A stretch of DNA of 64,000 nt, taken from positions 2,617,501 through 2,681,500 of the forward strand of contig NC_014828.1 in the NCBI RefSeq assembly GCF_000178115.2, in the 5' to 3' direction. Every line of letters starts with the position of its first letter. Within the stretch, counting starts at the first letter, position 1. The translations under genes were made by a program, and so were the position numbers. Of the stretch, positions 1 through 64,000 are shown piece by piece. The notes below the pieces were generated by a model that searched no databases, had not been told where the DNA came from, and saw nothing but the letters and a program-made list of their open reading frames with translations. This DNA is from Ethanoligenens harbinense YUAN-3. Its GTDB lineage: Bacteria > Bacillota > Clostridia > Oscillospirales > Ethanoligenentaceae.

Positions 1-15
1 TACTGGAGCGTGTGT

Positions 16-246
16 ATGGAACATGGCCATTCCTGTCCGTGTGCCTCTACTTCTGCGGTCATGCAAGGGTTTAGCTTAGACACATGGGTTAGCTTGCTAT
101 CGGAAATGGAGCATGTGGCCGAGGACGCGGAAAAGGAGGACAGGAAGTTTTTGCTTGATCACGGCTGTACGTTCGAGCAGTATGTCAAAAATGGGTGCAA
201 GGATGAGCCGGATAATGATTATCCATGGCCGTCCGATAACGATTGA
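16..246 (+). CDS. Small hypothetical protein, possibly 5'-truncated
   Basis: A 76-residue acidic open frame starting at ATG 16, with a short purine-rich stretch (TGGAG) just upstream. The frame stays open to the window edge, so the true start could lie further left. The N-terminus carries several Cys and His residues, and the C-terminus is rich in Asp and Pro. I recognise no family. It reads in the same direction as the element genes that follow. Confidence 0.4.
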   Translation: MEHGHSCPCASTSAVMQGFSLDTWVSLLSEMEHVAEDAEKEDRKFLLDHGCTFEQYVKNGCKDEPDNDYPWPSDND

Positions 247-566
247 ACGATAGATTCAACTTCCTAATCTTCTGCCTACTGAATAGTAAGCCGAAACGGG
301 ACTTTGGTCCTGTCTGCCGGGAATGGCCGCCCGGCACTGAGGATGGCAGGCTGCTGTTATCAAAATTTGGGTGCCGATGACAGCGCTGGACGGGTCCCCC
401 TCCGTTCCACGCGCGAGGAGCTTGCGGTTAAATGCGCCGGTGCAGCCCAGCTTGTGGAATATGTCCACTAAGCCCCCAAGTGCGACAAATTGTCGCACTT
501 GGGGGTAAAAATCTAAAGACCAGCTTTTTCAGCAACTGCGACAATAAAAGATGGGAGGATGTGTAC
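247..566. other. 320-base gene-free stretch with a large inverted repeat
   Basis: No credible coding frame is seen; the minus-strand frames here lack ribosome binding sites. The main content is the perfect inverted repeat at 473-505. A half-site of the same motif (CTGCGACAAT) lies at about 536-545, just before the ribosome binding site of the gene at 567. Confidence 0.5.
473..505. repeat. 33-base perfect inverted repeat, core GCGACAA-A-TTGTCGC
   Basis: Two 16-base arms flank a single central A. The outer part is CCCCCAAG/CTTGGGGG and the inner part TGCGACAA/TTGTCGCA. No T-tract follows, so it is not an ordinary terminator. The same inner core recurs at 1645-1667 with different outer arms, which points to a protein site or cruciform more than to chance folding. 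Confidence 0.7.
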
Positions 567-1019
567 ATGCGCAAAAAAGACATAATAGAAGCAAGAGAAG
601 CAATGAAAGGGACGTATCCGGAAATATTGCGGAAATTAAACGCTCTTATCGCCATCGGAAGGGGCCGCGCTCTTTTTACGGCAGTAATCTATATTGAAGA
701 CAATAAGACTTTGACAACTTCTCAAAAGCAATATATACTGAATAAAGTGGAAGCGGCGCAACATGAATGCAGGAGATTTCTGTACATTGGATGGCGCTTT
801 GTCTGGCAGCTTCCCGTAGAAATGCGGGATGGCGTCGCTTATATGGATACGTTCAGATATATTCGATATCTTCCGGCCGGGCGACAACAGTTCAGGCTGC
901 TCTTGAAACTGATAAAAATGGCGAACCATGAAAGCAACCCTGATTTTATTAAAAGCAGCTACAAGAAAGATCTATATTATGACGCGTATCGTGTATTGCG
1001 CAATTATTACATAAAATAA
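567..1019 (+). CDS. Hypothetical basic protein
   Basis: A 150-residue protein starting at ATG 567 behind a clear GGGAGG site at 553-558. It is Arg/Lys/Tyr-rich, mostly helical in appearance, with no membrane segment and no motif I recognise. A GCGACAA half-site and the full inverted repeat lie in its leader. It is followed after about 20 bases by the acetyltransferase-like gene, so the two may be co-transcribed. Confidence 0.5.
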   Translation: MRKKDIIEAREAMKGTYPEILRKLNALIAIGRGRALFTAVIYIEDNKTLTTSQKQYILNKVEAAQHECRRFLYIGWRFVWQLPVEMRDGVAYMDTFRYIRYLPAGRQQFRLLLKLIKMANHESNPDFIKSSYKKDLYYDAYRVLRNYYIK

Positions 1020-1040
1020 CATTCCATAGGATGTGATTGC

Positions 1041-1601
1041 TTGTTCCGTTGCAAAAAGGAAATTGAAGAGCTTAGAAAAAGCAATGAGGAACAAAAGAAA
1101 CTGATATGCAAGCAATCTATCCTGTTGAAGGATCATCAGGTGCTTTTGGAAAACGCCGATCGCATACAGCAAGAGGGTGACTTCCATCTATACATCCAAG
1201 ACGGACATTTGCATTACATACAGATCAAACCGGAAAAAACGGATTTTGTTTATACAGTAACATTTTCTGTTTACAGACTGAGTCAACACTATTATTCCTC
1301 TGGAGCCTGGATTTCACAAGCGGTGGGTAATATAGTAATGTGCCAAGATACTGATTTTCCTTATAAAACCAATAATACGTTTGATCTTACAAGCTTAGAT
1401 ACCATACCTGATTACCAAAGGCAAGGTCATGCCAGCCATTTGATTTCTGCGATTCTTTCATTTTCTTATGAGCACAAAGTTCAATTGGTCTCGGGAGACT
1501 TATATGCAGAAACACCTATCGGAATAGATAATTTGAGGAATTTTTATCAGAAAAATGGATTTAAGGTAGGGAAAAGCTCATTTAGTATGGCACTAAAATA
1601 G
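1041..1601 (+). CDS. GNAT-like N-acetyltransferase with N-terminal coiled coil
   Basis: A 186-residue protein. Residues 1-40 are a charged coiled coil (KKEIEELRKSNEEQKKL). The C-terminal half has the GNAT acetyl-CoA-binding pattern: an IPDYQRQGHASHLI-type loop and helix near residues 122-140, then NLRNFYQKNGF near 165-175, which is the usual last strand of the fold. The substrate is unknown. The proposed start is TTG 1041 with only a weak ribosome binding site, so the start is uncertain. A strong terminator follows directly. Confidence 0.6.
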   Translation: MFRCKKEIEELRKSNEEQKKLICKQSILLKDHQVLLENADRIQQEGDFHLYIQDGHLHYIQIKPEKTDFVYTVTFSVYRLSQHYYSSGAWISQAVGNIVMCQDTDFPYKTNNTFDLTSLDTIPDYQRQGHASHLISAILSFSYEHKVQLVSGDLYAETPIGIDNLRNFYQKNGFKVGKSSFSMALK

Positions 1602-1610
1602 AATCGTATC

Positions 1611-1647
1611 GTAAAAGCAGCCTTCCAACCGGAAGGCTGCTTTTTAC
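1611..1647 (+). terminator. Rho-independent terminator
   Basis: An 11-bp stem AGCAGCCTTCC/GGAAGGCTGCT with AACC loop and a five-T run. It ends the 567-1601 unit and touches the inverted repeat at 1645. Confidence 0.85.
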
Positions 1648-1667
1648 TGCGACAATTTGTCGCAGTA
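1645..1667. repeat. 23-base inverted repeat, second copy of the GCGACAA core
   Basis: Arms TACTGCGACAA and TTGTCGCAGTA flank a central T. It lies 27 bases before the start of the leucine-rich-repeat gene. A third, shorter copy (CGACAATTTGTCG) lies inside coding sequence at 18813-18825. Confidence 0.65.
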
Positions 1668-1694
1668 GTGCTTGTTGTGAAAGGATACGCCAAT

Positions 1695-2474
1695 ATGTGC
1701 AAGATGGTAATTGAAGATGGAGTACTGAAGGAATATGAGGGTGCCAAGGCAGTGGTCACGGTTCCCAATGGCGTACACACAATCGGTTGCAGGGCGTTTG
1801 CTCAATGCGACAGTATACAAAGCATTCATTTACCGGAAGGGCTGACCACGATCGGAATCGGTGCGTTTGAAAATTGCAAAGCCTTGAGAGAGGTCTTTCT
1901 CCCTTCCACAGTGACGCTAATTGAGGATCAGCCGTTTTCCAGTTGCGTCTCCCTCAAAAAAATAGAGGTCGCAACTGGAAATAAGCAGTTTCGGTCAACG
2001 GACGACATCTTGTTCAGCCGGGATTTCACAACACTTCTCAGATATCCTCCCGCAAGGCGTTATATAGATTACACGATACCACACGGTGTTCGGACAATTG
2101 CTGATGGTGCGTTTCAAGAATGCGCAAATCTGGCAGCGCTCTTTATTCCGTGCAGCGTGACAAAATTGGGAAGCGAGTCTTTTTGCTATTGCAGCCAACT
2201 ACACACGGTCATGCTTTCAAGCGGCATTACGGTAATTCCTTATTTCGCATTCTCTGACTGCAGCAATCTAGAGTATATTGCATTGCCAGACAATCTAAAA
2301 AAAATAGAAGAGGGTGCATTCTCCGGAACGGGGTTGAAATATATCCAAATTCCGGACACTGTCGAAGAAATCGAATTCGATGCCTTTGCCGATTGCTTGG
2401 CACTGGATGACATAAAGGTAGGTTCCCATACCGAAATGGACACCCACGCAATGCACATTTACGGCGATGACTGA
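1695..2474 (+). CDS. BspA-type leucine-rich repeat protein
   Basis: A 259-residue protein starting at ATG 1695 with AAAGGA ten bases upstream. It is almost wholly built of LRR_5 (BspA/TpLRR) repeats of about 23 residues, with the signature I..GAF..C..L..I.LP..V..I. At least eight copies are visible, for example IGIGAFENCKALREVFLPS. There is no signal peptide, so it is either cytoplasmic or exported by another route. BspA-type repeats bind proteins and are common in surface proteins of gut bacteria. The ligand is unknown. Confidence 0.8.
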   Translation: MCKMVIEDGVLKEYEGAKAVVTVPNGVHTIGCRAFAQCDSIQSIHLPEGLTTIGIGAFENCKALREVFLPSTVTLIEDQPFSSCVSLKKIEVATGNKQFRSTDDILFSRDFTTLLRYPPARRYIDYTIPHGVRTIADGAFQECANLAALFIPCSVTKLGSESFCYCSQLHTVMLSSGITVIPYFAFSDCSNLEYIALPDNLKKIEEGAFSGTGLKYIQIPDTVEEIEFDAFADCLALDDIKVGSHTEMDTHAMHIYGDD

Positions 2475-2547
2475 ACGTAATCCCGTTGCTTTTACTCCAG
2501 CAGCAAGGTATACTGAATAAAAATGCTGTCGGGAGGATTGCGCGAAC

Positions 2548-3105
2548 ATGAACGAACAAGCCAGTCTGCCAGAAATTATGGAAGTACCAATTCGGAAAAT
2601 CCAAACAGATACCGCAATAGATTCAGAAAAAAGATTTTCCAGTAGCTATATAGCGGAATTTATCAAAACGATGGATAATACCAACAGTGATATTTGTTGG
2701 CCTATACTCGTTAATTATAGGGCTGGAGTTTACCGGCTGCTTTCGGGTTTATTCTTCTTGGATGTCTACTTATATATGGCTGTAGATAGGGCAGTCTGTA
2801 TTGTCTATCGTGACCTTACGGAGCTTGATGAGATTCGTTATGCATCTGCCGCACAGATGTGCAAACCGACATCAAGTTCCAGACTCAAGCATTTTATTTA
2901 CTTGTATCATGGGCTTGGGATTGGAAATGGAATGGGGAAGCACGAGAGGCGCAAAGAGATTGGTCGGATTATGTGTGAAACGCCCAGGCAAATTCAAAAA
3001 TATGAGCGTATATTTTTAAAAGGTGATAAACAGCTCATACACGACGTATTACATGATCGCCTTGGTACGAACAAAGCTATTGAGATAATTAAAGCAAACA
3101 AATAG
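2548..3105 (+). CDS. ParB-like protein without the CTP-binding motif
   Basis: A 185-residue protein starting at ATG 2548 behind GGGAGG. Residues 10-100 follow the ParB N-terminal fold (VPIRKIQTD..., PILVNYRAGVYRLLSG). The place where ParB proteins carry GERRxRA reads instead GLFFLDVYL, so CTP binding is not expected. Residues 130-160 (HERRKEIGRIMCETPRQIQKYERI) look like a ParB helix-turn-helix. It may be a DNA-binding adaptor or a competitor of the full ParB encoded at 8557. No ParA neighbour is present here. Confidence 0.6.
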   Translation: MNEQASLPEIMEVPIRKIQTDTAIDSEKRFSSSYIAEFIKTMDNTNSDICWPILVNYRAGVYRLLSGLFFLDVYLYMAVDRAVCIVYRDLTELDEIRYASAAQMCKPTSSSRLKHFIYLYHGLGIGNGMGKHERRKEIGRIMCETPRQIQKYERIFLKGDKQLIHDVLHDRLGTNKAIEIIKANK

Positions 3106-3110
3106 ATTGA

Positions 3111-3121
3111 GAACCGGTTCC
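3111..3121. promoter_or_regulatory. Element palindrome, variant GAACCGGTTCC
   Basis: One base short of the full 12-bp palindrome (AGAACCGGTTCC). It lies right after the stop codon of the ParB-like gene and before its terminator. Confidence 0.5.
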
Positions 3122-3125
3122 AAGA

Positions 3126-3156
3126 AGCAGCCGCCTACGGGTTGGCTGCTTTTTTT
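3126..3156 (+). terminator. Rho-independent terminator
   Basis: Stem AGCAGCC/GGCTGCT with an imperfect inner part, followed by T7. The sequence CATAGGGTGGAGG comes just after it; a similar block follows three other terminators in the element. Confidence 0.8.
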
Positions 3157-3180
3157 ATGTCATAGGGTGGAGGTGTTATT

Positions 3181-3447
3181 ATGGACAACACGATTCTACC
3201 GCAACAGGCTTTGGCTGTCAAAGAGCTGCTTCATACTTTCAATTCCACTTGCGGGGGGCAGATAGGCTTCTGGGATCGCCCCTGCCCTGAAGAAGACATT
3301 TTGGCAGCAAGACGTAAACTCGAACAAATTTTTTCTCCTGAGCAGGAAGATCTGTATATCGAAACTGTTAAAAAACTTTGTGCGATCGGCAGATGGCGGT
3401 TTAACGAAGTCTACCGGAAACGGCATTTTCGGAATAACCCAGATTAA
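3181..3447 (+). CDS. Hypothetical protein
   Basis: An 88-residue protein starting at ATG 3181 after GGAGGTG. It has a mixed-charge, mainly helical sequence with a Cys-Gly-Gly segment near residue 25 and a basic C-terminus. No known family is recognised. Confidence 0.45.
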   Translation: MDNTILPQQALAVKELLHTFNSTCGGQIGFWDRPCPEEDILAARRKLEQIFSPEQEDLYIETVKKLCAIGRWRFNEVYRKRHFRNNPD

Positions 3448-3475
3448 AGTGTCCAAAAACGACGGAGGAATTTAT

Positions 3476-3817
3476 ATGGTTAAAATTACGATATTTGTTG
3501 TGGTATTTTGTTTGATAAGCGGAATTCTTGGCTCCATTGTAAGAGGCATCTCCAGTCAGCAGCACAAGGATTATCTGGCTGTTACATCAATGAATTTTTC
3601 GGACATCCACGTTGGCCAGTCCATCAATCTCCAAAATTATGATGTAGAAGTGAAATCAGGAAACACCAGTATTTTGCAGTTCAGAACCAGCGACGATCAC
3701 GGCCTCTTTTCCGATAATAAAGATATTATTTGGGGTGCTGGGGTTGGCGATACGACACTCATGATTTGCGATAAAAGCAGCGATGCTTATAAGATCGTCA
3801 AGGTGCATGTGGAATAA
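3476..3817 (+). CDS. Membrane-anchored small beta-domain protein, paralogue A
   Basis: A 113-residue protein starting at ATG 3476 after GACGGAGG. Residues 3-25 are a single membrane segment, and the remainder is an extracytoplasmic beta-rich domain resembling short Ig-like folds (VGQSINLQNY...VKSGNTSIL...GDTTLMI...YKIVKVHVE). It is clearly paralogous to the protein at 3934, sharing the whole domain. Function is unknown. Confidence 0.55.
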   Translation: MVKITIFVVVFCLISGILGSIVRGISSQQHKDYLAVTSMNFSDIHVGQSINLQNYDVEVKSGNTSILQFRTSDDHGLFSDNKDIIWGAGVGDTTLMICDKSSDAYKIVKVHVE

Positions 3818-3933
3818 GGAACAAGGGCGGTGTACTTAACAGTGGGGAGGGCGGCGTCCACTGGCACAGCCACTGTTCTGGTGACAAACAAGATCGGTGA
3901 CGTTCATGACAAAAGGAGAATTGAGGAAACTTT

Positions 3934-4293
3934 ATGTTTGATAAAGATGATCTGCTCGCATATTTGACTGTCGTTATTGCAATGGCTTTTGTTGTTGGGG
4001 CGGGGATATGGGCAACAACAAGGGAATCAGATCAGGAGCACAGAGATTATATTGCCGCAGTCAAAATAGACATGTCCCATTTAAAAGTCGGACAATCCAT
4101 CGATTTGCAAAATTACAGAATTGATTTGAAATCGGGCAACAGCAATATCTTGAAAGTTCGAACGTTTGATGACAATGATTTGCTTCCTGGAAACAAATAC
4201 ATTGTGTTGGCGGTGGCTGCCGGTAACACAACCTTAATGATCCACGACACAAGAAGTAATGCGTACAAGATCATCAAGGTGCATGTAGAATAG
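3934..4293 (+). CDS. Membrane-anchored small beta-domain protein, paralogue B
   Basis: A 119-residue protein with a membrane helix at about residues 8-27 and an extracytoplasmic domain (VGQSIDLQNY, KSGNSNIL, TTLMIHD, YKIIKVHVE) matching its neighbour at 3476. The two genes are a diverged tandem duplication. The 116 bases between them contain no gene. Confidence 0.55.
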   Translation: MFDKDDLLAYLTVVIAMAFVVGAGIWATTRESDQEHRDYIAAVKIDMSHLKVGQSIDLQNYRIDLKSGNSNILKVRTFDDNDLLPGNKYIVLAVAAGNTTLMIHDTRSNAYKIIKVHVE

Positions 4294-4304
4294 GAGAAAC
4301 CTGA

Positions 4305-4457
4305 ATGACTGCAAAAATCATATGGATTTGCGTCTTGGTCTTCTGGATAGGCCTTGGAATTTTCCGTTGCGTCAAGAAAAAGCACTCCATTGTATCTGAG
4401 GTGTATACGGACTTTTATGTGAGTCTAATCATCTTCCTGTTTCTGATTACAAAATAG
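4305..4457 (+). CDS. Small two-helix membrane protein
   Basis: A 50-residue protein starting at ATG 4305 behind AGGAGA. It has two hydrophobic segments (residues 5-20 and 36-48) separated by a basic CVKKKH loop. It sits between other small membrane genes in one direction, so it is probably in the same transcript as 3934. Function is unknown. Confidence 0.5.
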   Translation: MTAKIIWICVLVFWIGLGIFRCVKKKHSIVSEVYTDFYVSLIIFLFLITK

Positions 4458-4510
4458 AAACAGCGCGGAGGACGGCCGGTATGGCCGTAATTTCATTTGG
4501 AGGAAAGCAC

Positions 4511-4846
4511 ATGGCATGGATTAAAATTATAGTTCCCTTTGTGATCTTATTTGTTGTTTTATTTTTTGCACTTCCAGTGTGGACGAAAAGATATTCAGCA
4601 GTAATAGGGTGTGCTGCACTAATATTATCTTTTGGATTACAAGTGTTAATCGTTGTTTGGAATATTAACCAGGGTAAAACTGAACAATTCCTCAAAGTCC
4701 TACAATCTAGTCAACACGAGCATATTTTGAGCGCAGAAAAAACCAAATGGAACAGTTGGCTGTCAAAAGCTCAGGCTGATGTAAGATCAAAGGGAGAATG
4801 GTCTTTTTATTCATATAAAATTTTGCAATATGAACCGTTGCACTAA
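4511..4846 (+). CDS. Hypothetical membrane protein
   Basis: A 111-residue protein starting at ATG 4511, chosen because GGAGG lies seven bases upstream. Two membrane helices occupy residues 4-22 and 29-50. The C-terminal half is soluble, charged and Trp-containing. It ends two bases before the end of a convergent reverse-strand gene. Confidence 0.5.
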   Translation: MAWIKIIVPFVILFVVLFFALPVWTKRYSAVIGCAALILSFGLQVLIVVWNINQGKTEQFLKVLQSSQHEHILSAEKTKWNSWLSKAQADVRSKGEWSFYSYKILQYEPLH

Positions 4847-4848
4847 TA

Positions 4849-5487
4849 TCAGAACTCTCTTGCTATTAATATAAGACAGACAAGCACATAAAAATATAAT
4901 ATTGCCATTACAATAGTCATTCTAATGTCGTGTACCTTTGTGATTGACATAACTTCCCAAAAAGCAGTCGCAATTGCCAAAGATATAATAAAAGACCAAA
5001 ACAAAAATTTCTTTAAAAATGACCATGATTTCATTTGGCGAAAAAATCCCATAGATGGATAGCCCAATCGCTTTTTTGTTAAATAATATTGATCGTTTAT
5101 GAGACGAATCAATTCTTTGTATTTTTTTATAATCTCTTTATCGCTTACAGATGTGGAATAAAGCTTGCCTATTTGTTTATAAAGGTTATGAATGCTTTCT
5201 GGAATCAAAAGGTAGTATCTATCAAAGTAAGGCCATATAGTTTCACAAAATGCTTTTATATTTATAAGGTCAATGTTCTTAACTTTTTGTAAGTTATAGC
5301 TTTCCCATTTTCTATGCATAGGAAGATAAACATCCAAAAGTTGTTTTCTGTATATTTCTTGTCTTTCTTTTCGATGGGATTGAAATTTTCCTGCTTGAAA
5401 TGTCATAAACCCTGTCAGTACTGCAATCAAAATCGGAACAAAAGGTGATGCATATTGAATTATAGATTCCCAAGCCTTGTCAGACAT
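4849..5487 (-). CDS. AT-rich cargo membrane protein, function unknown
   Basis: A 212-residue protein starting at 5487, with GGGAG seven bases before the ATG. There is one membrane segment near residues 14-30, a long soluble helical region rich in Lys/Tyr (HRKERQEIYRKQLLDVYLP), and two membrane segments near 160-205. It runs against all neighbouring genes and is clearly more AT-rich than they are, which suggests recent acquisition. Membrane-plus-helical layouts like this occur among phage-defence effectors, but nothing here proves that role. Confidence 0.55.
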   Translation of the reverse strand: MSDKAWESIIQYASPFVPILIAVLTGFMTFQAGKFQSHRKERQEIYRKQLLDVYLPMHRKWESYNLQKVKNIDLINIKAFCETIWPYFDRYYLLIPESIHNLYKQIGKLYSTSVSDKEIIKKYKELIRLINDQYYLTKKRLGYPSMGFFRQMKSWSFLKKFLFWSFIISLAIATAFWEVMSITKVHDIRMTIVMAILYFYVLVCLILIAREF

Positions 5488-5551
5488 ATCGATTCTCCCA
5501 ATGATTTTTTGACAAAAGTTGATGTGGTAGTGGTAGAACAACAAAAATTTC

Positions 5552-5589
5552 GTGGACTTGATTTTATCATGTGGACTTAATTTTATCAT
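5552..5589 (+). repeat. Two head-to-tail 19-base repeats upstream of ssb
   Basis: GTGGACTTGATTTTATCAT (5552-5570) is followed at once by the same sequence with one change (5571-5589). They lie between the divergent cargo gene and ssb and could be operators. Confidence 0.5.
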
Positions 5590-5633
5590 AATGAACAGTA
5601 TTAGCACAAGATATTAAAAGGAGAATCTACACC

Positions 5634-6080
5634 ATGCTTAATGTAGTAGCACTCAACGGTCGGTTGACCGCCGACCCGGAACTCCGGCACACCAGCAACG
5701 ACATCGCCGTTACATCCTTTTCCCTGGCGGTAGACCGCAGCTATTCCCGTTCCAGCACGGAGCGTCAGACGGATTTTATCGACATCGTTTGTTGGCGCAA
5801 CACTGCTGAGTTTGCCAGCAAGTATTTTCACAAAGGCCAGCTGATCGCGGTGGAAGGGTCTATCCAGACCCGCAGTTACACCGATCGGGACGGCAACAAA
5901 CGCAGGGCGCTTGAAGTGGTCGCAAATAACGTGCATTTTGCAGAGCCGAAAAGAGCTGCTGAAAGACCTGCGGGGAGCTCAGAGGGCAATGCCACGGATG
6001 ATCCCCTTCCTCCTCCCCCGGTTGCTGGTGACAGCAGAGATTTCGTAGAGATCGACGTGACAGATGATTTACCGTTCTGA
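5634..6080 (+). CDS. ssb: Single-stranded DNA-binding protein
   Basis: A 148-residue SSB. The OB fold covers residues 1-105 (LNVVALNGRLTADPELRHT, VDRSY, DFIDIVCWRNTAEFASKYFHKG, VEGSIQTRSYTD). A Pro/Ser linker follows, and the acidic tip DDLPF recruits partner proteins. AAAGGAG lies before ATG 5634. Element-borne SSBs protect the transferred strand. It heads a cluster of DNA-processing genes running to parB. Confidence 0.93.
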   Translation: MLNVVALNGRLTADPELRHTSNDIAVTSFSLAVDRSYSRSSTERQTDFIDIVCWRNTAEFASKYFHKGQLIAVEGSIQTRSYTDRDGNKRRALEVVANNVHFAEPKRAAERPAGSSEGNATDDPLPPPPVAGDSRDFVEIDVTDDLPF

Positions 6081-6084
6081 TTCG

Positions 6085-6096
6085 GGAACCGGTTCC
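6085..6096. promoter_or_regulatory. GGAACCGGTTCC palindrome (perfect)
   Basis: Lies five bases after the ssb stop codon, within a longer block (CCGTTCTGATT...AATTT) repeated at 6795-6820. Confidence 0.7.
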
Positions 6097-6152
6097 AATT
6101 TTTATGCGCTGCTTTGACGATGAATGACAGTCTCATAAGATGGAGGCCACCC

Positions 6153-6776
6153 ATGGAAACACTCCTGACAAAACGAATTAAATCCTTGACGCACGGGTAC
6201 CGGCCTAAAATGCCAAGTGCTATGAGAACCATCCGCTGGGCCGATGAGGTATGGACACCTAGCGGCATTGTGGACAGCATTCGATTTGAAGATTATCCAC
6301 GCGAAGAACAGTACCTGTGTAAACTAATAGACACTGCTTGCTATTCTGACCGTGATAACCACACAACTGCAATTATGCACCCCAGGTTGGTTTTCGGACA
6401 ATGTTTTCGGGATGGGAACAAAGAAAAAAGCGAGGAAAAATGTCGCGGTTGCGCCATGCGAGAGCATCTTTGGAATGTTGGCATGATGGTGACGTGTTTT
6501 GAAGTGAAGATTACATATGCAGATTTCAAGAGTAAAAACGGCCACAATTTTCACGGCAATGAAAATTACTATTGCGTCCCAAAGGCGCTGGCACCCAAAA
6601 TAGCGCCGGAGATTTTGGATGATATCGGCATCCTTACTTATTATGAGGGTGAGAAGGGCTTTGGGCTTCGCAAATTCAAGAATCCGAACTGGCGTGACAT
6701 TGCCGCAGAAACAAAGACGTTGCTACTCTATAATGCTATGAAAAAATGGTGTGATGGGGCGACATTTATAGAATAG
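6153..6776 (+). CDS. MmcB-like PD-(D/E)XK-fold protein
   Basis: A 207-residue protein starting at ATG 6153 with GGAGG eight bases upstream. The segment ADEVWTPSGIVDSIR followed by CFEVKITYADFKSKNGHNF matches the arrangement of MmcB-like proteins, in which a restriction-endonuclease-like fold carries D...ExK. The residues visible are Asp in GIVD and Glu-Val-Lys. Four Cys residues near 100-115 (QCFRD...KCRGCAM) could bind zinc. It probably handles DNA damage or replication intermediates. The family assignment is from motif memory only. Confidence 0.5.
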   Translation: METLLTKRIKSLTHGYRPKMPSAMRTIRWADEVWTPSGIVDSIRFEDYPREEQYLCKLIDTACYSDRDNHTTAIMHPRLVFGQCFRDGNKEKSEEKCRGCAMREHLWNVGMMVTCFEVKITYADFKSKNGHNFHGNENYYCVPKALAPKIAPEILDDIGILTYYEGEKGFGLRKFKNPNWRDIAAETKTLLLYNAMKKWCDGATFIE

Positions 6777-6804
6777 GAGCCCGCAAAGGAGCCGTTCTGA
6801 TTTT

Positions 6805-6816
6805 GGAACCGGTTCC
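6805..6816. promoter_or_regulatory. GGAACCGGTTCC palindrome (perfect)
   Basis: Between the nuclease-fold gene and the next small gene, 36 bases before the latter's start. Confidence 0.7.
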
Positions 6817-6851
6817 AATTTGTTGTGTGCATTTTTATGGGAGGACTCGTC

Positions 6852-7082
6852 ATGAAAAATAAGCTTGTTGACTTGAACAATCATCTGTTTGCTGAATTGG
6901 AACGATTGAGTGAAGAAGATCTGAAAGGTGAAAAGCTCACTGAGGAAATCAACCGTTCAAAGGCCGTCGCGGACATTGCATCAAAAATCATCGCCAACGG
7001 TGCACTTGCGCTGAAGTCAAAACTCGCCACCGAAAAATCCAATGATGCAGATCTCCGTTTGCCTACGATGCTGGAGGAGTGA
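6852..7082 (+). CDS. Small phage-like hypothetical protein
   Basis: A 76-residue all-helical acidic protein starting at ATG 6852 after GGGAGGA. It resembles the small proteins that often precede HNH genes in phages and mobile elements. Its stop codon is one base from the HNH start, so the two are translationally coupled. Confidence 0.5.
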   Translation: MKNKLVDLNNHLFAELERLSEEDLKGEKLTEEINRSKAVADIASKIIANGALALKSKLATEKSNDADLRLPTMLEE

Positions 7083-7083
7083 G

Positions 7084-7683
7084 ATGTCCCACCTTTTTTC
7101 GCATGAGGAAGCGATGTTTATTATTTCTCATGCACGGGAAAACAGCCAACAGGAGCTGACTAATCAGATGAACGCAGCATTCGGCCTTTCTCTTGAAAAA
7201 AAGCAAATCGCGGCGTATATAAAAAATCACCACATCTACACCGGGCGCACAGGGCGGTTCTCAAAAGGCCATGTGCCGCCCAATAAGGGCAAACACTCAC
7301 ATAATCCCGGCTGTGAAGCGACTCAGTTTCGCCCGGGTCATCAACCCGCAAATCATAGGCCGGTCGGAAGTGAACGGGTTAATGTAATGGGCTATGTTGA
7401 AATCAAAGCGGCAGAACCAAAAACATGGAAAATGAAACATGTGGTTATATGGGAAGCTGCGAATGGACCTGTTCCCGATGGCCATGTTATTATTTTTGGC
7501 GATGGGAACCGACTCAATTTTTCGGTTGATAATCTAATTTTGGTTTCCAAACGGGAACTTTTGGTGCTGAACCGCAAGGGATTGATCCAGAACGACACTG
7601 AGCTGACAAAGTCCGGGACACTGGTCGCGCAGCTTATTGTGAAATATGCTGACCGGGAAAAAGAGTCCAAACGGGACGGGTAA
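7084..7683 (+). CDS. HNH endonuclease
   Basis: A 199-residue protein starting at ATG 7084 behind GGAGGAG. An N-terminal helical DNA-binding part (residues 5-50) precedes a GRFSKGHVPPNKGKH segment. The HNH core follows: KHVVIWEAANGPVPDGHVIIFGDGNRLNFSVDNL, where His, Asp and the Asn of DNL occupy the metal-finger positions. The usual second His after GHVI is replaced by Ile-Phe, so activity is uncertain. Such genes are common in phages and conjugative elements. Confidence 0.8.
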   Translation: MSHLFSHEEAMFIISHARENSQQELTNQMNAAFGLSLEKKQIAAYIKNHHIYTGRTGRFSKGHVPPNKGKHSHNPGCEATQFRPGHQPANHRPVGSERVNVMGYVEIKAAEPKTWKMKHVVIWEAANGPVPDGHVIIFGDGNRLNFSVDNLILVSKRELLVLNRKGLIQNDTELTKSGTLVAQLIVKYADREKESKRDG

Positions 7684-7691
7684 GTCATGCG

Positions 7692-7703
7692 GGAACCAGT
7701 TCC
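7692..7703. promoter_or_regulatory. GGAACCAGTTCC near-palindrome upstream of parA
   Basis: One base off the perfect palindrome. It sits in the 75-base gap between the HNH gene and parA, where a partition operon is usually self-regulated. Confidence 0.65.
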
Positions 7704-7758
7704 AAATCTACATATAAGCTGGAGATACAGCTGAGTTGACAGAAAGAGGTAATGTAAA

Positions 7759-8550
7759 ATGGCAACCACAATCTGTGTCATGAACCAAAAAGGCGGCGTG
7801 GGCAAAACAACCACCAGCGTCAATGTCGCCGGTATTTTGGCTACTAGAGGCTTTCATGTCCTCCTGGTGGACAACGATCCGCAGGGATCAGCTACGGCAT
7901 ACTACGATAAATATGTTGAGGAACCGGCAGACCATCGACAGCCGAAAGGCTTGATCGGTATCTATGATGTATATAGGCGGGATAACCCACTGATAGTCTC
8001 TGCGGTGGTCAGCAAGACAAAAGTTCTGAATCTGGAACTGGTTCCCGCCGACTATCGATTCAAGGATACAGACGGCGACCTGTTTCTGGTCAAAGCCGGC
8101 AAGGAGTTTGTCTTGACGGATGCTCTGGAACCGGTTCTCGAATCTTACGATTACATCATCATAGACTGCCCGCCTGCCGACAACAATTTGACGACCAATG
8201 CACTCGTTGCTGCCAACTACATCCTCCTGCCGAACATCGCAGACGCAAACGCATTCAAAAGTATCACGTCCATGATTACCATGATAAAAAACGTCAAACG
8301 CAGCAACCCGCGCCTCAAGATTCTCGGCACCCTCATTACCATGGACGAAAAGACCCGAAACAAAGCAGCCTATAAGCGGGCGCTTTTCAACTACACGAAT
8401 TTTCCCGCCCTGTCCACCGTGATCCGCAAGAACACACGTATCGCGGAGGCGATCAACAACCAGGTGCCCGTGCATGTGTATGACGCCAGCTGCACCGGGG
8501 CGGCCGACTATAATGCTTTGGTGGACGAACTGCTGTCAAAAATGGGGTGA
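7759..8550 (+). CDS. parA: ParA partition ATPase
   Basis: A 263-residue ParA/Soj-type ATPase. The deviant Walker A KGGVGKTT is at residues 11-18, the switch region DNDPQGSAT at 39-47, and the Walker B-like DYIIIDCPP near 132-140. It moves the element to daughter cells together with ParB, whose gene starts six bases downstream. Two palindromes lie within the coding sequence, at 8034 and 8127. AGAGGT precedes ATG 7759. Confidence 0.93.
   Translation: MATTICVMNQKGGVGKTTTSVNVAGILATRGFHVLLVDNDPQGSATAYYDKYVEEPADHRQPKGLIGIYDVYRRDNPLIVSAVVSKTKVLNLELVPADYRFKDTDGDLFLVKAGKEFVLTDALEPVLESYDYIIIDCPPADNNLTTNALVAANYILLPNIADANAFKSITSMITMIKNVKRSNPRLKILGTLITMDEKTRNKAAYKRALFNYTNFPALSTVIRKNTRIAEAINNQVPVHVYDASCTGAADYNALVDELLSKMG
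8034..8045. promoter_or_regulatory. GGAACTGGTTCC palindrome variant inside parA
   Basis: Read in frame as Glu-Leu-Val-Pro. It differs from the perfect site at one base. Confidence 0.6.
8127..8138. promoter_or_regulatory. GGAACCGGTTCT palindrome variant inside parA
   Basis: Read in frame as Glu-Pro-Val-Leu. Only the last base differs from the perfect site. Confidence 0.6.
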
Positions 8551-8556
8551 ACTTCA

Positions 8557-10134
8557 ATGAACACCTACTATACCAAATGCGGACGGTCATTCAAAAAATC
8601 CACAAAGGCCGACACGACCGGCTATCAGATGGCACAACAGATTGAGGCAGATGGCTCTCTCGGCCGAGTTATGGATATCGAATGTCAGAAATGCCCCTTT
8701 GTCGTGGATGTGAAAGAAGGCTGGCCTGCCCGGCATAAACGGTATGAGTGCCGGGCAGGAAGCAAACCACCAAACCATCAAAGCGATTGGATCGGCAGTC
8801 TTGACGATAAGTGTTCCATTTATGTTCGCTCCCTTGACCACGATCTCTGTGATCGCATAATCTCCTATTGCAAAGAAAATCCGTATCTTGCCGCAGGATA
8901 TAATCAGGATCGCCCGGATTGCCGCAGAACGGTATCCATCAGCTGCGCCGCAAACAAAAAGGGCGTTGCGGCCAAAAAAGAGGTCATCAAAACATTTTTC
9001 CCTGACATTGCGGTCACACCAGACCCTACGGACGATTCGGATGATCTCGCTGATTCTATGACAGAGGAGTATGGCAAAATGGCAAAATTCAACGCCGATG
9101 CAATCTTAAACTCGGCAAAAGAAGTCGCGCAGCAGACCGAAGGATTGGAACCGGTTCCCGAATTGAAAGAAATCCGTTGTGAGCTGATTGATCTAAATCC
9201 TGATAATGCGTTTGCGAAAAAAGACACACAGGAGTCAATTGAGGAATTGGCTACAGACATCCGCGCCCACTCCCTGCTACATCCAATCGTCGTAAACCAT
9301 GTGGATGGCCGTTATCGGTTGATCTCCGGCGAACGTCGTTTTCGGGCTGTCACAGAGGTGTTAAATTGGCAGGTAGTCGATGCAAAGGTGTTTGAAAACC
9401 TGGTCAAAATAGACGAGATGGAAATGTTGTATGCCGCCAATTTCCAGGTACGTCAATACACGGCAGCCGAATTGCTGGAGCATTATCAGCGATTGGTTCA
9501 ATTCTTTCAAACAGAAGATCCAAAGCAACGACTTACCGCAAAAGACAAAGATAAAATTGCCCGTTTCCTTAATGTGACGCGCCGGCAGGTCAACAAATAC
9601 GCTCGTATTATGGAAGCCTTGTCCGAAGGTGAACGCCAAGCTATCATGGATAAGAGCATGAGCATCAACAAGGCGAATGATCTTGCTAAAGAGCGTGCGC
9701 AAAAAGCCGAACGATCCGTTGCTCCTTCAAAAAATCGGAAACCAGTTCCAGCAGCACCACGCCAGCAAGCGTCATCGTCAACTGGCTCTCACCAAAAGGC
9801 CACTGAGGAATCCGTATATATGCCGCCACTCCCGGCGTCTCCTTTGTCGGAAAATCAGGAACCAGTTCCCGGTAGAGTAAAGCTTTTGATCTCACAAAAA
9901 AGTGAGATGAATCAGGAACCGGTTCCCGCTGCACCTGTGCATCCCGTGCCGCACGAAACGTTAAATAATAATGAGTCTTCGGTAGCCGATGTGGCTCGGC
10001 AAATTAACGAGATTACAACCGGCCTCTACCTGTTGGGCGATATGCTCAAAAAATCTGGTATTGACGCGAGGAACCCAATTAGAGAATTTGTTGAAACGAT
10101 GCAGGAGTATCTGCACGAGTATGCCGGCAAATGA
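8557..10134 (+). CDS. parB: ParB partition protein with N-terminal zinc-ribbon-like extension
   Basis: A 525-residue protein, much longer than usual ParB (about 250-330). Residues 1-90 hold spaced Cys residues (C8, CQKC near 46-49, C68) resembling a zinc ribbon. The ParB fold starts near residue 208 (ELIDLNPDN), with HPIVVNHVDGRYRLISGERRFRA around 245-268 carrying the GERRxRA CTP-binding motif. A helix-turn-helix region follows (KIARFLNVTRRQVNKYARI). A Pro-rich linker contains repeated PVP units, and the C-terminal helix (about 475-520) probably dimerises. The PVP units coincide with GGAACC(G/A)GTTCC palindromes in the DNA. Confidence 0.88.
   Translation: MNTYYTKCGRSFKKSTKADTTGYQMAQQIEADGSLGRVMDIECQKCPFVVDVKEGWPARHKRYECRAGSKPPNHQSDWIGSLDDKCSIYVRSLDHDLCDRIISYCKENPYLAAGYNQDRPDCRRTVSISCAANKKGVAAKKEVIKTFFPDIAVTPDPTDDSDDLADSMTEEYGKMAKFNADAILNSAKEVAQQTEGLEPVPELKEIRCELIDLNPDNAFAKKDTQESIEELATDIRAHSLLHPIVVNHVDGRYRLISGERRFRAVTEVLNWQVVDAKVFENLVKIDEMEMLYAANFQVRQYTAAELLEHYQRLVQFFQTEDPKQRLTAKDKDKIARFLNVTRRQVNKYARIMEALSEGERQAIMDKSMSINKANDLAKERAQKAERSVAPSKNRKPVPAAPRQQASSSTGSHQKATEESVYMPPLPASPLSENQEPVPGRVKLLISQKSEMNQEPVPAAPVHPVPHETLNNNESSVADVARQINEITTGLYLLGDMLKKSGIDARNPIREFVETMQEYLHEYAGK
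9147..9158. promoter_or_regulatory. GGAACCGGTTCC palindrome inside parB
   Basis: Perfect copy, read as Glu-Pro-Val-Pro just before the ParB fold begins. Confidence 0.7.
9858..9869. promoter_or_regulatory. GGAACCAGTTCC near-palindrome inside parB linker
   Basis: Read as Glu-Pro-Val-Pro. A weaker relative (GAAACCAGTTCC, 9738-9749, read Lys-Pro-Val-Pro) lies 120 bases upstream. Confidence 0.6.
9915..9926. promoter_or_regulatory. GGAACCGGTTCC palindrome inside parB linker
   Basis: Perfect copy, read as Glu-Pro-Val-Pro, 57 bases after the previous site and in the same codon phase. Confidence 0.7.
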
Positions 10135-10433
10135 AAAAATACGGGCATTAAAAAAGGGGCGCACTCCCTCGTGCGCCCCGACAGAGAAATGGCATATACC
10201 AGACCGTTTCTCTTGTCAGTAATAGGATTGTCAAAAATGCAGGAAGTTATTCCTGGTGGTCGGAGAGCGTATGCGTCCTTTTATACTGCCCTTATCAGGA
10301 CAATTTGTTATTTTCGCGTCTCCCGCAAACCAGTATATTCGAGTGGGTGTGAAAATATTGTCATAATAATGTATAGCACAAGGTCGAGACAGACCAAATA
10401 CGACGTTTCAGGAAAGACAGATTGGAGCATTTT
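10135..10433. other. Gene-free stretch between parB and the pilus operon
   Basis: About 300 bases. It begins with a strong hairpin (10156-10179). No convincing coding frame with a ribosome binding site is seen. This is the likely site of the promoter for the spoVG/Tad operon, but I could not single out a clear -35/-10 pair. Confidence 0.4.
10156..10179 (+). terminator. GC-rich hairpin after parB, probable terminator
   Basis: A 9-bp perfect stem GGGGCGCAC/GTGCGCCCC with six-base loop, 21 bases after the parB stop. No T-tract follows, so termination strength is uncertain. Confidence 0.5.
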
Positions 10434-10607
10434 ATGGGCAATATCATATCTATCGCTGTCCTTGGGTTGATCGCACTGGATGTGTCATTTGTACTATGTT
10501 GTTGCAAAGTTTCCGAAAGGTCAACTCGCTGGGAAGAATGGGCCCGGTTATCACACCGCACCCGCAAACACGACTATAAAAAAACAGGGAAGGAAATCAA
10601 ATCATGA
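10434..10607 (+). CDS. Small single-pass membrane protein
   Basis: A 57-residue protein starting at ATG 10434 with TTGGAGC upstream. A membrane segment at residues 5-23 ends in three Cys residues, followed by a basic tail. Its stop overlaps the next start (ATGA), so it is the first gene of the operon that runs into the pilus genes. Confidence 0.55.
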   Translation: MGNIISIAVLGLIALDVSFVLCCCKVSERSTRWEEWARLSHRTRKHDYKKTGKEIKS

Positions 10608-10879
10608 CCATTACAAAAGTTATCATTCGGAAGTTGTTTGACGGCCCCAAGATAAAGGGGATTGCCTCCATCATAGTCGATGATGAGTTTACCATTCATG
10701 ACATCAAAATTATTGAGGGCGTTGAACGCCTGTTCTGCGCGATGCCGAACCGGCATTCGGAGGATGGCCGATACCAGGACATCGTGCATCCCATTTCCCA
10801 GGAAGCCAGACAGAAGATTGAGGAGGCGATTCTGGAAGAATATTATAGCGCAATCCATCAGGAGGCGACAGCTTCATGA
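10604..10879 (+). CDS. spoVG: SpoVG family regulator
   Basis: A 91-residue SpoVG-like protein. The family core is clear: ASIIVDDEFTIHDIKIIEG near residues 21-39, then FCAMPNRHSEDGRYQDIVHPI near 44-64. SpoVG proteins bind DNA and RNA and act as pleiotropic regulators in Gram-positives. The gene overlaps both neighbours by four bases (ATGA), so it is locked into the pilus operon and may control it. Confidence 0.9.
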   Translation: MTITKVIIRKLFDGPKIKGIASIIVDDEFTIHDIKIIEGVERLFCAMPNRHSEDGRYQDIVHPISQEARQKIEEAILEEYYSAIHQEATAS

Positions 10880-11094
10880 GCATCCGTGAATCGGATCTTA
10901 TCGCCGGATCTGTTGTTGTTGTCCAGTCAAACCGCACCTTTTGCGGCTTTGAGAGTGGCGTTATAACCGGCCATAGCACCGGCGGCCATGATGGCCTTGT
11001 TTGCTACTATACCGACGCCGGTGGAGGCCCCAAATGGTGCTTGGCAAGCCAGATCATCGATATCCAATTGAAAAATCGGGTGGTTCGAGAATGA
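10876..11094 (+). CDS. Hypothetical protein in pilus operon
   Basis: A 72-residue, Gly-rich, probably beta-stranded soluble protein (LIAGSVVVVQSNRTFCGFESGVITGHS). It is coupled by ATGA overlaps to spoVG upstream and the prepilin peptidase downstream. No family is recognised. Confidence 0.55.
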   Translation: MSIRESDLIAGSVVVVQSNRTFCGFESGVITGHSTGGHDGLVCYYTDAGGGPKWCLASQIIDIQLKNRVVRE

Positions 11095-11573
11095 ACATAT
11101 TCGGCTTTCTGTGTTTCACGGCTGTGCTGCTTGGCACAGCCGTTATTGATGCCCGTACAAGGCATATCCCTAAATACGTCCACTGGCTTCTATTGGCAAT
11201 TGGCCTTGTCCGCGTCTTTTCAACCGGCCCGCCGGATCAAATCGTAAATAACCTGCTCTATTCCATTGCTGGAATGGCGATCGGCTTTGTTCCCCTGTTT
11301 TTACTTGGCTTGGTGGCGGGCGGCGTCGGCGGTGGTGATGTCAAGCTGGCCGGAAGCGCCGGGTTTGCGTTGGCAGAGCCGGGATTGGCGATCCTATATC
11401 CCGGTACATATTGGGCAATCTTGGGCTCTCTGCTTTTGTTTCTGTCTGGAAAACTGTACTGCAAAATACGAAATGGCAAACGTATAAGCGTACCAATGCC
11501 TTTTGCGCCGTATTTTGCGGCAGCGGGCATTGGTACTTATTTTTTACAACTGATTTGGAGGACGATCACATGA
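11091..11573 (+). CDS. tadV: TadV/CpaA-type prepilin peptidase
   Basis: A 160-residue A24 aspartyl peptidase starting at ATG 11091. Both catalytic aspartates are visible: DARTRHIP near residue 18, and the GGGDVK motif near residue 79. About six membrane helices fit the family. It lacks the N-methylation domain, as is usual for Tad peptidases. It should cleave the leader of the pilin at 16530 and of the pseudopilins. Confidence 0.88.
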   Translation: MNIFGFLCFTAVLLGTAVIDARTRHIPKYVHWLLLAIGLVRVFSTGPPDQIVNNLLYSIAGMAIGFVPLFLLGLVAGGVGGGDVKLAGSAGFALAEPGLAILYPGTYWAILGSLLLFLSGKLYCKIRNGKRISVPMPFAPYFAAAGIGTYFLQLIWRTIT

Positions 11574-12433
11574 ATGAAGAGTTGAACAAACCGCGGCAGG
11601 CTGCAAAATCGGACAACCCCGACGGGGAGCCTGACGCAAAAGAGAGGCAGAAGCGGAACCTGGACCCTGTCGCGCAAAAACGGCTTGTGGCCAGCATATT
11701 AAGTATCGGTCTGGCTGTCGTGGTCGGCTTTGGTGGGGTATTTCTGGTCAACAGGCTGACGATGGCCACCGTGCCGGTCGTTCGTGCCAAAGAAATCATT
11801 CCGCAGGGTACGCAGATCACTCCGAATATGATCGAAGTGGATCAGGTAAGCAAATACAATTTGCAAAGCAACGTGACAGGTAATACCTCTCTGGTGGTGG
11901 GCGCTTATGCAACGACCGAGATCATGCCGCAGGACAATATCACCGGAGACAAGCTTTCAAAGTCCAACCCGGTTTACACATTGGATACTGGCGAAATGCT
12001 GGTAAGCGTGCCGGTCAAAAACCTGTCCGACGCTTTGGCCGGGCAGCTGAAGGCGGGCGACATTGTGCGGGTTTCCGCGCTGGTTGCATCTGGAAGCACG
12101 GCAGGCAGCAACAATGCGGGAGGAACCGCGAATCAGACTACGACGCCGGCCGAGTTGCAATATGTCAAGGTGGCCGCTGTCGCGGCTTCCAATGGGCAGA
12201 GCGCCGCGGTCTCCCAGGCACAGGCCAAAACAGCAATCGGAACCACAACCAGTTCCAACACGTCCAACCTGCCGGCGTCTGTCACGCTGTATGTAAATGA
12301 ACAGCAGCTTTCCCGCTTGACGCAGATGAGCCAGTCCGAGTTGACCTTCGCCCTGGTGTATCGCGGAGGCGGCACGGAAGCGAAGACGCTGTTGCAAGAG
12401 CAGACGCAGCTTTTGGAGGGGGTGCAGAAATGA
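11570..12433 (+). CDS. cpaB: CpaB/RcpC-type pilus assembly protein (SAF domain)
   Basis: A 287-residue protein starting at ATG 11570, with GGAGGA upstream and overlapping the peptidase stop. One membrane helix lies near residues 42-62. A SAF domain follows (VPVVRAKEIIPQGTQITPNMIEVDQV...). A second beta domain (MLVSVPVKNLSDALAGQLKAGDIVRVSAL) matches the RcpC/CpaB family. In Gram-negatives this protein works with the secretin. In Gram-positives it is membrane-anchored and probably guides the pilus through the wall. Confidence 0.82.
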   Translation: MNEELNKPRQAAKSDNPDGEPDAKERQKRNLDPVAQKRLVASILSIGLAVVVGFGGVFLVNRLTMATVPVVRAKEIIPQGTQITPNMIEVDQVSKYNLQSNVTGNTSLVVGAYATTEIMPQDNITGDKLSKSNPVYTLDTGEMLVSVPVKNLSDALAGQLKAGDIVRVSALVASGSTAGSNNAGGTANQTTTPAELQYVKVAAVAASNGQSAAVSQAQAKTAIGTTTSSNTSNLPASVTLYVNEQQLSRLTQMSQSELTFALVYRGGGTEAKTLLQEQTQLLEGVQK

Positions 12434-13158
12434 TTCTGATAGGCGTTATCGGTACGCCCGGCGTCGGTAAGACAACCTTTGCCGCCGCGCTGGCCAATAT
12501 TCTTGCCGACAGAAATAACCACGTGATTCTGGCAAGCTTGGATGACCACTGCCCTGCCATGAGTCTTTGGGAACCTTTAAGGCATGATGTGCCGTCGTTC
12601 AAGGAATTTATTCAAAACGACGGCAGCATTGACAGTGAAGTGGTCTATGAAAAGGTCACGTTCAGCAGCGGAAACGGCAATGTTCTGCTTTTCGGATTTA
12701 CCAAGGCAGACCTTTGTGGGTCAACAAGCGTGACTGAAAAACTGGTGGACAGCATCGTGGATGTCGTCACGGCGGATAACTCTGTTGACTACATGGTTGT
12801 GGACGGCAGTAACTATAAAGAGGCTATGACCAGCTATGCAATCAGCCACGCAGACGTGTTGATTCGCATCCTGCCCGCCGACATCACCGGTGGTATCAAT
12901 TATTTTTGCGAGGTCATCCGGGGCGCGGAAAACGCTTCTCAGGAGCGTTTGAACATCCTCTATAGGCGGAATTTGTTTGATCCGCTGGATGAAGTTGTTC
13001 ACACGACGCACATGGATCTGTTTGATACGATCCCGTTTTCGGATGAATGTCACCGCAAACTGGTGGATGGTCGGTTGGTATCCAAATATGACGATGCGGA
13101 ATACCGGCATACAGTCGAGCGCGTCGCCGTGCATATCCGGGAAAGGAAGCAGGCATGA
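12430..13158 (+). CDS. TadZ/CpaE-like P-loop ATPase
   Basis: A 242-residue MinD/ParA-like protein with Walker A GTPGVGKTTFAAALAN at residues 8-23. It lacks the typical receiver domain of CpaE. The remainder has the alpha/beta pattern of the family (DYMVVDGSNYKEA near 118-130). Its position between cpaB and tadA, with ATGA overlaps on both sides, supports a TadZ role in placing the pilus machine. Confidence 0.75.
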   Translation: MILIGVIGTPGVGKTTFAAALANILADRNNHVILASLDDHCPAMSLWEPLRHDVPSFKEFIQNDGSIDSEVVYEKVTFSSGNGNVLLFGFTKADLCGSTSVTEKLVDSIVDVVTADNSVDYMVVDGSNYKEAMTSYAISHADVLIRILPADITGGINYFCEVIRGAENASQERLNILYRRNLFDPLDEVVHTTHMDLFDTIPFSDECHRKLVDGRLVSKYDDAEYRHTVERVAVHIRERKQA

Positions 13159-14513
13159 TACAATTTCCATTCTTCCTTCCGGATCAAACGGAAATCACCT
13201 ACCAACAGGCGTATGACATGGCACAGAAGTATGTGAAGGAAGAACACGCCGAAGAGTTCAATAGTAAAAAATCAAACGTTCCAAAACTCGCCGGTATCAT
13301 CCGGCGCTTTTTTGTTAGCCGCGGTATCCACACGTCAGGCGATCTGGATCAACTGTCACATTCCATGGCGCAGGATATGGGCGGGCTATCGTTTCTGTCC
13401 AAATATTTGGAGCACCTTGACGATTATCCCACATTGGAAGAAATCAACATCAACGCATGGAACAGCATCGTTCTGCGTTTTTCAGATCGCCCGGATGAAT
13501 GGCTGCAAGAAGGCTTTTCATCACCCGTGCACGCGCTTGGTATCCTCAATAAGATCAAAAGCCGGACTGGAACGCAGCAGCTGAGTCCCGCGTTTCCTGG
13601 TTCGATTGGGTATGTGTTTGATTCCGTCCGTGAGGCTTCCATGTGTGCGCCGATCATTCCGGAAAGTGCAGGCGTCTATGGCAGTATCCGTATTGTAAGA
13701 CCGGCTCCGCTTTCTACTAGGCTGATTCTGCAATCCGGTTGCATGACGCGCGAAATGCTGGACTTCACCATTATGTGTATGAAACATTCAGTGAACGTCT
13801 TAATCGGCGGCAAACCGCGAGCCGGTAAAACCACAATCCTCAATTACCTGCTTTCCATCTTAGTCAAAGATCCCAATATCCGCATCGGGATTATTGAGGA
13901 AGGAAGTCGAGAAGTCGTACTGACAACCTATGATGAAAACGGCAGACCACAGAACCAGGTATTGTCCATGCTCACCAGGCCTTCAGAAAATCACGATCAA
14001 AACTATGATCCAAACCGGTTGTTGGAAATATGCCTGCGGTTTGGCCTTGACGTCATCGTCGTGCAGGAGATGCGCAGCGGTGAGGCCTATGTGGCCGTCA
14101 AGACCGCAAACACAGGCATGGCGGTCTATTCGACCATTCACAGCAATGATGGCGAGAGCACCTATTATCGCGGCGTCGATCTCATGGAGGAGGGCTCTCC
14201 GCAGCCGGAAACGGTTCTCATGCGCAAACTGGTTCTTGGATTCCCAGTGGTCTTATACTTCAAACGTATGGAAGACGGCGTTCGCCGTTGTATGGAAATC
14301 ATGGAGGGCTTTTATGAGCGTGGCGAGCTAAGGTGCAAGACTTTGTATCAGTTTGTCACGGATGATAATGTGCTGGATGCAAACGGAAAGATCCATGTCA
14401 AAGGCCATTTTGAATGGAAAAACGACCTTTCCGAACGCACACAGCGTATTCTCCGAAACAACGGCGTCAGCGCCGCAGAGCTGCAACAATACATACAGGG
14501 TGGTGTTGCGTGA
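13155..14513 (+). CDS. tadA: TadA/CpaF-type secretion ATPase
   Basis: A 452-residue ATPase of the VirB11/GspE superfamily. Walker A GGKPRAGKTT is at residues 218-227. Asp-box and Walker B equivalents occur near IGIIEEGSREV and LDVIVVQEMRSGEAY, and the conserved His of IHSND follows. It powers pilin assembly and retraction. VirB11 itself would have the same fold, but the flanking tadB and tadC settle the assignment. Confidence 0.9.
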   Translation: MIQFPFFLPDQTEITYQQAYDMAQKYVKEEHAEEFNSKKSNVPKLAGIIRRFFVSRGIHTSGDLDQLSHSMAQDMGGLSFLSKYLEHLDDYPTLEEININAWNSIVLRFSDRPDEWLQEGFSSPVHALGILNKIKSRTGTQQLSPAFPGSIGYVFDSVREASMCAPIIPESAGVYGSIRIVRPAPLSTRLILQSGCMTREMLDFTIMCMKHSVNVLIGGKPRAGKTTILNYLLSILVKDPNIRIGIIEEGSREVVLTTYDENGRPQNQVLSMLTRPSENHDQNYDPNRLLEICLRFGLDVIVVQEMRSGEAYVAVKTANTGMAVYSTIHSNDGESTYYRGVDLMEEGSPQPETVLMRKLVLGFPVVLYFKRMEDGVRRCMEIMEGFYERGELRCKTLYQFVTDDNVLDANGKIHVKGHFEWKNDLSERTQRILRNNGVSAAELQQYIQGGVA

Positions 14514-15469
14514 TGAACCTGCTCATTTTTTCAGCGGTGCTTGTGTCTGCCGCAATCGCGATTGGACTCTGCATGAGTATTGGCATCCATCCGAAAGATC
14601 TGGCAGCTCTTTTCAAGGCACCAGGTCCAAAACTGCGGACGCTCAAGCAGCGCGTCCGCAAAGCCAAACACCAGGAGAAGCCCTTCTTTATCGTTCGTGA
14701 GTTTCAAAACGCAAAAACGATTCTCAAGGATACGCACCGGGAACAGGACTACCAGCGCTATAAAAAGATGTCCATTCAGATGGCCATTGGGGGCGCCTTG
14801 ATCGGCTGCTGCTTTCTCAATCCGTTTCTTTCGGCTTCCCTCGCGCTGTTCGGCATGTTTCTTCCAATTTTCATGATCTATCTGACAGCCGCAACGTTCC
14901 GCAGTCAGTTTGCCGCTGAAATGTATACCACGATGTCCGTAATTTCGACGAGCTACCAGCGCCAATATGATCTGATCCGGGCGGTGCGGGAAAACGTGGA
15001 TTCAATGAACGAGCCAATGAAAGGCCTATGGACGGTATTCCTGCGCGACTATGAAAACTTTAACGCTGCGAACGTCTTCAGCGGAATACGTGAGCTGCGT
15101 GGGAAGATCAACAACGTCGTCTGGCAGGAATGGTGCGATGATCTGATATTGTGCCAAACCGATCCGACCAGAAAGTTTCTGCTTACCGGCGCGGTTAAAA
15201 AAGCGACCCAGCAAAGCCGTGCCCGGATGATGCTGGACGCTATGCTGGACGAGCCGGTCTTTCAGGCGGTCGGCACAATGATCATTGTGCTTGCATCCAT
15301 TCCAATCTGCGGATTCTTCTACACGGAATGGGGCTATCTGCTCATGAATACATGGCCCGGAAAACTCTCCATTGCGATCATTGTCATCGCCTGCCTGTTC
15401 TTATGCTATATAGCCGTACATGCCACCCGTCCGATTGATTTGCTAGAGGAGGTGGAGAAAGGTGCCTGA
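14513..15469 (+). CDS. tadB: TadB inner-membrane platform protein
   Basis: A 318-residue protein starting at ATG 14513, overlapping the tadA stop by one base. One membrane helix is at the N-terminus, a pair lies near residues 90-130, and a pair near 255-310, with a type II secretion F-like cytoplasmic domain between (YTTMSVISTSYQRQYDLIRAVREN). With TadC it forms the platform on which TadA acts. Confidence 0.82.
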   Translation: MNLLIFSAVLVSAAIAIGLCMSIGIHPKDLAALFKAPGPKLRTLKQRVRKAKHQEKPFFIVREFQNAKTILKDTHREQDYQRYKKMSIQMAIGGALIGCCFLNPFLSASLALFGMFLPIFMIYLTAATFRSQFAAEMYTTMSVISTSYQRQYDLIRAVRENVDSMNEPMKGLWTVFLRDYENFNAANVFSGIRELRGKINNVVWQEWCDDLILCQTDPTRKFLLTGAVKKATQQSRARMMLDAMLDEPVFQAVGTMIIVLASIPICGFFYTEWGYLLMNTWPGKLSIAIIVIACLFLCYIAVHATRPIDLLEEVEKGA

Positions 15470-16385
15470 CATCGTGCTCTATATCCTTTGTACCGCGGTT
15501 GCCGCAGCCGTCTATTATGGGCTGTACACGGCTCTGAGTTGTCATATGGGCTTACCGAGTCTGCGGAGTCTGAACGTTATCCGCCGCCTGACTGCATCTA
15601 CAAAAGACATCGCGTTAAGTGAAAAAATCACCTTGCCCATTGCGGGCTTACTCGAGGCGAAAATCCATCTGAACGGTTATACCAGAAGCAGGCTTCAGGC
15701 AGACCTGAAGGCAGCAGGACTGGCCGAATATACCCCCGAACGTTATACCGCAATGTCGGTCGCATTTGGAGTGATGGTCTTTATTCCCGGACTGATCCTG
15801 GCTTTCGCCGGAATTAAACTGGGCCAGAATATCTTCCTGATTGCCGCAACTGCACTGATTGCCTGTTCTGTAATCGTCGGCATTGCCAAACAGCGGGAGA
15901 TCCGTAAGATCGCGAAACGCAGACGCGGGCGCATTGAACTGGAAATCCCCAAAATGACCGACTCAGTGCTGCAATCCCTTTCCAAGCGTAATGGTCGTGC
16001 AGATATTACAACCATTTTACGTGAATACCAGCGAGTTGCCGGTCCGGATCTCAAGAAAGAGATCGGCTATATGCTTGCGGATATCGAAACATCCAACAAT
16101 GAACGTGTTGAAACAATCCTGCTGCGAACGGAGAACCGTTTAAATTCGGAAATTGCAACATCACTCATCCGTGGCTTAATCGGTATCTACAATGGTGAAG
16201 ACATGCGTGAATACCTACAGGGGCTCGTGCTGGAAATGAACGAACAGCAGATTGAATTTGCTGCCCGCGCCGCAAGACGGCGGCCGAACGAACTGACGCT
16301 TCCCACATGGGCCGTGATAGGCTCCATGGTCCTGATGATCTGCATTCTCATCCTATCGACGATATTTCTTCATCTTCCGGGTTGA
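15462..16385 (+). CDS. tadC: TadC inner-membrane platform protein
   Basis: A 307-residue protein overlapping tadB by eight bases. A membrane helix at the N-terminus, two near residues 95-145 and one at the C-terminus flank a T2SF domain (LEIPKMTDSVLQSLSKRNGRADITTILREYQRVAGPDL). It is the usual partner of TadB. The operon breaks here: 144 bases follow before the pilin gene. Confidence 0.82.
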   Translation: MPDIVLYILCTAVAAAVYYGLYTALSCHMGLPSLRSLNVIRRLTASTKDIALSEKITLPIAGLLEAKIHLNGYTRSRLQADLKAAGLAEYTPERYTAMSVAFGVMVFIPGLILAFAGIKLGQNIFLIAATALIACSVIVGIAKQREIRKIAKRRRGRIELEIPKMTDSVLQSLSKRNGRADITTILREYQRVAGPDLKKEIGYMLADIETSNNERVETILLRTENRLNSEIATSLIRGLIGIYNGEDMREYLQGLVLEMNEQQIEFAARAARRRPNELTLPTWAVIGSMVLMICILILSTIFLHLPG

Positions 16386-16529
16386 TTACTGATATAAATC
16401 AGTTTTCATAGTTGATAAATGGTCTTGTTGACGCGAAAGGGGTGATGCTAGACCCAATTGCTATTTAATGGAGGTGATGTGGAGCATCTATATTCCGTAT
16501 CCATCAAATCAGAAGAAAGAGGTTGTGTC

Positions 16530-16796
16530 ATGCAAAAAATCCGCCGTTTGCAAAATTCCGTTAGATACCATGCAACGAAGGGCTACCTTCATGCTCTGGC
16601 TGTCCGTGACAATGCGAAAGGCGCCGCCTTCGCATTGATCAGTAACGATGATGGTTACATCGATATGGCTATGAAGATCATTATCGGCGTTGTTTGTGGC
16701 CTGTTGATTTTCGGTGTCCTTTACGCGATCGTGCAATCTTCCGGTCAGACCGCCCAGACGAAAGTCTCCAATGCCTTCAACTACGCCGGATCGTAA
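16530..16796 (+). CDS. Flp-type pilin candidate
   Basis: An 88-residue protein starting at ATG 16530 behind AAAGAGG. A basic leader of about 43 residues ends at NDDGYIDMAMK, followed by a hydrophobic helix (IIIGVVCGLLIFGVLYAIVQ) and a short polar tail, the layout of a Flp/TadE-like prepilin. It is the only small pilin-like gene with its own terminator, which suits high expression of a major subunit. The exact cleavage site is not certain. Confidence 0.65.
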   Translation: MQKIRRLQNSVRYHATKGYLHALAVRDNAKGAAFALISNDDGYIDMAMKIIIGVVCGLLIFGVLYAIVQSSGQTAQTKVSNAFNYAGS

Positions 16797-16826
16797 GGCC
16801 TGTTCGTCATCGTCTGTATGCTTCAC

Positions 16827-16852
16827 GCCGCCCTTTACGGGCGGCTTATTTT
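16827..16852 (+). terminator. Terminator after the pilin gene
   Basis: Stem GCCGCCC/GGGCGGC with TTTAC loop, then TTATTTT. It separates the pilin from the pseudopilin genes. Confidence 0.75.
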
Positions 16853-16927
16853 GAAAACAATCGCCTCAAGGCTTTAGATAGAGTGGATAGTACCAGAATA
16901 ATCGGAACACAGGAGGGTAATCAAGCT

Positions 16928-17389
16928 ATGAAAAAAAGACTCTTGCGGCTTTTAAAAGACAACCGCGGAGAAGCACAGATCGATTCTGTGTTTTTTCTCT
17001 TTGCCTTTTTTCTTTCTCTCGCATTTGGGTTGTCAATCTTTGTGTCAACTGCCGGCAAAAGTAACGCTTATAATCTGGCGCAGCTGGCCGCAAGGCAGAT
17101 CAGCGCCAACGGTGCGGTGGATGGCAGTACGATCAGCGCTCTGTTAAAAGTGGCACAGGATGGTAGATATACGTTGACGGTTAACGCTCCGGATGACGGC
17201 GTATCCATGCAGGTTCCAATCAGCAGTTCCCAGACATTGATGAGTTCTACCGCCATCCAGTATGGAACGTCCTTTAATGTCACCGTAAGCCAGAACAGCA
17301 ATGACAAAATTGGGGTGGATGCCCAGCATTCCAATATTGTAAATGAAAGCGCGACAGTACCGGGGGTAAGCGAATGCTGGACAAAGTAA
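16928..17389 (+). CDS. TadE-like pseudopilin
   Basis: A 153-residue protein starting at ATG 16928 with AGGAGGG upstream. The basic leader (KKRLLRLLKDNRGEAQID) precedes a hydrophobic segment (VFFLFAFFLSLAFGLSIFV), matching the prepilin pattern with an acidic residue after the cleavage region. The exported part is Ser/Thr-rich. It overlaps the next pseudopilin gene by 16 bases. Confidence 0.65.
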   Translation: MKKRLLRLLKDNRGEAQIDSVFFLFAFFLSLAFGLSIFVSTAGKSNAYNLAQLAARQISANGAVDGSTISALLKVAQDGRYTLTVNAPDDGVSMQVPISSSQTLMSSTAIQYGTSFNVTVSQNSNDKIGVDAQHSNIVNESATVPGVSECWTK

Positions 17390-17949
17390 CGTATGCGCTT
17401 TTTCAGCGCGCAAAAAAAGCTCTGCAATCCGACGAGGGAAACTTCACACCGATGATCGCCCTCGCACTAATCGGTGTGTTTCTGCTCATAGCGTTGGGCC
17501 TGGAATCGTGGCGGCTCAACTCAACATCGGATTTCGTAAACGAGGCGGTACGCTCCAGCCTGATTTCCGCAAATGTGCAGAACGCCGAAACGCTCTACAC
17601 CGGGGAACAGGACATGATTGGCGGCAGCTTTACCTATGACGCTTCCACAAACACCTGGAGCGAACCGGTTGATACCACACCTGTCACGGATCTGCTTTCC
17701 AGTAAACTTGGGCTGACACAAGAGGGGTCGGACTGGATCAGCAAGGTGAACGGTCAGGAGAATTACAAGATTAAGGGCTTTGCCGTAACCGAGTCCCAAC
17801 CGGCCGCGTCGGATGGCACACCGGACAGCACAAAAAGCCTAACCATTACGGCCAGCTTTACGCTGGAGATCCCCTACAACGCAGGCGGTACCGTTACGAA
17901 GATTTCCGTTCCGATGAATGTGCCGGTCGGAACGCAGGGGAAATTTTGA
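17374..17949 (+). CDS. TadE/TadF-like pseudopilin
   Basis: A 191-residue protein. The leader DEGNFTPMIALALIGVFLLIALGLESWRL near residues 20-48 has the prepilin layout: a Gly/Asn-Phe junction, then a hydrophobic helix. The remainder is an exported beta-rich domain. It probably forms the pilus tip or priming complex together with the product of 16928. Confidence 0.65.
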   Translation: MLDKVTYALFQRAKKALQSDEGNFTPMIALALIGVFLLIALGLESWRLNSTSDFVNEAVRSSLISANVQNAETLYTGEQDMIGGSFTYDASTNTWSEPVDTTPVTDLLSSKLGLTQEGSDWISKVNGQENYKIKGFAVTESQPAASDGTPDSTKSLTITASFTLEIPYNAGGTVTKISVPMNVPVGTQGKF

Positions 17950-17962
17950 AAGGAAATGTACA

Positions 17963-18511
17963 ATGGAAAATGATAAGGCGGCAAAACCCTATTGGCCGGT
18001 CAGCGAGACATTGCATAAGATCAGCAAGCCGTCCGGGCTGCTGCTGCTTATCTGGATGGCACTCTTTGCGCTGCCAGGATGGAAGCAGCTCACAATGGCT
18101 ACTCATACTCCCATGTCCGACATATATGGTTTTATTTCTGCTCTCGGCATTTTCTGCGGTTCACTCTGGTTTGCAATCGTTTCATCGTGCCGCGCGGATG
18201 CTTTCCCGGCATTTTCTATTCGGAACTTGCCGAGAATCATTTTGACAATCCTATTGCGACTCATAGAGTACTGGGCAGCGGCAAGTGTGGCCGTTTTTCT
18301 GTTATTCGGCTTCGTTGCTTACCCGCGCCACCATGAACTTCTGTCTTGTGTTTGGGTGGCTCTGGCGGTCGTGTTCATCGTAACTCATGTAGTCGGTAAG
18401 CATCTGGCACGGAAGCGTCAGACCGTATCGCTCGTTGCGGAAAACCCACCTGTCCGTCCTAACCCCCCGTCCGGTGAACACACTGCGAACCTGGTTAAAA
18501 CGAAACTTTGA
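17963..18511 (+). CDS. Membrane protein, last gene of pilus cluster
   Basis: A 182-residue protein starting at ATG 17963 with AAAGGA upstream. About four membrane helices (near residues 24-40, 52-70, 88-112 and 122-142) are followed by a basic, Pro-rich tail. No family is recognised. Its position suggests a link to the pilus, but its sequence gives no direct evidence. Confidence 0.5.
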   Translation: MENDKAAKPYWPVSETLHKISKPSGLLLLIWMALFALPGWKQLTMATHTPMSDIYGFISALGIFCGSLWFAIVSSCRADAFPAFSIRNLPRIILTILLRLIEYWAAASVAVFLLFGFVAYPRHHELLSCVWVALAVVFIVTHVVGKHLARKRQTVSLVAENPPVRPNPPSGEHTANLVKTKL

Positions 18512-18575
18512 TAACTCTTTGAAAAGCATCCAGTCCCAAGATGTTGTAATTATGATAAAACAGGAGGTAAAGACT

Positions 18576-19017
18576 GTGAATTGGAGTGACATAAATATAA
18601 TGGACGTAATCGCAGGGGCCATCATAAGCGCAGCCAGCGCCATTGTCGTGTTGTCAGGAGCATGATAAACTGTCTGTTGAACACAGCCGCATCAAAGAGC
18701 ATCTTTCCATGGAACACCAAAGCATTAAAGACCTGTTGGCTCCCATTCGTGAAAACGCCAAAGCGACGCACAACATCCTGCTTGGTGAAGTGGGTCGTCG
18801 TGAGATGCAATACGACAATTTGTCGGAGTCGCAGAAAGATATGAAAGCACAATTTGAAAATCTTCAAAAAATGGCCGGTCAATGGGAAGCCCTTATTTCC
18901 GAAAACAAAGATCTGAAGGAGCAAATCAAGGAGTTGACAAAAGAGCGTGATCTCGCTCGGGAGAAAAACCGCGAATTGAACAATGACAAGCACTTGGGAC
19001 GGTCACGGCATTTGTAA
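18576..19017 (+). pseudogene. Frameshifted membrane/coiled-coil protein
   Basis: GTG 18576 follows AGGAGG and encodes a 29-residue hydrophobic piece ending at a stop at 18663-18665. The next frame, open through 18643-19017, continues with a long coiled coil (LSVEHSRIKEHLSMEHQSIKDLL...). Read together they give one membrane-anchored coiled-coil protein, a known layout in phage-like genes. The second frame has no ribosome binding site or good start of its own, so a frameshift, programmed or decayed, is likely. Confidence 0.5.
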
Positions 19018-19050
19018 AGCTCTGCCGCATCAAACGGAAAAGGAAAATCC

Positions 19051-19080
19051 TTGAAAACACAACTATCTTTGTCGTATAAT
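19051..19080 (+). promoter_or_regulatory. Promoter of toxin cassette 1
   Basis: TTGAAA at 19051 and TATAAT at 19075, with 18-base spacing. Confidence 0.7.
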
Positions 19081-19145
19081 AGACAATAAGACAGAGGGAT
19101 GTCGATAGGGCGGTTAGCCACTCTCCCGGAAGGGAGGTGGTGCGA

Positions 19146-19217
19146 ATGGAGTATATGGCGGCAATAATCATTATCTTGATTCTTGCTATCGCATATAACC
19201 AGAGCATAAAAAAATAA
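19146..19217 (+). CDS. Putative type I toxin peptide, copy 1
   Basis: A 23-residue hydrophobic peptide (begins MEYMAAIIIILILA, ends NQSIKK) starting at ATG 19146 behind GGGAGGTGG. The layout of acidic N-terminus, one membrane helix and basic tail is that of the Hol_Tox/TxpA-like type I toxins of Firmicutes. A convergent promoter just downstream points to an antisense RNA over its 3' end. Confidence 0.65.
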   Translation: MEYMAAIIIILILAIAYNQSIKK

Positions 19218-19287
19218 CCGCCCTCCGGTCCAATGGAAGCGGTTATTTAACCTAACCTTGGGCTAACCGTTACTGGTACACCCTCTG
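19208..19287 (-). ncRNA. Predicted antisense RNA, cassette 1
   Basis: Inferred from the minus-strand promoter at 19294-19321 and a terminator read leftward (AACCGC...GCGGTT then T7) that overlaps the 3' end of the toxin gene. Ends are estimates. Confidence 0.5.
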
Positions 19288-19293
19288 TCTTTT

Positions 19294-19321
19294 ATTATAC
19301 CCGTTTTTGATTGGAAGTCAA
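19294..19321 (-). promoter_or_regulatory. Antisense promoter, cassette 1
   Basis: On the minus strand, TTGACT (19316-19321) and TATAAT (19294-19299), 16-base spacing. Confidence 0.7.
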
Positions 19322-19331
19322 CGCCCACAAA

Positions 19332-19547
19332 TTAAGGTGTACGATTATCATCAACCTTGATATCTTCGTCGTCCGGCAAGTCCTTGTCAATTAGGTGGTT
19401 TATGTATCCGTTTACCGAGAGGCCGAGTTCTTTTCCCCGCACCTCAATTTTGGCTTTGCGGCCTTTTTTGACAATCAAATGAATATGATCGTATGCTTTT
19501 TTGTTATATTTATTGCTTGCGCGTCCATGTGCTTTGCTTACTGCCAT
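19332..19547 (-). CDS. Small ribbon-helix-helix-like DNA-binding protein
   Basis: A 71-residue basic protein with start at 19547 preceded by TGAGGTG. The core KAYDHIHLIVKKGRKAKIEVRGKELGLSVNGYINHLIDK fits a ribbon-helix-helix (Arc-like) fold: one strand, then two helices. It is divergent from the adhesin-like operon at 19792, with several inverted repeats in between, so it is probably a local repressor. Confidence 0.6.
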   Translation of the reverse strand: MAVSKAHGRASNKYNKKAYDHIHLIVKKGRKAKIEVRGKELGLSVNGYINHLIDKDLPDDEDIKVDDNRTP

Positions 19548-19582
19548 ATTAATCACCTCAACTATAAGCGTAACACAGGTAA

Positions 19583-19672
19583 GTGTACGTGTACACGGCA
19601 AATTATTACGAATAACCGTGTACATATTTGTACAGTTTACTTATTGCATAACCGTGTTCGCGGTTATATAAT
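19583..19672 (+). promoter_or_regulatory. Operator-rich promoter region of the surface-protein genes
   Basis: TTGCAT (19644) and TATAAT (19667) with 17-base spacing form a good promoter toward 19792. The spacer is itself an inverted repeat (AACCG...CGGTT). Two more dyads lie upstream: GTGTACGTGTACAC (19583-19596) and TGTACATATTTGTACA (19619-19634). Confidence 0.6.
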
Positions 19673-19791
19673 GCAACTATAGGAATAAACTTCCATTCAA
19701 ACCAACCGATATATTACAGGAGATGTTCCCCTGATCCCAGAAACGAATGATCCAATATTCAAATACATGCGACATATGAGGAGTGCTTCAG

Positions 19792-21699
19792 ATGAATAAG
19801 CAGGCCACAACTAAAGCTAAAAAAGTCAAAGAACTGCGTTCCAAGATGTTGGTCATTGCCATGGCGGCCATTCTGACGGTCGCCGGCGGCGCGGTATCCG
19901 CGTCTGCCGCACCTGTAACCACTTCTGTCCAGACGGCGGCTTCTGTGCGGTACAAAGCTGCGACTGGCGGAATCACGGATCTCGACACGCCGGCCACTAC
20001 CTATACCGGTACCATTCCGGTGTATGGCTGGGTACTCAATGCGTCTGGTATCAACCGCGTGGACGTCTACGCACTGGATAGCACTGGCCATTATCATGGG
20101 ATTGGCTCGGTGGATGGCAGCAAGCTTACCGCCCGGCAGGATGTACAGAATGTTTTCCCAGCTTATGGCACGCTCAACAGCGGATACAGCCTGACCGCCA
20201 ATGTAAGCACTCTTGCGCCGGGCAGCTACACGCTCTGCGTTGCGGGGATCGGCAAGGATGGTTCGGTAAACTGGTCGTCCGTTCCGGTTTCCGTCGGCCC
20301 GGAACCGCTGACCGACATTGACGCGCCATCTGGTGGCAGCGAGCAGGACGGTTCCATTACCATTTCCGGTTGGGCGCTCAACCACGGCGGTATCAACCGC
20401 GTGGACGTATATGCACTGGACAGTAGCAGCCATTATCACGGACTTGGTTCTGTAGCAGGAGATACGCTGACCGCCAGACAGGACGTGGAAAACGTATTCC
20501 CTGACTATAGCGCGCTGAATTCCGGGTACAGCCTTTCGGCTGACGTGTCCACACTTCCGGCAGGTAACTACACACTCTGCGTCGCCGGAATCGGTAACGA
20601 TGGAGATGTGCAGTGGGCGACCAGAAACATTACAGTAGGCCCCGCGCCACTTACGGATATTGATACATATGGCCCTATGACTAATGGCACCCTTAATGTG
20701 GCAGGATGGGCACTTAATAAGTCGGGTATCAGTCGTGTGGATATGTACGCATGGGACAGCGCCGGTCATCCGCACAGTCTCGGATCGGTAGATGGTGGCG
20801 CGCTTACAGCAAGACAGGATGTGCAAAAAGCGTTTCCGGCCTACAACATGCTTAACAGTGGTTATTGGCTGACAGTCCCTGCGGGAACACTTCCTGCTGG
20901 CAACTACACGCTGGCGGTCGCCGGGATCGGCAATGATGGTACGGTGCAATGGGGATCAAAAACGATCACAATTCGAGGCACAACAACCGCAGCTCCCATC
21001 ACCGACCTTGATACCCCGTCTACCACATACACCGGCACGATCCCGGTGTATGGCTGGGCGTTGAACACCTCGGGGATCAACCGCGTGGATATCTACGCGT
21101 ATAGTAGCGGAAGCACCACAGCCATTAAACTTGGATCAGTAGATGGCGGTGCGCTCACAGCCAGACAGGATGTCGCGAACGCATTTCCGGCATACGGTAT
21201 CCTCAACAGCGGCTACAGCTACACGGTACCGGCCGGCACGCTTGCTCCCGGTAGCTACACGCTGGCGGTCGCGGGTATTGGAAACGATGGAGATGTGAAG
21301 TGGGAAACGAAAGGAATTACTGTTCAGAAGGTTGCCAACTATCAGGGTATTAATGAGGTGAAAACCTATACCGATGAGATTACCGGTATCACGCAGACAG
21401 TGCAATTTCTCGGAGTGGGCGCCGGATACTGTGAAGTGGCTGGCGGCACAGCGAACATCAATACGACCCCTGCGCTGGGCGCTGCGCATGGTGGATTTAA
21501 TGCTACAGTTTCGCTTATAGGATCAAACGGCATTCATCAAGGGGGTTCTACTGCCGTCGTCGGAACCTCTGGCACATGCAGCAGCCTAATTTTCAGCAAT
21601 TTGACCGCCGCCACTTACACCATCCAGCTCGCTGCCAACGATGGCACGGTCGTAGCAAAATACTCGTTCACCGTTGACTCCAACGGCAACGTAGAATAA
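19792..21699 (+). CDS. Secreted four-repeat surface protein
   Basis: A 635-residue protein starting at ATG 19792 with GAGGAGTG upstream. The signal peptide ends near ASAAPV. Four repeats of about 105 residues follow, each with ITDLDTP...YGWALN.SGINRVDVYA...LTARQDV.NAFPAYG.LNSGYS...GSYTLAVAGIGNDG. The last 115 residues form a domain also found in the next gene (YQGIN.VK.YTDEITGI.QTVQFLGVGAGYCEVAGG). No sortase motif is seen. An adhesin or wall-bound role is likely. Confidence 0.75.
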   Translation: MNKQATTKAKKVKELRSKMLVIAMAAILTVAGGAVSASAAPVTTSVQTAASVRYKAATGGITDLDTPATTYTGTIPVYGWVLNASGINRVDVYALDSTGHYHGIGSVDGSKLTARQDVQNVFPAYGTLNSGYSLTANVSTLAPGSYTLCVAGIGKDGSVNWSSVPVSVGPEPLTDIDAPSGGSEQDGSITISGWALNHGGINRVDVYALDSSSHYHGLGSVAGDTLTARQDVENVFPDYSALNSGYSLSADVSTLPAGNYTLCVAGIGNDGDVQWATRNITVGPAPLTDIDTYGPMTNGTLNVAGWALNKSGISRVDMYAWDSAGHPHSLGSVDGGALTARQDVQKAFPAYNMLNSGYWLTVPAGTLPAGNYTLAVAGIGNDGTVQWGSKTITIRGTTTAAPITDLDTPSTTYTGTIPVYGWALNTSGINRVDIYAYSSGSTTAIKLGSVDGGALTARQDVANAFPAYGILNSGYSYTVPAGTLAPGSYTLAVAGIGNDGDVKWETKGITVQKVANYQGINEVKTYTDEITGITQTVQFLGVGAGYCEVAGGTANINTTPALGAAHGGFNATVSLIGSNGIHQGGSTAVVGTSGTCSSLIFSNLTAATYTIQLAANDGTVVAKYSFTVDSNGNVE

Positions 21700-21738
21700 A
21701 ACTGACATCGTGAATTTCAGACGATGAGGAGGACACTC

Positions 21739-22791
21739 ATGAACAAAATTAAAGAGTTGGCCACTCAAATGGCGGCGAAAATCAGGAAAGCGCTTTCCAC
21801 CCGAAAAGGTAAAACTTATGCCGGAATCGGCGGTTGCGCCGTCGTGGCCATCGTGATCTCCGCGCTGGCAATCAACAGTATTCCGACATCCGCGTCGATT
21901 TCAAACCATCGCTTCAGGATCGATGCGGCTTCGTCTTCCTCCAGCACTGGAACCGCTTCCGGCAGTTCGGGGCCCGTTGTTTCCTCCGGTAGCACTCCCT
22001 CGTCCACCAACAGCATCCCGATCGTTAGTGCGGCCCCGGTTCCCAGCGGCGCGGCCCCAACGGCTGCACAGGCGATGCAGACCATCCCGGTCACATCGGT
22101 AGACTTTAACCACCGCTCTCTTACATTGTCCGTCGGCGCGACTTCGCAGCTCACCGCCAGCATTACTCCCGGCAGCGCCTCGGACAAGACGCTTACGTGG
22201 ACTTCGACAAACACAGGAGTGGCCACGGTAGACCAGTCCGGTACGGTCAAGGCGGTCGGCACCGGAACGGCATACATCCGGGCAACGAACTCGGATGGCC
22301 AGCGGGACACCTGCACCGTGACGGTGCAGGGCAGCACTGGAAATACTGGCAGCGGCACGGGTAATGGCGGTGGGAACGCGGGCGGTGCCCCCGGCACCCC
22401 TACGACAAATGTTCCGGGGCATGTTGCAAACTACCAGGGTATCAATGTAACAAAGTCTTATACCGATGAAATCACCGGCGTTCAGCAAACGGTTCAATTT
22501 CTCGGAGTGGGCGCGGGCTATTGCGAAGTGGCTGCGGGTAATGCCGACATCAACACCACCCCGGCACTGGGTGCGGCTCATGGTGGATTCAATGCAACAG
22601 TTTCTTTGATAGGTTCAAATGGTATTCATCAAGGCGGTTCCACTGCTGTTGTTGGAACCTCCGGTACATGCAGCGGGTTGGTCTTTGGCAATTTGACAGC
22701 CGGCACTTACACTATCCAGCTTACTGCCCACGACGGAACCGTGGTTGCCCGGTACCACTTTTCCGTCGATTCCGGCGGCAACGTCGCATAA
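21739..22791 (+). CDS. Secreted BIG2-domain protein sharing a C-terminal domain with its neighbour
   Basis: A 350-residue protein starting at ATG 21739 behind GAGGAGG. It has a membrane anchor or signal near residues 30-50 and a Ser/Thr/Pro-rich stalk to about 115. A bacterial Ig-like group 2 domain follows (VTSVDFNHRSLTLSVGATSQLTASITPGSASDKTLTWTSTN). After a Gly-rich linker comes the same 115-residue terminal domain as in the preceding protein. DNA identity of the shared part is high, suggesting recent duplication. Confidence 0.75.
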   Translation: MNKIKELATQMAAKIRKALSTRKGKTYAGIGGCAVVAIVISALAINSIPTSASISNHRFRIDAASSSSSTGTASGSSGPVVSSGSTPSSTNSIPIVSAAPVPSGAAPTAAQAMQTIPVTSVDFNHRSLTLSVGATSQLTASITPGSASDKTLTWTSTNTGVATVDQSGTVKAVGTGTAYIRATNSDGQRDTCTVTVQGSTGNTGSGTGNGGGNAGGAPGTPTTNVPGHVANYQGINVTKSYTDEITGVQQTVQFLGVGAGYCEVAAGNADINTTPALGAAHGGFNATVSLIGSNGIHQGGSTAVVGTSGTCSGLVFGNLTAGTYTIQLTAHDGTVVARYHFSVDSGGNVA

Positions 22792-22810
22792 GTATCTTTC
22801 GTTTGGTTGT

Positions 22811-22850
22811 AGCCCTCCGATTTTTATCGGGGGGCTGCTTTTATTTTTTA
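22811..22850 (+). terminator. Terminator after the BIG2 gene
   Basis: Stem AGCCCTCCGA/TCGGGGGGCT with six-base loop, followed by a T-rich run. Confidence 0.75.
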
Positions 22851-22866
22851 TAGGAGGCGAGTTTTG

Positions 22867-25320
22867 GTGAAATTTAGATCGGTTCGTCGCTTCAAATTTT
22901 TGAGCGTTTTCATTCTCGCGGCGATCATCCTGGCGACCGTTGCTCTGGCCGCCGGAAGCGGCACAAACGAATGGCCAGGCGGTCGCATCGGCTATCGATT
23001 GGATACACATTATGGCCAGGTCGCGGCGAATGCGCCTGCAATTCCTCTGTACAATGATCCCGGCTGTACGCAGCCCATCAATCACTATCTACTGCCCGGG
23101 GACTGGGTGATTGCATATTTCAATGGGGACAGCTTTTCCGGGGCAGTGACATATCCGATCACCGTCCCACAAAATGGCGGCGGAGATGATGGCCTTGAAT
23201 ATACTACACATTACATCCACCCCGGAGATCTATCCTTTATCGTCAGCGGTACCGGCAGTTTCAGCGGAACAGACTGGAATCAAACAACATGGTTTAATCA
23301 TCTGCCAACAAATATCGGTTATACCAGTAAACTCCCGGGCAACGGCGATACCGTATGGGTCGGCAATAACACAGATGGCGGAACCCCGGGGGGTTTTCAA
23401 GTAGTTTCAGCTCCAAGCGGCAATGGATATTACGACCTATGGCCAGGAAACGCATCTTCAAAAATCATGTCTGCATTCCTCTCTCAATATTGCTATTACG
23501 ACTCGTCCAGATCCGACTTCGTCAATGCAGATTATTCATGGAACCTGTTGTCCCAACCGTGGAACACGGTAGGTTTGCACCAGGGTTACAATCTGATCTC
23601 TTACGCCGGGATGGACGCTTCGGGAAACTACGCGACCGGCCAGCGGTATCTGTGGTGGGATACAATCGCACCGGACATGGATACCAACCTCACGGCGATC
23701 CAATATTCGCCTGGGCATTCCGGTTGGCTCAATCTGTCCGATTTCAACAGCGATCAAAACGTCGTGATCCTGTCACACGAAGACACCAGCCAGACCACGG
23801 ATGTCTCCGGATTGAATCCGGCATCCCTGCGGACGGATTTCGACGGCATAAACCGTTGGGGAAACAGCGCAGGCTATCAAGGGTTCGACACGTTTTCTGC
23901 CACCAGCGGTGTCAAAAACTATTTGCTGAAATCCATTATGCAGGCCATGGGCGTGCAGGCTGACGGCACCGGCGGGCAAGGCACACACACCTATACCTTT
24001 TCAAGCATCGACAACGCCTGGAACACCGCCGTGATCGGCAACTCTGTGCAGATCGATACTATCCCTCCAACTTGTACCGTATCCACCACGGCCAGTGACT
24101 GGAAATCCGGATCTGCACCAATCACTCTGGACTTTGAAGATCCCGGCGCCTCCAACGGTACGGGCAGCGGCGTGGCCGCAGAACAGTACAGTTGGTCGCA
24201 AAGCCAGACCGATGCAGGAACATGGCAGAACTACACCGCAGGCGGGCAGCTCACCCCTCCTGGAACCGGTTCCTGGTATCTGCACTGGCAGTCTACCGAT
24301 GTGGCCGGGAACAGCAGTAGCGGCGTTTTCGGTCCTTACAGCGACAACAGTGGGCTTGCTGTAACCATCCAAGCACCGAATGCCGCCTATCTGACCGATA
24401 CCGATGTCATAACTTCCGCAATCGTCGCGGATAACAGCGGCGTCCCGGTCTTGCCGAGCGATTCCGTCACGCTGAAGCTAACTGTCACCGCAGCCGATGG
24501 CAGCACCTATACCACGCAGACCAAGGCGATCGTCGTGCCGGCCGAAGATCAAAACCTCATCTGGTTCCGATGGCACACACCAGCCACGCCCGGGACCTAC
24601 ACACTTACGGCCACCGCGATCAGCCCCAGCGTTCCTGCGCAGGCCGGTTGGACAAGCACACTGCAATGGAATATCAACACACCCACAGAGTCCACGCCCC
24701 CGCAGCCAAAACTGTATGATAAGGCCCCGCCGTATTTCAGCATTCAAACACCTACGCCGTCCGGGTACTCCCCCTCGCTGACTTGGAATGAGTGGACGTA
24801 TACCGGCGGCGCATTCAAAAAAGAGACCTTTACGGCTAATCTAAGCGCGGCGCTGAAAATCACGCCGGAAATGGGCGAAGATGGCCAGACGCGCATTGTG
24901 ACGGCCACACAGGACGCAAGCGGCGTATGGACGATGAAAAGCGGGTACGGTATCAACGAGACGGCCACCGGCAGCGTAGCGGTCACTTCGGGAACCGGTT
25001 CCCAAATCGATGCGGCCAGCACCACGCTGGCGCAGCTCACCGAGGGCCGGTATCCCGAATTCAACTATTGGTCTGAAGGTTACTTCCGACTGTTCAAGAA
25101 CAATGGCGGCGGCAATTTTACGCTTCAGCCCAACAAGTACAGCGTTCTGAATCTGCCGGTGCATTATACTCCCGTCTGGTTCCCGGATGGGCCATACACG
25201 GCACAGGCGACCATTTCACAAGCATGGACGCCTGCCGGAATGCTTGGCGGCGACGCTACGGACACCATTCAGATCAAGGGCGCTTTGCCGCAAGACTGGT
25301 ATGTGAGGGTGTTCCAATAA
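22867..25320 (+). CDS. Large secreted beta-rich protein
   Basis: An 817-residue protein. TAGGAGG is followed by TTG 22864 or GTG 22867; GTG has the better spacing. The signal peptide (FKFLSVFILAAIILATVALAAG) is clear. The rest is Gly/Ser/Thr/Trp-rich, with Ig-like blocks (IDTIPPTCTVSTTASDWKSGSAPITLDF...) and no anchor motif. Two perfect GGAACCGGTTCC sites lie inside. Its last 17 codons are duplicated 372 bases downstream as part of a larger tandem duplication. Function unknown; an adhesin-like role is inferred from context. Confidence 0.65.
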   Translation: MKFRSVRRFKFLSVFILAAIILATVALAAGSGTNEWPGGRIGYRLDTHYGQVAANAPAIPLYNDPGCTQPINHYLLPGDWVIAYFNGDSFSGAVTYPITVPQNGGGDDGLEYTTHYIHPGDLSFIVSGTGSFSGTDWNQTTWFNHLPTNIGYTSKLPGNGDTVWVGNNTDGGTPGGFQVVSAPSGNGYYDLWPGNASSKIMSAFLSQYCYYDSSRSDFVNADYSWNLLSQPWNTVGLHQGYNLISYAGMDASGNYATGQRYLWWDTIAPDMDTNLTAIQYSPGHSGWLNLSDFNSDQNVVILSHEDTSQTTDVSGLNPASLRTDFDGINRWGNSAGYQGFDTFSATSGVKNYLLKSIMQAMGVQADGTGGQGTHTYTFSSIDNAWNTAVIGNSVQIDTIPPTCTVSTTASDWKSGSAPITLDFEDPGASNGTGSGVAAEQYSWSQSQTDAGTWQNYTAGGQLTPPGTGSWYLHWQSTDVAGNSSSGVFGPYSDNSGLAVTIQAPNAAYLTDTDVITSAIVADNSGVPVLPSDSVTLKLTVTAADGSTYTTQTKAIVVPAEDQNLIWFRWHTPATPGTYTLTATAISPSVPAQAGWTSTLQWNINTPTESTPPQPKLYDKAPPYFSIQTPTPSGYSPSLTWNEWTYTGGAFKKETFTANLSAALKITPEMGEDGQTRIVTATQDASGVWTMKSGYGINETATGSVAVTSGTGSQIDAASTTLAQLTEGRYPEFNYWSEGYFRLFKNNGGGNFTLQPNKYSVLNLPVHYTPVWFPDGPYTAQATISQAWTPAGMLGGDATDTIQIKGALPQDWYVRVFQ
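24262..24273. promoter_or_regulatory. GGAACCGGTTCC palindrome in coding sequence
   Basis: Perfect site, here read as Gly-Thr-Gly-Ser, a different codon phase from the parB copies. Confidence 0.6.
24991..25002. promoter_or_regulatory. GGAACCGGTTCC palindrome in coding sequence
   Basis: Perfect site, also read as Gly-Thr-Gly-Ser, 729 bases after the previous one. Confidence 0.6.
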
Positions 25321-25355
25321 GAACATAAACGCAAAAGCGCCCACCATGTCAAATA

Positions 25356-25384
25356 TTGACACGATAGGCGCGAATCTGTATACT
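25356..25384 (+). promoter_or_regulatory. Promoter of toxin cassette 2
   Basis: TTGACA and TATACT with 17-base spacing. The -35 lies in a dyad TGTCAAATATTGACA. Confidence 0.75.
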
Positions 25385-25444
25385 TTATCCAGACACAGGA
25401 CAGACGCGGGCGGTTCGCCACTCCCTTGAGAGGGGGTGGTCTTG

Positions 25445-25513
25445 ATGGAGTACATAGCAGCAATCATTCTTATTTTGATTCTCATGTATTTACTGAAAGA
25501 TAAAACGAAGTAG
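25445..25513 (+). CDS. Putative type I toxin peptide, copy 2
   Basis: A 22-residue peptide (begins MEYIAAIILILILM, ends KDKTK) behind GAGGGGGTGG. The tail differs from copies 1 and 3 while the N-terminal half is conserved. Confidence 0.65.
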   Translation: MEYIAAIILILILMYLLKDKTK

Positions 25514-25584
25514 CCGCCCCCAGCCAAGGATTCGGCTACTTCAACCTACGTTGGGCTAACCGTTTCGTGGTATGCCCTGTGTCT
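25500..25584 (-). ncRNA. Predicted antisense RNA, cassette 2
   Basis: Expected to start near 25584 and end after the GTAGCCG/CGGCTAC hairpin over the toxin stop codon. Ends are estimates. Confidence 0.5.
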
Positions 25585-25590
25585 ACTTAT

Positions 25591-25619
25591 ATTATAGGAC
25601 TATCTCACATATTCGTCAA
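25591..25619 (-). promoter_or_regulatory. Antisense promoter, cassette 2
   Basis: Minus strand TTGACG (25614-25619) and TATAAT (25591-25596), 17-base spacing. Confidence 0.75.
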
Positions 25620-25727
25620 CATTTAGCGCCGGGTGCAAAAGCAGATCAAGGGCGCTTTGCCGCAAGACTGGTATGTGAGGGTGTTCCAATAAGAGCATAA
25701 ATGCAAAAGCGCCCACCGTGTCGAACA

Positions 25728-25756
25728 TTGACACGATAGGCGCAAATCTGTATACT
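25728..25756 (+). promoter_or_regulatory. Promoter of toxin cassette 3
   Basis: TTGACA and TATACT, 17-base spacing, in the second duplication unit. The dyad around the -35 is altered (CGTGTC...GACACG). Confidence 0.75.
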
Positions 25757-25817
25757 TTATCCAGACACAGGACAGACGCGGGCGGTTAGCCATCTCCCAT
25801 AGAAGGGAGGTGTTGCC

Positions 25818-25889
25818 ATGGAATACTTATCGGTAATAATCATCATTTTGATTCTTGCCATAGCATATAACCAGAGCGTAAAAAAATAA
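25818..25889 (+). CDS. Putative type I toxin peptide, copy 3
   Basis: A 23-residue peptide (begins MEYLSVIIIILILA, ends NQSVKK) behind GGGAGGTG. Although it sits in the tandem unit of copy 2, its coding part is closer to copy 1, which suggests gene conversion between cassettes. Confidence 0.65.
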   Translation: MEYLSVIIIILILAIAYNQSVKK

Positions 25890-25965
25890 CCGCCCCCGGG
25901 CTCAATCGTCGGGCGATTATTTTCACCTATTGAGCTAACCGCTTTTGCGGCTCTGCCCTGTGTCT
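25881..25965 (-). ncRNA. Predicted antisense RNA, cassette 3
   Basis: Expected from the promoter at 25972-26000 to a hairpin ending in T7 opposite the toxin stop codon. Ends are estimates. Confidence 0.5.
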
Positions 25966-25971
25966 ACTTAT

Positions 25972-26000
25972 ATTATAGGACTATCTCACATATTCGTCAA
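25972..26000 (-). promoter_or_regulatory. Antisense promoter, cassette 3
   Basis: Minus strand TTGACG (25995-26000) and TATAAT (25972-25977), 17-base spacing. Confidence 0.75.
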
Positions 26001-26006
26001 CATGTA

Positions 26007-26038
26007 AGCGCCGGGCGTAAAAGCCCGGCGCTTTTTTT
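26007..26038 (+). terminator. Strong terminator after the toxin cassettes
   Basis: Stem AGCGCCGGGC/GCCCGGCGCT with GTAAAA loop and T7. It is followed by TCTATAGGGTGAAAG. Confidence 0.85.
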
Positions 26039-26086
26039 ATCTATAGGGTGAAAGAAAAACCGAAACTTTGAAAAGGAGAGACGATT

Positions 26087-26659
26087 ATGACCTTACAGCG
26101 CATGGCACGGGAAAGCAGCGAGCAGACACTTCTGGCTTCGCAGGAATTTAGGGGTTTTTTGAACACTTTACCATTGCAGGACATGTGGACAGAGCATACA
26201 TGGAACGGCAACAGCTTCAAGGCAAAAAAAGAGCACGGGTATTTTTTAATTGAGTATAAGGAATATCGCACGAACCAGACCGTGGGCACATACACCTTCA
26301 GCCGGAAAGGCAAGCTAGCGTACTTTTTAACACCCAGAGAAAAAATTGAGGAATTGGCCTCTTTTCTTGCGCCGTTTCTTATCCTTATCCTTCTGTTTGT
26401 TCTATTTATAGGTTTTCCGGCAACTGCACTTACACTTGCCGCCGCGAGACCTCATGCCCATTTTACCATTCCAGGCTCTCTAATTCCGTATGTTTTGTGT
26501 TTGATTTCACTTGCAGCCTCGATTTTTATAAGCACCAATTCAATTACTAACGCAACCGGAAAAATTTTGGTTTCAATTAGCGTGTTCGCGCTCATCGTCG
26601 TGATTTGTATGCAATTTGGCCCTTACATCACCCCGTTCTTTCCAAAAGTCCAAATTTGA
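26087..26659 (+). CDS. Hypothetical membrane protein
   Basis: A 190-residue protein starting at ATG 26087 with AAAGGAGA upstream. The soluble N-terminal half (residues 1-90) is followed by three or four membrane helices (about 96-118, 130-150, 160-180). No family is recognised. It opens the second surface-protein gene group. Confidence 0.5.
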   Translation: MTLQRMARESSEQTLLASQEFRGFLNTLPLQDMWTEHTWNGNSFKAKKEHGYFLIEYKEYRTNQTVGTYTFSRKGKLAYFLTPREKIEELASFLAPFLILILLFVLFIGFPATALTLAAARPHAHFTIPGSLIPYVLCLISLAASIFISTNSITNATGKILVSISVFALIVVICMQFGPYITPFFPKVQI

Positions 26660-26681
26660 AATTGTGAAAGGAGAATGAATT

Positions 26682-27350
26682 TTGGCTGAACCATTCAAAA
26701 AAAGCAATAAAAAGAGACACCGGCTGGCAGTTTTACTGCTGGCCATTTTTGTTCCCACAAGCGTGTTTGCCGCTGGGCTGGTTTTTGTACCCAGCTTTCG
26801 CAATACCGTGTTTTCCGTTTTGTCATCAGCCTTTGGCACTCAAGGGCACAAAGAAAAGAAGTCCACGTCTTCGGTACCGGATAAAAGAACGCCGACCGGC
26901 TCCGGCCCGGACAGCGCGGTGGGATATGGGGACAATACCGTGCTCGCGTCACAAGCACCTGGCGCGGCCGCAGATCGGACGACCTACGCGCCGTCCACCG
27001 TGGTATATGGTACTGCCGGCAGTTCCACCGGGCAGTGGAGTGCGACCATCAACAACAATCCAAGTGAGTACCAGCAGGCGGTGTTTTACGAATGCACGGT
27101 CAACTCGAGCTACGAAAAGCAGGCAGACGGCAGCATGAAAAGAATCATGACCGACACCAAAACAACACGCCTGGGTGAGTCTCAGATCATCGGGCCGGGG
27201 CAGCATTATAACAAGATCGTTTGGGATGCGCCGCTGACTGGGCAAACCCGGATCATCTGTGCGGAGATGCACAGCTACAAGCTGGTTGATGGGCAGTATG
27301 TCGAGGTCACACCGCTTTTTGTGCAAAACCTGACGTTGGATATTCAATGA
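26682..27350 (+). CDS. Secreted or anchored hypothetical protein
   Basis: A 222-residue protein; TTG 26682 follows GAAAGGAG. A basic start (KKSNKKRHR) and hydrophobic helix (LAVLLLAIFVPTSVFAAGLVF) make an export signal. A Ser/Thr/Pro stalk follows, then a C-terminal domain of about 100 residues (YQQAVFYECTVNSSYEK...IIGPGQHYNKIVWDAPLTGQTRII). No family is recognised. Confidence 0.55.
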   Translation: MAEPFKKSNKKRHRLAVLLLAIFVPTSVFAAGLVFVPSFRNTVFSVLSSAFGTQGHKEKKSTSSVPDKRTPTGSGPDSAVGYGDNTVLASQAPGAAADRTTYAPSTVVYGTAGSSTGQWSATINNNPSEYQQAVFYECTVNSSYEKQADGSMKRIMTDTKTTRLGESQIIGPGQHYNKIVWDAPLTGQTRIICAEMHSYKLVDGQYVEVTPLFVQNLTLDIQ

Positions 27351-27402
27351 GATATCAACCGGCCAGACCGGATGATAAATAAATTACAGGAGGGACATAT
27401 CA

Positions 27403-28005
27403 ATGTCCATCATCAACCATGTCCGCCGACACTTCGGCGGAAAAATCGCAGCTGCGGCTATGGCCGTAGCACTGATCGCAGGCGCAGCGCTGCCTGCATC
27501 CGCAGCTACCACACAGACGGCGACCGGAACGGGCAGCGCGTCTGCCAGTGTCCCGATCACCGGCACGATTAACGCAACGACCATCAGCGTAACGATTCCG
27601 AACAGCGTGGCCTACACCATCAACCCCGATGCCAATACGTTCACGGCCCCGGCACTCGCCGTGACCAATAACACGGTGGTGCCCGTGACCGTCGGCGTGC
27701 AGTCCCTGACCGCCGACAGCTCCGGCACTTTTGCTGACAAGCTGCCGACTGATGAGACATGGAGCACACTTGATGCGTCCGACAGCGCGAAGTACGTTGC
27801 GCTTGGCATTAGCGCTACCAGCACCGGTTGGAGCACCGGGTACAATAGCAGCACGGACTGGGCCGCTGCTCACGCACCCGTGACCATTGGCTCCCTGCCC
27901 TCCGGCGCCACCGGCAATCTTGCCTTGGCGGCAAACTTTGGCCGCGCATTCACCGCGTCAAAGGCCCCTACCGGCTCTATCGTATTTAGTGTGTGCCTGT
28001 CGTAA
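27403..28005 (+). CDS. Secreted WxL-like beta-sandwich protein
   Basis: A 200-residue protein with signal peptide ending PASAAT (about residue 33). The body (ISVTIPNSVAYTINPDANTFTAPALAVTNNTVVPVTVGVQSLTA) resembles the C-terminal domain of the RCC1-repeat protein encoded next, so both probably share a surface partner. The pattern recalls WxL-type wall-binding domains, but the Trp-x-Leu signature itself is absent. Confidence 0.6.
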   Translation: MSIINHVRRHFGGKIAAAAMAVALIAGAALPASAATTQTATGTGSASASVPITGTINATTISVTIPNSVAYTINPDANTFTAPALAVTNNTVVPVTVGVQSLTADSSGTFADKLPTDETWSTLDASDSAKYVALGISATSTGWSTGYNSSTDWAAAHAPVTIGSLPSGATGNLALAANFGRAFTASKAPTGSIVFSVCLS

Positions 28006-28026
28006 TCATTCGCATAAACCTCCGGG

Positions 28027-28052
28027 CGGCTGGGAAACCAGCCGTTTATTTT
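28027..28052 (+). terminator. Terminator
   Basis: Stem CGGCTGG/CCAGCCG with GAAA loop, then TTTATTTT. Confidence 0.75.
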
Positions 28053-28105
28053 GATCACTTGCTTTTGGCTTTACATAAAAAACATTTTGGAAAAAAGGTG
28101 AAATT

Positions 28106-29917
28106 ATGTTCAAGAAAATCAAAAAAATTGTGGTCGTATTGACAACAACTGTTCCTATCTTGGTTTCTTCATTTATTATGCCTAATGCAGCTTCCGCAGA
28201 ACAAACCCCATTGGGTGTAACACAGGTCGTCACAGGAATGAACACTGCATATGCGCTGAAATCCGACGGCTCTGTGTTGGCAACAGGTTATAACAGTTCC
28301 GGCGATTTGGGCGATGGAACAACAACCAATTCACTCGTGTGGAAGCAGGTGATCGCATCGGGTAGCGGGGTCACACAGCTCGCAACGGGAGAATGTACTG
28401 CATATGCGCTAAAATCCGATGGCTCTGTGTTGGCAACAGGTTATAACAGTTTCGGCGATTTGGGTGATGGAACAACAACCAACTCACTCGTGTGGAAGCA
28501 GGTGATTGCACCGGGTAGCGGGATCACACAGCTTGCAGCAGCGTGGGATACTGCATATGCACTAAAATCCGATGGCTCTGTGTTGGCAACAGGTGATGAC
28601 AGCCACGGCGAGCTGGGCGTCGGGTCATCCAGTTCACTCGTGTGGAAGCAGGTGATTGCACCGGGTAGCGGGATCACACAGCTCGCGGCGGGAAGCCACA
28701 GTGCATATGCGCTAAAATCCGACGGCTCTGTGTTGGCAACAGGCAACAACCAATATGGCCAGCTTGGCATCGGGACAACAAGCAATTCGCTGGTGTGGGA
28801 ACAGGTGATTGCACCGGGTAGCGGGGTCACACAGCTTACGGCAGGAAACCGCACTGCATATGCGCTAAAATCCGATGGCTCTGTGTTGGCAACAGGTGAT
28901 GACAGCTACGGCGAGCTGGGCGTCGGGTCATCCAGTTCACTCGTGTGGGAACAGGAGATTGCACCGGGTAGTGGGGTCATGCAGCTTGCGGCAGGAAACC
29001 TCAGTGCATATGCGCTAAAATCCGACGGCTCTGTGTTGGCAACAGGTTATAACAGTTCCGGAGGTTTGGGCGATGGAACAACAACCAACTCACTCGTGTG
29101 GAAGCAGGTGATTGCATCGGGTAGCGGGGTCACACAGCTCGCAACGGGGTTGTCATTCAGTGCATATGTGCTAAAATCCGGTGGCTCCGTGATGGCAACA
29201 GGCAACAACCAATATGGCCAGCTTGGCGTCGGGACAACAAGCAATTCGCTGGTGTGGGAACAGGTATTAATCATTGATTCCACGCCGCCGACTGGCAGCT
29301 ACAATCTCTCCACCACAGCATGGACTACCGGCAATGTAACGATCAACGTCACAGCAGCGGATTCACAGTCTGGGGTAAAATCCATTACAACACCGGACGG
29401 AACCACGGTGGCCGGCCCCACGTGCAGCTACAAGGTATCAGGCAACGGTACATATAATTTCGTTCTCACAGATAACGCCGGGAATACCTGCACCTATCCG
29501 GTAACGGTATCCAACATAGATCGGTCTGTGTCCGTATCCTACACCTCCAGCGTGGCCTATACGGTCGATCCAGATAACACCGGCAGCCCTACCTCGGGCG
29601 GGGACATTACGCTTACCAACAACAACACCCATGTAGGCGCGCAGGTTACATTGCAAAGTCTTACGTCCGCGCTCTCCGGTACCAATGGTTTCGTGCTCGG
29701 CGTGCAAGTGGAGGAATCGGCGTCCGGGAACACCGCATGGTCGGAGATCGACAACAAATCTGTGCAGTTGCCGGGCGGGGGCTCAACGGTGCTGGGCGTC
29801 CTGTCCCCGGGCGGTACCGGGCATATCAAGCTGGTCGGGCAGCTCAGCAGCCTGCGATGGCCCAGTGCCCAAGGGGATAACGGTAGCATGCAGCTGACGT
29901 TTACGGCGGTGTCGTAA
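28106..29917 (+). CDS. Secreted RCC1-repeat protein
   Basis: A 603-residue protein. The signal peptide ends near AASAEQ. Seven RCC1-like repeats of about 50 residues (AYALKSDGSVLATG...GDLGDGTTTNSLVWKQVIA.GSGVTQLA.G) would close into a seven-bladed propeller. An Ig-like block follows (DSTPPTGSYNLSTTAWTTGNVTINV), then a 120-residue domain related to the protein at 27403. The repeats are nearly identical in DNA, so copy number could change by recombination. RCC1-type propellers usually bind proteins. Confidence 0.8.
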   Translation: MFKKIKKIVVVLTTTVPILVSSFIMPNAASAEQTPLGVTQVVTGMNTAYALKSDGSVLATGYNSSGDLGDGTTTNSLVWKQVIASGSGVTQLATGECTAYALKSDGSVLATGYNSFGDLGDGTTTNSLVWKQVIAPGSGITQLAAAWDTAYALKSDGSVLATGDDSHGELGVGSSSSLVWKQVIAPGSGITQLAAGSHSAYALKSDGSVLATGNNQYGQLGIGTTSNSLVWEQVIAPGSGVTQLTAGNRTAYALKSDGSVLATGDDSYGELGVGSSSSLVWEQEIAPGSGVMQLAAGNLSAYALKSDGSVLATGYNSSGGLGDGTTTNSLVWKQVIASGSGVTQLATGLSFSAYVLKSGGSVMATGNNQYGQLGVGTTSNSLVWEQVLIIDSTPPTGSYNLSTTAWTTGNVTINVTAADSQSGVKSITTPDGTTVAGPTCSYKVSGNGTYNFVLTDNAGNTCTYPVTVSNIDRSVSVSYTSSVAYTVDPDNTGSPTSGGDITLTNNNTHVGAQVTLQSLTSALSGTNGFVLGVQVEESASGNTAWSEIDNKSVQLPGGGSTVLGVLSPGGTGHIKLVGQLSSLRWPSAQGDNGSMQLTFTAVS

Positions 29918-29958
29918 AGATCGATGAAACTATGTAGCTATTCAATAAGCCAGAAATA

Positions 29959-30450
29959 TCAACCTGAAAATGCGCGATTGAAGCGGTGCGATAACATAGT
30001 TTGGACTCCGGTAACATCCTCGCTTGTGTACGCAGAGTCATCACAAAATGCGCAATTTTGCAAACACTCCCCGATTTCTTCGCTTACGTATCGAAACGAT
30101 TGGGGTGCAACAAAATCTTCTATCATATCGAATGGATTAATTGGATCGGTATATTGAAAAAATTTCTTGATTTTGATTGCATATCCTCTTTCTTTACCAT
30201 TAAAATATTTGGAAAAAAATTGCTTTGTTATTCCTGAATAGCGCTTGGTTTTAGTCCACAAATCATGTGGCGTTTCAACAAGTATCGTATCGATTGTAAA
30301 TTCACCTATAATAAGCCCCATCGGTTTGCTGGCATATATGACTACAGAATCGACTGATTGCTTAAATAGCTTCTTTCGATACTCAAATTTTTTTCTTCCT
30401 GCAATTATTTCTTCAACGAATTCTGGCTTGATCGATAATAAGACTTTCAT
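29959..30450 (-). CDS. ASCH (PUA-like) domain protein
   Basis: A 163-residue protein beginning MKVLLSIKPEFVEEIIAGRKKFEYRK, the typical ASCH start (S.KP.....I..G.K..E.R), followed by VVIYASKPMGLIIGEFTI. ASCH domains are thought to bind RNA. It is AT-rich, on the reverse strand, and overlaps the end of the upstream GNAT gene by 38 bases, so the pair is one unit. This looks like acquired cargo. Confidence 0.75.
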   Translation of the reverse strand: MKVLLSIKPEFVEEIIAGRKKFEYRKKLFKQSVDSVVIYASKPMGLIIGEFTIDTILVETPHDLWTKTKRYSGITKQFFSKYFNGKERGYAIKIKKFFQYTDPINPFDMIEDFVAPQSFRYVSEEIGECLQNCAFCDDSAYTSEDVTGVQTMLSHRFNRAFSG

Positions 30451-31486
30451 TTACTCCACCATCCTTAAGTATTTGCTTGAACTGATCATCTGTAATCTGA
30501 ACAAATCCCCAGTAAGGCTGCTCTCGATCAACCCCAACTTCTTCAATTAACTTATGTCTTGTCAAACGTCTGCTCAGTGCCGCGTTGTATGTCATTTTTA
30601 TAGTATAGCAGCCCTGCTTACCATACCAGTAAAACAAATCATCTCTATCGAACACACTATATTTACTCGCATATTTAAAAAAATCATCAAATCCCCTAAA
30701 TTGGCTTTGATGTTTAACCTCATCAATGATACAAATGGAAGTAGCCACAGATGAGTATTCTGCAGAGCGACCATCATCTGCTGTGCGATATATGACGACG
30801 AGATCTCCTGATGATAGCCTACTAACATCTCTCATGCGGCAAACATATATTTTGTGTATCGAATTGGTGTGAGATACATCATCTAAAATATCAATAGTCT
30901 CATTTTTTAAAATTGAATCCGGAAACATGATTGAATGATATTTGGGATAGATACTTAAGAGATATTTGCTGTTTCCTGCAATCTTCATTAAAGGAAAATC
31001 TTTGTATATATCTCCGACTATAACAGATAAACGTTTGACTAAGATTAGTTCCGTACCGTTGTTTGTAGTTTTATTTCCATGGTTTGTAAAGCCGTATTTT
31101 TCAAGTAGTCGAATTAAAGTATCCTGCTTTACAAACATGGACACATAGCAAATAGAAGCGTTTTCTTGGATGGCATAGTCAAGAGCTTTTTTAATAAACC
31201 GTTCACCTAAGCGGGTTCCATGCGGATTGATCTTAAACGTACTAATCTTCAATATGTTTTTGGATTTGATTGGAGGTACGACGTCATTTACAACGCCATG
31301 TTCCATTTTCATTGCTAATAAACCGTTCAATGTACCATCATCGTTAAACTGCACATATGCTTGACGTTTACTGGCAGTTGTTGTAAACCATCTTTCGAAC
31401 TCCTTGTAATCGTTTTTTAAGGAATCGAAAAATGGATCATGGATATTAAGACTTCCAAAGGTGACCAGCTGAAGATTGTTACTCAT
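30413..31486 (-). CDS. GNAT acetyltransferase fused to a PUA/ASCH-like domain
   Basis: A 357-residue protein. Residues 1-155 are GNAT-like: KISTFKINPHGTRLGERFIKKALDYAIQ is the acetyl-CoA loop and helix, then LIRLLEKYGFTN. Residues 165-340 form a second domain (DLVVIYRTADDGRSAEYSSVATSICIIDEV) of PUA/ASCH type. With the ASCH neighbour it resembles RNA-directed modification or toxin-type modules found in genomic islands, but function is not proven. An AT-rich leader lies upstream. Confidence 0.65.
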   Translation of the reverse strand: MSNNLQLVTFGSLNIHDPFFDSLKNDYKEFERWFTTTASKRQAYVQFNDDGTLNGLLAMKMEHGVVNDVVPPIKSKNILKISTFKINPHGTRLGERFIKKALDYAIQENASICYVSMFVKQDTLIRLLEKYGFTNHGNKTTNNGTELILVKRLSVIVGDIYKDFPLMKIAGNSKYLLSIYPKYHSIMFPDSILKNETIDILDDVSHTNSIHKIYVCRMRDVSRLSSGDLVVIYRTADDGRSAEYSSVATSICIIDEVKHQSQFRGFDDFFKYASKYSVFDRDDLFYWYGKQGCYTIKMTYNAALSRRLTRHKLIEEVGVDREQPYWGFVQITDDQFKQILKDGGVNESLIIDQARIR

Positions 31487-31576
31487 ATCCGTTCCTCACT
31501 ATATTGACGTGTCACACACTGCATGTTATGGAAATTATAACGCATATGCATAAAAATCGCAAATATCTACAAGAGG

Positions 31577-31606
31577 CCGGCGAGTGTAAAAGCTCGCCGG
31601 TTTTTT
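31577..31606 (+). terminator. Terminator
   Basis: Stem CCGGCGAG/CTCGCCGG, then T6. It is followed by CCCATAGTGTGAAAGGAGG, which leads into the primase gene. Confidence 0.85.
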
Positions 31607-31638
31607 ATTGCCCATAGTGTGAAAGGAGGTGCGTGGCC

Positions 31639-32634
31639 ATGCAGCCATTTTCAAAAGAGATCGTCCAAAAAGCAAAAAACATCAGTCTGCTTGAATACCT
31701 TCAGCGCAAAGGCGTGGAGATGGTCAAAGACGGCAGATATTACCGCATGAAGGAGCATGACAGTTTTGTTGTAAATCCGGAAACCAATCTTTGGATCTGG
31801 AACTCACGGAACATCAGCGGCAAAAACGCCATTGATTACCTTGAACGGATCGAAAAAATGACGTTTGTCTCCGCCGTTTCTGAATTGTCGCAGATTGCGC
31901 CGGATATGCCTCTGGAACGCTCTCAGGCAGCCGATACACACCCACCCCCGGATGATAATAAGTCGTTCGTTTTGCCGCAAGCAGCACCGGACAACCGGCG
32001 TTGCTTTGCCTATCTCCACACTCACCGCGGCATTCTGCCGTCCGTAATCAACCACTTCATCAAAGCCGGAGCCTTGTATGAAGGTGCCGAATATCACGAT
32101 GCCGTGTTCGTGGGCTTCGATGATAAAGGCCTCCCGCGCCATGCGCACAAGCGCAGCACAAACACCTATTTGCCCAAGACGGGCACGGATGGCAAGCGAA
32201 AGCATGACCGCTGGGACGTAGACGGATCAGACAAACGGTTCGGATTTGCTCATATGGGCAAGTCTGATCGCGTGTATGTGTTCGAGGCTCCTATCGACAT
32301 GCTGTCGTACATATCCATCCGGATTATGAGGGAGGGGGCGAATCTGTGGAGGTTGGACAACTACATCTGCCTATTCTGCCTGGCGGATAACCGTCTGAAG
32401 GAATTTCTGCGCAGTCACCCCTATATTCACCGCATCGTGTTCTGCCTGGACAATGATGTAGACGGTAAGCTGCCAGACGACACGCCGGAAAATCATGGCC
32501 AGGCTGCGGAAGATCGCTTGATCGACGCGTACACCTGCCAAGGGTATGAAGCAACGCGCGACATCCCACCGCATGGCAAGGATTTTAATGACGCACTGCT
32601 CTTTATGATACGCACAAACAGCACACGTGGCTGA
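31639..32634 (+). CDS. Toprim/DUF3991 primase-like protein
   Basis: A 331-residue protein; ATG 31639 is nine bases after AGGAGG. The N-terminal part (ISLLEYLQRKGVEMVKDGRYYRMKEHDSFVVNP...NAIDYLERI) is the DUF3991-type module of mobile-element primases. The C-terminal part is a Toprim domain (VYVFEAPIDMLSY with its Glu, HRIVFCLDNDVDG with the Asp pair). It probably makes primers for the transferred strand. It heads the type IV secretion block. Confidence 0.8.
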   Translation: MQPFSKEIVQKAKNISLLEYLQRKGVEMVKDGRYYRMKEHDSFVVNPETNLWIWNSRNISGKNAIDYLERIEKMTFVSAVSELSQIAPDMPLERSQAADTHPPPDDNKSFVLPQAAPDNRRCFAYLHTHRGILPSVINHFIKAGALYEGAEYHDAVFVGFDDKGLPRHAHKRSTNTYLPKTGTDGKRKHDRWDVDGSDKRFGFAHMGKSDRVYVFEAPIDMLSYISIRIMREGANLWRLDNYICLFCLADNRLKEFLRSHPYIHRIVFCLDNDVDGKLPDDTPENHGQAAEDRLIDAYTCQGYEATRDIPPHGKDFNDALLFMIRTNSTRG

Positions 32635-32661
32635 GGCCCGTTATGAAACAGGAGGATCTAT

Positions 32662-32916
32662 ATGCAAAACCTTATCCAATGGATCAACAATGTTCAAACT
32701 CTTTTGAAACAGCTCGGGGTGCCGTTAGGCATTGTTTTTATGGTCGCGGCCGGCATCCTTCTGATGACCGGACAGGAAGGCGCCGCAAAGGGCAAAAAAT
32801 GGCTGGCTTATATTTTGGGTGGACTTGGTATCATCATGTTTGCCACGCAGATCGTATCGTCCTTCAGTACCTCCGCGTTTATCGCGCCTGCAGGCTGGAC
32901 ACTGTTCTTCAAATAA
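32662..32916 (+). CDS. VirB2-like conjugative pilin
   Basis: An 84-residue protein starting at ATG 32662 with AGGAGG upstream. Two membrane helices (about 21-38 and 49-70) are separated by a short basic loop (GAAKGKKW), the layout of VirB2/TrbC-type subunits. It stands immediately before the VirB6-like gene, as in other Gram-positive conjugation modules. Confidence 0.7.
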   Translation: MQNLIQWINNVQTLLKQLGVPLGIVFMVAAGILLMTGQEGAAKGKKWLAYILGGLGIIMFATQIVSSFSTSAFIAPAGWTLFFK

Positions 32917-32958
32917 TCGATTTGTATACGACTGCCTTTGAACGAGAGGTGAGGCTAT

Positions 32959-34866
32959 TTGCAGGAGGTATACAAAGGGCTTTCTTTTTTGCACGGCCAT
33001 ATCAATGTTGCAACCCCTGGGATGGATATATTGAGATGGCTTGGATACATCATCCTGTGTGCTTTGGCAAATGTTCTTGATGCTTTGGGAAAAGCAGTGA
33101 ATACCGTATTGGGAACAAACCTTGTGGCCAACATCCCCATTATCAACACATTTACCACGCAGATGTCATCGGTTGGATGGAGCGTGTTGAGTGTCTCGCT
33201 GATTGCGGTAGGACTATATTTTATTGTCTGGGGCAAAAACAATCATACCTTTCAACACTTGCTGTTTGCAGTCCTCCTGATGATGGCTATCCCGTTTATT
33301 TTTACACAGTTGGACAGCCTGCAAACGGCCGGAATCAATGACTTATCCGGCCAATTGTCTACAAACGGGAATGTCGGCGAAACGATGCTCAAAGGGTACA
33401 TCATTGATATCAACCAGTCCGGCACTGCAAAATCCATCCAGTACCTGAGCAATGACAAAAGCGGGATCAGTCCTTACGGAATGGATATCAACACACGACT
33501 GCCCACTGGCGATCCTTGGAATTACAAGGTGGACTATACGCTTGGAAATGACCAGTCCGGTTACAAAATGATGGGAGAGCCGTTAGGAGAGGGTTTTTTT
33601 GGTTTGGGCGCCGATCGCGTCTATGCCTATGATTATTCCTTTTTACTGCCTGCCGTCAGCCTTACCATCATGATTGTTGCCATGGCCTTGTCCGGTTTTA
33701 AGATTGGAAAAGTAATTTTCGATATCCTGTTCCACAAGGTGATTGCCGGTGTCGTATTTGCCTCCGACATCAATGAGGGGACGCGAACAAAAAAATATCT
33801 CAACAATCTGATTGGCCTTTACATCATGATGATCCTCACCATGGTCGTCTTCAAAATATTTATTGACGCAAGCCAGTGGATTAACGCCAATGTTGCGGAT
33901 GTTCTCCCACGCATCCTTTTGCTGGGTGGTTGCGCCTGGGGCTGCATTGAAGGCCCGGATATCGTCATGCGGCTGTTGGGCGTGGATGTAGGTATGCAAA
34001 ATGCCGCACAAACAGCCATAGCCGGTATGATGGGAATCAACGCGGCCACCGGTATGGTGAAAGGCGCTGGCCACATGGTAGGCGGTGCGGTCAATGCCGT
34101 CGCCGGAGCCGCCGGCGGAATTTCCGCGCTGCCGGGTATCAAAGATGCGTTTGCAGCAGGAAGAACAGCAAAAGCCGGAGGCGATTTCGCCAACGCTGCT
34201 GACTTCAATAACAGTCTGGCCAAAGGTGGAAAAGGCTTTTTCGGCGCGCAAAACGGTGTCTCCAACGCAGCAAAGACGTTGGGCTTTATGACAGGAAAAA
34301 AGCCCAAAACACCGGATGCAAAGGACGGTGCAAAATCGACATCTTCCGCATCCTCCCCATCTGCCGAAGAAACAACATCAAGCACAGGAACGCCACCAAA
34401 TTCCAGCACGGCTGAAGAGACGCCGCTTTCTCAGGCTTTCGAGGCGGCGGCAGAAGATAATACCCCTCCGCCCAACTCAGATCCCTCAGAAGAACCGCCG
34501 TCTTCGTCCGGCTCCGGTCCTTCTGAGGATGTGCCGCCCCCGCCACCGTCCAGTTCCGGCACGTCCGGCGCAACACCCCCGCCTCCCTCCGGTTCCGGCA
34601 CGTCCGGCGCAACTTCCCCGCCTCCCTCCGGTTCCGGTGCGTCCGGCGCAACACCACCACCGTCCGGTTCCGGCGCGTCCAGGGCAGCACCACCACCGTC
34701 CGGTTCCCGCGATTCTGGGGCAACGCCACCGTCCGGTTCGGGCGAATCCAAGACAGCACCGCCGCCAACCGGCGATATACTGCACGGCTGGCAGCAGGCA
34801 ACAGATGCTGTTGAAAAGCAAAAGCCTAAACGCACGTTTTGGCCGAAGAAAGACGAAAGGCAGTAA
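32959..34866 (+). CDS. VirB6-like polytopic membrane protein
   Basis: A 635-residue protein; the start TTG 32959 follows GAGAGGTGAGG. Residues 20-345 contain about seven membrane helices and a periplasmic-type loop (residues 115-225), as in VirB6/TrbL channel proteins. The C-terminal 180 residues are a low-complexity cytoplasmic tail of Pro/Ser/Gly repeats (SGSGTSGATPPPP). The tail is repetitive in DNA too. VirB6 proteins form the inner-membrane pore. Confidence 0.78.
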   Translation: MQEVYKGLSFLHGHINVATPGMDILRWLGYIILCALANVLDALGKAVNTVLGTNLVANIPIINTFTTQMSSVGWSVLSVSLIAVGLYFIVWGKNNHTFQHLLFAVLLMMAIPFIFTQLDSLQTAGINDLSGQLSTNGNVGETMLKGYIIDINQSGTAKSIQYLSNDKSGISPYGMDINTRLPTGDPWNYKVDYTLGNDQSGYKMMGEPLGEGFFGLGADRVYAYDYSFLLPAVSLTIMIVAMALSGFKIGKVIFDILFHKVIAGVVFASDINEGTRTKKYLNNLIGLYIMMILTMVVFKIFIDASQWINANVADVLPRILLLGGCAWGCIEGPDIVMRLLGVDVGMQNAAQTAIAGMMGINAATGMVKGAGHMVGGAVNAVAGAAGGISALPGIKDAFAAGRTAKAGGDFANAADFNNSLAKGGKGFFGAQNGVSNAAKTLGFMTGKKPKTPDAKDGAKSTSSASSPSAEETTSSTGTPPNSSTAEETPLSQAFEAAAEDNTPPPNSDPSEEPPSSSGSGPSEDVPPPPPSSSGTSGATPPPPSGSGTSGATSPPPSGSGASGATPPPSGSGASRAAPPPSGSRDSGATPPSGSGESKTAPPPTGDILHGWQQATDAVEKQKPKRTFWPKKDERQ

Positions 34867-34871
34867 GGCTT

Positions 34872-35249
34872 ATGGGAATCATACCGAGATCGACAAAGCT
34901 CAAAATCAAGGTCGTTGCCGGCCAAAGTATACAGTGGCTGATGGGGTGTGTCATGACCATGATGCTGGCAATGTCCCTGAGCAACCAATATGTTCATGCA
35001 TACCTGCACGTTCCTTTTTTTATTGTGTGCTTTGTTCTTTACGTTATTTTAATGCGTCCCGCCCCAACCAATCCAACACGGCAAACATGGCAGTGCCTGA
35101 TTTTGTGGGTTTTTTACTGGAAAACTCCCAAGCAGTTCCTTTCCATTGTCGGGTGTGCGTTTGAGGAAAAGCGGAAAGCCCGCGGCAGCCTTTCCGAAAC
35201 ACCCAAATCTTCACCGATTACTTTGAGAAAGGGGTTTGCGCTGCAATGA
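34872..35249 (+). CDS. PrgI/VirB3-like membrane protein
   Basis: A 125-residue protein starting at ATG 34872, five bases after the VirB6-like stop. It has two membrane helices (about residues 24-40 and 44-60), preceded by a basic IPRSTKLKIKV segment typical of PrgI/VirB3-type partners of VirB4. Its stop overlaps the next start (ATGA). Confidence 0.65.
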   Translation: MGIIPRSTKLKIKVVAGQSIQWLMGCVMTMMLAMSLSNQYVHAYLHVPFFIVCFVLYVILMRPAPTNPTRQTWQCLILWVFYWKTPKQFLSIVGCAFEEKRKARGSLSETPKSSPITLRKGFALQ

Positions 35250-35812
35250 CCAACAATGAACAGCATTTTGTCACCGAAGCCTGCCAGTTTAAGCATGTCG
35301 TAAATGACAAATATCTCGCTGTAAAATTTGGCGACAAAACACGTTACGCCGGAGGACTTTTGATTTCCGGCGTCAATATCTTCGCGTACAACGGGTCGGA
35401 CCGGCTGCTTTGCATGATCTCCTATGGCGACGCTGTCCTGCTCAGTAAAGGATGCAGCAAAAACATCTTCATTGCCCGTCACCCGGATTATTCCAAGCAA
35501 ATCGCCTGGCTGGGCCAGCACGAACAGATGCAAACGAACGCCAATTTCAAAAACATTCTGGCACGGCAGAGACATGTGATCGAATGGTGGACGGACAATC
35601 GCATGGAAAGACGCTCATGCATCATCACCTATGGGGATTCCATGCAGGCGGTTGACGATGAGCTGGCCAGATATGCGGGCCAGCTACAGCGCGCGGGAGT
35701 CTCGGCCGAGGTGTGTACAACCGAGGATTTTATTACAATCTACAAGGCACTCTTACAGGGAGGTGAAGAACAATATGGATCTGCAACAGACGATAAGGGA
35801 CAACCTTCGTGA
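35246..35812 (+). CDS. Small protein resembling a VirB4 N-terminal domain
   Basis: A 188-residue soluble protein. The pattern DKTRYAGGLLISGVN...LLCMISYGDAVLLSKG...RHVIEWWTDNRMERRSCIITYGDS...LARYAGQLQRAGVSAEV resembles the N-terminal part of VirB4-family proteins. It overlaps the ATPase gene by 38 bases, so the two are translated together. It could be a split VirB4 domain or an adaptor. The assignment is by pattern only. Confidence 0.5.
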   Translation: MTNNEQHFVTEACQFKHVVNDKYLAVKFGDKTRYAGGLLISGVNIFAYNGSDRLLCMISYGDAVLLSKGCSKNIFIARHPDYSKQIAWLGQHEQMQTNANFKNILARQRHVIEWWTDNRMERRSCIITYGDSMQAVDDELARYAGQLQRAGVSAEVCTTEDFITIYKALLQGGEEQYGSATDDKGQPS

Positions 35813-37730
35813 TAAGCTCCATCTGTTTATGCCTGGCTCGGATACTTCAAATGCCGATCAAACAGAGGAAGATATTCGGTTTATCAAGCAAATTTTACCG
35901 TCCGGAATTACACAGTCGAAACAGTACCTGAAATCTGGGAATTGTTATATGACCGTATATCTGGTCAACAGATTTCCAACGAGGATGCCTGCGCTTGTTT
36001 TTACAGAAATCTTCAACAAGCCGGGTGTTACCGTTACGATGGACCTGGAGGTCGCACAAAAATCTCAGGCCATGGAGGAACTTGAGAACAGTATCAACGA
36101 GTTGGACACACGCGTTTTTGTCAACAGGCATTCCAGTGAAAACCGCAATGATTCCTATGATTTGAACGATTTGCTGGAACTCCACAAGAAACTCCAGCTT
36201 ACTTCCGAGGATATTGCGTATATTTCGCTGCGCTTCTGGATATATGCGAAGACGGTTAACGAGCTGAAAGCAAAAGTGAAAAGTCTCGCGGATGATCTGA
36301 AAACCTATGGCATGTATGGCTTTGTCCCGGAGTATGAGATACTCGCGGAGTACAGGGGGATGCAGATCGCCGCCAACACGATCCGCCAGCCTATTCCGAT
36401 TCTGGACACGCTGAAAGAACAGTTCCCGTATTACTTCCAATCGTTTACCGACCCGCATGGATGGGTGTGGGGTGAGACGAAGACGGGAGGCCTGGTGCTT
36501 CTTGACACAAACAGGCATACCAGCCAGCGAAAAAGCTCCGATATTGTGTTCATCGGTCAGAAAGGCGCCGGGAAAAGTACCGAACTTAAATACCATGCGC
36601 AGATCCAGCTTGCGCTGGGAAATAAAGTGCTGGCTTACGATGTGGAAGGCGAAATGCTCGAATATGCAGTCGTCAACGGCGGCCGAGTTGTTAAGCCTGC
36701 TGATCCAAGCGGATACATCAATTTTCTGGAGCTTCACCAGATGTTTTCCAAAAAAATTGAAGAGGACATCTCCGACGCGGCGGCGGATGAGACAAGCATC
36801 ATCGCGGAGAATTATACCTATGAAATGTCCCGTTTGGTGAAAAATTTCCAACAACTTTTTCCGGAGCTTGGAGACGAGCATTTTGATGAGCTTCGTGATA
36901 TGCTCATGCGCACGTTCTTAAAATTCCATATAACAAAAACAACTCCGTTGATCAGACTGTCACATGAAGATTTCCCTGTGATGCATGATCTGTATGACAC
37001 GCTTTACGACGCCCTCTATGAAACCGGCACGGATGGCAAGCTGTATTACAGGGCATCCGTCAGTGAACACCGCCGCAACGTCCTGGAACGTCTCCTGGCA
37101 AAAATAAAGCCCTATCAGCGCGATGGCATCTATGCCCCCTACTTTGACCACCATTCCGCGTTCGACATATCCGAGGAACAACTGGTCGTGTTTGATATGT
37201 CGTCCTTAAACGGGCTTGAGGAAAATATCTCGAACGCCTACATCATGCACACGATGTCCTTGATGTGGAGCGAGGTTTACAAAAATCGCATACGCAATAT
37301 GGGACGACGGGGTGAGGAAATTCGCGAATGCATCCTGATATTTGATGAGGCACATAAAGTGCTGAACACGAAAAACACCGAGGGCCTTGCGTTGTGTGAC
37401 GATATGACCAGACGAGACCGGAAATATGACGCGGCGATCTGGCTTGCATCCCAACAGCCCCGCGACTTTGCACCATCCGGCTACAACGAAAACCTGGATA
37501 AGATCCACAATATTTTTGGTCTCATACAGTATAAAGTGCTGATGCAGCAGGACCAGAGCAATTTCCCAATTCTTAAAGAATTGTTCCCGCAGTTTACAGA
37601 CAGTGAAATCGAGTCCACCGCATTGTATGAGAAAGGTGAAAAACTGATTTCCATTGGTGCGGGAGCAAAGATTCGATGCGCGCTAACGCTGCCTGACGAT
37701 TATCTTGCCTATTTCGGCGGAGGGCGCTGA
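35775..37730 (+). CDS. virB4: VirB4/TraE-type conjugation ATPase
   Basis: A 651-residue ATPase starting at ATG 35775 (AGGGAGGTG upstream). Walker A GQKGAGKST is at residues 261-269, and Walker B CILIFDEAHK near 518-527. The conserved IWLASQQPRDF follows near 560, and KIHNIFGLIQYK is typical of the family. It energises substrate and pilin movement in the type IV secretion system. The length is normal for Gram-positive VirB4. Confidence 0.92.
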   Translation: MDLQQTIRDNLRDKLHLFMPGSDTSNADQTEEDIRFIKQILPSGITQSKQYLKSGNCYMTVYLVNRFPTRMPALVFTEIFNKPGVTVTMDLEVAQKSQAMEELENSINELDTRVFVNRHSSENRNDSYDLNDLLELHKKLQLTSEDIAYISLRFWIYAKTVNELKAKVKSLADDLKTYGMYGFVPEYEILAEYRGMQIAANTIRQPIPILDTLKEQFPYYFQSFTDPHGWVWGETKTGGLVLLDTNRHTSQRKSSDIVFIGQKGAGKSTELKYHAQIQLALGNKVLAYDVEGEMLEYAVVNGGRVVKPADPSGYINFLELHQMFSKKIEEDISDAAADETSIIAENYTYEMSRLVKNFQQLFPELGDEHFDELRDMLMRTFLKFHITKTTPLIRLSHEDFPVMHDLYDTLYDALYETGTDGKLYYRASVSEHRRNVLERLLAKIKPYQRDGIYAPYFDHHSAFDISEEQLVVFDMSSLNGLEENISNAYIMHTMSLMWSEVYKNRIRNMGRRGEEIRECILIFDEAHKVLNTKNTEGLALCDDMTRRDRKYDAAIWLASQQPRDFAPSGYNENLDKIHNIFGLIQYKVLMQQDQSNFPILKELFPQFTDSEIESTALYEKGEKLISIGAGAKIRCALTLPDDYLAYFGGGR

Positions 37731-37731
37731 C

Positions 37732-38400
37732 ATGGGTTCCGTTCTCCATGGGATTGCCTCAAAACTCAAATGGAAGCTGCTCATTGCCGCCGCACCTGTC
37801 CTCTTAATTTCGGCCCTCGGCGTGCTGGTTGTATTGGTCGCGGCGGTATCAATCCAGCATGCGTCCTCATCGGAATCAACCGCGTCTACCACCAGCAGCG
37901 CGGCGTACATTCCCGGTCAGGTGACAAACCTGCCAATCAGTAAAATGGGACTTGTATTTATTGAACAATGGGAAGGGGCCTATTCCAACTGGTACGATGA
38001 CGGTTATGGGAACATGACCATCGGATATGGCCACACGGGGCCGCTTCCTACTGGCTTTACGTCCCCGCTCACCACAGGCCCCGGCGGTACGGCAGAGCAA
38101 CTTCTCATACAGGATTTAAGCAGCGGTGGATACTGCTCCTCCGTTCAAAAAGAGTTCCAGGGCGTCGCCTTAAACCAGAACCAAATGGATGCATTGATCA
38201 GTCTTGCTTACAACATCGGAGGAAACGCATGGAATAGCCTGAGCCTTACGCAAGCGGTCAAAACGGGTGCGCCTCCTGACATTATCACAGCGGATTTTGA
38301 AAAAATATGCTACGCAGGAACCACATATTCACCCGGTCTGTACCGGCGTCGTGTGGCGGAGGCGCTGCTGTACACACAGGGGACTTATACATATCCGTAA
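37732..38400 (+). CDS. Membrane-anchored GH24 muramidase (VirB1-like role)
   Basis: A 222-residue protein starting at ATG 37732 directly after the virB4 stop. A membrane anchor at residues 16-40 is followed by a Ser/Thr linker and a phage-lysozyme (GH24) domain. The catalytic Glu lies in FIEQWEG, the Asp in WYDDGYGN and the Thr in MTIGYGHT. The end of the fold (QMDALISLAYNIGGNAW) is also conserved. It should open peptidoglycan locally for the transfer channel. Confidence 0.88.
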   Translation: MGSVLHGIASKLKWKLLIAAAPVLLISALGVLVVLVAAVSIQHASSSESTASTTSSAAYIPGQVTNLPISKMGLVFIEQWEGAYSNWYDDGYGNMTIGYGHTGPLPTGFTSPLTTGPGGTAEQLLIQDLSSGGYCSSVQKEFQGVALNQNQMDALISLAYNIGGNAWNSLSLTQAVKTGAPPDIITADFEKICYAGTTYSPGLYRRRVAEALLYTQGTYTYP

Positions 38401-38420
38401 ATACGGTAGGGGGTGTAATT

Positions 38421-38984
38421 TTGCAATCAAAGGGCCGAATCTACGGTGTTCTATTCGTTGTAATTCTTGTTGTCTGCGGGTTCTTTTTTTCCTCAAAGCT
38501 CTGGTTGCCTGACGATCGTTCGCTCAAAAACCTCAACTATGACCAAGTGCTCACCCTGGGGGATTGGATGATACGTTTTCAAGACGCATCGTTTAATAAA
38601 GCGGCTGGAACGATGACGGTCAATGTGCTGCAAAAAGCACAGCTTGCAACTGATGGTCCGTACAAGGTGGTAGTCTATTTAGGAGACAAAAGCCTCGGAA
38701 AAAAACTGCCGTTTCATCTGAACCCCGTTATGGACAGGCCTAACCTGCAAGTGCTGAACATAGAAAAAATTCCAGCGGATTTTTACTATGTTACAGTTGA
38801 AGTCATCGTTCCGCAAAGCTATGCATCTCCCTCATCCGGAACCTCGACGGGCGATTCCAACCAAGACATATTTGGCACGGGTTCCGCCGTTCAGCAGCAG
38901 GAGCAGCCTGTTACGACAGAAGTCCATATTGACTATAGAAAAGTCCATATAATCAAAAATGCTGCGGATAAAAAGGAGTCATAA
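38421..38984 (+). CDS. Membrane-anchored transfer accessory protein
   Basis: A 187-residue protein with TTG start behind TAGGGGG. A membrane helix at about residues 8-28 and a beta-rich external domain precede a Gln/Ser-rich tail. Its place between the muramidase and small membrane genes suggests part of the transfer apparatus. I cannot assign it to VirB8 or any other named family. Confidence 0.55.
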   Translation: MQSKGRIYGVLFVVILVVCGFFFSSKLWLPDDRSLKNLNYDQVLTLGDWMIRFQDASFNKAAGTMTVNVLQKAQLATDGPYKVVVYLGDKSLGKKLPFHLNPVMDRPNLQVLNIEKIPADFYYVTVEVIVPQSYASPSSGTSTGDSNQDIFGTGSAVQQQEQPVTTEVHIDYRKVHIIKNAADKKES

Positions 38985-39121
38985 TGCAAGCGGTATACAT
39001 CATTATGATCGTGTTGCTGTTCGCCGCAGGCGCCTATGGTTCGGCGCTGAATGCGCACCGAAAATCTGCTCAAAAACCACCTGAAAAGGAGTCGAAACGT
39101 AATGTCAAAAAACCGCAATAA
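38984..39121 (+). CDS. Small membrane protein
   Basis: A 45-residue protein with a helix (residues 4-21) and a strongly basic tail. Start and stop overlap the neighbours on both sides, and AAAAGGAG precedes it. Confidence 0.55.
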   Translation: MQAVYIIMIVLLFAAGAYGSALNAHRKSAQKPPEKESKRNVKKPQ

Positions 39122-39425
39122 GGACAGCAATATTCCCAAATGGTATCTGGAAGCCGCCATAGAAATCGCGGCGGCACAGGGCACGACCTGGGATGACGTT
39201 TTGAAGGATTTCATCAAAAAATACGTCAGCGATAATATGTCTATTCTGGTCGGGCAAGCCAAACGCGGGCGCTTGCAAACGCCCAAAGAAGCTCCCCAAA
39301 AGAGTGCGCAGCAGCCTGCCTCTCCGCCAGTTCTTCGCACGGAGGTTTCCGGGACACCTGCCGCAGATACCGCGCATCCCGCGCCATCCACGGCGTATAA
39401 AACCGGCGAGAATCCCACGCCATAA
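39102..39425 (+). CDS. Hypothetical protein of the transfer region
   Basis: A 107-residue protein starting at ATG 39102 within the previous gene. Residues 10-45 are helical and may bind DNA or a partner (IPKWYLEAAIEIAAAQGTTWDDVLKDFIKKYV). The second half is Pro/Ala-rich and disordered. No family is recognised. Confidence 0.5.
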   Translation: MSKNRNKDSNIPKWYLEAAIEIAAAQGTTWDDVLKDFIKKYVSDNMSILVGQAKRGRLQTPKEAPQKSAQQPASPPVLRTEVSGTPAADTAHPAPSTAYKTGENPTP

Positions 39426-39439
39426 TCTCCACCATATCG

Positions 39440-39501
39440 CCCTGATGAGAGCCGGATGGCAACCGGCCGAAATGCCCCGAAGGGGGGCATAGGCGAGAGC
39501 C
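39440..39501 (+). ncRNA. Structured RNA-like element, copy 1
   Basis: The pattern CCCTGATNAGA-N-CCGGATGGCAACCG, then ATGCCC...GGGCAT hairpin, then AGGCGA recurs at 40501-40562. It lies 28 bases before a small ribbon-helix-helix-like gene. Differences between copies largely fall in loops or preserve pairing. I do not recognise a named riboswitch. Confidence 0.5.
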
Positions 39502-39528
39502 AGAATAAGCAAAAGCGAGGTGCTATTT

Positions 39529-39864
39529 ATGACGTATGAAATAAAGGTCAAGGGCATATCTCAGGAAACTTACGATAAAATCAACCTCTGTTTTGAACAC
39601 TCTAAATTTCCTGACAGGAGCGCATACATCATCCATGCGCTTGAACTCCACATGCTCTATAATGATTCCGCGTTTATCCGTTTGCTTCCCGATACGCTCC
39701 GCATATTGGTAGAAGACATCATCGCAAAAGAGATCAATAAGCGTGGCGATCTACTTGAGTTGGCACTGATAAACATTCAAAAAGATACGGAGTCACGGCA
39801 GCAATTGTGGCGTCTTCTTAACAATGATAATGTCCCGGAAAGTGATGAAAACGATGATTTTTAA
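39529..39864 (+). CDS. Ribbon-helix-helix-like relaxosome accessory candidate
   Basis: A 111-residue protein starting at ATG 39529 behind GCGAGGTG. The N-terminus fits a ribbon-helix-helix (EIKVKGISQETYDKINLCFEHSKFPDRSAYIIHALELHML), followed by a helical acidic C-terminus. It borders the candidate oriT, where relaxosome accessory proteins usually bind. Confidence 0.55.
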   Translation: MTYEIKVKGISQETYDKINLCFEHSKFPDRSAYIIHALELHMLYNDSAFIRLLPDTLRILVEDIIAKEINKRGDLLELALINIQKDTESRQQLWRLLNNDNVPESDENDDF

Positions 39865-39905
39865 GCGTGGGCCGTTCGTGGCCACACCCTCTAAATCGTG
39901 GGTCG

Positions 39906-40045
39906 TGTGTGGGTAGTTCACCCGAAAAGGCCAAATATCTCCTAGAAAATGGTATTACTTCTACCCACGCGCTACCCACAACGCACCTTTTCAGGGCCCC
40001 GTTCAAATCCTGTCACTGACAGGATTTGCGCGTCTTTGGGGCCCC
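39906..40045 (+). other. Candidate origin of transfer (oriT)
   Basis: A gene-free region between two small DNA-binding-protein genes upstream of the relaxase. TGTGGGTAG (39908-39916) pairs with CTACCCACA (39972-39980), with another CTACCCAC at 39961. A perfect 25-base inverted repeat (40004-40028, arms of 12 around C) contains AATCCTG followed by T, matching the MOBP nic consensus YATCCTG^Y except for the first base. GGGGCCCC-type arms flank it. Confidence 0.55.
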
Positions 40046-40122
40046 GCCCCCTTATGCTCGTTTTTAAAATCACCTCTAAACCCCGAAAAGGGCCGGAAAC
40101 CAACAATAGGGAGGAAATGGAA

Positions 40123-40506
40123 ATGCCTGAAAAAGTGTTGCGGAAGCACCTGTTATTAACAGAAAAGGCATGCAACTCGTTAGATGAATTGGCTAAGGCA
40201 GCAGGGATGCCCAAAGGGCAGTATATAAGCTGCCTGATATTAGAAGAAGCGGCACGGCAGAAAGACGAACTGAGCGCGTCAGGTGAGGCACACCGCGCGT
40301 ACTTGGCTGCACATGCGGCAGACCGAAAGATGGCAATACTCCTTGATTCGTGGAATAGTTATTTGCACCAGTTTGAATCCGGCGCAACGGATGAAAATTT
40401 CCGGCCTGCCGCAGACGATCCGCAAATCTGGGTTAAAAAGGCGGACGACTTGGAAGAGTACAGACGCAAAGTCGCGTATGACAAGAAACGTAGAAAATCG
40501 CCCTGA
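40123..40506 (+). CDS. MobC-like mobilisation accessory protein
   Basis: A 127-residue protein starting at ATG 40123 with GGGAGG eight bases upstream. Residues 5-45 (VLRKHLLLTEKACNSLDELAKAAGMPKGQYISCLILEEA) match the ribbon-helix-helix region of MobC/relaxosome proteins, and a helical tail follows. It lies just right of the candidate oriT. Confidence 0.6.
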   Translation: MPEKVLRKHLLLTEKACNSLDELAKAAGMPKGQYISCLILEEAARQKDELSASGEAHRAYLAAHAADRKMAILLDSWNSYLHQFESGATDENFRPAADDPQIWVKKADDLEEYRRKVAYDKKRRKSP

Positions 40507-40562
40507 TTAGAACCGGATGGCAACCGATCAAAATGCCCGAAAGGAGGGCATAGGCGATAACC
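40501..40562 (+). ncRNA. Structured RNA-like element, copy 2
   Basis: Second copy of the 39440 element; it begins inside the last codons of the MobC-like gene. It leads into the small helix-turn-helix-like gene. Confidence 0.5.
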
Positions 40563-40571
40563 AATTAAATT

Positions 40572-40766
40572 GTGGATGTGATGAGAATGACGCAGGTCAA
40601 GCGGTTTTCCAGAAAGCTCCTGATAAAAATAGAGGACTTGAGTGCAAAGGGGTACTGGCCGAAAGAAATATCCCGAAAACTGAAAATCACGGAAGACGAT
40701 GTTAAAAAGGGATTATTAAAAATCTATAAGGATGAGCTTGCGTATGAAAATCGGTTTGTGGAGTGA
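40572..40766 (+). CDS. Small helix-turn-helix-like protein
   Basis: A 64-residue basic protein; GTG 40572 or ATG 40581/40587 could be the start, none with a strong ribosome binding site. YWPKEISRKLKITEDDVKKGLLKI looks like a helix-turn-helix. It overlaps the radical SAM gene by 23 bases. Confidence 0.45.
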   Translation: MDVMRMTQVKRFSRKLLIKIEDLSAKGYWPKEISRKLKITEDDVKKGLLKIYKDELAYENRFVE

Positions 40767-41631
40767 CGCACATAATTTTCCAAACCTCGTGTTGATGAAG
40801 CTGTCAGCATACCACAAGGTCATCGGGGATCAGGTTGAGATGCTGTGCCATCTCAACCATTACGATCGGGTATACTGCTCCAAAACATTTGACTTTACGG
40901 ATAGCCCGGAAACGTATGCGGCTATCCGTGCGGATGAAATACTTTACGGCGGCACCGGATATCAAAACAGCAAAGTTACCCTGCCGTCTGAAATTGAACA
41001 TATCTATCCGGATTACAGTTTGTTCCCGAGCTACACACAGGCATACGGTTTTTTGACAAGGGGCTGTCCGCGGGCATGCCCCTTTTGTGTTGTCTCAAAA
41101 AAGGAGGGGAACAAGAGCATGCAAGTGGCCGATCTGCACGAGTTCTGGCACGGGCAAAAGGAAATAAAACTGCTTGATGCCAATCTGTTGGCCTGCGAAA
41201 ACCATGAGCAGTTATTGACACAGCTTGCCGCCAGCGGCGCATGGATAGATGTTACTCAAGGCTTTGATATACGGCTGGTGACGCCCGACAACATGCCCCT
41301 CATCAACCATCTGAAAATTCGCTCTATGCATTTTGCGTGGGACAACCCATGCGAAGATTTGATCGATCAGTTTCAATATTTTATCACGCATACTACTATG
41401 ACTAAGCATCAGCGTCCTGCCGTTTATGTGCTGACGAATTTCGGCAGCTCGCATGAGCAGGATTTGTACCGGGTATACCGACTGCGCAAATTAGGATATG
41501 ACCCATATATCATGATATATGATAAGCCCCATGCGCCACGAGAAACCCGATTGCTACAGCGCTGGGTTAATAACAAAATCATTTTTCGCAGTACTGAGAG
41601 GTTTGAAGAGTACAACCCGAAAGTAGGATAG
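40744..41631 (+). CDS. Radical SAM protein
   Basis: A 295-residue protein starting at ATG 40744. The iron-sulphur motif RGCPRACPFC (CxxxCxxC) is near residues 107-115. The N-terminal part (KIGLWSDAHNFPNLVLMKLSAYHK...) looks like a small Rossmann-type domain and the rest like a partial TIM barrel. Similar short radical SAM genes occur in phages and conjugative elements. The substrate is unknown; its place between relaxosome genes and the relaxase is unusual. Confidence 0.75.
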   Translation: MKIGLWSDAHNFPNLVLMKLSAYHKVIGDQVEMLCHLNHYDRVYCSKTFDFTDSPETYAAIRADEILYGGTGYQNSKVTLPSEIEHIYPDYSLFPSYTQAYGFLTRGCPRACPFCVVSKKEGNKSMQVADLHEFWHGQKEIKLLDANLLACENHEQLLTQLAASGAWIDVTQGFDIRLVTPDNMPLINHLKIRSMHFAWDNPCEDLIDQFQYFITHTTMTKHQRPAVYVLTNFGSSHEQDLYRVYRLRKLGYDPYIMIYDKPHAPRETRLLQRWVNNKIIFRSTERFEEYNPKVG

Positions 41632-41750
41632 TAAAAAAGTAGGTCTTTTGGCCTGCTTTCTAGCCGCGATTGCCGGTTATCTTGAACCGGTTGTTTCTTT
41701 ACTTAACTCCGGCAGTCCGGGCTACATGATGAAAAAGAAGGGTAAGCGGC

Positions 41751-44700
41751 ATGAGTGATTCCCCCGGCGTTACAACCATGCATAAATTTGTTCAGGCCAA
41801 AAGCGTCGAAGGCAGATACAGCGGGTATGCTGTTGGCTATATGGATCGACCGGAAGCCTTTGAAGAAGATGAGCACCTTGACGACCCTTTGTATAAGAAT
41901 GTTGATGGTTACATGGGAAACCGAGAAAAAACAGACGGCCTGTTTGACGCAAACTTTGACTTACTGAACGATTACGACAAGAAAAACTATGGAGAAATGT
42001 TTGACGCTGCTCAGGATGTTGACTCCTGCATGTACCAGCCTATCATCTCTTTTGATAACGACTATCTCCTGGCTCACGGTATAGATTATCGCACGGAAGA
42101 CGGTCTCCACCTTTTAAAAGAAATGACCAGACTGGCAGTCTCTGATCTTATTGCCAACAGCCACCTTGACGAGCACAACGCCATCTGGACAGGCGCGATC
42201 CACACCAATACGGGTAATATCCACATCCATATCGCCATCGCGGAAATTGAAAAGACCAAATCCCCACGTGACGTGCTGCCTGAAAAGGCCATCGACAAAA
42301 TGAAATCCCGCGTGGCCAATGTGCTTATGGGGGATGAAAAAATCATCCGGCTCTCGGAGTATCTGCATAAGGAGCTGCCGCATGAGATCCGCACAGCCGC
42401 GCTGGAAGCCGGAAACGAGCTAACCGCCCTCGCCCGCCTACTCCCAGCAGATTGTGCATGGCAGTATAACCGTCCCAGCATGGCTCCATATCGGACAAAA
42501 ATCAACCACTGCGTCGATACCATTATCCGCAGCAATCCTGAACTGACCGCGAAATACACCGACGCAATGGGTTTGTTGGAAGAATACCGGCAAGACATAC
42601 AAGATGTTTATGGCGTCGGAAAACACGATCGCGCGCACGAGATGATGGACAACAAACTGGCAGACTTCTACGCCCGCGCCGGCAACGCTCTGCTTGCGGA
42701 AGCCAAAGAACTGAAACGCGATATGGCCCTTGAAGAAGGGCACAAAAACGGCCTGCCCGGCGGACCAGAAGGGGGAAAAAGGGAAACGGATGATTTACCG
42801 GCCTCAGCGCCGCCTCTTGTGGATGAGAATGTGGACTTTTTAGACCACGCCCGCCCCTCCCCGCCAGAGGGCAAAATCGGGCAGGCAGGCCAACCAGAAG
42901 GGGGAAAAAGAGAAATGTCGGATAATCCACCTTTACCGGATGAAATGGACATACCACCGGAATCTGATGGGACGCCAGACTTTGACTATGTTTCAAGACC
43001 ACCGGAAAAGATTCCCGATGAGATCGACCTGCTCATAACCCGTGCCGAGCACGGAGACGCCCGCGCACAATACGATCTTGGCATGCGCACCCTGCGGGGC
43101 CGCGGCATTGAAAAAGATCCTGCGCTTGCTTTTCGGATTATCAAGGACTCTGCCGACCGGGGAAACCCGGCCGCGCAATACAAACTGGCTCAGATGTATC
43201 GGGACGGCATAGGCGTGCCGGCTGATGTCGCGGGCGCTTCCTGGACGGATAAAAACAGCTTCCACGCGGATGAATATTTTCACGAGGCGTTTCAGGGCTT
43301 TTTGGAAAAAGCAGAGGCCGGGAACGCCTATGCAAACTATCGTGTGGCCACAATGTACGAAAAAGGCGATGGCGTTCCGCAGGATGCCCAGAAAGCCCAA
43401 AACTACCTGCGTGAAGCGGCATACCTTGGTCACACGCAATCCATGTACCTGCTCGGCAAACAGCTTATTACCTCATCCATCAAAGACTATGCAGAAGGTA
43501 TCCGTTATTTGGAATCAGCGGCGGATAAAGGGCACGTTAAAGCCGCTATTACGCTTGGCCAGTCTTATCTGCCCGCCGGTGACGATGCGACCGCTTTTGC
43601 ATATATGCAGCTTGCCGCCGGGCTTGGCGATCGCCAGGCAGCGTATATGCTCGGGAAAATGTACCGCGATGGCATCGGCACACCGGCCGACGCGAAAAAG
43701 GCGGCAGATTACCTCAAACAGGGTGCCAACATCTTTTGGACGGACGAATACAAGTCCGCACGGGCATACCTGTATGGATCAAAAGAGGTCGAACAGGATT
43801 TTGCCACTGCTCTCGATCTGCTCAAAGAAGAGGCAGCGAAAGGCAACGCGTTTGCCATGTGCGATGTCGGCCGAATTTATGAGCGGGGCCTCGGTATCGA
43901 TCCTGATCCGGAAATGGCCACCCGGTATTACTCCGAGGGCCTTGCTGCTCTGCTGGCGGTCGAGGAGATCGGACATGACGCCTACATACAGTATCGCATC
44001 GGTAAAATGTACCGTTTCGGGCAGGGCACAGAACCAAACGACGTGATTGCCGCCGAATTGTTTGAAAAATCAGCCGACCAGGGCAACCCGTTTGCACAGT
44101 ACTCTCTGGGCGGGATGTACTACCGTGGACAGGGTGTGGAGCAGGATTTTGTCAAGGCTTTTGAGCTTTACTGTGCCTCGGCTAAAAAAGACAATTCGTT
44201 CGCCGCATATGAACTCGGTAAAATGTATCATGACGGGATTGGAACGGCTCCGGACGCTGCCGAAAGTGAGCGCTGCTTCGAGCAGGCATTCGCCGGGTTT
44301 GTTGCCATTGAGAAAGCCAACCCGGACGATAAGATCCAATACCGGCTCGGGAAAATGCTGGAGACCGGCACCGGCACACCAAAGGACCTCGATGCTGCCG
44401 TCCAGTATTACGAAAAATCCGCGAAACTCAAAAATCCAAACGCGCAGTATGCACTTGCGCGGATCTATCTGACCAGCCAAGACGCTGTGAAGATAAAACA
44501 GGCGATTATGTGGCTGAAAAAATCCGCTGTCCAGCAAAACCCGTATGCAAGATATACCCTTGGCAAGCTGCTGGCGGACGGCAAGGTCATAAAGCAAAAC
44601 CATAAGGCCGCGCTGATCTGCTTTGAGTCAATTGCCGACAGCAACCCCTACGCCGCTTATACCGTAGCAAAGATGTACCGGGACGGCATCGGCACCGAAA

Positions 44701-45884
44701 AAAGCACGGAGCAGGCGGACAAATACTTCACCATGGCGTTTCAGAGCTTCACCGCGGCGGAAAATGAAACGCCAGATGCCAACCTGGAATACCGTTTGGC
44801 CACCATGCTCTTGACTGGTGAAGGCTGCGAAAGAAATCCCGAACAGGCAGTTGCCTATCTGAAAGCCGCCTGTGACAAAGAGCATCCATCCGCGCAGTAC
44901 ATGCTTGGGAAAATGTATCTGAATGGCGATGTCGTTGCAAAGGATGAAAAACAGGCGTTTAGGCTCATCAAAGCCGCCGCCGACAACGATCATCCCCACG
45001 CAGCCTACACCACAGGGCAACTGTACCGGGACGGCATTGGCACCCAAAAAGATGAGCAGGCCGCCCAGAGGTACTTCCAGAAGGCATTTGAGGCATACCA
45101 GAAGGGGGAAAAAGAACAACCTGACGAAAATCTGGAATATCGGCTCGGTATGATGCTGCTTGCCGGTGAGGGGTGCCCAAAAGATGTAAAAGCCTCGGTT
45201 GTCTATTTGGATACGGCTGCCGGCAAGGGGCACGAATACGCCCAATACGCGCTGGGCCGCCTGTACCTCACCGGCGAAGATCTTCCGAAAGACGTCGATA
45301 AGGCCGTGGGTTATCTGGATGCCTCCGCCGCAAAGGGGAACCAGTATGCACAATACGCCCTCGGCCGCCTGTATCTCACCGGCGAAGATCTTCCGAAAGA
45401 CGTCGACAAGGCTGCCGACTACCTGGATGCCTCCGCCGCACAAGGGAACCAGTTCGCGCAATACGCCCTCGGCCGCCTGTATCTCGATGGAAAGGAGGTG
45501 CCAAAGGACGTGCAGAAGGGACTTGGGTTTCTTGAGGCTTCCGCCGGGCAGAACAACCCATTCGCACAGTACGCTTTGGGCAGGCACGATCTGTCGGAAG
45601 GAAAACGAGGGCGGGCGCTTGAGTGGTTCCGAAAGTCTGCCGCCCAGGGTAATGAGTACGCAAAGAAAGCAATTGATTACATCAATCGACCGAAAAGCCG
45701 CCCCCATCCCCAATGGCAAGCCAGCATCATACCGGTGAAAGCCCTGTCTGCGGTGCGAAGGCTCACAAACGACTACAACCGTCGTGTCGCTCAGCTCAAG
45801 CGTGAATTTGACCGTGAAATGGAACTTGAAAGAGAACAGACACAATCTCTTGAACGGAGTCAGGAAAAAGGCAGGAGCCTGTAA
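41751..45884 (+). CDS. MobL/MOBP-type relaxase fused to a long Sel1-repeat array
   Basis: A 1377-residue protein. Residues 10-320 form the relaxase: GYVGYMDRP-like start, a conserved YQPIISF strand near 95-101, and the metal motif HTNTGNIHIH at 151-160. An acidic linker (320-420) follows. Residues 425 to about 1300 are some 23 Sel1/TPR-like repeats (AQY.LGKMY.DGIGT..D, 36 residues each, some in longer units), and the end is a coiled coil. The last repeats are nearly identical in DNA. The relaxase nicks oriT and pilots the strand; the array probably binds partners. Confidence 0.82.
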   Translation: MSDSPGVTTMHKFVQAKSVEGRYSGYAVGYMDRPEAFEEDEHLDDPLYKNVDGYMGNREKTDGLFDANFDLLNDYDKKNYGEMFDAAQDVDSCMYQPIISFDNDYLLAHGIDYRTEDGLHLLKEMTRLAVSDLIANSHLDEHNAIWTGAIHTNTGNIHIHIAIAEIEKTKSPRDVLPEKAIDKMKSRVANVLMGDEKIIRLSEYLHKELPHEIRTAALEAGNELTALARLLPADCAWQYNRPSMAPYRTKINHCVDTIIRSNPELTAKYTDAMGLLEEYRQDIQDVYGVGKHDRAHEMMDNKLADFYARAGNALLAEAKELKRDMALEEGHKNGLPGGPEGGKRETDDLPASAPPLVDENVDFLDHARPSPPEGKIGQAGQPEGGKREMSDNPPLPDEMDIPPESDGTPDFDYVSRPPEKIPDEIDLLITRAEHGDARAQYDLGMRTLRGRGIEKDPALAFRIIKDSADRGNPAAQYKLAQMYRDGIGVPADVAGASWTDKNSFHADEYFHEAFQGFLEKAEAGNAYANYRVATMYEKGDGVPQDAQKAQNYLREAAYLGHTQSMYLLGKQLITSSIKDYAEGIRYLESAADKGHVKAAITLGQSYLPAGDDATAFAYMQLAAGLGDRQAAYMLGKMYRDGIGTPADAKKAADYLKQGANIFWTDEYKSARAYLYGSKEVEQDFATALDLLKEEAAKGNAFAMCDVGRIYERGLGIDPDPEMATRYYSEGLAALLAVEEIGHDAYIQYRIGKMYRFGQGTEPNDVIAAELFEKSADQGNPFAQYSLGGMYYRGQGVEQDFVKAFELYCASAKKDNSFAAYELGKMYHDGIGTAPDAAESERCFEQAFAGFVAIEKANPDDKIQYRLGKMLETGTGTPKDLDAAVQYYEKSAKLKNPNAQYALARIYLTSQDAVKIKQAIMWLKKSAVQQNPYARYTLGKLLADGKVIKQNHKAALICFESIADSNPYAAYTVAKMYRDGIGTEKSTEQADKYFTMAFQSFTAAENETPDANLEYRLATMLLTGEGCERNPEQAVAYLKAACDKEHPSAQYMLGKMYLNGDVVAKDEKQAFRLIKAAADNDHPHAAYTTGQLYRDGIGTQKDEQAAQRYFQKAFEAYQKGEKEQPDENLEYRLGMMLLAGEGCPKDVKASVVYLDTAAGKGHEYAQYALGRLYLTGEDLPKDVDKAVGYLDASAAKGNQYAQYALGRLYLTGEDLPKDVDKAADYLDASAAQGNQFAQYALGRLYLDGKEVPKDVQKGLGFLEASAGQNNPFAQYALGRHDLSEGKRGRALEWFRKSAAQGNEYAKKAIDYINRPKSRPHPQWQASIIPVKALSAVRRLTNDYNRRVAQLKREFDREMELEREQTQSLERSQEKGRSL

Positions 45885-45907
45885 ATGAAAATGAATAGAG
45901 GGATTGT

Positions 45908-47836
45908 ATGAACCGAAAAAAACAGCTACACTATGTCTATAAGGACACCTTGAGGCGCGTCACGTCCTATCCTGACCGTTGGAAACGGTTTTTAAAGTAT
46001 TGCGATCAGGTCTACCCGATGTCGTTTGAAAACATGGTGCTGCTCTTTGGGCAGAACCCCAAAGCTACTCTCTTAGCCACTGAAGAACAATGGCGGGCAA
46101 TGGGACGGAATGTCCTTGATAACGCAAAAGAACTTTTTGCTTTTGATACAAACGGCGGTGAGATCCGCGCGGCAAAATTTTTTGATGTAAAGCAGACGGA
46201 CGGGGAACCGGTTCCCGAACGCTGGCGGCTGGATGAAGACACACAACGCAGCTATTTGAGTGCCATCAACCGGCATCGATCCGAGCCGGCCGACTCGGTT
46301 GAACGCTATCTTCGGGACATGATAGCTAATGATGTGCAGAATTACGGCTCCTTTGCCGAAGATTCGTTTCTCAAGGCGTTACGGGATCGCGGGTATGATC
46401 CCGGCAAAATAGCTGCTCTCCAGAAATCTTTTCGCCCCATGCTTGAACGCAATATCCGTTACCTGGTTGGAAACCGTTGTGACTTTCCCATGCACAGCCT
46501 TCCCGCTACCGGCAAATTTCGATATATCCGCGATTTTAACGATGTGTATTCCGCCACGCTGTTCGGCATCGTTTCAACCGACATGGCACGCGCGGTGCTG
46601 ACGCGGGTGGAACACTATGTACAACGGCTTGATGCAAAGGAGAATTTGATCTATGAAACTGAATTATACCAAGCAGGGACGTTTTCTCTCTCCAGAAATC
46701 CAGATCTCGAACGATCCGAGGGACGACCGTCCGCTGGGGGATCTCGGGAAGAAGATATTCAAGCGGCTGAAGCTGGAGAACAAGTGGAACTTTACGATTC
46801 TGTTGGTCGAAGGCGAGCTGATGGGCAAGATGCACCAGGCCGAGGAAACGGCCAATCGGAGGCTGCCGAAGTTGATCGAGGAGATGATGTCGAAAGAGCA
46901 GCTCCCGGAGGATTTGGAACTGCGGGAGCAGCGGATGCAGGAAATCCGGACTCAGGCGGAGGAGCAGATCATCCGGGAGATGGTGCAGAGCTTGAGCTGA
47001 TCGCGCTGGATGAAAGTTATTTGTTGAAATCAAATTTGGGTGAGGGGCCGTTGAAAGACGGCTCTATTTTTATGCCCGAAGCAGCATCGGCAAAGAAGCT
47101 CTCCACCGTTCTCCTTTGTCTCCCGGTGCAGCCACCGATTGAAAGGCAAATGGCCTTGAGCGCAGAAAGCCTGCGTGAAGCGGTCGGCGGCCCTTATATG
47201 GAAATCGAGTATAAAGCCGGTGTTTCCTGTATTTGCAAACCACCCAATTATGATGGTGGCGACGTATTTAATCGCGTGGTATCCGGAGAACTGACGGCAG
47301 GCCCCATCATCTTTGTTCATGCAAACGCGGATGGTTCATATTCGTCGCTGTCAAAAGAGGACTTAGATCATCTGAAACTGAAATTCGCGGCACCTTTGAT
47401 CGATGTCGGCCGTGAAATGGATAGATCCCATGCGCTTCTGGATGCGGTTCAGGCCAACGAAGGCGAAAAAGTATCCCAGATGCTTGCCGGGCATAAGGAT
47501 GACGCCAACAAACTGATTGACGGTGCCACACCGCTGCATTACGCCGTTGAGCATGGCGCCGATAAAAGCGCTGCGGTGCTTTTGAAGCGTGGTGCGTATG
47601 TAGACGCCATCAATGAGGAGCGCAAGACTCCGCTTTTTCGGGCGGTGGAACGCGGGGATGCAAAGATGACGAGGCAGCTGCTCAAAGCCGGCGCTGACCC
47701 GGAACTCAGCGACGGCAAGCGCTTTATACAGGATATTGTCGCATCCAAAGCGATCAAGTCCATGCTGGATGAGTACACGACGATAAAACAACTCAAGACG
47801 GGGCGTTTGCCTTCCGGCCCGAGGAGGAAGATGTAG
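45908..47836 (+). CDS. ArdC-N-like protein with DUF3846-like and ankyrin domains
   Basis: A 642-residue protein. Residues 1-100 (YKDTLRRVTSYPDRWKRFLKYCDQVYPMSFENMVLLFGQNP) match the ssDNA-binding start of large ArdC/LtrC-like element proteins. Residues 255-370 are low-complexity Gly/Ala/Asp/Glu, and here another gene (46653-47000) is encoded in a different frame. Residues 370-500 resemble DUF3846, and 515-610 are about three ankyrin repeats (ATPLHYAVEHGADKSAAVLLKRGA). It sits between relaxase and coupling protein and may protect DNA in the recipient. Confidence 0.65.
   Translation: MNRKKQLHYVYKDTLRRVTSYPDRWKRFLKYCDQVYPMSFENMVLLFGQNPKATLLATEEQWRAMGRNVLDNAKELFAFDTNGGEIRAAKFFDVKQTDGEPVPERWRLDEDTQRSYLSAINRHRSEPADSVERYLRDMIANDVQNYGSFAEDSFLKALRDRGYDPGKIAALQKSFRPMLERNIRYLVGNRCDFPMHSLPATGKFRYIRDFNDVYSATLFGIVSTDMARAVLTRVEHYVQRLDAKENLIYETELYQAGTFSLSRNPDLERSEGRPSAGGSREEDIQAAEAGEQVELYDSVGRRRADGQDAPGRGNGQSEAAEVDRGDDVERAAPGGFGTAGAADAGNPDSGGGADHPGDGAELELIALDESYLLKSNLGEGPLKDGSIFMPEAASAKKLSTVLLCLPVQPPIERQMALSAESLREAVGGPYMEIEYKAGVSCICKPPNYDGGDVFNRVVSGELTAGPIIFVHANADGSYSSLSKEDLDHLKLKFAAPLIDVGREMDRSHALLDAVQANEGEKVSQMLAGHKDDANKLIDGATPLHYAVEHGADKSAAVLLKRGAYVDAINEERKTPLFRAVERGDAKMTRQLLKAGADPELSDGKRFIQDIVASKAIKSMLDEYTTIKQLKTGRLPSGPRRKM
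46204..46215. promoter_or_regulatory. GGAACCGGTTCC palindrome in coding sequence
   Basis: Perfect site, again read as Glu-Pro-Val-Pro, far from the parAB cluster. Confidence 0.6.
46653..47000 (+). CDS. TnpV-like protein encoded inside another gene
   Basis: A 115-residue protein read in another frame of the ArdC-like gene. ATG 46653 has a textbook AAAGGAG nine bases upstream. The sequence (MKLNYTKQGRFLSPEI...PLGDLGKKIFKRLK...LLVEGELMGKMHQAEETANRRL) follows TnpV of Firmicute mobile elements across its length, including the helical C-terminus. The host frame is low-complexity over the same bases, which indicates that the TnpV frame is the constrained one. Confidence 0.75.
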   Translation: MKLNYTKQGRFLSPEIQISNDPRDDRPLGDLGKKIFKRLKLENKWNFTILLVEGELMGKMHQAEETANRRLPKLIEEMMSKEQLPEDLELREQRMQEIRTQAEEQIIREMVQSLS

Positions 47837-47837
47837 T

Positions 47838-49976
47838 ATGAAGGCAAAACAGAGGTTCATCTATATCTTAATCGTGTTGGGAGTTCTGGCTGGAATGACC
47901 AGCCTTGCTACGATGTTGATCAACGTTGCCTTGCATTATTTATTTATTTTATTGCATTCACTGCCGTCCATTGTCAGATCCATCCGAACAAATACGTTTC
48001 ATCCAAACCTGAGTTTTCGATCCGGCTATCTTTTCACTACGGTTTCCCCTTTAAAATGGTACTACCCATGGCTGTTTGCCTTGATTCTGATGATGTTGCG
48101 TGGCAGGCAAACCGTACTCAAAATAAGCCACCGGGTTTTTCGGTCACTACCTGTTACAAAGCCAGACTTTGAGGGCAGCAGCCGGTGGCAAACGAAAAAG
48201 GAAATCCGACAGAACGAACAGTTGGTGGCCATCCCCCATAGCAATATCCGATCGGTCAAGGATGCGGGAATACCAATCGCGAGGGATTTACTTTACACGT
48301 ATGCATGTAAAGCGGTCGTTCACTCCTTGATTGTCGGTATCACACGCAGCGGTAAAGGTCAGTTGATGGTGCAGAACACGATTCGTTTTATCAGCCAGTG
48401 CAAAAACCCAGAATCGTTTATTGTCTTTGATCTCCGCGGCGATAATGCCCAGTCGAATTATCGGACGCTGAAAAAAACACATAAAATTCATATCATCAAT
48501 TTGGACAATCCCAAAAAGAGCGCCGGATGGGACCTGCTTTCCACGATTCGTAAAGCATTTTTGCAGGAAATAAAAGAAGGAGATTTTGATAAGACCATTC
48601 AGCTGACTACTACCCTTGCTCATGCGTTTACGGAAGACAGTACATCCGAGGCTGTTTGGCCTGAGTCCTGCAAACAGCTCTTGACCGCTATGATTTTGTA
48701 TCTGTTGGACGATGGCTATAAACGCGGTTGTCTTGACAAGGTGAATATGTACAGCGTCACGGAATTTTTCATCAAGTACGCTGGGCAGGAAATAAAGATT
48801 GGGCGGACAACGACCAATGCACTGGATACGTTGTTCTCCGAGCTTCCGGATGGTCATCTAGCAAAAAACTTTTATGCAACCAGCAAATTTGCGCAAGGTG
48901 ATATGCGTTCGTCCATTTTTGCAATACTATCCGCGAACCTGTCCATGTTTAACGATTCGGGTATTATTCGCCTTACCAGCAATGATGACGTAGACTTTGC
49001 AGACCTGGCAAATCCGGATAAGCCATGCGCCATTTTTATTATCGTACCAGAAGGGCGCGAGGAACGTAATAAACTGGTGTCCCTGCTGGTGGATCAATGC
49101 TACGCAGAACTACTTGATATAGCAAGAGCACGCCCGGATGGCCAGCTGCCGAGACGGGTGCGGATCATTGCCGATGAAATCTGCAACTATCCTAAAATCA
49201 CCGCACTGTCCAACAAAATCACAACTTCGCTGGCGCGCGGCATCATTTTAGACATGTATATTCACTCTCTGCCGCAATTTGAGGATAAATACGGCAAAAA
49301 CACCGCCCAAACTATTTTAAGCAACGGCGGCAATCTTGTTTATATCTATTCGCAAGACAAAGCAACTAATCAATATGTTTCGGATTTGCTCGATACCTCG
49401 ACCGAGGAGTATCGTACATACAACTCGGAGAATGGCGCTATTTTGGATAACAACAGAATGAGCCATTATAAGGGCAGACCGCTAAAAACGCCCGGTGAGC
49501 TGCGTCGGTTAAAATTTTGGGAAATCGTTGTAATTCAACAACGCAACTACCCTATTCATTCGCATCTTGTGCCATTTTTTCAACTGCACATACCTGTGGC
49601 AGCGTACGAGGAGCTGCCAATCCCAATACACAATGAGAAAAAAGAAGAACACCTCTTCCCCGTCTCATCCATAATGAATACCAAGCGGGATACCAGCGAA
49701 GACGCTGCACCCTTGCCCGGAGACAATGATGCGCCGCCAGCCGCAGCCGATACCCATGGCGACCATAAGGTAATCACTATGGATACCAAGCTTCAGGGTG
49801 TTCTAAACAACATCGATATCCTGACGCACGGGAAATTTCGGCATGCCGCCGAGAAGCGCAACAAAAACGCACTATATACTATGATTACCAAATACCAAGA
49901 GGCCGGCCAGCTGAACATGGAACAGGCCGAGCTGTTGGAAAGCTATGTTGATGATCTGTCTGATACAAAGGAGTAA
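47838..49976 (+). CDS. virD4: VirD4/TraG-type coupling protein
   Basis: A 712-residue protein starting at ATG 47838, one base after the previous stop. Membrane helices lie at residues 6-26, 30-45 and 74-90. Walker A (VGITRSGKGQL) is near residue 167, Walker B (RIIADEICNYP) near 443-453, and the TraG-type segment LSNGGNLVYIYSQDKAT follows. It links the relaxosome to the VirB channel. The C-terminal 120 residues are acidic and variable, as expected for a substrate-binding tail. Confidence 0.92.
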   Translation: MKAKQRFIYILIVLGVLAGMTSLATMLINVALHYLFILLHSLPSIVRSIRTNTFHPNLSFRSGYLFTTVSPLKWYYPWLFALILMMLRGRQTVLKISHRVFRSLPVTKPDFEGSSRWQTKKEIRQNEQLVAIPHSNIRSVKDAGIPIARDLLYTYACKAVVHSLIVGITRSGKGQLMVQNTIRFISQCKNPESFIVFDLRGDNAQSNYRTLKKTHKIHIINLDNPKKSAGWDLLSTIRKAFLQEIKEGDFDKTIQLTTTLAHAFTEDSTSEAVWPESCKQLLTAMILYLLDDGYKRGCLDKVNMYSVTEFFIKYAGQEIKIGRTTTNALDTLFSELPDGHLAKNFYATSKFAQGDMRSSIFAILSANLSMFNDSGIIRLTSNDDVDFADLANPDKPCAIFIIVPEGREERNKLVSLLVDQCYAELLDIARARPDGQLPRRVRIIADEICNYPKITALSNKITTSLARGIILDMYIHSLPQFEDKYGKNTAQTILSNGGNLVYIYSQDKATNQYVSDLLDTSTEEYRTYNSENGAILDNNRMSHYKGRPLKTPGELRRLKFWEIVVIQQRNYPIHSHLVPFFQLHIPVAAYEELPIPIHNEKKEEHLFPVSSIMNTKRDTSEDAAPLPGDNDAPPAAADTHGDHKVITMDTKLQGVLNNIDILTHGKFRHAAEKRNKNALYTMITKYQEAGQLNMEQAELLESYVDDLSDTKE

Positions 49977-49983
49977 GAATGCT

Positions 49984-50577
49984 ATGAAAAAGACAATCGC
50001 CCTATTGGCTGCTGTAACGCTGTCTGTTGGCCTGCTGGCCGGGTGCGACTCTGTACCAAACGCCATTGCGTCCGTTTCGTCCACGCCCGCTTCTGTGGCC
50101 TCTCCCGGGGGAAGTGATATTTCCGTTTACTTTCCACGCGCCGGGCAGGACGCCGAAGGGCAGTTGATTTCCCGTCTGTCCGCCGCGCAGAAGACTTTGG
50201 ATGTGGCTATTTACGAGTTCACAGATACCAAGATTGCGGATGCCATCGCCGCCGCAAAAAAGCGCGGCGTGACCGTGCGCCTGATCTCCGACCGGGAATG
50301 CTCCGGCGAAGCGGCACAAAAAAAGGCGCTTAACATCGTGAAGGCTGCCGGCATCCCGATCAGGATCAACAGCCACCCAGGTATCATGCACCTGAAGGTA
50401 TCCATCATCGACGACAGCGTGACGACGACCGGCAGCTTCAACTATACCAAAGGCGCCCAGAACGAGAATGACGAGAACCTGGTCGTCCTGAACAACTCGC
50501 AGATTTCGCAGCAGTACGAGACGCAGTTCAACCGAATGTGGAACGACACAAAGGATTTTACAAACTGGAACAGTTGA
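49984..50577 (+). CDS. Secreted PLD-family nuclease lipoprotein
   Basis: A 197-residue protein starting at ATG 49984. A lipoprotein signal (SVGLLAGC, Cys about 21) precedes a phospholipase-D-like nuclease domain. Its single HKD-type motif (IMHLKVSIIDDSVTTTGSFN) is near residue 136, with DVAIYEFTD and GVTVRLISD upstream. Single-motif PLD nucleases such as Nuc of pKM101 dimerise and cut nucleic acids. The role on this element is unknown. Confidence 0.82.
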   Translation: MKKTIALLAAVTLSVGLLAGCDSVPNAIASVSSTPASVASPGGSDISVYFPRAGQDAEGQLISRLSAAQKTLDVAIYEFTDTKIADAIAAAKKRGVTVRLISDRECSGEAAQKKALNIVKAAGIPIRINSHPGIMHLKVSIIDDSVTTTGSFNYTKGAQNENDENLVVLNNSQISQQYETQFNRMWNDTKDFTNWNS

Positions 50578-50598
50578 ATATCGTTTGTACTATTACTT

Positions 50599-50629
50599 GG
50601 GGAGGCGGGAAACCGTCTCCCCTTTTTTA
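50599..50629 (+). terminator. Strong terminator after the transfer genes
   Basis: Stem GGGGAGGCGG/CCGTCTCCCC with GAAA loop and T6. CCCATAGGGTAAAAG lies about 18 bases beyond it. Confidence 0.9.
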
Positions 50630-50773
50630 TTTTCACCTGTGCCCATAGGGTAAAAGCCATTATTCAGATGGCAGAAAATGGGTGGTTGACAAATGAAAAG
50701 GATATCGCATCACATTAAGCAGAACATGATTATGTACTCATATATCAAAAACATGAAGGGAGGGAAATAAACA

Positions 50774-52168
50774 GTGAGGTACGGTTTTATCAAGTTATCC
50801 AGAAACATGCTTGGTTGGCGTTGGTATCGGGATAATAACACAAAAGCTGTCTTCGTTCACTTTCTAATGGACGCGGCATGGGAACCGACAAAAGTAGATG
50901 GCATCCAGCTTCAGCGTGGCCAGTGCTTCGTATCTATGCCCACACTGGCGAAAGCATTACATATGGGTATGAGCAGTATCCGCACGGCATTGGGCCACCT
51001 TCAGGAAACCGGTGAGATCTCTGTCAATGCGAATTATAGAGGCAATCTGATAACCGTAAACAATTATGAGATGTACCAGTCCATGGACGCGGCCTGGTAT
51101 GTAAAACTGTTTCGGAAGATCCGGCAATGGCGTTGGTACGGTAACACCAACACAAAGGCACTGTTTTTCCATCTGCTGCTTACGGCGGAATATAAGCCCG
51201 AGACGGTTGACGGGAAAGCTCTCGGTCGCGGGCAGTTGATTACAAGAATACCAGATCTGTCAAAGGCATTGGGAATGAGCGCAAGGGAAATCCGCACGGC
51301 CCTTGCCCATCTCGTTGAGACCGGCGAAATCTCTGACGAATCGGATAACCGCGGACGTGTGATTACAATCTGCAAATATGATGATTACCAGGGTGTCCTG
51401 CCCGGAGGCACCGGCGAAGATCGGGATAATTCTCCCGTGCCCGCAGAAAAAGCGACAGGCACACAGGCAGCCGCGCCGCGGCCAATGCGACAGGCAGATC
51501 TGTCAAAAGCGACAGGCACATATGACGTACAGGCGACAGGCAAAGCAAGTGTAGAAGATGGCTTTCCTATGCCAAATGTTGCGCCATCCGCATGTGCCAT
51601 CGACATGCCAGAAACGGCATGCACCAACATGCCTCTTGATGAAAATCCGCATGCTGCCTGTCGCTTCATTGACGTGCCGGTCAACGCGCCTTCCTTTAAT
51701 AAGAATTTAAAGAATTTAAAAAGCGAAGAAGGGGAAGAAACGCGTGCGCGCGCGCTTTCCCCCTGCATCCCAACCAACGAGGATGATGCTTTAACAATCG
51801 ACGGCGTAGCCAAGCTGTATCTCCAGCTATGCCCATCACTGCCCCCGGTATCTTTGCCGCTGACGTTGCCCCGGCGGCACCATATTGCTATCCTGCTGCG
51901 GCAATACCCTGACCGGCAAACTATCCATGCCCTGTTCCAAAAGGCCGAGAGCAGCGCATTTCTCAAGGGCGCTGACGGCAAATGGAAAGCCGACTTTGAT
52001 TGGCTTATAGACCCCACAAATGCCAGCCGTGTTCTGGAGGGCAAATACGATGTGCTCTGGGAGAAGACGCCACGGCCAGGCGGATATATGCCTGTTTCAG
52101 AATTGGAACCCACTTACGATATGCAGGAATACGTAGATTTGTCGATAAAACGGATACTGGAATCATAG
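50774..52168 (+). CDS. Replication-initiator-like protein with duplicated winged helix
   Basis: A 464-residue protein; GTG 50774 follows AGGGAGGG. Residues 1-100 and 115-210 are copies of one winged-helix module (YGFIKLSRNMLGWRWY...TKAVFVHFL... and AWYVKLFRKIRQWRWY...TKALFFHLL...), each ending RG..ITV..Y..YQ. This N-terminal type is known from phage replisome organisers. A variable linker (residues 210-345) precedes a helical C-terminus. A 25-codon leader frame (50693-50770) precedes it. Confidence 0.65.
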   Translation: MRYGFIKLSRNMLGWRWYRDNNTKAVFVHFLMDAAWEPTKVDGIQLQRGQCFVSMPTLAKALHMGMSSIRTALGHLQETGEISVNANYRGNLITVNNYEMYQSMDAAWYVKLFRKIRQWRWYGNTNTKALFFHLLLTAEYKPETVDGKALGRGQLITRIPDLSKALGMSAREIRTALAHLVETGEISDESDNRGRVITICKYDDYQGVLPGGTGEDRDNSPVPAEKATGTQAAAPRPMRQADLSKATGTYDVQATGKASVEDGFPMPNVAPSACAIDMPETACTNMPLDENPHAACRFIDVPVNAPSFNKNLKNLKSEEGEETRARALSPCIPTNEDDALTIDGVAKLYLQLCPSLPPVSLPLTLPRRHHIAILLRQYPDRQTIHALFQKAESSAFLKGADGKWKADFDWLIDPTNASRVLEGKYDVLWEKTPRPGGYMPVSELEPTYDMQEYVDLSIKRILES

Positions 52169-52298
52169 ATAGACTGACATGTTATCGCTGTCCAGCAAAT
52201 AGAAAAAATTGTGCCTCAAAGGCACTTGGAGGTAAAAATGAGTAACACTTATGGTTCGAGGACAGTGGTCGTTGGTTTGTGGAAGGACAGTGAGTTGT

Positions 52299-52859
52299 TT
52301 AGTTTTCGTTTGGTTTTTCAAATAATGTATGTATTTGGCTAAATATAGCATCAAAAGAAATCAGCGAGGCTAAAAAAGTGTAATTCACAACAGACAAGAG
52401 TAAATTCGTAGGATGCTTGTAAAAAGATGATTCTATTTGATTATATCCATACAACAACGTAATAATAATCCCAGTAGAGTAAGCGCATAATTTTTTGAAA
52501 GCGAATCTTTTTTTGTCTCTATCGAAAGTCGGGACAATATTATAATTGTTAGACCATTGAAAATAGCACCAAAATATGTAAACCAGTCCACAGACGACCA
52601 ATGATACAAAGAGGCTCAGATCACTGGCGTGCTTTGCAAAATGTGAAACAGAAAATATAAATGCAAATATACAAGCGAAGGTGTATAACAAATAAAATGC
52701 AAACAAAAGAGAATATCCAGTAGCCGTGTCTACGGTACTGTTATTTTCCCCTTTAAGAATTAATTTGTCGATCAATATGTTTATCCCAATTACGATAATT
52801 CGAGAGCCTACAAATATAATGACCGAAGAAAAAATTAAAATAAAATCATCTACACCCAT
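52299..52859 (-). CDS. AT-rich cargo membrane protein
   Basis: A 186-residue protein starting at 52859 behind AAGGAG. It has about five membrane helices (8-30, 48-70, 80-100, 122-138, 150-170) and no catalytic motif. The AT-rich composition and reverse orientation match the cargo genes at 4849 and 29959-31486. Function unknown. Confidence 0.5.
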   Translation of the reverse strand: MGVDDFILIFSSVIIFVGSRIIVIGINILIDKLILKGENNSTVDTATGYSLLFAFYLLYTFACIFAFIFSVSHFAKHASDLSLFVSLVVCGLVYIFWCYFQWSNNYNIVPTFDRDKKRFAFKKLCAYSTGIIITLLYGYNQIESSFYKHPTNLLLSVVNYTFLASLISFDAIFSQIHTLFEKPNEN

Positions 52860-52922
52860 AATTGCTCCTTGTGTAGTTTAAATTACTACTTGAATCATAA
52901 TGAAAAATTATATTATATATTA

Positions 52923-52964
52923 TTGACATATGTATCCACATAATATATAATATATGTATCCACA
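52923..52964 (+). promoter_or_regulatory. Promoter with two direct-repeat operators
   Basis: TTGACA (52923) and TATAAT (52946) with 17-base spacing. ATATGTATCCACA occurs twice (52928-52940 and 52952-52964), 24 bases apart, covering the promoter. It probably serves self-repression by the next gene. Confidence 0.75.
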
Positions 52965-52982
52965 AAAGAAAGAAGGGTGAAA

Positions 52983-53159
52983 ATGCCACGAACTGGACGA
53001 CCAACCGATGACCCTAAGACCCTTAACACAAGGATACGATTTTCGGAAGGTGATGTTCAAAAACTGGACTACTGCTGCAAGGTGTTGGGCCTTACCAAAG
53101 CGGAAGTGATCCGGCAAGGAATTGAAGAAATGTATCAAAAGGCCCAAAAGCAAAAATGA
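52983..53159 (+). CDS. Ribbon-helix-helix regulator
   Basis: A 58-residue protein starting at ATG 52983 after AAGGGTG. TLNTRIRFSEGDVQKLDYCCKVLGLTKAEVIRQGIEEMY is a standard ribbon-helix-helix (CopG-like) sequence. The strong promoter with paired operators directly upstream suggests autoregulation. It may be a copy-control or antitoxin-type protein. Confidence 0.75.
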   Translation: MPRTGRPTDDPKTLNTRIRFSEGDVQKLDYCCKVLGLTKAEVIRQGIEEMYQKAQKQK

Positions 53160-53279
53160 AGCAGCCCCTCACCCTGAACAAGTAGTGGACTGCTACATAC
53201 CGACAGGGCAAACCCTATCCGAGACCATTATACCAGATGGGGCTACCTTGTCAAACACAGAGTTTGAAAGGAGCTTATA

Positions 53280-53429
53280 ATGAACACCATACAATCTATT
53301 GCGAAACTGGAGGCGCTTATTGCCTCCTTGGCCGGATACTCCGCCGAGGACTATCAGGAGATCGAGGACGCCGCTGCGCGGGGACTGGAGCGCGCCCGGG
53401 TGGAACTCATTTTAAAAGACGCTGTATGA
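53280..53429 (+). CDS. Small protein at the element edge
   Basis: A 49-residue protein starting at ATG 53280 with GAAAGGAGC upstream. It is acidic and helical (LEALIASLAGYSAEDYQEIEDAAARGLERARVEL). It is the last element-type gene before the tRNA. Confidence 0.5.
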   Translation: MNTIQSIAKLEALIASLAGYSAEDYQEIEDAAARGLERARVELILKDAV

Positions 53430-53464
53430 TTGCATGCCATTTTGCACCCATTACTTACTTCTAA

Positions 53465-53486
53465 TTTTGTCCACTTTTTGTCCACT
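53465..53486 (+). repeat. Direct repeat TTTTGTCCACT x2, possible integrase arm sites
   Basis: Two copies head to tail, about 105 bases from the 3' end of the tRNA gene. Arm-type sites of tyrosine integrases often look like this. No integrase gene is in the window, so this is tentative. Confidence 0.35.
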
Positions 53487-53543
53487 CGTTCATGTATGAG
53501 ATGTACCATGGTATACCATAATTTCGTATTTGAACGCAAAACG

Positions 53544-53587
53544 AAATGCCACCCTATGGCTTAGGTAAGCCGTGGAGTGGCATTTTT
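53544..53587. terminator. Hairpin between element and tRNA
   Basis: AAATGCCAC pairs with GTGGCATTT, and GGCTT with AAGCC inside; T5 follows on the plus strand. Confidence 0.6.
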
Positions 53588-53590
53588 AGC

Positions 53591-53666
53591 TGGTGCGCGC
53601 TGAGGAACTCGAATCCCCGACCCTTCGCACGTCAAGCGAAAGCTCTACCAGCTGAGCTAAGCGCGC
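53591..53666 (-). tRNA. tRNA-Val (anticodon GAC)
   Basis: A 76-base tRNA on the minus strand, 3' CCA encoded. Acceptor GCGCGC pairs fully, anticodon stem TTCGC/GCGAA encloses TTGACGT (anticodon GAC), and the T-loop is GATTCGAGTTC-like. Its 3' end faces the mobile element, the usual orientation for integration into a tRNA gene. Confidence 0.93.
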
Positions 53667-53779
53667 AAATAAGTGACGAGTGATATTATACAGCATTTTT
53701 CTGCGATATGCAAGCCCTAATTTTTCTTTTTGACCGATTTTCTACACACCGGAAACGGTGAATTTTTTCCCGTGTATTG

Positions 53780-53807
53780 TTGACAACAACAAAGTTTATG
53801 TTATAAT
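53780..53807 (+). promoter_or_regulatory. Promoter of the S-box/metK unit
   Basis: TTGACA and TATAAT with 16-base spacing, about 85 bases before the riboswitch. Confidence 0.75.
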
Positions 53808-53893
53808 AAAGAACGTGATTGCGGTACATTTTTAAGCATATATGTGCACTTGGTTTTGTTTGCCGCAGCACCTACAATTACATAAGATCTTGA

Positions 53894-54000
53894 CCTTATC
53901 AAGAGAGGCTGAGGGAAAGGCCCTGTGAAGCCCGGCAACCTGCACATGGATGCAAGGTGCCAATTCCTGCGGAGTGGATAACCGTGCAGATGAGGAGTTT
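53894..54000 (+). ncRNA. SAM-I (S-box) riboswitch
   Basis: The conserved S-box segments are in order: CTTATCAAGAGAGGC, TGAGGGA, GGCCCTGTGAAGCCCGGCAACC, a variable hairpin, AAGGTGCCAATTCC and GATGAGG. It senses S-adenosylmethionine and controls metK through the terminator that follows. Confidence 0.93.
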
Positions 54001-54010
54001 GTTAGCAATC

Positions 54011-54039
54011 GCCCTCCGGTTATTGGCCGGAGGGTTTTT
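54011..54039 (+). terminator. Riboswitch-controlled terminator
   Basis: Stem CCCTCCGG/CCGGAGGG then T5. It is expected to form when SAM is bound. Confidence 0.85.
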
Positions 54040-54071
54040 GTGTCAAGATGGGCCAACAAGGAGGAAAACCA

Positions 54072-55253
54072 ATGGCGACCAAAAGTTATTTCACATCCGA
54101 ATCCGTTACGGAAGGGCATCCGGATAAACTCTGCGACCAGATTTCCGATGCGATCCTTGACGCAATCATCGCACAGGACCCTGTGGCGCGTGTGGCGTGT
54201 GAAACGTTCGCGACCACCGGCCTGGTGCTGGTGGCGGGCGAAATCAGCACCAACTGCTATGTAGACATCCCCAAAGTGGTACGCAACACCATTCGTGATA
54301 TTGGCTACACCCGTGCCAAATTTGGCCTGGACTGCGAAAACTGCTCGGTGCTGACCGCCATTGATGAGCAGTCTCCCGACATTGCCGCAGGTGTGAACGT
54401 GTCTTTGGAAACACGCGGCGGAAAAAATGAGATTGCAGACATTGGCGCAGGCGACCAGGGCATGATGTTCGGGTATGCCTGCAACGAGACTCCGGAACTG
54501 ATGCCGCTGCCCATCTCTCTGGCTCACCGGCTGGCACGCAGGCTCACCGAAGTACGCAAAAACGGCGAACTCTCCTATCTGCGGCCGGACGGCAAAACCC
54601 AGGTCACCGTGGAATATGACGGCGACAAACCGGTGCGGGTGGACACCGTCGTCGTGTCCGCGCAGCACAACCCGGACGTTACCACCGAGCAGATTCACCA
54701 GGACATCCTCTCCAAAGTCATCAACGCCGTTATCCCTGAAAACCTGCTGGATGACCAGACACGGTATTTCATCAACCCCACCGGCCGTTTCGTGGTCGGC
54801 GGACCTGCGGGCGACACCGGCCTGACCGGGCGCAAGATCATTGTGGACACCTATGGCGGCTACGCCCGTCACGGCGGCGGCGCTTTTTCCGGCAAAGATC
54901 CGACGAAGGTGGATCGTTCCGGCGCATATGCCGCACGCTATGTTGCAAAAAATATCGTAGCCGCCGGCCTGGCCGACAAATGTGAAGTGGAGATCGCCTA
55001 TGCCATCGGCGTGGCCAACCCGGTCTCCATCCTGGTGGATACTTTCCACACACATAAGATTCCCGAAGCCCGTATCCAGGAACTGGTCAAAGAACATTTC
55101 GACCTGCGCCCGGCTGCCATCATCCAAAAACTGGACCTGCGCAAGCCTATCTTCCGGAATCTGGCCGCTTATGGCCATATGGGCCGCGAAGATCTGGGTG
55201 TTTCGTTTGAAAAGACCGATCTAGCTGAAACCCTGCGAAAGGCCGCTTTCTAA
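54072..55253 (+). CDS. metK: S-adenosylmethionine synthetase
   Basis: A 393-residue protein starting at ATG 54072 with AAGGAGG eight bases upstream. The family signatures are present: [13 protein letters not shown] near residues 10-22, [12 protein letters not shown] near 116-127, and the Gly-rich [16 protein letters not shown] near 265-280. It makes SAM from methionine and ATP and is regulated by the S-box leader. The length is normal. Confidence 0.97.
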
Positions 55254-55267
55254 TCAAGCGTGACGAT

Positions 55268-55310
55268 AAAGCAAAGGCCGCTGCCTATACGGGCAGCGGC
55301 CTTTGCTTTA
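55268..55310 (+). terminator. Terminator after metK
   Basis: A long near-perfect stem AAAGCAAAGGCCGCTGCC/GGCAGCGGCCTTTGCTTT. Confidence 0.9.
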
Positions 55311-55454
55311 TGCGGATTTTGCCAGTTCTATGTTCGTCCAACTCAATTGATTTACAAAAGATGCACAAAGTTATCCTGCATTTTTGCGGGGTCTTTCAGT
55401 CGATTTCACCACCGGCACATTCCTATCATAGACTGGAAAAAAGGGGTGGTGGAT

Positions 55455-55796
55455 ATGTTCCAACTGATTGCCGGCATTACGATTGCGTTTTTCACCGTGA
55501 TTGGCATCACCGAGGTGTTCCGCTGCGGCCTGCGGTATTTGCTGACGCCTCCCGAAGACCGCGTAACTTATGTGGTGCGGGTGCATGGCAGGGATGAGGG
55601 CGTGGAATACATCGTGCGTGCGCTGGCTTTTGCCGCACGCGAGCAATGTGCCAGAAACGTGCCTGTCATCATTCTGATCGACGACGATATGGATACGCAA
55701 ACACGGCAGATCTGCGATGTGCTTGCCGGAGAACTGGGCTGTGTGCGCGTTTGCAAATCACAGGAAATTCCACGCGTGATCAATGCGGAAGCCTGA
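55455..55796 (+). CDS. Hypothetical membrane-anchored protein
   Basis: A 113-residue protein; ATG 55455 follows GGGGTGGTGG. One membrane helix at residues 2-24, then a compact alpha/beta domain (VTYVVRVHGRDEGVEYIVRALAFAAREQ...VPVIILIDDDMDTQTRQICDVLAGEL). It looks like a small conserved clostridial protein of unknown role. Confidence 0.6.
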   Translation: MFQLIAGITIAFFTVIGITEVFRCGLRYLLTPPEDRVTYVVRVHGRDEGVEYIVRALAFAAREQCARNVPVIILIDDDMDTQTRQICDVLAGELGCVRVCKSQEIPRVINAEA

Positions 55797-55814
55797 GTTC
55801 TCGGTGTCGCTCGC

Positions 55815-55858
55815 CAAACAAAAAGCCGCACAGGCTTTGCCGTGCGGCTTTTTGTTTG
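55815..55858. terminator. Bidirectional terminator between 55455 gene and nrdG
   Basis: CAAACAAAAAGCCGCAC pairs with GTGCGGCTTTTTGTTTG, giving U-runs in both directions. Confidence 0.9.
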
Positions 55859-55863
55859 TTATC

Positions 55864-56385
55864 CTAACGGGGTTCATCCAGTCGTTTCGGCATTGGGGCA
55901 CCGCTTTGCAGTGACATGGGCACATCCAGCAGGCGCTGGTTGGCGGACCCTTTATACAGCAGATCGTAACTCATTTTATCCTGTTCAAACCGACCGTCCA
56001 CCAGGACGTCCAGCACGCGGAGCAGGTGCAGCACATCCGGCTCGGCCACGCTGCGCGCCGCCAGCTCTTCCCAAGTGTACCCCGTATACGCCCAGACGGA
56101 GTAGCCCGCATCTTTGGCTTGTTCCGCCAGTTCCTCCATTGCATCGCACTGGCAGAACGGTTCGCCGCCACTCAGGGTCAGGCCCGCGAGCAGCGGGTTT
56201 TCCCGCATGGCGGCCAGCACCTTTTCAGGCGGCGTCTCATGCCCGCCCGCAAACGGCCAGGTCTGAGCGTTCTGGCAGCCGGCGCAGTGGTGCGGGCAGC
56301 CTTGCGCAAATACCACGAACCGGATGCCCGGCCCGTCTACGATGGACTCCCGGACTACCCCCGCCAGACGCAGCGGCGCGCTCAA
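55864..56385 (-). CDS. nrdG: Anaerobic ribonucleotide reductase activating protein
   Basis: A 173-residue radical SAM activase. The cluster-binding CPHHCAGCQN (CxxxCxxC) is near residues 30-39, and GGEPF is conserved near 75. It makes the glycyl radical in NrdD, whose gene overlaps its start by four bases. Confidence 0.95.
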   Translation of the reverse strand: MSAPLRLAGVVRESIVDGPGIRFVVFAQGCPHHCAGCQNAQTWPFAGGHETPPEKVLAAMRENPLLAGLTLSGGEPFCQCDAMEELAEQAKDAGYSVWAYTGYTWEELAARSVAEPDVLHLLRVLDVLVDGRFEQDKMSYDLLYKGSANQRLLDVPMSLQSGAPMPKRLDEPR

Positions 56386-58727
56386 AGATTCTCCATCTGC
56401 CGCACTTTTTCATTGCAGTCGAGATGCTTCACACGGTCGTGTTCCTCGGCGCGCTTGGCGTTGTTGAAACGGTCGAGCGTGCCCACCAGATACCCGGTGA
56501 TGCGGCGGATACGCTCAAACGGATGCTCGTCATCCTCCGCGCGTCCGCATTTGGGGCAGCGATCACCGATGATGCCCGTAAAGCCGCAGACCGGGTCACG
56601 GTCCACCGGGTGATTGATGGCGCCGTATCCGATGTTGTTTTCTTTCATGCAGCGCACCACAGCCTCAAACGCGTCCAGATTCTTGGTGGGGTCGCCGTCC
56701 AGTTCAATATATGTAATGTGGCCGCCGTTGGTCAGTTCATGGTACGGTCCTTCCAACTGGATCTTCTGGAACGCGCTGATGGGATAATAGACCGGCACAT
56801 GGAACGAGTTGGTGTAATAGTCGCGGTCGGTAACGCCCTCGATGATGCCGAAGCGCTCTTTATCCATCCGCACGAAACGACCGGACAGGCCCTCCGCCGG
56901 GGTGGCGATGAGCGAAAAATTCAGATTGTGACGCACGGTGGCCTCATCCATCCGTTTGCGCATGTGCCCCACGATCTCCAGCCCCAGATTCTGCGCGCGC
57001 TCCGATTCACCGTGGTGCTCGCCGATCAGCGCCTTGAGGCACTCCGCCAACCCAATGAAACCGAGCGTGAGCGTACCGTGCTTGAGCACTTCACGCACTT
57101 CGTCGTCCGGCCCAAGTTTCTCCGAGCCCAGCCAGATGCCCTGGCCCATCAGGAACGGGAAATTCCGCACCTTTTTCCGCCCCTGAATCTCAAAACGGTC
57201 GAGCAGTTGGTCGATCACCAGCTCGATCTTACGGTCGAGCTCTTCGAAAAAGGCATCCACATCACCGTGACTGCGCAGGGCAATGCGCGGCAGATTGACC
57301 GAGGTGAAACTCAGATTGCCGCGACTGTTGATGATCTCATGCGTGGGGTCCACATAATTGCCACCCACGCGCGTGCGGCAGCCCATATAGGCCATCTCGG
57401 TTTCGGGATGTCCTTCCTTATAATACTGCAAGTTAAACGGCGCGTCGATAAACGAAAAGTTCGGGAACATGCGTTTGGCGCTCACGCGGCAGGCCAGCCG
57501 GAACAGGTCGTAGTTCGGGTCGCCCTGCTCGTAGCTCACGCCTTCCTTCACGCGGAAGATCTGGATGGGAAAAATGGGGGTTTCGCCGTTGCCCAGACCC
57601 GCCTCGGTGGCCAGCAGCACATTGCGCACGGCCATGCGGCCCTCGGGCGTGGTATCCATACCGTAATTGATGGAGGAAAACGGGATCTGCGCGCCCGCGC
57701 GGCTGTGCATGGTGTTGAGGTTGTGAATGAACGCCTCCATGGCCTGGTAGGTTGCACGGTCGGTTTCCTCATAGGCGCGCCTGAGGGTAAATGCCTGCGC
57801 GCGCCGCACGATGTCTTCCGCATAGGTTTTTTGCAGCAGCGCCGACTCGCGGGTCTGGTAGGCGTTGTTGTTAGCCAGCACCGGCAGAATCCCCTGCTCG
57901 TCCAAAAGCGCCGCCACGGCTGCGACGGTCTTCTCCGCGTTTGCGTCCTCCGCAATCAGTTCCAGCGCACGGGCCATGTTCTGCCGGTAGCGTCTCGCAT
58001 AGGTCTTGCGCACGCCGATGGCCATGGCATAATCGAAATTCGGGACACTCTGGCCGCCGTGTTGGTCGTTCTGGTTGGACTGGATGGCAATACAAGCCAG
58101 CGCCGTGTAGCTGTTGATGTCGTTGGGCTCGCGCAGGAAGCCATGCCCGGTGCAGAAACCGTTTTCAAACAGCTTGACCAGGTCGATCTGGCAGCAGGTG
58201 GTGGTCAGCGTCAGAAAATCAAGGTCATGAATGTGAATGTCGCCTTCACGGTGGGCTTTGGCGTGTTCAGGCTTGAGCACGAACATATCATAAAACTGCT
58301 TGGCGCCCTCGGAACCGTATTTGAGCATAGTGCCCATGGCGGTATCGCCGTCAATGTTGGCGTTTTCGCGCTTAAGGTCGTTGTCCAGCGAGGATTTGAA
58401 GGTGAGCTCCTCATAGATCTTCATCAGACGGGTGTTCATGTCCCGCACGCGGGTGCGGTTGGCCCTGTAAAGGATATACGCTTTCGCGGTACGGGCATGC
58501 CCGGTCTCAATGAGCACGTGCTCCACAATATCCTGTATGCCCTCCACGGTGGGAATGCTGTCCCCGGAACGGCGCTGGATCTCCTCCGTCACCTTTTCGG
58601 CAAGAGCCACTGCCATGTCATAATCGTGGCCGCCGTTGGCTCTGGCGGCTTTATAGATGGCATTCGCAATCTTTTCCATATTGAACGGGGCCTCGCGTCC
58701 GTCACGTTTTCTGATCCGGGTAATCAT
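56382..58727 (-). CDS. nrdD: Anaerobic ribonucleoside-triphosphate reductase
   Basis: A 781-residue class III reductase. An ATP-cone is at residues 1-95 (ITRIRKRDGREAPFNMEKIANAIYKA). The central domain carries the substrate site. The C-terminal RITGYLVGTLDRFNN near 745-760 is the glycyl radical loop, preceded by the Cys pair of DRCPKCGR that likely binds zinc. It reduces NTPs to dNTPs without oxygen, supporting an anaerobic host. Confidence 0.96.
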   Translation of the reverse strand: MITRIRKRDGREAPFNMEKIANAIYKAARANGGHDYDMAVALAEKVTEEIQRRSGDSIPTVEGIQDIVEHVLIETGHARTAKAYILYRANRTRVRDMNTRLMKIYEELTFKSSLDNDLKRENANIDGDTAMGTMLKYGSEGAKQFYDMFVLKPEHAKAHREGDIHIHDLDFLTLTTTCCQIDLVKLFENGFCTGHGFLREPNDINSYTALACIAIQSNQNDQHGGQSVPNFDYAMAIGVRKTYARRYRQNMARALELIAEDANAEKTVAAVAALLDEQGILPVLANNNAYQTRESALLQKTYAEDIVRRAQAFTLRRAYEETDRATYQAMEAFIHNLNTMHSRAGAQIPFSSINYGMDTTPEGRMAVRNVLLATEAGLGNGETPIFPIQIFRVKEGVSYEQGDPNYDLFRLACRVSAKRMFPNFSFIDAPFNLQYYKEGHPETEMAYMGCRTRVGGNYVDPTHEIINSRGNLSFTSVNLPRIALRSHGDVDAFFEELDRKIELVIDQLLDRFEIQGRKKVRNFPFLMGQGIWLGSEKLGPDDEVREVLKHGTLTLGFIGLAECLKALIGEHHGESERAQNLGLEIVGHMRKRMDEATVRHNLNFSLIATPAEGLSGRFVRMDKERFGIIEGVTDRDYYTNSFHVPVYYPISAFQKIQLEGPYHELTNGGHITYIELDGDPTKNLDAFEAVVRCMKENNIGYGAINHPVDRDPVCGFTGIIGDRCPKCGRAEDDEHPFERIRRITGYLVGTLDRFNNAKRAEEHDRVKHLDCNEKVRQMENL

Positions 58728-58743
58728 CCGCGTCTCTCCTTTA

Positions 58744-58821
58744 ACACTATATATAGTATGCCTGCTGCTTTTACATCCAGCATGATGTGTTTATTATACC
58801 CAACCGAATACCATTTTGCAA
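58744..58821 (-). promoter_or_regulatory. nrdD promoter with NrdR-like box
   Basis: Minus strand TTGCAA (58816-58821) and TATAAT (58793-58798), 17-base spacing. ACACTATATATAGTAT (58744-58759) lies between promoter and start and matches 14 of 16 positions of the NrdR box, so NrdR repression is likely. Confidence 0.75.
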
Positions 58822-59111
58822 GGGAGTGGGAAAGATTTCGCGCTTCCTACAAAAAACGACCACAGCCTGTCCCATCTCCTGTACGGACGGGTGGAAAGTG
58901 TGGTATACTGAAGATATATGTGCAAGCAAAGCGCCGATTTTCGTGTGCATCGCGCAGCAATATTATACTTTTGGTATTTTTCGTATTATTATTTCATTTT
59001 CCGACGGCATTTGTACAGGCGCTTTCACGAAACCGGAGGAAAACCGGAACGACCCGCCAACGCGGCGAAATGGCGCGGGCCGGGAGTCCGGATGGGAAAG
59101 GAACAGGACCT
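58822..59111 (+). other. Gene-free leader region of pyrE
   Basis: About 290 bases with no supported gene. TGGTATACT (58901-58909) is an extended -10 candidate for pyrE. I see no clear PyrR-binding anti-antiterminator. Confidence 0.4.
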
Positions 59112-59795
59112 ATGAGCGAGATCGAGCAGAGCAAACGGGATTTCATCACCTTTATGGTGCGGGCAGGCGTCCTCACATTTGGGGATTTTGTAACCAAAAG
59201 CGGACGCAAGACCCCCTATTTCGTCAACACCGGCAACTATGGTACCGGCGCGCAGGCGGCCAAGCTGGGCGAAACCTACGCGCGTTGCATCCACGAGCGC
59301 ATCGGCAAGGTGGACGCGCTGTTTGGCCCGGCCTATAAAGGCATCCCGCTCGCCACCGCCACCGCAGTGGCCCTGCATACGCTCTACGGCGAGGACGTGG
59401 GCTACTGCTTCAACCGCAAGGAAGCCAAAGACCACGGCGAAGGCGGCAACATGGTAGGGTGCCGGCTGAAGGACGGCGACTGCGTGGCCATCACCGAAGA
59501 TGTGGTCACGGCGGGCACCTCGGTGCGCGAAACACTGCCGCTGCTGCAAAAGGCTGCGGATATCACCATTGCAGGGCTGATCGTCTCGGTGGACCGAATG
59601 GAAAAAGGCGTGCACGGCAAGACCGCCATCGAGGAATTGTATGAAGACTTCGGCATCCGTACCTATCCGCTCGTCACGGTGCGGGAAGTGCTCGCGGCCC
59701 TCCACAACACCGAAATCGACGGTCGCATCGTCATCGACAACGCAATGAAAGCGCGGATGGAAGCCTATATGAAAGAATACTGTTCGGAAAATTGA
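59112..59795 (+). CDS. pyrE: Orotate phosphoribosyltransferase
   Basis: A 227-residue protein starting at ATG 59112. The phosphoribosyl-pyrophosphate motif CVAITEDVVTAGTSVRET is near residues 125-143, and TGNYGTGAQAAKLGE and FGPAYKGIPLATA are typical of PyrE. It converts orotate to OMP in pyrimidine synthesis. Confidence 0.94.
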   Translation: MSEIEQSKRDFITFMVRAGVLTFGDFVTKSGRKTPYFVNTGNYGTGAQAAKLGETYARCIHERIGKVDALFGPAYKGIPLATATAVALHTLYGEDVGYCFNRKEAKDHGEGGNMVGCRLKDGDCVAITEDVVTAGTSVRETLPLLQKAADITIAGLIVSVDRMEKGVHGKTAIEELYEDFGIRTYPLVTVREVLAALHNTEIDGRIVIDNAMKARMEAYMKEYCSEN

Positions 59796-59946
59796 ACAAA
59801 TTTTCTACAAATCGTTTGCCTGTTCGACGGCATTTTACGGTGCACTTTTTGCCGTGACGGACAAAAAACATGCACAACCGCACGCGCCGGGCTCTTACAT
59901 CTGTAAAAGCCTGGCGCTTTACATCTCCTGATCGGCAGGTTCGGCC

Positions 59947-59982
59947 GCCCGGATGGCGTGCCGGTCCTTCCGGGCCTTTTTT
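59947..59982 (+). terminator. Terminator downstream of pyrE
   Basis: GCCCGGATGG pairs with CCTTCCGGGC, followed by T6. A second hairpin (GCGCC...GGCGC) lies at about 59889-59917. Confidence 0.75.
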
Positions 59983-60001
59983 AGCCGCGCTGATTCCGTT
60001 C

Positions 60002-61837
60002 TTATCCAAAAGTCGTCTGGCTGTTCCAGAGCCTTGCATACAGGCCGTCTTGGGCGAGCAGTCCCTTGTGTGTGCCCTGCTCGGCGATCCGCCCGCCGGA
60101 CACTACAAGAATTTGATTGGCGTCCCGAATGGTGGATAGACGGTGCGCAATGAGAAAACAGGTGCGCCCGCGCATAAGCCGCACCATTGCCTCCTGAATG
60201 CGTTTTTCGGTGCGGGTATCCACATTGGAGGTTGCTTCGTCGAGGATGAGCACAGGCGGGTCGGCCAACACGGCGCGCGCAATGGTGAGCAACTGCCGCT
60301 GCCCCTGGCTGAGCGACTGCTCACCAATAACGGTGTCATAGCCGTCCCACATGCGGGAGATAAAATGGTCCGCCCCCGCGGTTTCCGCCGCGGCGCGCAC
60401 CTCTGCGTCGGTGGCGTCCGGCCGGCCGTAGCGGATGTTCTCGGCGACGGTGCCGGGCATCAGACTGGTATCTTGCAGCACAATGCCAAATGCGCGGCGC
60501 AGGCTGGCACGAGTGTATTGCCGCACATCCACCCCGTCAAACAAGATACGTCCGCCCGTCACGTCATAAAATCGATTGAGCAGGCTGATGACGGTCGTCT
60601 TGCCCGCGCCGGTGGGACCCACCAGCGCCACCACGCTGCCCGCTTCCGCCCGGAAGCTGACATGGGAAAGCACCTGCACGTCCGGCCGGTAGCCGAACGA
60701 TACGTCTTCGAACGCGATCTCACCGCGCGGATGCGAAAGTTCCACGGCGTCCGGCGGATCGCCCGGTTCGGCAGGCGTGTCCAACACCTCAAAGATGCGC
60801 TCCGCGCCCGCCACCGCCGTCTGAAGGGAATTATAGGTATTGGCCACATCATTGAGCGGGCGGGTGAACTGGCGCGAATAGCTCAGGAAACTGGCAATGA
60901 CCCCCACCGTGACCATTCCGCGCACCGCCAGAATGCCGCCTACACCCGCCACGGCGGCGAACCCCAGGTTGCCGATGACATTCATGATGGGCATCATGTA
61001 GCCCGACCAGATCTGTGCCTGGATGGAAACATCCAACAGGGCATTGTTGGCGGCGTTGAATTCCTCCACCACCTGCTTTTCGCGTCCGAACGCCTTGACC
61101 ACCGACAGCCCGGAAATACTCTCCTCCACATGGCCGCCCAGCCGCCCCAGCGCCGCCTGCTGCGCCGAAAACAATTTGGCAGTGTGGGTCGTGACGGTCT
61201 TGGAAAGCAGGAATACCAGCGGCACCGTAACGAGCGCGGCCGCCGTGAGCGGCACGTTCAGCGCCAGCATGAGCCCAAACGCCCCGACGATGCCGGTAAC
61301 ATCCGCCAGCAATGACACGGTGGACTGCGAGATGGTGGTGCTGATATTATCCACATCATTGGTAAAGCGGGACATCAGATCGCCATGGGTGTGCACGTCG
61401 AAAAAGGCGATAGGCAGCGCCTGAATACGGTCGAACAGCACACTGCGCAGCCGCCCCACGATGCGCTGGGACGCACCTGCGATCAGGCGGTTTTCCAGCA
61501 CCGTCAGCAGCCAGTCCCCCGCAAACACCGCAAGCAGCAGGCCAATGACGGCAAAGAGCGGCGAAAACGCCACCTTACCGCGCCCGCCCGCCATATAGTC
61601 CACGGCGCGCCCTTCCAGATAGGGCACGGCCAGCATAAGCGCGGCGTCCACCAGCACGAACACCACGATGACGGCCAGGATGCGCTTTTCTTTTGAAAAA
61701 TAGCCAAGCAGACGAAGCACTGTTTTGCCGAACTGCCTGGGCTTCTCCACCGGGCCGCCGCGGCGCGGGCGCCGCCCGCCCGGGCGGATGGACGCCATAT
61801 ACGTCGCTGCGGCTGCTGTTTGCCGTTCTTCCGCCAT
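60002..61837 (-). CDS. ABC exporter subunit 2 (canonical ATPase site)
   Basis: A 611-residue protein starting at 61837 with a GGGGGTG site upstream. Residues 1-40 are a basic extension; six membrane helices and an ATPase domain follow. The ATPase has Walker A GPTGAGKTT, signature LSQGQRQLL and Walker B DEATSNVD. Its start is one base from the stop of the partner gene, so the two form a heterodimeric exporter of the multidrug type. Confidence 0.9.
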   Translation of the reverse strand: MAEERQTAAAATYMASIRPGGRRPRRGGPVEKPRQFGKTVLRLLGYFSKEKRILAVIVVFVLVDAALMLAVPYLEGRAVDYMAGGRGKVAFSPLFAVIGLLLAVFAGDWLLTVLENRLIAGASQRIVGRLRSVLFDRIQALPIAFFDVHTHGDLMSRFTNDVDNISTTISQSTVSLLADVTGIVGAFGLMLALNVPLTAAALVTVPLVFLLSKTVTTHTAKLFSAQQAALGRLGGHVEESISGLSVVKAFGREKQVVEEFNAANNALLDVSIQAQIWSGYMMPIMNVIGNLGFAAVAGVGGILAVRGMVTVGVIASFLSYSRQFTRPLNDVANTYNSLQTAVAGAERIFEVLDTPAEPGDPPDAVELSHPRGEIAFEDVSFGYRPDVQVLSHVSFRAEAGSVVALVGPTGAGKTTVISLLNRFYDVTGGRILFDGVDVRQYTRASLRRAFGIVLQDTSLMPGTVAENIRYGRPDATDAEVRAAAETAGADHFISRMWDGYDTVIGEQSLSQGQRQLLTIARAVLADPPVLILDEATSNVDTRTEKRIQEAMVRLMRGRTCFLIAHRLSTIRDANQILVVSGGRIAEQGTHKGLLAQDGLYARLWNSQTTFG

Positions 61838-61838
61838 C

Positions 61839-63566
61839 TTACACCCCCGCCTTCCCAAACTGCGACGCGAAAATGTCCCGATAAACCGCACAGCTTTGCA
61901 GCAGCGCTTCATGCCTGCCGCTCCCCACAACCCGGCCCTCATCCAGCACCAAAATCACGTCGGCGTCCATCACCGAGACGATGCGCTGCGCGATGACGAT
62001 GCAAAGCAGCCCGCGCGCCACCGCGTGCAGTCCCTCGCGGATCTTACGCTCAGTCACCGCGTCCACCGCGCTGGTGCAGTCGTCCAGGATAAGGATGTCC
62101 GGTCGTCGCACCAGCGCACGCGCGATGGCAAGGCGCTGCTTCTGCCCACCCGAGAGATTCACGCCACCCTGACCAAGACGGGTCTCATAGCCCTCCGGCA
62201 GGGCGGTGATAAAATCATGCGCCTGCGCCAGCTTTGCCCCCGCGCCGATCTCCTCCCTCGTGGCATGCTCATCGCCCCAGCGCAGGTTTTCGAGGATGGT
62301 GCCGGTGAACAGTGTACTTTTCTGCGGCACCACGGCAATGCGCCGGCGCAACGCCGCCGCATCCGCCTGCCGCACATCCACACCGCAGACTTCCACCGTA
62401 CCTTCCGCCGGGTCGTAGAACCGGGGGATGAGGTCCACCAGGCTGGTTTTTCCCGCGCCGGTGGACCCGATCAGGCCCACCGTCTGCCCGGCTGTGCAGG
62501 CAAACGAGATATCCTGCAGCACTGGTCCGCCGCCGGGATAGGCAAACGTCACATGCGAAAAGCGCACTCGTGCTTCTTCCCCCAGCTCACGCGGGCGGGC
62601 AGGCTCCCGCAGTACATCCTGCGCGTTCATCACTTCCCCGATGCGCTCCGCCGAGGCACGCGCACGTACAAACATGGTAAATACCATGAAAATCGTCATG
62701 AGCGAGGTGGAAATCTGTGTCATATAATTAATGAACGCCATCACCTTGCCCACCTCGAGCGAACCGGCGTCAATCCGCCAGCCGCCCAGCCAAAGCACGG
62801 CCACGATGCCCATGTTGACCACCATCATCACCGACGGACCGAACATCGCCATGGTGCGCATGGCGCGCGCCTGCGCGCCGCAAAGGGCCTCGTTTTCCCG
62901 CGCAAAACGCGCCTGCTCATAATCGAACCGGTGAAATGATTTCACAACCCGCACACCGCCCAGATAAGCGCGCATGGCGCCGTTGACACCGTCCACCGCA
63001 CGCTGCACCCGCGCAAACAGCGGGTACCCCCGCCGCATGCCAAACACGACGATGACCGCCACACAGGGCACCACGAGCGCCAGCACCAGCGCACCTTGCG
63101 GGTCGAGCAGGCTAGCCATAACGACGCCGCCCACGCACAGGATGGGCGCCTTGATGAAAATGCGCATCAGCCCGTTGGAAAAGTTTTGCAGCTGGGTCAC
63201 GTCGTTGGTCAGGCGAGTAACCAGCGAAGCGGTATCAAACCGTGCCGCCGTTTCATAAGAAAGCGACTGGATCCTGGCGTAAAGGTCGGCACGCAGGTCG
63301 CCGCCAAACCGCTGCGACACACGGCTGGAGAGGTTGTTGCGCACCACGGCGCCCACGGCACCCAGCGCCGTCACCCCCAGCATGACGCCGCCCATGCGCA
63401 GCACAAACGCCATGTTCCGGTTGCGGATGCCCACGTCCACCACGCGCGACATCAGGGCGGGCTGGAACAGGTCGCACAGCGCCTCCAGCGTCAGAAAGCA
63501 GATCGAAATGACGAACAGCTTCCCGTAACGCCGGATGTATTTTTTTAAATAAGACACACCGCTCAT
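61839..63566 (-). CDS. ABC exporter subunit 1 (degenerate ATPase site)
   Basis: A 575-residue protein; ATG at 63566 or GTG at 63557, the latter better spaced from AAAGGG. It has six membrane helices, Walker A GSTGAGKTS and signature LSGGQKQR. Walker B ends DDCTSAVD, with Asp in place of the catalytic Glu, typical of the non-catalytic half of heterodimeric exporters such as BmrC. Confidence 0.9.
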   Translation of the reverse strand: MSGVSYLKKYIRRYGKLFVISICFLTLEALCDLFQPALMSRVVDVGIRNRNMAFVLRMGGVMLGVTALGAVGAVVRNNLSSRVSQRFGGDLRADLYARIQSLSYETAARFDTASLVTRLTNDVTQLQNFSNGLMRIFIKAPILCVGGVVMASLLDPQGALVLALVVPCVAVIVVFGMRRGYPLFARVQRAVDGVNGAMRAYLGGVRVVKSFHRFDYEQARFARENEALCGAQARAMRTMAMFGPSVMMVVNMGIVAVLWLGGWRIDAGSLEVGKVMAFINYMTQISTSLMTIFMVFTMFVRARASAERIGEVMNAQDVLREPARPRELGEEARVRFSHVTFAYPGGGPVLQDISFACTAGQTVGLIGSTGAGKTSLVDLIPRFYDPAEGTVEVCGVDVRQADAAALRRRIAVVPQKSTLFTGTILENLRWGDEHATREEIGAGAKLAQAHDFITALPEGYETRLGQGGVNLSGGQKQRLAIARALVRRPDILILDDCTSAVDAVTERKIREGLHAVARGLLCIVIAQRIVSVMDADVILVLDEGRVVGSGRHEALLQSCAVYRDIFASQFGKAGV

Positions 63567-63591
63567 CCCTTTTATCAAACTCGGCACCCTC

Positions 63592-63620
63592 ATCATACTA
63601 AAAAAAAGGTGAACGGTCAA
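63592..63620 (-). promoter_or_regulatory. Promoter of the ABC exporter operon
   Basis: Minus strand TTGACC (63615-63620) and TATGAT (63592-63597), 17-base spacing. The overlap with the ATG pair at 63593-63596 rules those out as starts. Confidence 0.75.
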
Positions 63621-63689
63621 CTTTTTTAACCGATTCGGAAAAAGGCCGCCCTGAACACCCCACCGCAAAAAGGGTTTTATCAAAAACAG

Positions 63690-63718
63690 TTCACATCCGG
63701 CGCATTCTGTATTAAAAT
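63690..63718 (+). promoter_or_regulatory. Promoter of the zinc-ribbon gene
   Basis: TTCACA (63690) and TAAAAT (63713), 17-base spacing, 35 bases before the start codon. Confidence 0.7.
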
Positions 63719-63753
63719 AGTAAAAAGAAACGAAACGGAAAGGAGGCGGACGA

Positions 63754-64000
63754 ATGGCGCGTTGTACCGCCTGTGGAACAGAGCTGCCCGCAGACGCCAT
63801 AGCCTGCCCCGCTTGCGGGAAGGAGGTGCGGGTGTGCATTGGTTCCACTGCAAACCCGGTGGAAACCGAGTTGTTTGAAGCACGCCTGCGCAGCGCCGAT
63901 CTGCCCTATCTGAAGCAGCCGCATCCGGGCGGGGGGCTGCTCGCCCTGCTGAACGGATTCTCCGCGCCGGGTGCGGATTTTTTCGTACCCGCCGCAACAT
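63754..64000 (+). CDS. Zinc-ribbon protein with DUF2007-like domain (partial)
   Basis: The first 82 residues of a gene cut by the window end. ATG 63754 follows AAAGGAGG. Two CxxC pairs (CTACG, CPACG) form a zinc ribbon. The next part (VETELFEARLRSADLPYLKQPHPGGG) resembles DUF2007-type putative signal-transducing domains. Confidence 0.65.
   Translation, partial: MARCTACGTELPADAIACPACGKEVRVCIGSTANPVETELFEARLRSADLPYLKQPHPGGGLLALLNGFSAPGADFFVPAAT

What the first reader, a model, noticed from the sequence alone, without database searches (positions are those of the whole stretch)
6085..9926. A 12-bp palindrome (GGAACCGGTTCC) scattered through the partition region and element, candidate parS written into coding sequence
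Perfect copies occur at 6085, 6805, 9147, 9915, 24262, 24991 and 46204, and one-base variants at 3110, 7692, 8034, 8127 and 9858. A given 12-mer should be almost absent by chance from 64 kb. I found none in the chromosomal part right of the tRNA. Most cluster around parA-parB. Inside parB (and the 46-kb gene) they are read as Glu-Pro-Val-Pro, so the ParB linker contains repeated PVP units that may exist because the DNA site must exist. The canonical chromosomal parS is different, so this would be an element-specific centromere or operator.
Basis: partly seen in the sequence, partly recalled or inferred. Interest (0 to 1): 0.87.

Follow-up and report, generated by a model that had tools for sequence, protein, structure and literature searches.

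The report
Mobile element's centromere written inside parB
A 62-kb mobile DNA element in a Clostridia bacterium carries about 14 copies of its own short DNA tag, several of them hidden inside the gene for the protein that probably reads the tag, and related elements do the same with different tags that change along with that protein's DNA-reading residues.

Summary
GGAACCGGTTCC occurs 7 times in the window (expected 0). The core GGAACNNGTTCC occurs 12 times inside a 61.9-kb integrative and conjugative element (ICE) bounded by a 48-bp tRNA-Val repeat, against 4 times in the other 2.95 Mb. Nine of 14 sites lie within 7 kb around parA-parB. Sites are intergenic or read in two frames (EPVP, GTGS), and synonymous shuffles of parB never reach the observed number (0/5000), so selection acts on the DNA.

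The likeliest reading is an element-specific parS bound by the element's own ParB. In relatives, 13 of 17 parB genes hold their own palindrome type; two elements with tandem parB genes have a different palindrome in each. Letters change with recognition residues: residue 201 (published to read base 6) is Asn in 9/9 GGAAC readers, something else in 8/8 others.

Binding is untested. Independent changes are few (3), the pattern was noticed after looking, and one ParB with Asn201 has no such site on its 53.7-kb contig. parS inside parB is known (B. subtilis parS-359); I did not find the linker arrays, the one-site-type-per-gene pairing or this motif family in the papers searched.

The parts
3110..3121 (.). 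site AGAACCGGTTCC (one mismatch), intergenic, starts 5 bp after the stop of the small ParB-like gene
6085..6096 (.). site GGAACCGGTTCC, intergenic between ssb (ends 6080) and the next ORF (from 6114)
6805..6816 (.). site GGAACCGGTTCC (16-bp palindrome TTGGAACCGGTTCCAA), intergenic between 6776 and 6825
7692..7703 (.). site GGAACCAGTTCC, intergenic, 67 bp before the parA start
8034..8045 (.). site GGAACTGGTTCC inside parA, read Glu-Leu-Val-Pro
   Evidence: synonymous shuffles reach the two parA sites in 10/5000
8127..8138 (.). site GGAACCGGTTCT (one mismatch) inside parA, read Glu-Pro-Val-Leu
9147..9158 (.). site GGAACCGGTTCC inside parB, read Glu-Pro-Val-Pro (codon 197), low-confidence stretch before the ParB_N domain
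9738..9749 (.). degenerate copy GAAACCAGTTCC in the parB linker (Lys-Pro-Val-Pro), two mismatches
9858..9869 (.). site GGAACCAGTTCC inside the parB linker after the helix-turn-helix, Glu-Pro-Val-Pro (codon 434)
9915..9926 (.). site GGAACCGGTTCC inside the same parB linker, Glu-Pro-Val-Pro (codon 453)
24262..24273 (.). site GGAACCGGTTCC inside ORF 22864-25320, read Gly-Thr-Gly-Ser (a different frame)
   Evidence: synonymous shuffles 0/5000 for the two sites of this ORF
24991..25002 (.). site GGAACCGGTTCC inside ORF 22864-25320, read Gly-Thr-Gly-Ser
46204..46215 (.). site GGAACCGGTTCC inside ORF 45908-47836 (ankyrin-repeat protein), read Glu-Pro-Val-Pro
7759..8550 (+). parA: Walker-type partition ATPase, 263 aa
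   Evidence: Pfam AAA_31 E=2.5e-43; NCBIfam ParA_partition E=4e-30, below its curated cut-off
8557..10134 (+). parB: 525 aa, N-terminal extension, ParB_N domain 202-277, DNA-binding helices about 328-388, low-confidence linker 389-475 holding sites, C-terminal helices
   Evidence: Pfam ParB_N E=3.4e-12; model matches Noc/ParB/KorB folds; PDB profile match to Noc 3e-19
2548..3105 (+). small ParB-like protein (185 aa) with the same recognition residues (RQ, Asn201) but without the GERRxRA motif
   Evidence: profile E=2e-11; alignment
41751..45884 (+). MobL relaxase with Sel1 repeats (marks the element as conjugative)
   Evidence: Pfam MobL E=4.6e-61
47838..49976 (+). VirD4/TraG-type coupling protein
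   Evidence: Pfam T4SS-DNA_transf E=2.4e-39
53589..53636 (.). right attachment repeat (48 bp, 3' end of tRNA-Val); identical copy at genome 2609224-2609271, left of the window

Best explanation
GGAACNNGTTCC is the nucleation site (parS) of this ICE's own ParB. About 14 copies are spread over the 62-kb element, densest around parA-parB. A ParB dimer would bind each palindrome through its helix-turn-helix and a second DNA-reading helix, load as a clamp, spread, and let ParA move or hold the excised or replicating element. Copies just upstream of genes in the ssb-parA region would also repress or tune transcription, as KorB does on RK2. Copies lie inside coding sequence, above all in the unstructured linker of ParB, because repeated EPVP peptides are tolerated there and the centromere then always travels with its reader. 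Shown here: DNA-level constraint, confinement to the element, recurrence in relatives, a distinct palindrome type in each of two tandem parB genes, covariation with recognition residues. Inferred: binding, spreading, partition, repression.
For: Enrichment: 12 core sites in 61.9 kb against 4 in 2.95 Mb; the att repeat defines the element and the clustered sites are all inside it. DNA-level selection: sites are intergenic and in two reading frames; all four EPVP tetrapeptides in element ORFs carry the palindrome; the number in parB is never reached in 5000 synonymous shuffles (3 vs mean 0.25). Unbiased palindrome scan of ParB-relative loci: the same core is the top palindrome in L040 (x5), L171 (x7) and L179 (x5); the same scan recovers canonical TTTCACGTGAAA at chromosomal ParB loci; 102 loci of more distant ParBs (1.60 Mb) hold one GGAACNNGTTCC. 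Cis pairing: L172 and L173 each have two parB genes; one holds four GGACG..CGTCC, its neighbour GGAAC x2 or GGAAG x1. Density 1.56 per kb inside parB against 0.12 outside; 13 of 17 parBs hold their own type. Recognition covariation: Asn201 with C6 in 9/9; Asp/Glu/Gly/Lys with other bases in 8/8; R174H with GGACG (2/2); Q175S with GGCAA (1/1). Residue 201 reads base 6 in published ParB/Noc work (PMC7383237). Fold: ParB/Noc/KorB. In-frame parB sites fall in pLDDT<50 stretches.
Against: No binding data. The covariation was noticed after looking, and on the tree it rests on 3 changes (3 of 3 agree, too few for significance). Later searches meant as out-of-sample tests found no new close members. 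L180 has Asn201 and RQ but no GGAACNNGTTCC on its 53.7-kb contig. L034 and L175 show no convincing repeated palindrome (short contigs). ParB1 of L173 also holds one GGAAG-type site near the start of its ORF. Palindromes in L032, L035 and L036 have AAAACC...GGTTTT-type flanks and could also act as terminators where intergenic. This ICE copy's integrase is split by an IS66-type insertion. Promoters could not be placed convincingly at the intergenic sites.
Confidence: 0.85

Rival explanations
1. The sites are mainly operators of a KorB-like ParB-family repressor that coordinates ICE gene expression; partition is secondary or absent.
For: Four sites are intergenic just upstream of genes (3110, 6085, 6805, 7692). 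The ParB model also matches RK2 KorB. A second ParB-like protein without the CTP motif but with the same recognition residues is encoded at 2548-3105.
Against: Many sites in the family lie deep inside coding sequence, in 45-, 54- or 60-bp arrays, which suits a centromere better than an operator. A ParA ATPase gene is adjacent. KorB does both jobs, so this overlaps with the best explanation.
Confidence: 0.25
2. A different element-encoded DNA-binding protein, not ParB, binds the palindrome and is inherited together with parB.
For: The window encodes other uncharacterised genes beside the sites (6114-6776; 7042-7683 with an HNH domain).
Against: Palindrome type differs between two parB genes of the same element and sits inside the matching gene; it tracks ParB residues at known DNA-reading positions. 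A separate regulator would have to co-vary with each of two neighbouring parBs.
Confidence: 0.06
3. The palindromes are RNA hairpins (terminators or processing signals) or repeat-derived low-complexity coding sequence, not protein-binding sites.
For: In L032, L035 and L036 the flanks make 20-24 bp inverted repeats with A and T runs. L040 and L171 have 60-bp tandem repeats that could spread by slippage.
Against: In the window the 12-mer gives a stem of only four pairs and most copies are inside ORFs. Copies are intergenic and in two frames, dispersed over 50 kb. Synonymous codons are constrained. Terminators would not be expected to share one core across genera.
Confidence: 0.03
4. Chance, or a restriction/methylation-type word bias of the element.
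For: The 12-mer contains CCGG and ACCGGT.
Against: ACCGGT and CCGG are not enriched in the element over host sequence (3.2 vs 3.0 and 69 vs 90 per 10 kb), whereas the 12-mer core is; the expected perfect count is 0.00.
Confidence: 0.01

Closest known systems
Chromosomal ParABS (Spo0J/ParB with parS TGTTTCACGTGAAACA)
   Same: parA-parB pair, ParB_N plus helix-turn-helix, dispersed palindromic sites near parAB, a site inside the parB gene itself in B. subtilis (parS-359, PMC4442127)
   Different: Different site (GGAACNNGTTCC); recognition helix R-Q where canonical proteins have P-H/A, Asn in place of Gly201; several sites in the parB linker, tandem arrays in relatives; carried by an ICE
Noc and its NBS site
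   Same: Closest solved structures by profile (7ng0, E=3e-19); a ParB paralogue whose specificity changed through residue 201 and base 6 (PMC7383237)
   Different: Noc acts in nucleoid occlusion without its own ParA; here a parA is adjacent and residue 201 is Asn, not Arg
KorB of plasmid RK2 and its operators
   Same: ParB-family protein with sites scattered over a conjugative element, some before genes; fold match (8qa8/8qa9)
   Different: About 20% identity; a different site; many family sites here are within genes, especially parB
repABC replicon parS sites
   Same: parS inside or next to the partition operon of a mobile replicon, with multi-site clusters (PMC9040568)
   Different: repABC parS is GTTNNCNGCNGNNAAC (PMC9040568); in the passages I read, no arrays coding for a ParB linker
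SXT/R391 ICE partition (PMC4489591)
   Same: An ICE with active partition of its circular form (title and abstract)
   Different: From my own knowledge that system (srpMRC) is of the ParM/R type; this one is ParA/ParB

Membership tests
ParABS partition system | ParA-type Walker ATPase gene adjacent to parB | tested here: met
   7759-8550 AAA_31 E=2.5e-43, 6 bp before parB
ParABS partition system | ParB with ParB_N (CTPase) domain and helix-turn-helix | tested here: met
   PF02195 above cut-off; fold matches to ParB/Noc chains; NCBIfam parB_part 48.7 bits, below its 58.45 cut-off
ParABS partition system | Repeated palindromic sites near parAB | tested here: met
ParABS partition system | ParB binds the palindrome specifically | not testable with these tools
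   only indirect: covariation of site letters and recognition residues
ParABS partition system | Loss of the system destabilises the replicon | not testable with these tools
   needs experiment
CTP-dependent ParB clamp | GERRxRA CTP-binding motif | tested here: met
   SGERRFRA in parB, S-G-E-x-R invariant in the alignments
CTP-dependent ParB clamp | CTP binding, hydrolysis and sliding | not testable with these tools
   needs biochemistry
canonical chromosomal parS | TGTTTCACGTGAAACA site | tested here: not met
   three exact copies at the host's own parAB/noc, none in the element
Noc | Gln173/Arg201 specificity residues | tested here: not met
   Arg173 and Asn201 by alignment with the host's ParB and Noc; a parA is adjacent
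Integrative and conjugative element | Integrase, relaxase, coupling protein, attachment repeats at a tRNA | tested here: met
   MobL, VirD4, integrase (split by an insertion), 48-bp repeat at tRNA-Val
KorB-type global repressor | Sites overlap promoters and repress them | tested here: inconclusive
   four intergenic sites; promoter scan not decisive, 26 found against 15.3 in shuffles

The most novel reading that the evidence does not exclude
The site letters have diversified (GGAAC, GGAAG, GGACG, GGCAA) together with two or three recognition residues, keeping co-resident elements, and even two tandem parB genes of one element, from cross-talking.
Probability: 0.6. Interest if true: 0.8.

Novelty: new variant of a known kind. 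Interest (0 to 1): 0.72.

Why it matters
If right, it gives a natural series of ParB-site pairs in which DNA specificity has switched through two or three residues, including two different pairs side by side in one element. The ParB/Noc work used one natural switch plus engineered intermediates (PMC7383237); this family would make the question of how partition systems stay mutually compatible directly testable. It also shows a clear case of a DNA site shaping a protein: the EPVP, GTGS, GSTS and GRTS repeats of these ParB linkers appear to exist because the DNA must. In practice it offers a simple rule (palindrome inside the parB linker) for finding centromeres of uncharacterised elements, and possible orthogonal ParB-parS pairs for labelling DNA loci.

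Tried and rejected
Protein search of genome contigs with the full window ParB found nothing; the core alignment worked. tblastn of ParB against plasmids and phages gave only distant hits; three human-faecal records shared mainly the N-terminal domain and had no repeated palindrome. Motif-first searches of viral contigs were not selective: TTGGAACCGGTTCCAA gave 3 contigs, GCGGAACNNGTTCCGC gave 120 or more, about what chance gives in so large a collection, and the long GGAAG pattern hit one topoisomerase gene. Later searches meant as an out-of-sample test of the residue rule brought no new close relatives, so that test could not be made. The tree-aware test of covariation agrees 3 of 3 but cannot reach significance. 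The terminator reading was considered because some relatives have A/T-flanked stems; rejected for the window sites. The restriction-site reading was rejected because ACCGGT and CCGG are not enriched. A promoter scan did not place convincing promoters at the intergenic sites. The 2-mismatch sites 9738 and 45445 were not counted; 9738 looks like a decayed copy in the same linker.
Full report
Observation. GGAACCGGTTCC occurs seven times in the window at the stated places and the five stated variants are there as well. Dinucleotide shuffles expect none. The window lies in a 3.0-Mb single-contig genome. The palindromic core GGAACNNGTTCC occurs 16 times in it: 12 in the element and 4 in the remaining 2.95 Mb. 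One of the four outsiders is a perfect copy in an acyl-ACP thioesterase-like gene near the chromosomal parB.

The element. A 48-bp direct repeat of the 3' end of tRNA-Val lies at window 53589-53636 and at genome 2609224-2609271, so the element is 61,913 bp. It encodes a MobL relaxase, a VirD4-type coupling protein, a VirB4-like ATPase, a T2SSE/Tad-type ATPase, a tyrosine integrase, SSB, ParA and ParB. It is an ICE. Its integrase is split by an IS66-type insertion. The host has its own parAB/noc with three canonical parS sites.

Constraint is on the DNA. Four sites are intergenic (3110, 6085, 6805, 7692). Coding copies use two frames: x-Glu-Pro-Val-Pro (parA, parB, 46204) and Gly-Thr-Gly-Ser (24262, 24991 and the left-flank site 2615594). 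All four EPVP tetrapeptides of the listed element ORFs carry the palindrome, although element codon usage would give it in about 8% of cases each. Shuffling synonymous codons within parB gives a mean of 0.25 sites and never the three observed (0/5000); the two sites of ORF 22864-25320 are likewise never reached.

Relatives. I aligned ParB cores and collected loci from genome collections. A scan that looks for any over-represented palindrome, with no motif given, was run on each locus. At chromosomal ParB loci it returned canonical parS (L031, L051, L061), a positive control. At the closest relatives of the window ParB it returned the same core: L040 x5, L171 x7, L179 x5, L043 (the same contig as L169) x3, L172 x3; L033, L041 and L170 have one GGAACNNGTTCC each. 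In 102 loci of more distant ParBs (1.60 Mb) the core occurs once. Other members have other palindromes: GGAAGNNCTTCC (L032, L035, L173, L177, L178), GGACGNNCGTCC (L172, L173), GGCAANNTTGCC (L036).

Sites inside parB. In L040 the palindrome recurs at 60-bp steps within parB and is read (R/G)EPVP. L171 has the same 60-bp arrangement. L172 ParB1 has GGACGTGCGTCC at 45-bp multiples and L173 ParB1 has GGACGCACGTCC at 54-bp steps. Over 17 parB genes with an assigned type, 36 own-type sites fall in 23 kb of parB (1.56 per kb) and 40 in 331 kb elsewhere (0.12 per kb); 13 of 17 parBs hold at least one. The predicted structure of the window ParB has confident ParB_N and DNA-binding regions, and the three in-frame sites (codons 197, 434, 453) lie in stretches with pLDDT below 50. 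The model is rough (mean pLDDT 58.6), but the core matches Noc, ParB and KorB structures.

Which protein reads the site. L172 and L173 have two tandem parB genes each, and the two genes of a pair carry different palindromes inside themselves. This ties palindrome type to the individual parB gene, not to the element or to a separate regulator; the exception is one GGAAG-type site near the start of the L173 ParB1 ORF. Against the host's own ParB and Noc as anchors, the family has Arg-Gln at positions 174-175 of the recognition helix and a variable residue at position 201. With dyads aligned, base 6 is the fifth letter of GGAAC (my mapping). Asn201 is found in 9 of 9 proteins with GGAAC; Asp, Glu, Gly or Lys in 8 of 8 others. 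The two proteins with His at 174 have GGACG, and the one with Ser at 175 has GGCAA.

Limits. The covariation was seen after the data were in hand, and the tree allows only three independent changes. Further searches brought no new close members. L180 has Asn201 without the site on its 53.7-kb contig; L034 and L175 lack a convincing repeated palindrome on short contigs. Some ORF starts are uncertain (the first L032 hit at codon 68 probably lies before the true start, at the end of parA). No binding experiment exists.

Mechanism. Most likely ParB nucleates at these palindromes and, with ParA, partitions or holds the element when it is circular or replicating; intergenic copies probably give autoregulation. 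The linker location would keep site and reader together through recombination (inference). The operator-only reading is the main rival and overlaps with this one, as KorB does both.

Comparison. parS inside the parB gene is known from B. subtilis (parS-359, PMC4442127), so the principle is not new. I did not find a description of the GGAACNNGTTCC family, of multi-copy parS arrays coding for the ParB linker, or of one site type per tandem parB gene in the library searched; that library lacks most subscription papers. I rate it a new variant of a known kind.

Noticed in passing
window 2548-3105: Small ParB-like protein (185 aa) with the same predicted DNA-reading residues as ParB but no GERRxRA motif; a site starts 5 bp after its stop codon. 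It might compete with ParB for the sites or act as a dedicated repressor.
   Followed up: partly
L030 11724-15437 (genome 2609224-2612937): The ICE integrase is split: the N-terminal part (14517-15437) and the C-terminal part (about 11850-12020) flank an IS66-type transposase gene (12098-13630), so this copy may no longer excise by itself.
   Followed up: partly
L031 6637 (genome 2996637): The only perfect chromosomal copy lies in an acyl-ACP thioesterase-like gene about 1.9 kb from the chromosomal parB, read EPVP; possibly chance, but the position is odd.
   Followed up: no
L040 3414-3905 and L171 1785-2216: 60-bp tandem repeats inside and, in L171, running past the end of the parB ORF, each unit holding one palindrome; the L171 ORF may be shortened by an assembly error or a stop.
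   Followed up: partly
L172, L173: Two tandem parB genes per element with different palindrome types.
   Followed up: yes
window 13155-18511: A Tad-type pilus gene set (T2SSE-type ATPase and neighbours) inside a conjugative element.
   Followed up: no
L052 3628-18106: Nine TTTTTNNAAAAA palindromes in a locus of a distant ParB-like protein; many look like hairpins between genes.
   Followed up: no
L060: Seven CCAAACNNGTTTGG palindromes around a Saprospiraceae ParB locus: possibly a non-canonical chromosomal parS.
   Followed up: no
window, 5 bp stem with 1-base gap: TGTTGNCAACA occurs 7 times in the window; not examined.
   Followed up: no

Follow-up and report, generated by a model that had tools for sequence, protein, structure and literature searches.

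The chromosome of Ethanoligenens harbinense YUAN-3 carries, within an element descended from an ICE, nine genes predicted to encode a Tad (type IVc) pilus. Close relatives of these genes are found almost always near conjugative transfer genes and together with a secreted protein family, named surf here, which was previously unnamed and was found in the present analysis. The best-supported reading of the Tad role, as judged from gene content and neighbourhood, is that it would bring mating cells together. The window, i.e. the whole stretch of DNA that was analysed, comprises 64,000 nucleotides (positions 2,617,501–2,681,500) of the 3,008,576-base single-contig genome.

The Tad operon

The Tad genes proper (11091–17949) are nine co-directional genes, all on the plus strand and all with open frames, situated between parAB on one side and the VirB4, MobL and VirD4 genes on the other. 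The matches of its products, together with one structural model, predict that this operon encodes a Tad (type IVc) pilus. The first gene encodes a TadV-like prepilin peptidase of the A24 type (11091–11573; PF01478, 4.5e-11, above the Pfam cut-off) and the second a CpaB/RcpC pilus assembly protein (11570–12433; PF16976, 1.5e-8, over the cut-off), the match of which to TIGR03177 (1.2e-14, 54 bits) falls below the cut-off of 71. The third product (12430–13158), which an earlier sequence-only reading had called TadZ-like, is an ATPase of the ParA/MinD type with CbiA/ParA-type matches at a position that is conserved in related loci; its match is a general P-loop one, and a comparison with PDB sequences returned general P-loop proteins and no specific TadZ match.

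The TadA/CpaF assembly ATPase (13155–14513) was recognized from PF00437, from a family profile and from invariant Walker A, Glu and His positions. The top match of the profile was to CpaF structures (E = 4e-57 over 400 positions), compared with 8e-27 for VirB11, and VirB11 was rejected as the main identity of the protein on account of the far better fit of CpaF. TadB (14513–15469) gave no match in a Pfam scan and none to PDB sequences; its AlphaFold model (pLDDT of 87) matched the cytoplasmic domains of SpoIIIAB, PilC, OutF and EpsF with Z scores of 9.8–11 over about 110 residues (the next match scored 7.2), pointing to an inner-membrane platform protein with a GspF fold. Of the 33 members of the family to which TadC (15462–16385) belongs, 11 match T2SSF/GspF (PF00482). 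By family for TadC and by fold for TadB, the operon encodes two distinct platform proteins with a single GspF/T2SSF domain in each.

The Flp-type pilin (16530–16796) was assigned to DUF6133 (PF19629, 2.4e-8) with the help of an alignment. In alignments, the cleavage-like motif G|EGY(V/I)D is common to the pilin and the DUF4320 protein of related elements; in the window pilin the residue at −1 of the cleavage site is Asp as against the usual Gly/Ala, and this pilin may be processed poorly or elsewhere. The DUF4320-like pseudopilin 1 (16928–17389; motif RG|EAQID) was assigned from a weak PF14208 match that scores below the cut-off, from position and from alignment, and the TadE/F-like pseudopilin 2 (17374–17949; G|NFTPM followed by a hydrophobic stretch) from alignment; neither matched TadE in Pfam. 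The operon ends with a multi-pass membrane protein (17918–18511, plus strand), seen as an open reading frame and its translation, to which no role is assigned, and is preceded by a gene for a SpoVG-family protein (10604–10879, plus strand; PF04026, 2.6e-31), as is the Tad operon of many related elements. All of the Tad genes that the sequence-only reading had named are therefore present as open frames on the plus strand; the range of 10434–18511 that it gave encloses them, and takes in the SpoVG gene and the terminal membrane protein as well.

From the peptidase gene through to tadB successive genes overlap by 1–4 bases, tadB and tadC by eight and the two pseudopilin genes by 16, so translational coupling is likely; short gaps separate tadC, the pilin gene and the gene for pseudopilin 1. 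PF00437 was matched at three other places in the genome, which we read as PilB-, PilT- and SpoIIIAA-like. None is of this TadA clade and the block hence appears to be the only Tad system of the genome. Like the chromosomal Tad/Flp systems of Caulobacter and Aggregatibacter (PMC6668835), the operon encodes TadA/CpaF, TadB, TadC, CpaB and a peptidase; the ATPase at the TadZ position and the putative Flp-type pilin and TadE/F-like pseudopilins would add to the likeness. Unlike in those systems, neither the secretin RcpA nor TadD, both restricted to diderms, was seen in the operon, which agrees with a monoderm host; its TadB has diverged beyond a Pfam match, its pilin is of the DUF6133 type and one pseudopilin is of the DUF4320 type; the clostridial Tad systems also differ in being linked to ICEs and to surf.

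Surface proteins

Three genes for secreted proteins follow on the plus strand. The first two encode an Ig-repeat surface protein (19783–21699; PF17957) and a Big_2 surface protein (21724–22791; PF02368), the C-terminal domains of which are nearly the same. The third encodes surf (22864–25320), a protein of 818 residues with a variable N-terminal part and a conserved C-terminal part (WTPxGM...). The secreted surface proteins that had been noted beside the operon are thus present, and the one that is linked to the pilus genes lies outside the range that had been considered. In nearly all related loci TadE2 is followed by p190 and then by surf, which is there a secreted protein of about 565–610 residues, and the commonest layout is Tad, p190, surf, p113 and TrbL, contiguous and co-directional.

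The conserved part of surf is covered by no Pfam or NCBIfam model. Its fold includes one clear Ig/CARDB-like domain at residues ∼250–350 (CARDB structure 3idu; Z score of 10.4, r.m.s.d. of 2.7, 99 residues aligned), and outside these residues only generic β-sandwich matches were obtained. The N-terminal part differs from one element to the next; a thioester domain (TED), SpaA or CARDB domains can occur in it.

The host element

The ICE is about 61.9 kb long; it begins 8.3 kb to the left of the window, ends at window position 53636 and is bounded at both ends by direct, exact repeats of 48 bp. The right attachment repeat (53589–53636, minus strand) corresponds to the 3′ part of tRNA-Val(GAC) (53591–53666), the integration site, and the second, identical copy is at L132:11725–11772, 8.3 kb left of the window. 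Enclosed by the repeats are, in addition to the SpoVG gene, the Tad block and the surface-protein genes, parAB [a ParA partition ATPase (7759–8550; PF13614, 2.5e-43) and a ParB-like protein (8557–10134; PF02195, 3.4e-12)] and genes for a DUF3991/Toprim protein of the transfer region (31633–32634; PF13154, PF13155), a VirB6-like membrane protein (32959–34866; purpose-built profile), a VirB4-type ATPase (35631–37730; PF12846, 3.7e-11), a lysozyme-domain protein that probably serves cell-wall opening (37705–38400; PF00959, 1.9e-22), a MobL relaxase fused to 14 Sel1 repeats (41751–45884; PF18555, 4.6e-61; PF08238, 2.5e-121), a VirD4 coupling protein (47838–49976; PF02534, 2.4e-39) and an HTH_36 protein that is a candidate replication initiator (50774–52168; PF13730, 7e-8), all on the plus strand. 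The tRNA-Val repeats and the matches of the relaxase, the coupling protein and VirB4 bear out the proposal, made from the window sequence, that the Tad block shares one element with these transfer genes. To the right of the element the chromosome has a higher G+C content.

The tyrosine integrase gene at the left end of the element is split in YUAN-3 by an IS66 insertion, leaving the present copy with no intact integrase, so that it may no longer excise unless helped in trans. The present copy would therefore descend from an ICE but may have lost its mobility. It seems to us very improbable, all the same, that the element is a stranded relic in which the Tad operon has fallen out of use: the split integrase and a pilin that does not have the usual Gly/Ala at −1 are consistent with such decay, but the frames of the Tad genes, surf, the relaxase, VirB4 and VirD4 are all open, and decay would in any case concern the present copy only and not the family.

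Linkage to transfer genes

A scan of 394 genomes of the order found TadA of this clade in 31. We mapped 29 TadA loci with profiles for 21 gene families; ten end too soon and 19 have enough flanking sequence to be informative, 18 of which have VirB4 and/or VirD4 on the same strand of the same stretch. On complete chromosomes VirD4 lies 20–34 kb downstream on the same strand at six of seven TadA loci. At the level of whole genomes, tadA and virB4 occur together in 16 of the 394, where 3.3 would be expected (p = 1.5e-9), and these counts lead us to reject a random presence of Tad relative to conjugation. It was random presence of the Tad block in related elements that the sequence-only reading had named as the finding that would speak against it.

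Among 72,556 plasmids, six carry a close TadA (E below 1e-45), namely three from Clostridioides and those from Terrisporobacter, Subdoligranulum and an Oscillospiraceae strain, and VirB4/VirD4-type genes are present on all six. A scan of 84,980 species through one sequence motif gave 314 TadA relatives; the best 80 of these are all from Bacillota or unclassified relatives of Bacillota, as labelled in the records, and have, with few exceptions, the gene order (SpoVG)-pilin-pep-cpaB-Z-A-B-C-DUF4320-TadE2. A prophage origin was considered and rejected: no relative was found among viral contigs, and the few matches in the phage collection were mostly to short unannotated faecal contigs.

Three TadA loci with no linked VirB4/VirD4 were inspected. 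In one (L159) tadA is separated from tadB by an insertion and surf is truncated, and in another (L194) tadC is split; the third (G084) has a Tad block that is ∼90% identical to that of genome G124, and the VirB4/VirD4 found upstream in G124 is absent. At least two of the three are damaged copies. These loci bear on the main rival explanation, namely that the pilus and surf are cargo by which the host adheres to gut mucus, fibres or other cells and which in this way repays the upkeep of the element, without acting directly in DNA transfer. Adhesion is an established function of Tad pili (PMC6668835, PMC5696575), the N-termini of surf bear adhesin domains of a general kind (TED, SpaA and CARDB), further surface proteins adjoin the operon in the window and many conjugative elements manage with no Tad. 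However, a benefit to the cell only should often settle on chromosomes without transfer genes, whereas only one of the 19 informative loci has neither VirB4 nor VirD4, and intact copies with no transfer genes nearby are all but absent, which, together with the damage in the exceptions, makes colonization cargo appear unlikely, if still the most serious competitor.

Read in the reverse direction, the association is looser, and the expectation of co-inheritance held in one direction only: TadA is nearly always near transfer genes, but many conjugative elements have no Tad, those of the nearest VirB4 relatives of the window included. VirB4 is found without TadA in 26 of the 42 VirB4-positive genomes among the 394, and the two genomes with the VirB4 nearest to that of the window (G147 and G094) are Tad-less, the G094 contig ending soon after VirB4. 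The existence of Tad-less conjugative elements with a related VirB4 implies that transfer in general does not depend on Tad. The Tad family adjoins at least five VirB4 lineages and relaxases of both the MobP2 and the MobP3/MobL type. Mantel correlations were 0.92 for TadA and TadC and 0.89 for VirB4 and VirD4, but 0.58 for TadA and VirB4, the trees of which agree only partly. The window is a hybrid in this respect: TadA groups with that of genome G008, VirB4 with that of G147. This partial agreement and the hybrid window indicate that the Tad module has been joined to several transfer systems, and the view that Tad belongs integrally to a single T4SS type was rejected on the conflict between the VirB4 and TadA trees and on the Tad-less relatives. 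As these comparisons of sequence suggest, Tad is an accessory tied to clostridial conjugative elements and not part of one transfer machine.

The same data make it improbable that Tad supplies components of the transfer channel itself, with TadA replacing a missing VirB11 and the pilin and pseudopilins replacing missing VirB2 and VirB5 to form a pseudopilus inside the T4SS. TadA does also match VirB11 models, and the operon runs on without a break into the TrbL/VirB4 genes in the commonest layout. Against this stand the much closer fit of the TadA profile to CpaF, the partnership with at least five VirB4 lineages, which would be hard to reconcile with a channel component, and closely related T4SS modules with the same gene set and no Tad (V_G281 and V_G147), which presumably work without it.

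The surf family tracks Tad and not VirB4 alone. Of the 394 genomes, 30 have surf, 31 have tadA and 25 have both, where 2.4 would be expected (Fisher p = 4e-29). Among the Tad-negative genomes, 26 have VirB4 and five have surf, with none having both at the thresholds used. Genomes with surf only were looked at more closely and showed cut or shrunken Tad elements and one further case: in G148 the other Tad genes are present up to the contig end, in G213 a shrunken Tad set lies beside VirD4 and the relaxase, and in G104 surf occurs alongside a more distant VirB4/VirD4. On plasmids (PLSDB), surf was found in exactly the same six of 72,556 records as the close TadA relatives, all from Clostridia. 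By comparison, p113 and TrbL track the transfer system and occur also without Tad (V_G281).

Proposed function and comparison with known systems

The thin pili that Tad machines assemble can be extended and retracted, and function in adhesion. In the working that we propose, the prepilin peptidase would cleave the DUF6133 pilin and the DUF4320/TadE-like pseudopilins, and TadA, TadB and TadC, with CpaB and TadZ, would assemble a thin pilus that crosses the monoderm envelope, and would retract it. Secreted surf, displayed by or with the pilus, would bind recipient cells or a surface, and pilus retraction would draw the cells together, after which the element's own T4SS would transfer the DNA. 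On balance, we lean towards this reading, in which recipients are caught, or donors anchored, by the pilus together with an adhesive surf before T4SS transfer. From gene content and linkage we infer that the pilus is made, that surf is bound to it and that it serves to attach mating pairs to each other, not for adhesion in general.

Mating cells of Gram-positive bacteria are said to come into contact through surface adhesins and without pili (PMC6540685). This textbook view, from which the sequence-only reading had set out, stands as such, but a Gram-positive plasmid with a tad locus and conjugation signatures has already been published: linear plasmids of Cutibacterium acnes carry a tad locus with VirB4-like, FtsK/TraB-like and TcpC-like genes, the pilin has been detected in surface fractions and appendages have been seen by electron microscopy, the pili being treated as a colonization factor (PMC5696575). 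The two cases share the combination of tad and conjugation genes; they differ in that the C. acnes plasmids are actinobacterial and linear and in that no surf member was found on them, the six surf plasmids in PLSDB all being clostridial. The PrgB protein of pCF10 (PMC6540685) is likewise an element-borne surface protein proposed to join donor and recipient, but is an adhesin without a pilus machine.

A functional analogue is offered by R64/IncI plasmids, in which a type IVb thin pilus with the PilV adhesin stabilizes mating pairs in liquid and in the gut (PMC8213034). As is proposed for the clostridial elements, the conjugative plasmid encodes a type IV filament of its own, together with variants of an adhesin; R64, however, is a Gram-negative type IVb system in which a shufflon varies the adhesin, whereas the window system is of the Tad/IVc type, and surf varies in its N-terminal part with the C-terminus kept. 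It is possible, and we suggest it tentatively, with rather more doubt than the reading just given, that in a widespread class of clostridial ICEs and plasmids the mating apparatus is a dedicated Tad pilus, able to retract and tipped with surf as an exchangeable adhesin. Such a pilus would be the Gram-positive equivalent of the R64 thin pilus, put together independently, and the N-terminus of surf would decide which recipients are caught.

Frequent transfer and plasmid carriage of Tad systems are already known (PMC6668835). In the openly licensed literature, beyond the C. acnes case, we found neither surf nor the clostridial Tad class described, nor any account of a link between that class and ICEs. 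The occurrence of Tad and surf on clostridial conjugative elements, including Clostridioides plasmids, provides a concrete candidate machine for the question of how a donor finds a recipient in the gut. MOB-suite classes all six of the plasmids with Tad and surf as non-mobilizable, and surf may serve as a marker for such elements, which plasmid typing tools of this kind miss.

At the left end of the ICE (positions 11725-15437 of L132, a stretch left of the window; the right end lies at window positions 53589-53636), the tyrosine integrase is interrupted by an IS66 element, with the IS66 TnpC encoded on the minus strand at L132:12098-13630. Since the integrase is split by IS66, the copy of the ICE in E. 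harbinense YUAN-3 is probably stranded. The relaxase of the element (window 41751-45884) has an unusual architecture, in which MobL and 14 Sel1 repeats are fused in one protein of 1377 residues. An ankyrin-repeat protein (45908-47836) follows, and the same ICE encodes RCC1-repeat (28106-29917) and leucine-rich-repeat (1668-2474) proteins.

All six clostridial plasmids carrying close TadA relatives (CP141730, NZ_CP067350, NZ_CP067354, NZ_CP037841, NZ_CP154620 and OY725878) were typed as non-mobilizable by MOB-suite, yet VirB4/VirD4 genes are present in every one, and the annotated records of four list VirD4 or a relaxase of type MobP2 or MobP3.

The window TadA (13155-14513) has GGKPRAGKT as its Walker A motif and QEMR in the Walker B region; the corresponding sequences in most relatives are GATxSGKT and GEMR, respectively. 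The catalytic positions are retained. Two adjacent small proteins (3380-3817 and 3934-4293) each weakly match PF13629, the T2SS-T3SS pilus N-terminal domain. The neighbouring secreted proteins at 19783-21699 and 21724-22791 differ in their Ig-type N-termini and are nearly identical over the C-terminal ∼125 residues; the pair looks as if adhesin heads had been exchanged on a shared base.

Follow-up and report, generated by a model that had tools for sequence, protein, structure and literature searches.

In Ethanoligenens harbinense YUAN-3, a gene for a TnpV protein lies wholly inside a larger gene on the same strand and is read in the +1 frame relative to it. The shared segment probably codes in two frames as an old, maintained feature of conjugative elements; from comparison of the window with its relatives, we put the probability of this reading at about 0.83. 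The window is the whole stretch of DNA analysed, 64,000 nucleotides of contig NC_014828.1 (positions 2,617,501 to 2,681,500). The components of the locus are ordinary, and on the sequence evidence their dual-coding arrangement is unusual, old and well supported. Long same-strand nested genes are thought to be rare in bacteria and are difficult to prove.

For TnpV of Tn4451, a role in excision is only postulated in the available text of PMC3158075. The snf2 genes of ICEs are insertion sites for TnpV-carrying elements of S. suis (PMC9815147, available text). A protective role toward transferred DNA has been proposed for polyvalent proteins that join a methylase to SNF2 (Iyer et al., 2017; PMC5512222, main text), and a term search of that main text returned neither TnpV nor "overlapping". 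A description of the overlap between TnpV and the outer gene was not found in the literature searched, whose coverage takes in few subscription papers or preprints.

Results

The two frames in the window

Both open frames that the first-pass annotation had placed over the shared segment were read in the sequence (Table 1). The claim of a full-length family match for the inner frame was borne out as well, since PF14198 aligned over profile positions 1-111 of 111 with 82.9 bits against a cut-off of 27, and the protein belongs to the family. The ribosome binding site, described earlier as ideal, is good (AAAGGAG), but its spacer to the ATG is 10 nt, slightly above the 8 nt typical of relatives. 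Because the TnpV frame carries a TGA shortly upstream of the ATG, TnpV needs a start of its own.

Table 1. Features of the nested locus and its flanking genes (window positions).
Feature	Position	Strand	Basis
Upstream gene: MobL relaxase fused to Sel1 repeats	41751..45884	+	Pfam
Outer gene, 642 aa/codons: N-terminal domain, linker (the TnpV overlap), DUF3846-like stretch, ankyrin repeats	45908..47836	+	ORF, Pfam, relatives, AF2
N-terminal domain, also in giant methylase-helicase proteins of conjugative elements; 20-26% identity to 21 aligned relatives	45908..46652	+	
TnpV Shine-Dalgarno AAAGGAG, within the outer coding sequence	46636..46642	+	Read from letters; kept in relatives
TGA of the TnpV frame, shortly 5' of the ATG	46647..46649	+	Read from letters; open stretch of 116 codons
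TnpV, 115 aa (ATG 46653, stop TGA 46998-47000), frame +1 versus outer gene; outer reading here a predicted disordered linker	46653..47000	+	PF14198, 82.9 bits; AF2
DUF3846-like stretch, outer residues 401-493, sub-threshold	47108..47386	+	Pfam; 64 bits at the corresponding place in giant L186
Ankyrin repeats, outer residues 511-602, where relatives have the methylase-helicase part	47438..47713	+	Pfam
Downstream gene: VirD4-type coupling protein	47838..49976	+	Pfam

The outer frame stays open across the overlap and is rich in Gly, Ala, Asp and Glu there, as first described. The ankyrin part of the outer gene is real by Pfam. The label "ArdC-like" was not upheld: a Pfam search at E up to 1 returned no ArdC family, and it gave no credible name for the N-terminal domain. 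DUF3846 scored 19.9 bits in the outer protein, below its cut-off of 27.5. Among the giant relatives, L310 and L311 carry an N6-methylase and an SNF2 helicase in one polypeptide, and L186 has the TnpV linker followed by DUF3846 and then by methylase and SNF2. Neither enzyme domain was found by Pfam in the window protein, which thus falls outside the polyvalent methylase-SNF2 proteins; it may be an L186-type protein in which ankyrin repeats replace the enzymes. Two other short forms, L018 (462 aa) and L023 (841 aa), gave no Pfam match.

AF2 predicted TnpV of the window as a hairpin with long helices (mean pLDDT 90.7). In the outer protein the N-terminal domain was predicted to be helical and residues 256-417 to be coil with pLDDT below 50; aligned relatives stop near residue 364, and low confidence beyond it may reflect the thin alignment. 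TnpV is predicted to fold, and the outer linker encoded by the same DNA to be disordered. The two predictions are compatible, because a helix rich in Leu, Glu, Lys and Arg, read one base off, must give codons for Ala, Gly, Pro, Arg, Glu and Asp under the genetic code. Against the PDB, the TnpV fold search found no match at E 0.001, the best VIA-align hit (Z 5.6) was a generic one to a helical part, and the best sequence hit (E 0.24) was no convincing relative.

Besides the flanking relaxase and coupling protein genes, genes for a DUF3991-Toprim protein, an AAA_10 ATPase and a lysozyme lie further upstream, and this company makes the locus part of a conjugative element. The MobL relaxase carries a long fused Sel1 array (19 stretches, 392 bits) and looks unusual as a relaxase architecture. 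A PLD-like protein (PF13091) is encoded at 49945-50577, and the first 32 bases of its gene lie within the 3'-terminal part of the VirD4 gene. Near the conjugation region, 28106-29917 encodes a protein with strong RCC1 repeats (215 bits).

Openness of the frames in the window copy

The third frame has six stops within the window overlap. When the TnpV codons were shuffled synonymously 20000 times, the outer frame was left open in 0.5% of the shuffles. T was found at the third position before AA, AG or GA in 0/26 cases in the overlap versus 13/40 elsewhere (Fisher p 0.0009). The converse test is weaker: shuffling the outer codons left the TnpV frame open in 66%, so the case for TnpV rests on its family match and not on openness. 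Over the window and its relatives together, both frames are open across the overlap beyond chance. The window copy had no close relative among the homologues, the nearest found being at an N-domain distance of 0.74; selection on this copy is suggested by its relatives and its own codon choice.

Distribution of the nest

The outer protein had matches in 32 of 197 genomes searched (its own included), mostly via the N-terminal part, with matched open frames reaching about 3200 codons. An N-domain profile built from nested members only (A2) was found in 95 of 394 genomes from the order and in 31 of 398 from the phylum; PF14198 was present in 231/394 and 20/299 genomes. The viral contigs searched held no relative of the outer gene. 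After removal of 42 entries with duplicate DNA, 37 with weak or incomplete N-domain matches and 7 too near an end, 183 distinct N-domain homologues were available for the comparison of outer genes with and without the segment that the first-pass annotation had proposed. In 179 of them TnpV occupies the same position, is read in the +1 frame as here and is fully spanned by the outer frame. In three others (L210, L272 and L169) TnpV is present and the outer frame ends before the TnpV end, and only L027, whose frame has 332 codons and ends differently at the C-terminus, lacks TnpV. Proteins matching only about the first 100 residues of the N-domain had no TnpV; the one exception is the divergent L116, which carries a weak TnpV, again in the +1 frame. 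The YUAN-3 genome itself holds a second, canonical nest (G000:C1:2039482). Where named, the hosts are nearly all Bacillota, among them Oscillospiraceae, Lachnospiraceae, Erysipelotrichaceae and Christensenellaceae. Two nests (L237 and L239) lie on MAG contigs labelled Alphaproteobacteria SZUA-601, perhaps through transfer or mis-binning.

Among 270 distinct full-length TnpV copies (58 duplicates and 23 partial copies left out), 84 stand alone. In the first stand-alone copies (L033-L062) another frame spanned TnpV in 0/30. Three copies (L346, L358 and L360) have no detected N-domain and an outer-equivalent frame spanning TnpV; they may be recent escapes or chance cases. A large serine recombinase lies directly upstream of stand-alone TnpV in 16 of the 84 loci by neighbour clustering and in 9 by a single tblastn query, and is so annotated on a Campylobacter plasmid. 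In 9 of the 84 stand-alone loci a gene that we take to be Mob-like is a neighbour.

Selection on both frames

The first-pass annotation had named stop codons in one frame of homologues as evidence against dual coding. The outer frame had 0 stops across 181 nested copies, against an average of 12.9 in the third frame. T before AA, AG or GA occurred at 0/4047 sites in 176 nested copies versus 252/1017 in 42 stand-alone copies, a control set made up largely of the highest-scoring Pfam hits; elsewhere in the nested copies it occurred at 1843/9003. A Shine-Dalgarno match of 5 nt or more preceded 174 of 178 nested TnpV starts versus 3.3% of 9673 same-frame control ATGs, and mostly read "ERS" in the outer frame (117).

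The substitution patterns, which had been proposed as a further check, were measured in both frames. Over 35 pairs, outer third codon positions were fastest in the N-domain (0.127) and slowest in the overlap (0.039), and outer first positions, the third positions of TnpV, were fastest in the overlap (0.095). By site-class counts from 52 pairs of high identity, dN/dS was 0.28 for TnpV (95% 0.23-0.33), 0.99 for the outer frame in the overlap (0.85-1.16) and 0.12 for the N-domain; the pairs used for codon rates and for dN/dS share sequences, and the intervals are rough. At 80-90% identity the values were 0.35, 1.21 and 0.21, respectively. Changes synonymous in TnpV and nonsynonymous in the outer frame had a rate 0.76 times that of synonymous changes in the N-domain. 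TnpV is thus under purifying selection in the relatives, and the outer frame avoids stops while its residues are themselves near neutral. It follows that the linker must stay open and its letters matter little, and that the letters of TnpV do matter.

History of the nest

Distances among N-domains agreed with those among nested TnpVs (Mantel r 0.73, n 46; 0/2000 permutations as high). Together with the 179 nests in 183 homologues, this agreement indicates that the nest was inherited with the outer gene. In a tree of 119 representatives (of 218), the nested state needed six changes, at least four of them forced by well-supported branches. A second tree was built from 92 representatives of 270, reduced to 90 by removing two broken nests; it again needed six changes, at least two of them forced, and a single stand-alone clade was rejected (AU p 0.007) for a group picked after the earlier tree had been seen. 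Four stand-alone copies (L287, L302, L345 and L315) are nearer to a nested copy than to any stand-alone one. Since repeated nesting at one place and in one frame is unlikely, we infer one nesting with several escapes as the simplest history. On these trees, whose root is not fixed, TnpV probably left its nests repeatedly. The first event may have been capture, which would then be ancient, readthrough or de novo birth.

Three further signals were sought. Closeness of stand-alone copies to nested ones did not go with a lower number of stops in the former outer frame (Spearman -0.05, p 0.64, n 87; after GC3, 0.04, p 0.70), which gives escape no support. Beside stand-alone copies, a search for outer-gene remnants matched only L361, to a downstream part, apart from L210, which is a nested copy with an apparently shifted outer frame. 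Codon usage in the overlap was a slightly better fit to the TnpV frame than to the outer one (28/46); if anything, this weakly favours TnpV as the older frame, and the signal is weak because TnpV dominates selection in the overlap.

Discussion

In the favoured reading, a single mRNA would be translated in two frames. Ribosomes that initiate at 45908 would make the outer protein, in which the overlap would serve as a long disordered spacer after the N-terminal domain, linking it to DUF3846 and ankyrin repeats here and to methylase and SNF2 helicase in the giant relatives. Other ribosomes would use the internal Shine-Dalgarno sequence and the ATG at 46653 to produce the small helical protein TnpV, which is predicted to fold. 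Both proteins would be made, and the spacer would need only to stay open and flexible. TnpV may be an accessory recombination or transfer factor, serving excision or transfer of the element.

If only TnpV were made, with the outer frame open through base composition and the N-domain and C-terminal part as separate proteins, the dN/dS of about 1 in the outer overlap would fit, and one RefSeq record does list TnpV with a downstream SNF2 gene starting about 1.9 kb later. Base composition does not account for the missing T before AA, AG or GA in nested copies (0/4047, versus 252/1017 in stand-alone ones), for outer stops in 0/181 copies when the third frame has 12.9 each, or for the 0.5% of window shuffles left open, and we regard this explanation as improbable. 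The opposite case, in which only the outer protein is made and TnpV is the relic of an inserted gene, draws on the 66% of outer-codon shuffles that leave its frame open. A relic would hardly combine a dN/dS of 0.28, a kept Shine-Dalgarno sequence and ATG, fast third positions in its own frame and a confidently predicted fold, which makes this case very improbable.

The first-pass annotation saw a tnpV gene captured inside this larger gene, its second frame having become a linker. Dual coding and the linker role hold up; a recent, local capture does not. Stand-alone TnpVs are common (84/270) and occur in transposon-like elements, in favour of a local capture, but the same nest in 179/183 homologues and its co-inheritance with the outer gene render such an event exceedingly improbable. 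Just as improbable is programmed frameshifting from the outer frame into an N-domain-TnpV fusion: the shared mRNA and the +1 frame would suit it, but in the window the TnpV frame has a TGA only one codon ahead of the ATG, and relatives keep the strong Shine-Dalgarno sequence.

Like tnpV of the Tn4451 type, the window TnpV matches PF14198 over its full length. Known TnpV members are described as separate genes, whereas this one is nested in the +1 frame of a larger gene. Relatives of the window protein fit the polyvalent methylase-SNF2 dyad proteins as the main text of PMC5512222 presents them (giants with N6-methylase and SNF2, in conjugative elements), but the window protein lacks both enzymes. 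Overprinted bacterial genes, such as those of E. coli, are likewise embedded in the frame of another gene, and the available text of PMC4683798 and PMC7103648 describes them as recent, orphan or antisense; unlike those cases, the present nest is on the same strand, occurs in many families of Bacillota and has an embedded frame that belongs to a named protein family.

The overlap also bears on annotation. In NZ_OY725736.1 (L311, 8160-15836) the outer frame runs open for 2559 codons, and the table gives TnpV and a 5'-shortened SNF2 gene beginning about 3.1 kb into it. Most of the upstream part of that open frame has no annotation in the table. In NZ_CP051681.1 the annotation places a hypothetical gene of the opposite strand across the N-domain part of the open outer frame; these plasmid annotation tables are incomplete, and other features may exist. 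Because the outer gene is missing or shortened in a RefSeq record where the overlap lies, N-termini of such proteins may be misannotated.

Since the copies are many and diverged, one frame belongs to a named family and the stand-alone copies provide a clean control, selection can be measured here on both frames. A more far-reaching history, which we consider doubtful though worth stating, is that the TnpV family was born by overprinting in the linker of a polyvalent gene of a conjugative element, and that several later escapes turned it into stand-alone genes of transposons and mobilizable elements. If the escapes are real, TnpV would offer a way to test how a new gene is born by overprinting and then released, with the second frame of another gene as its nursery.
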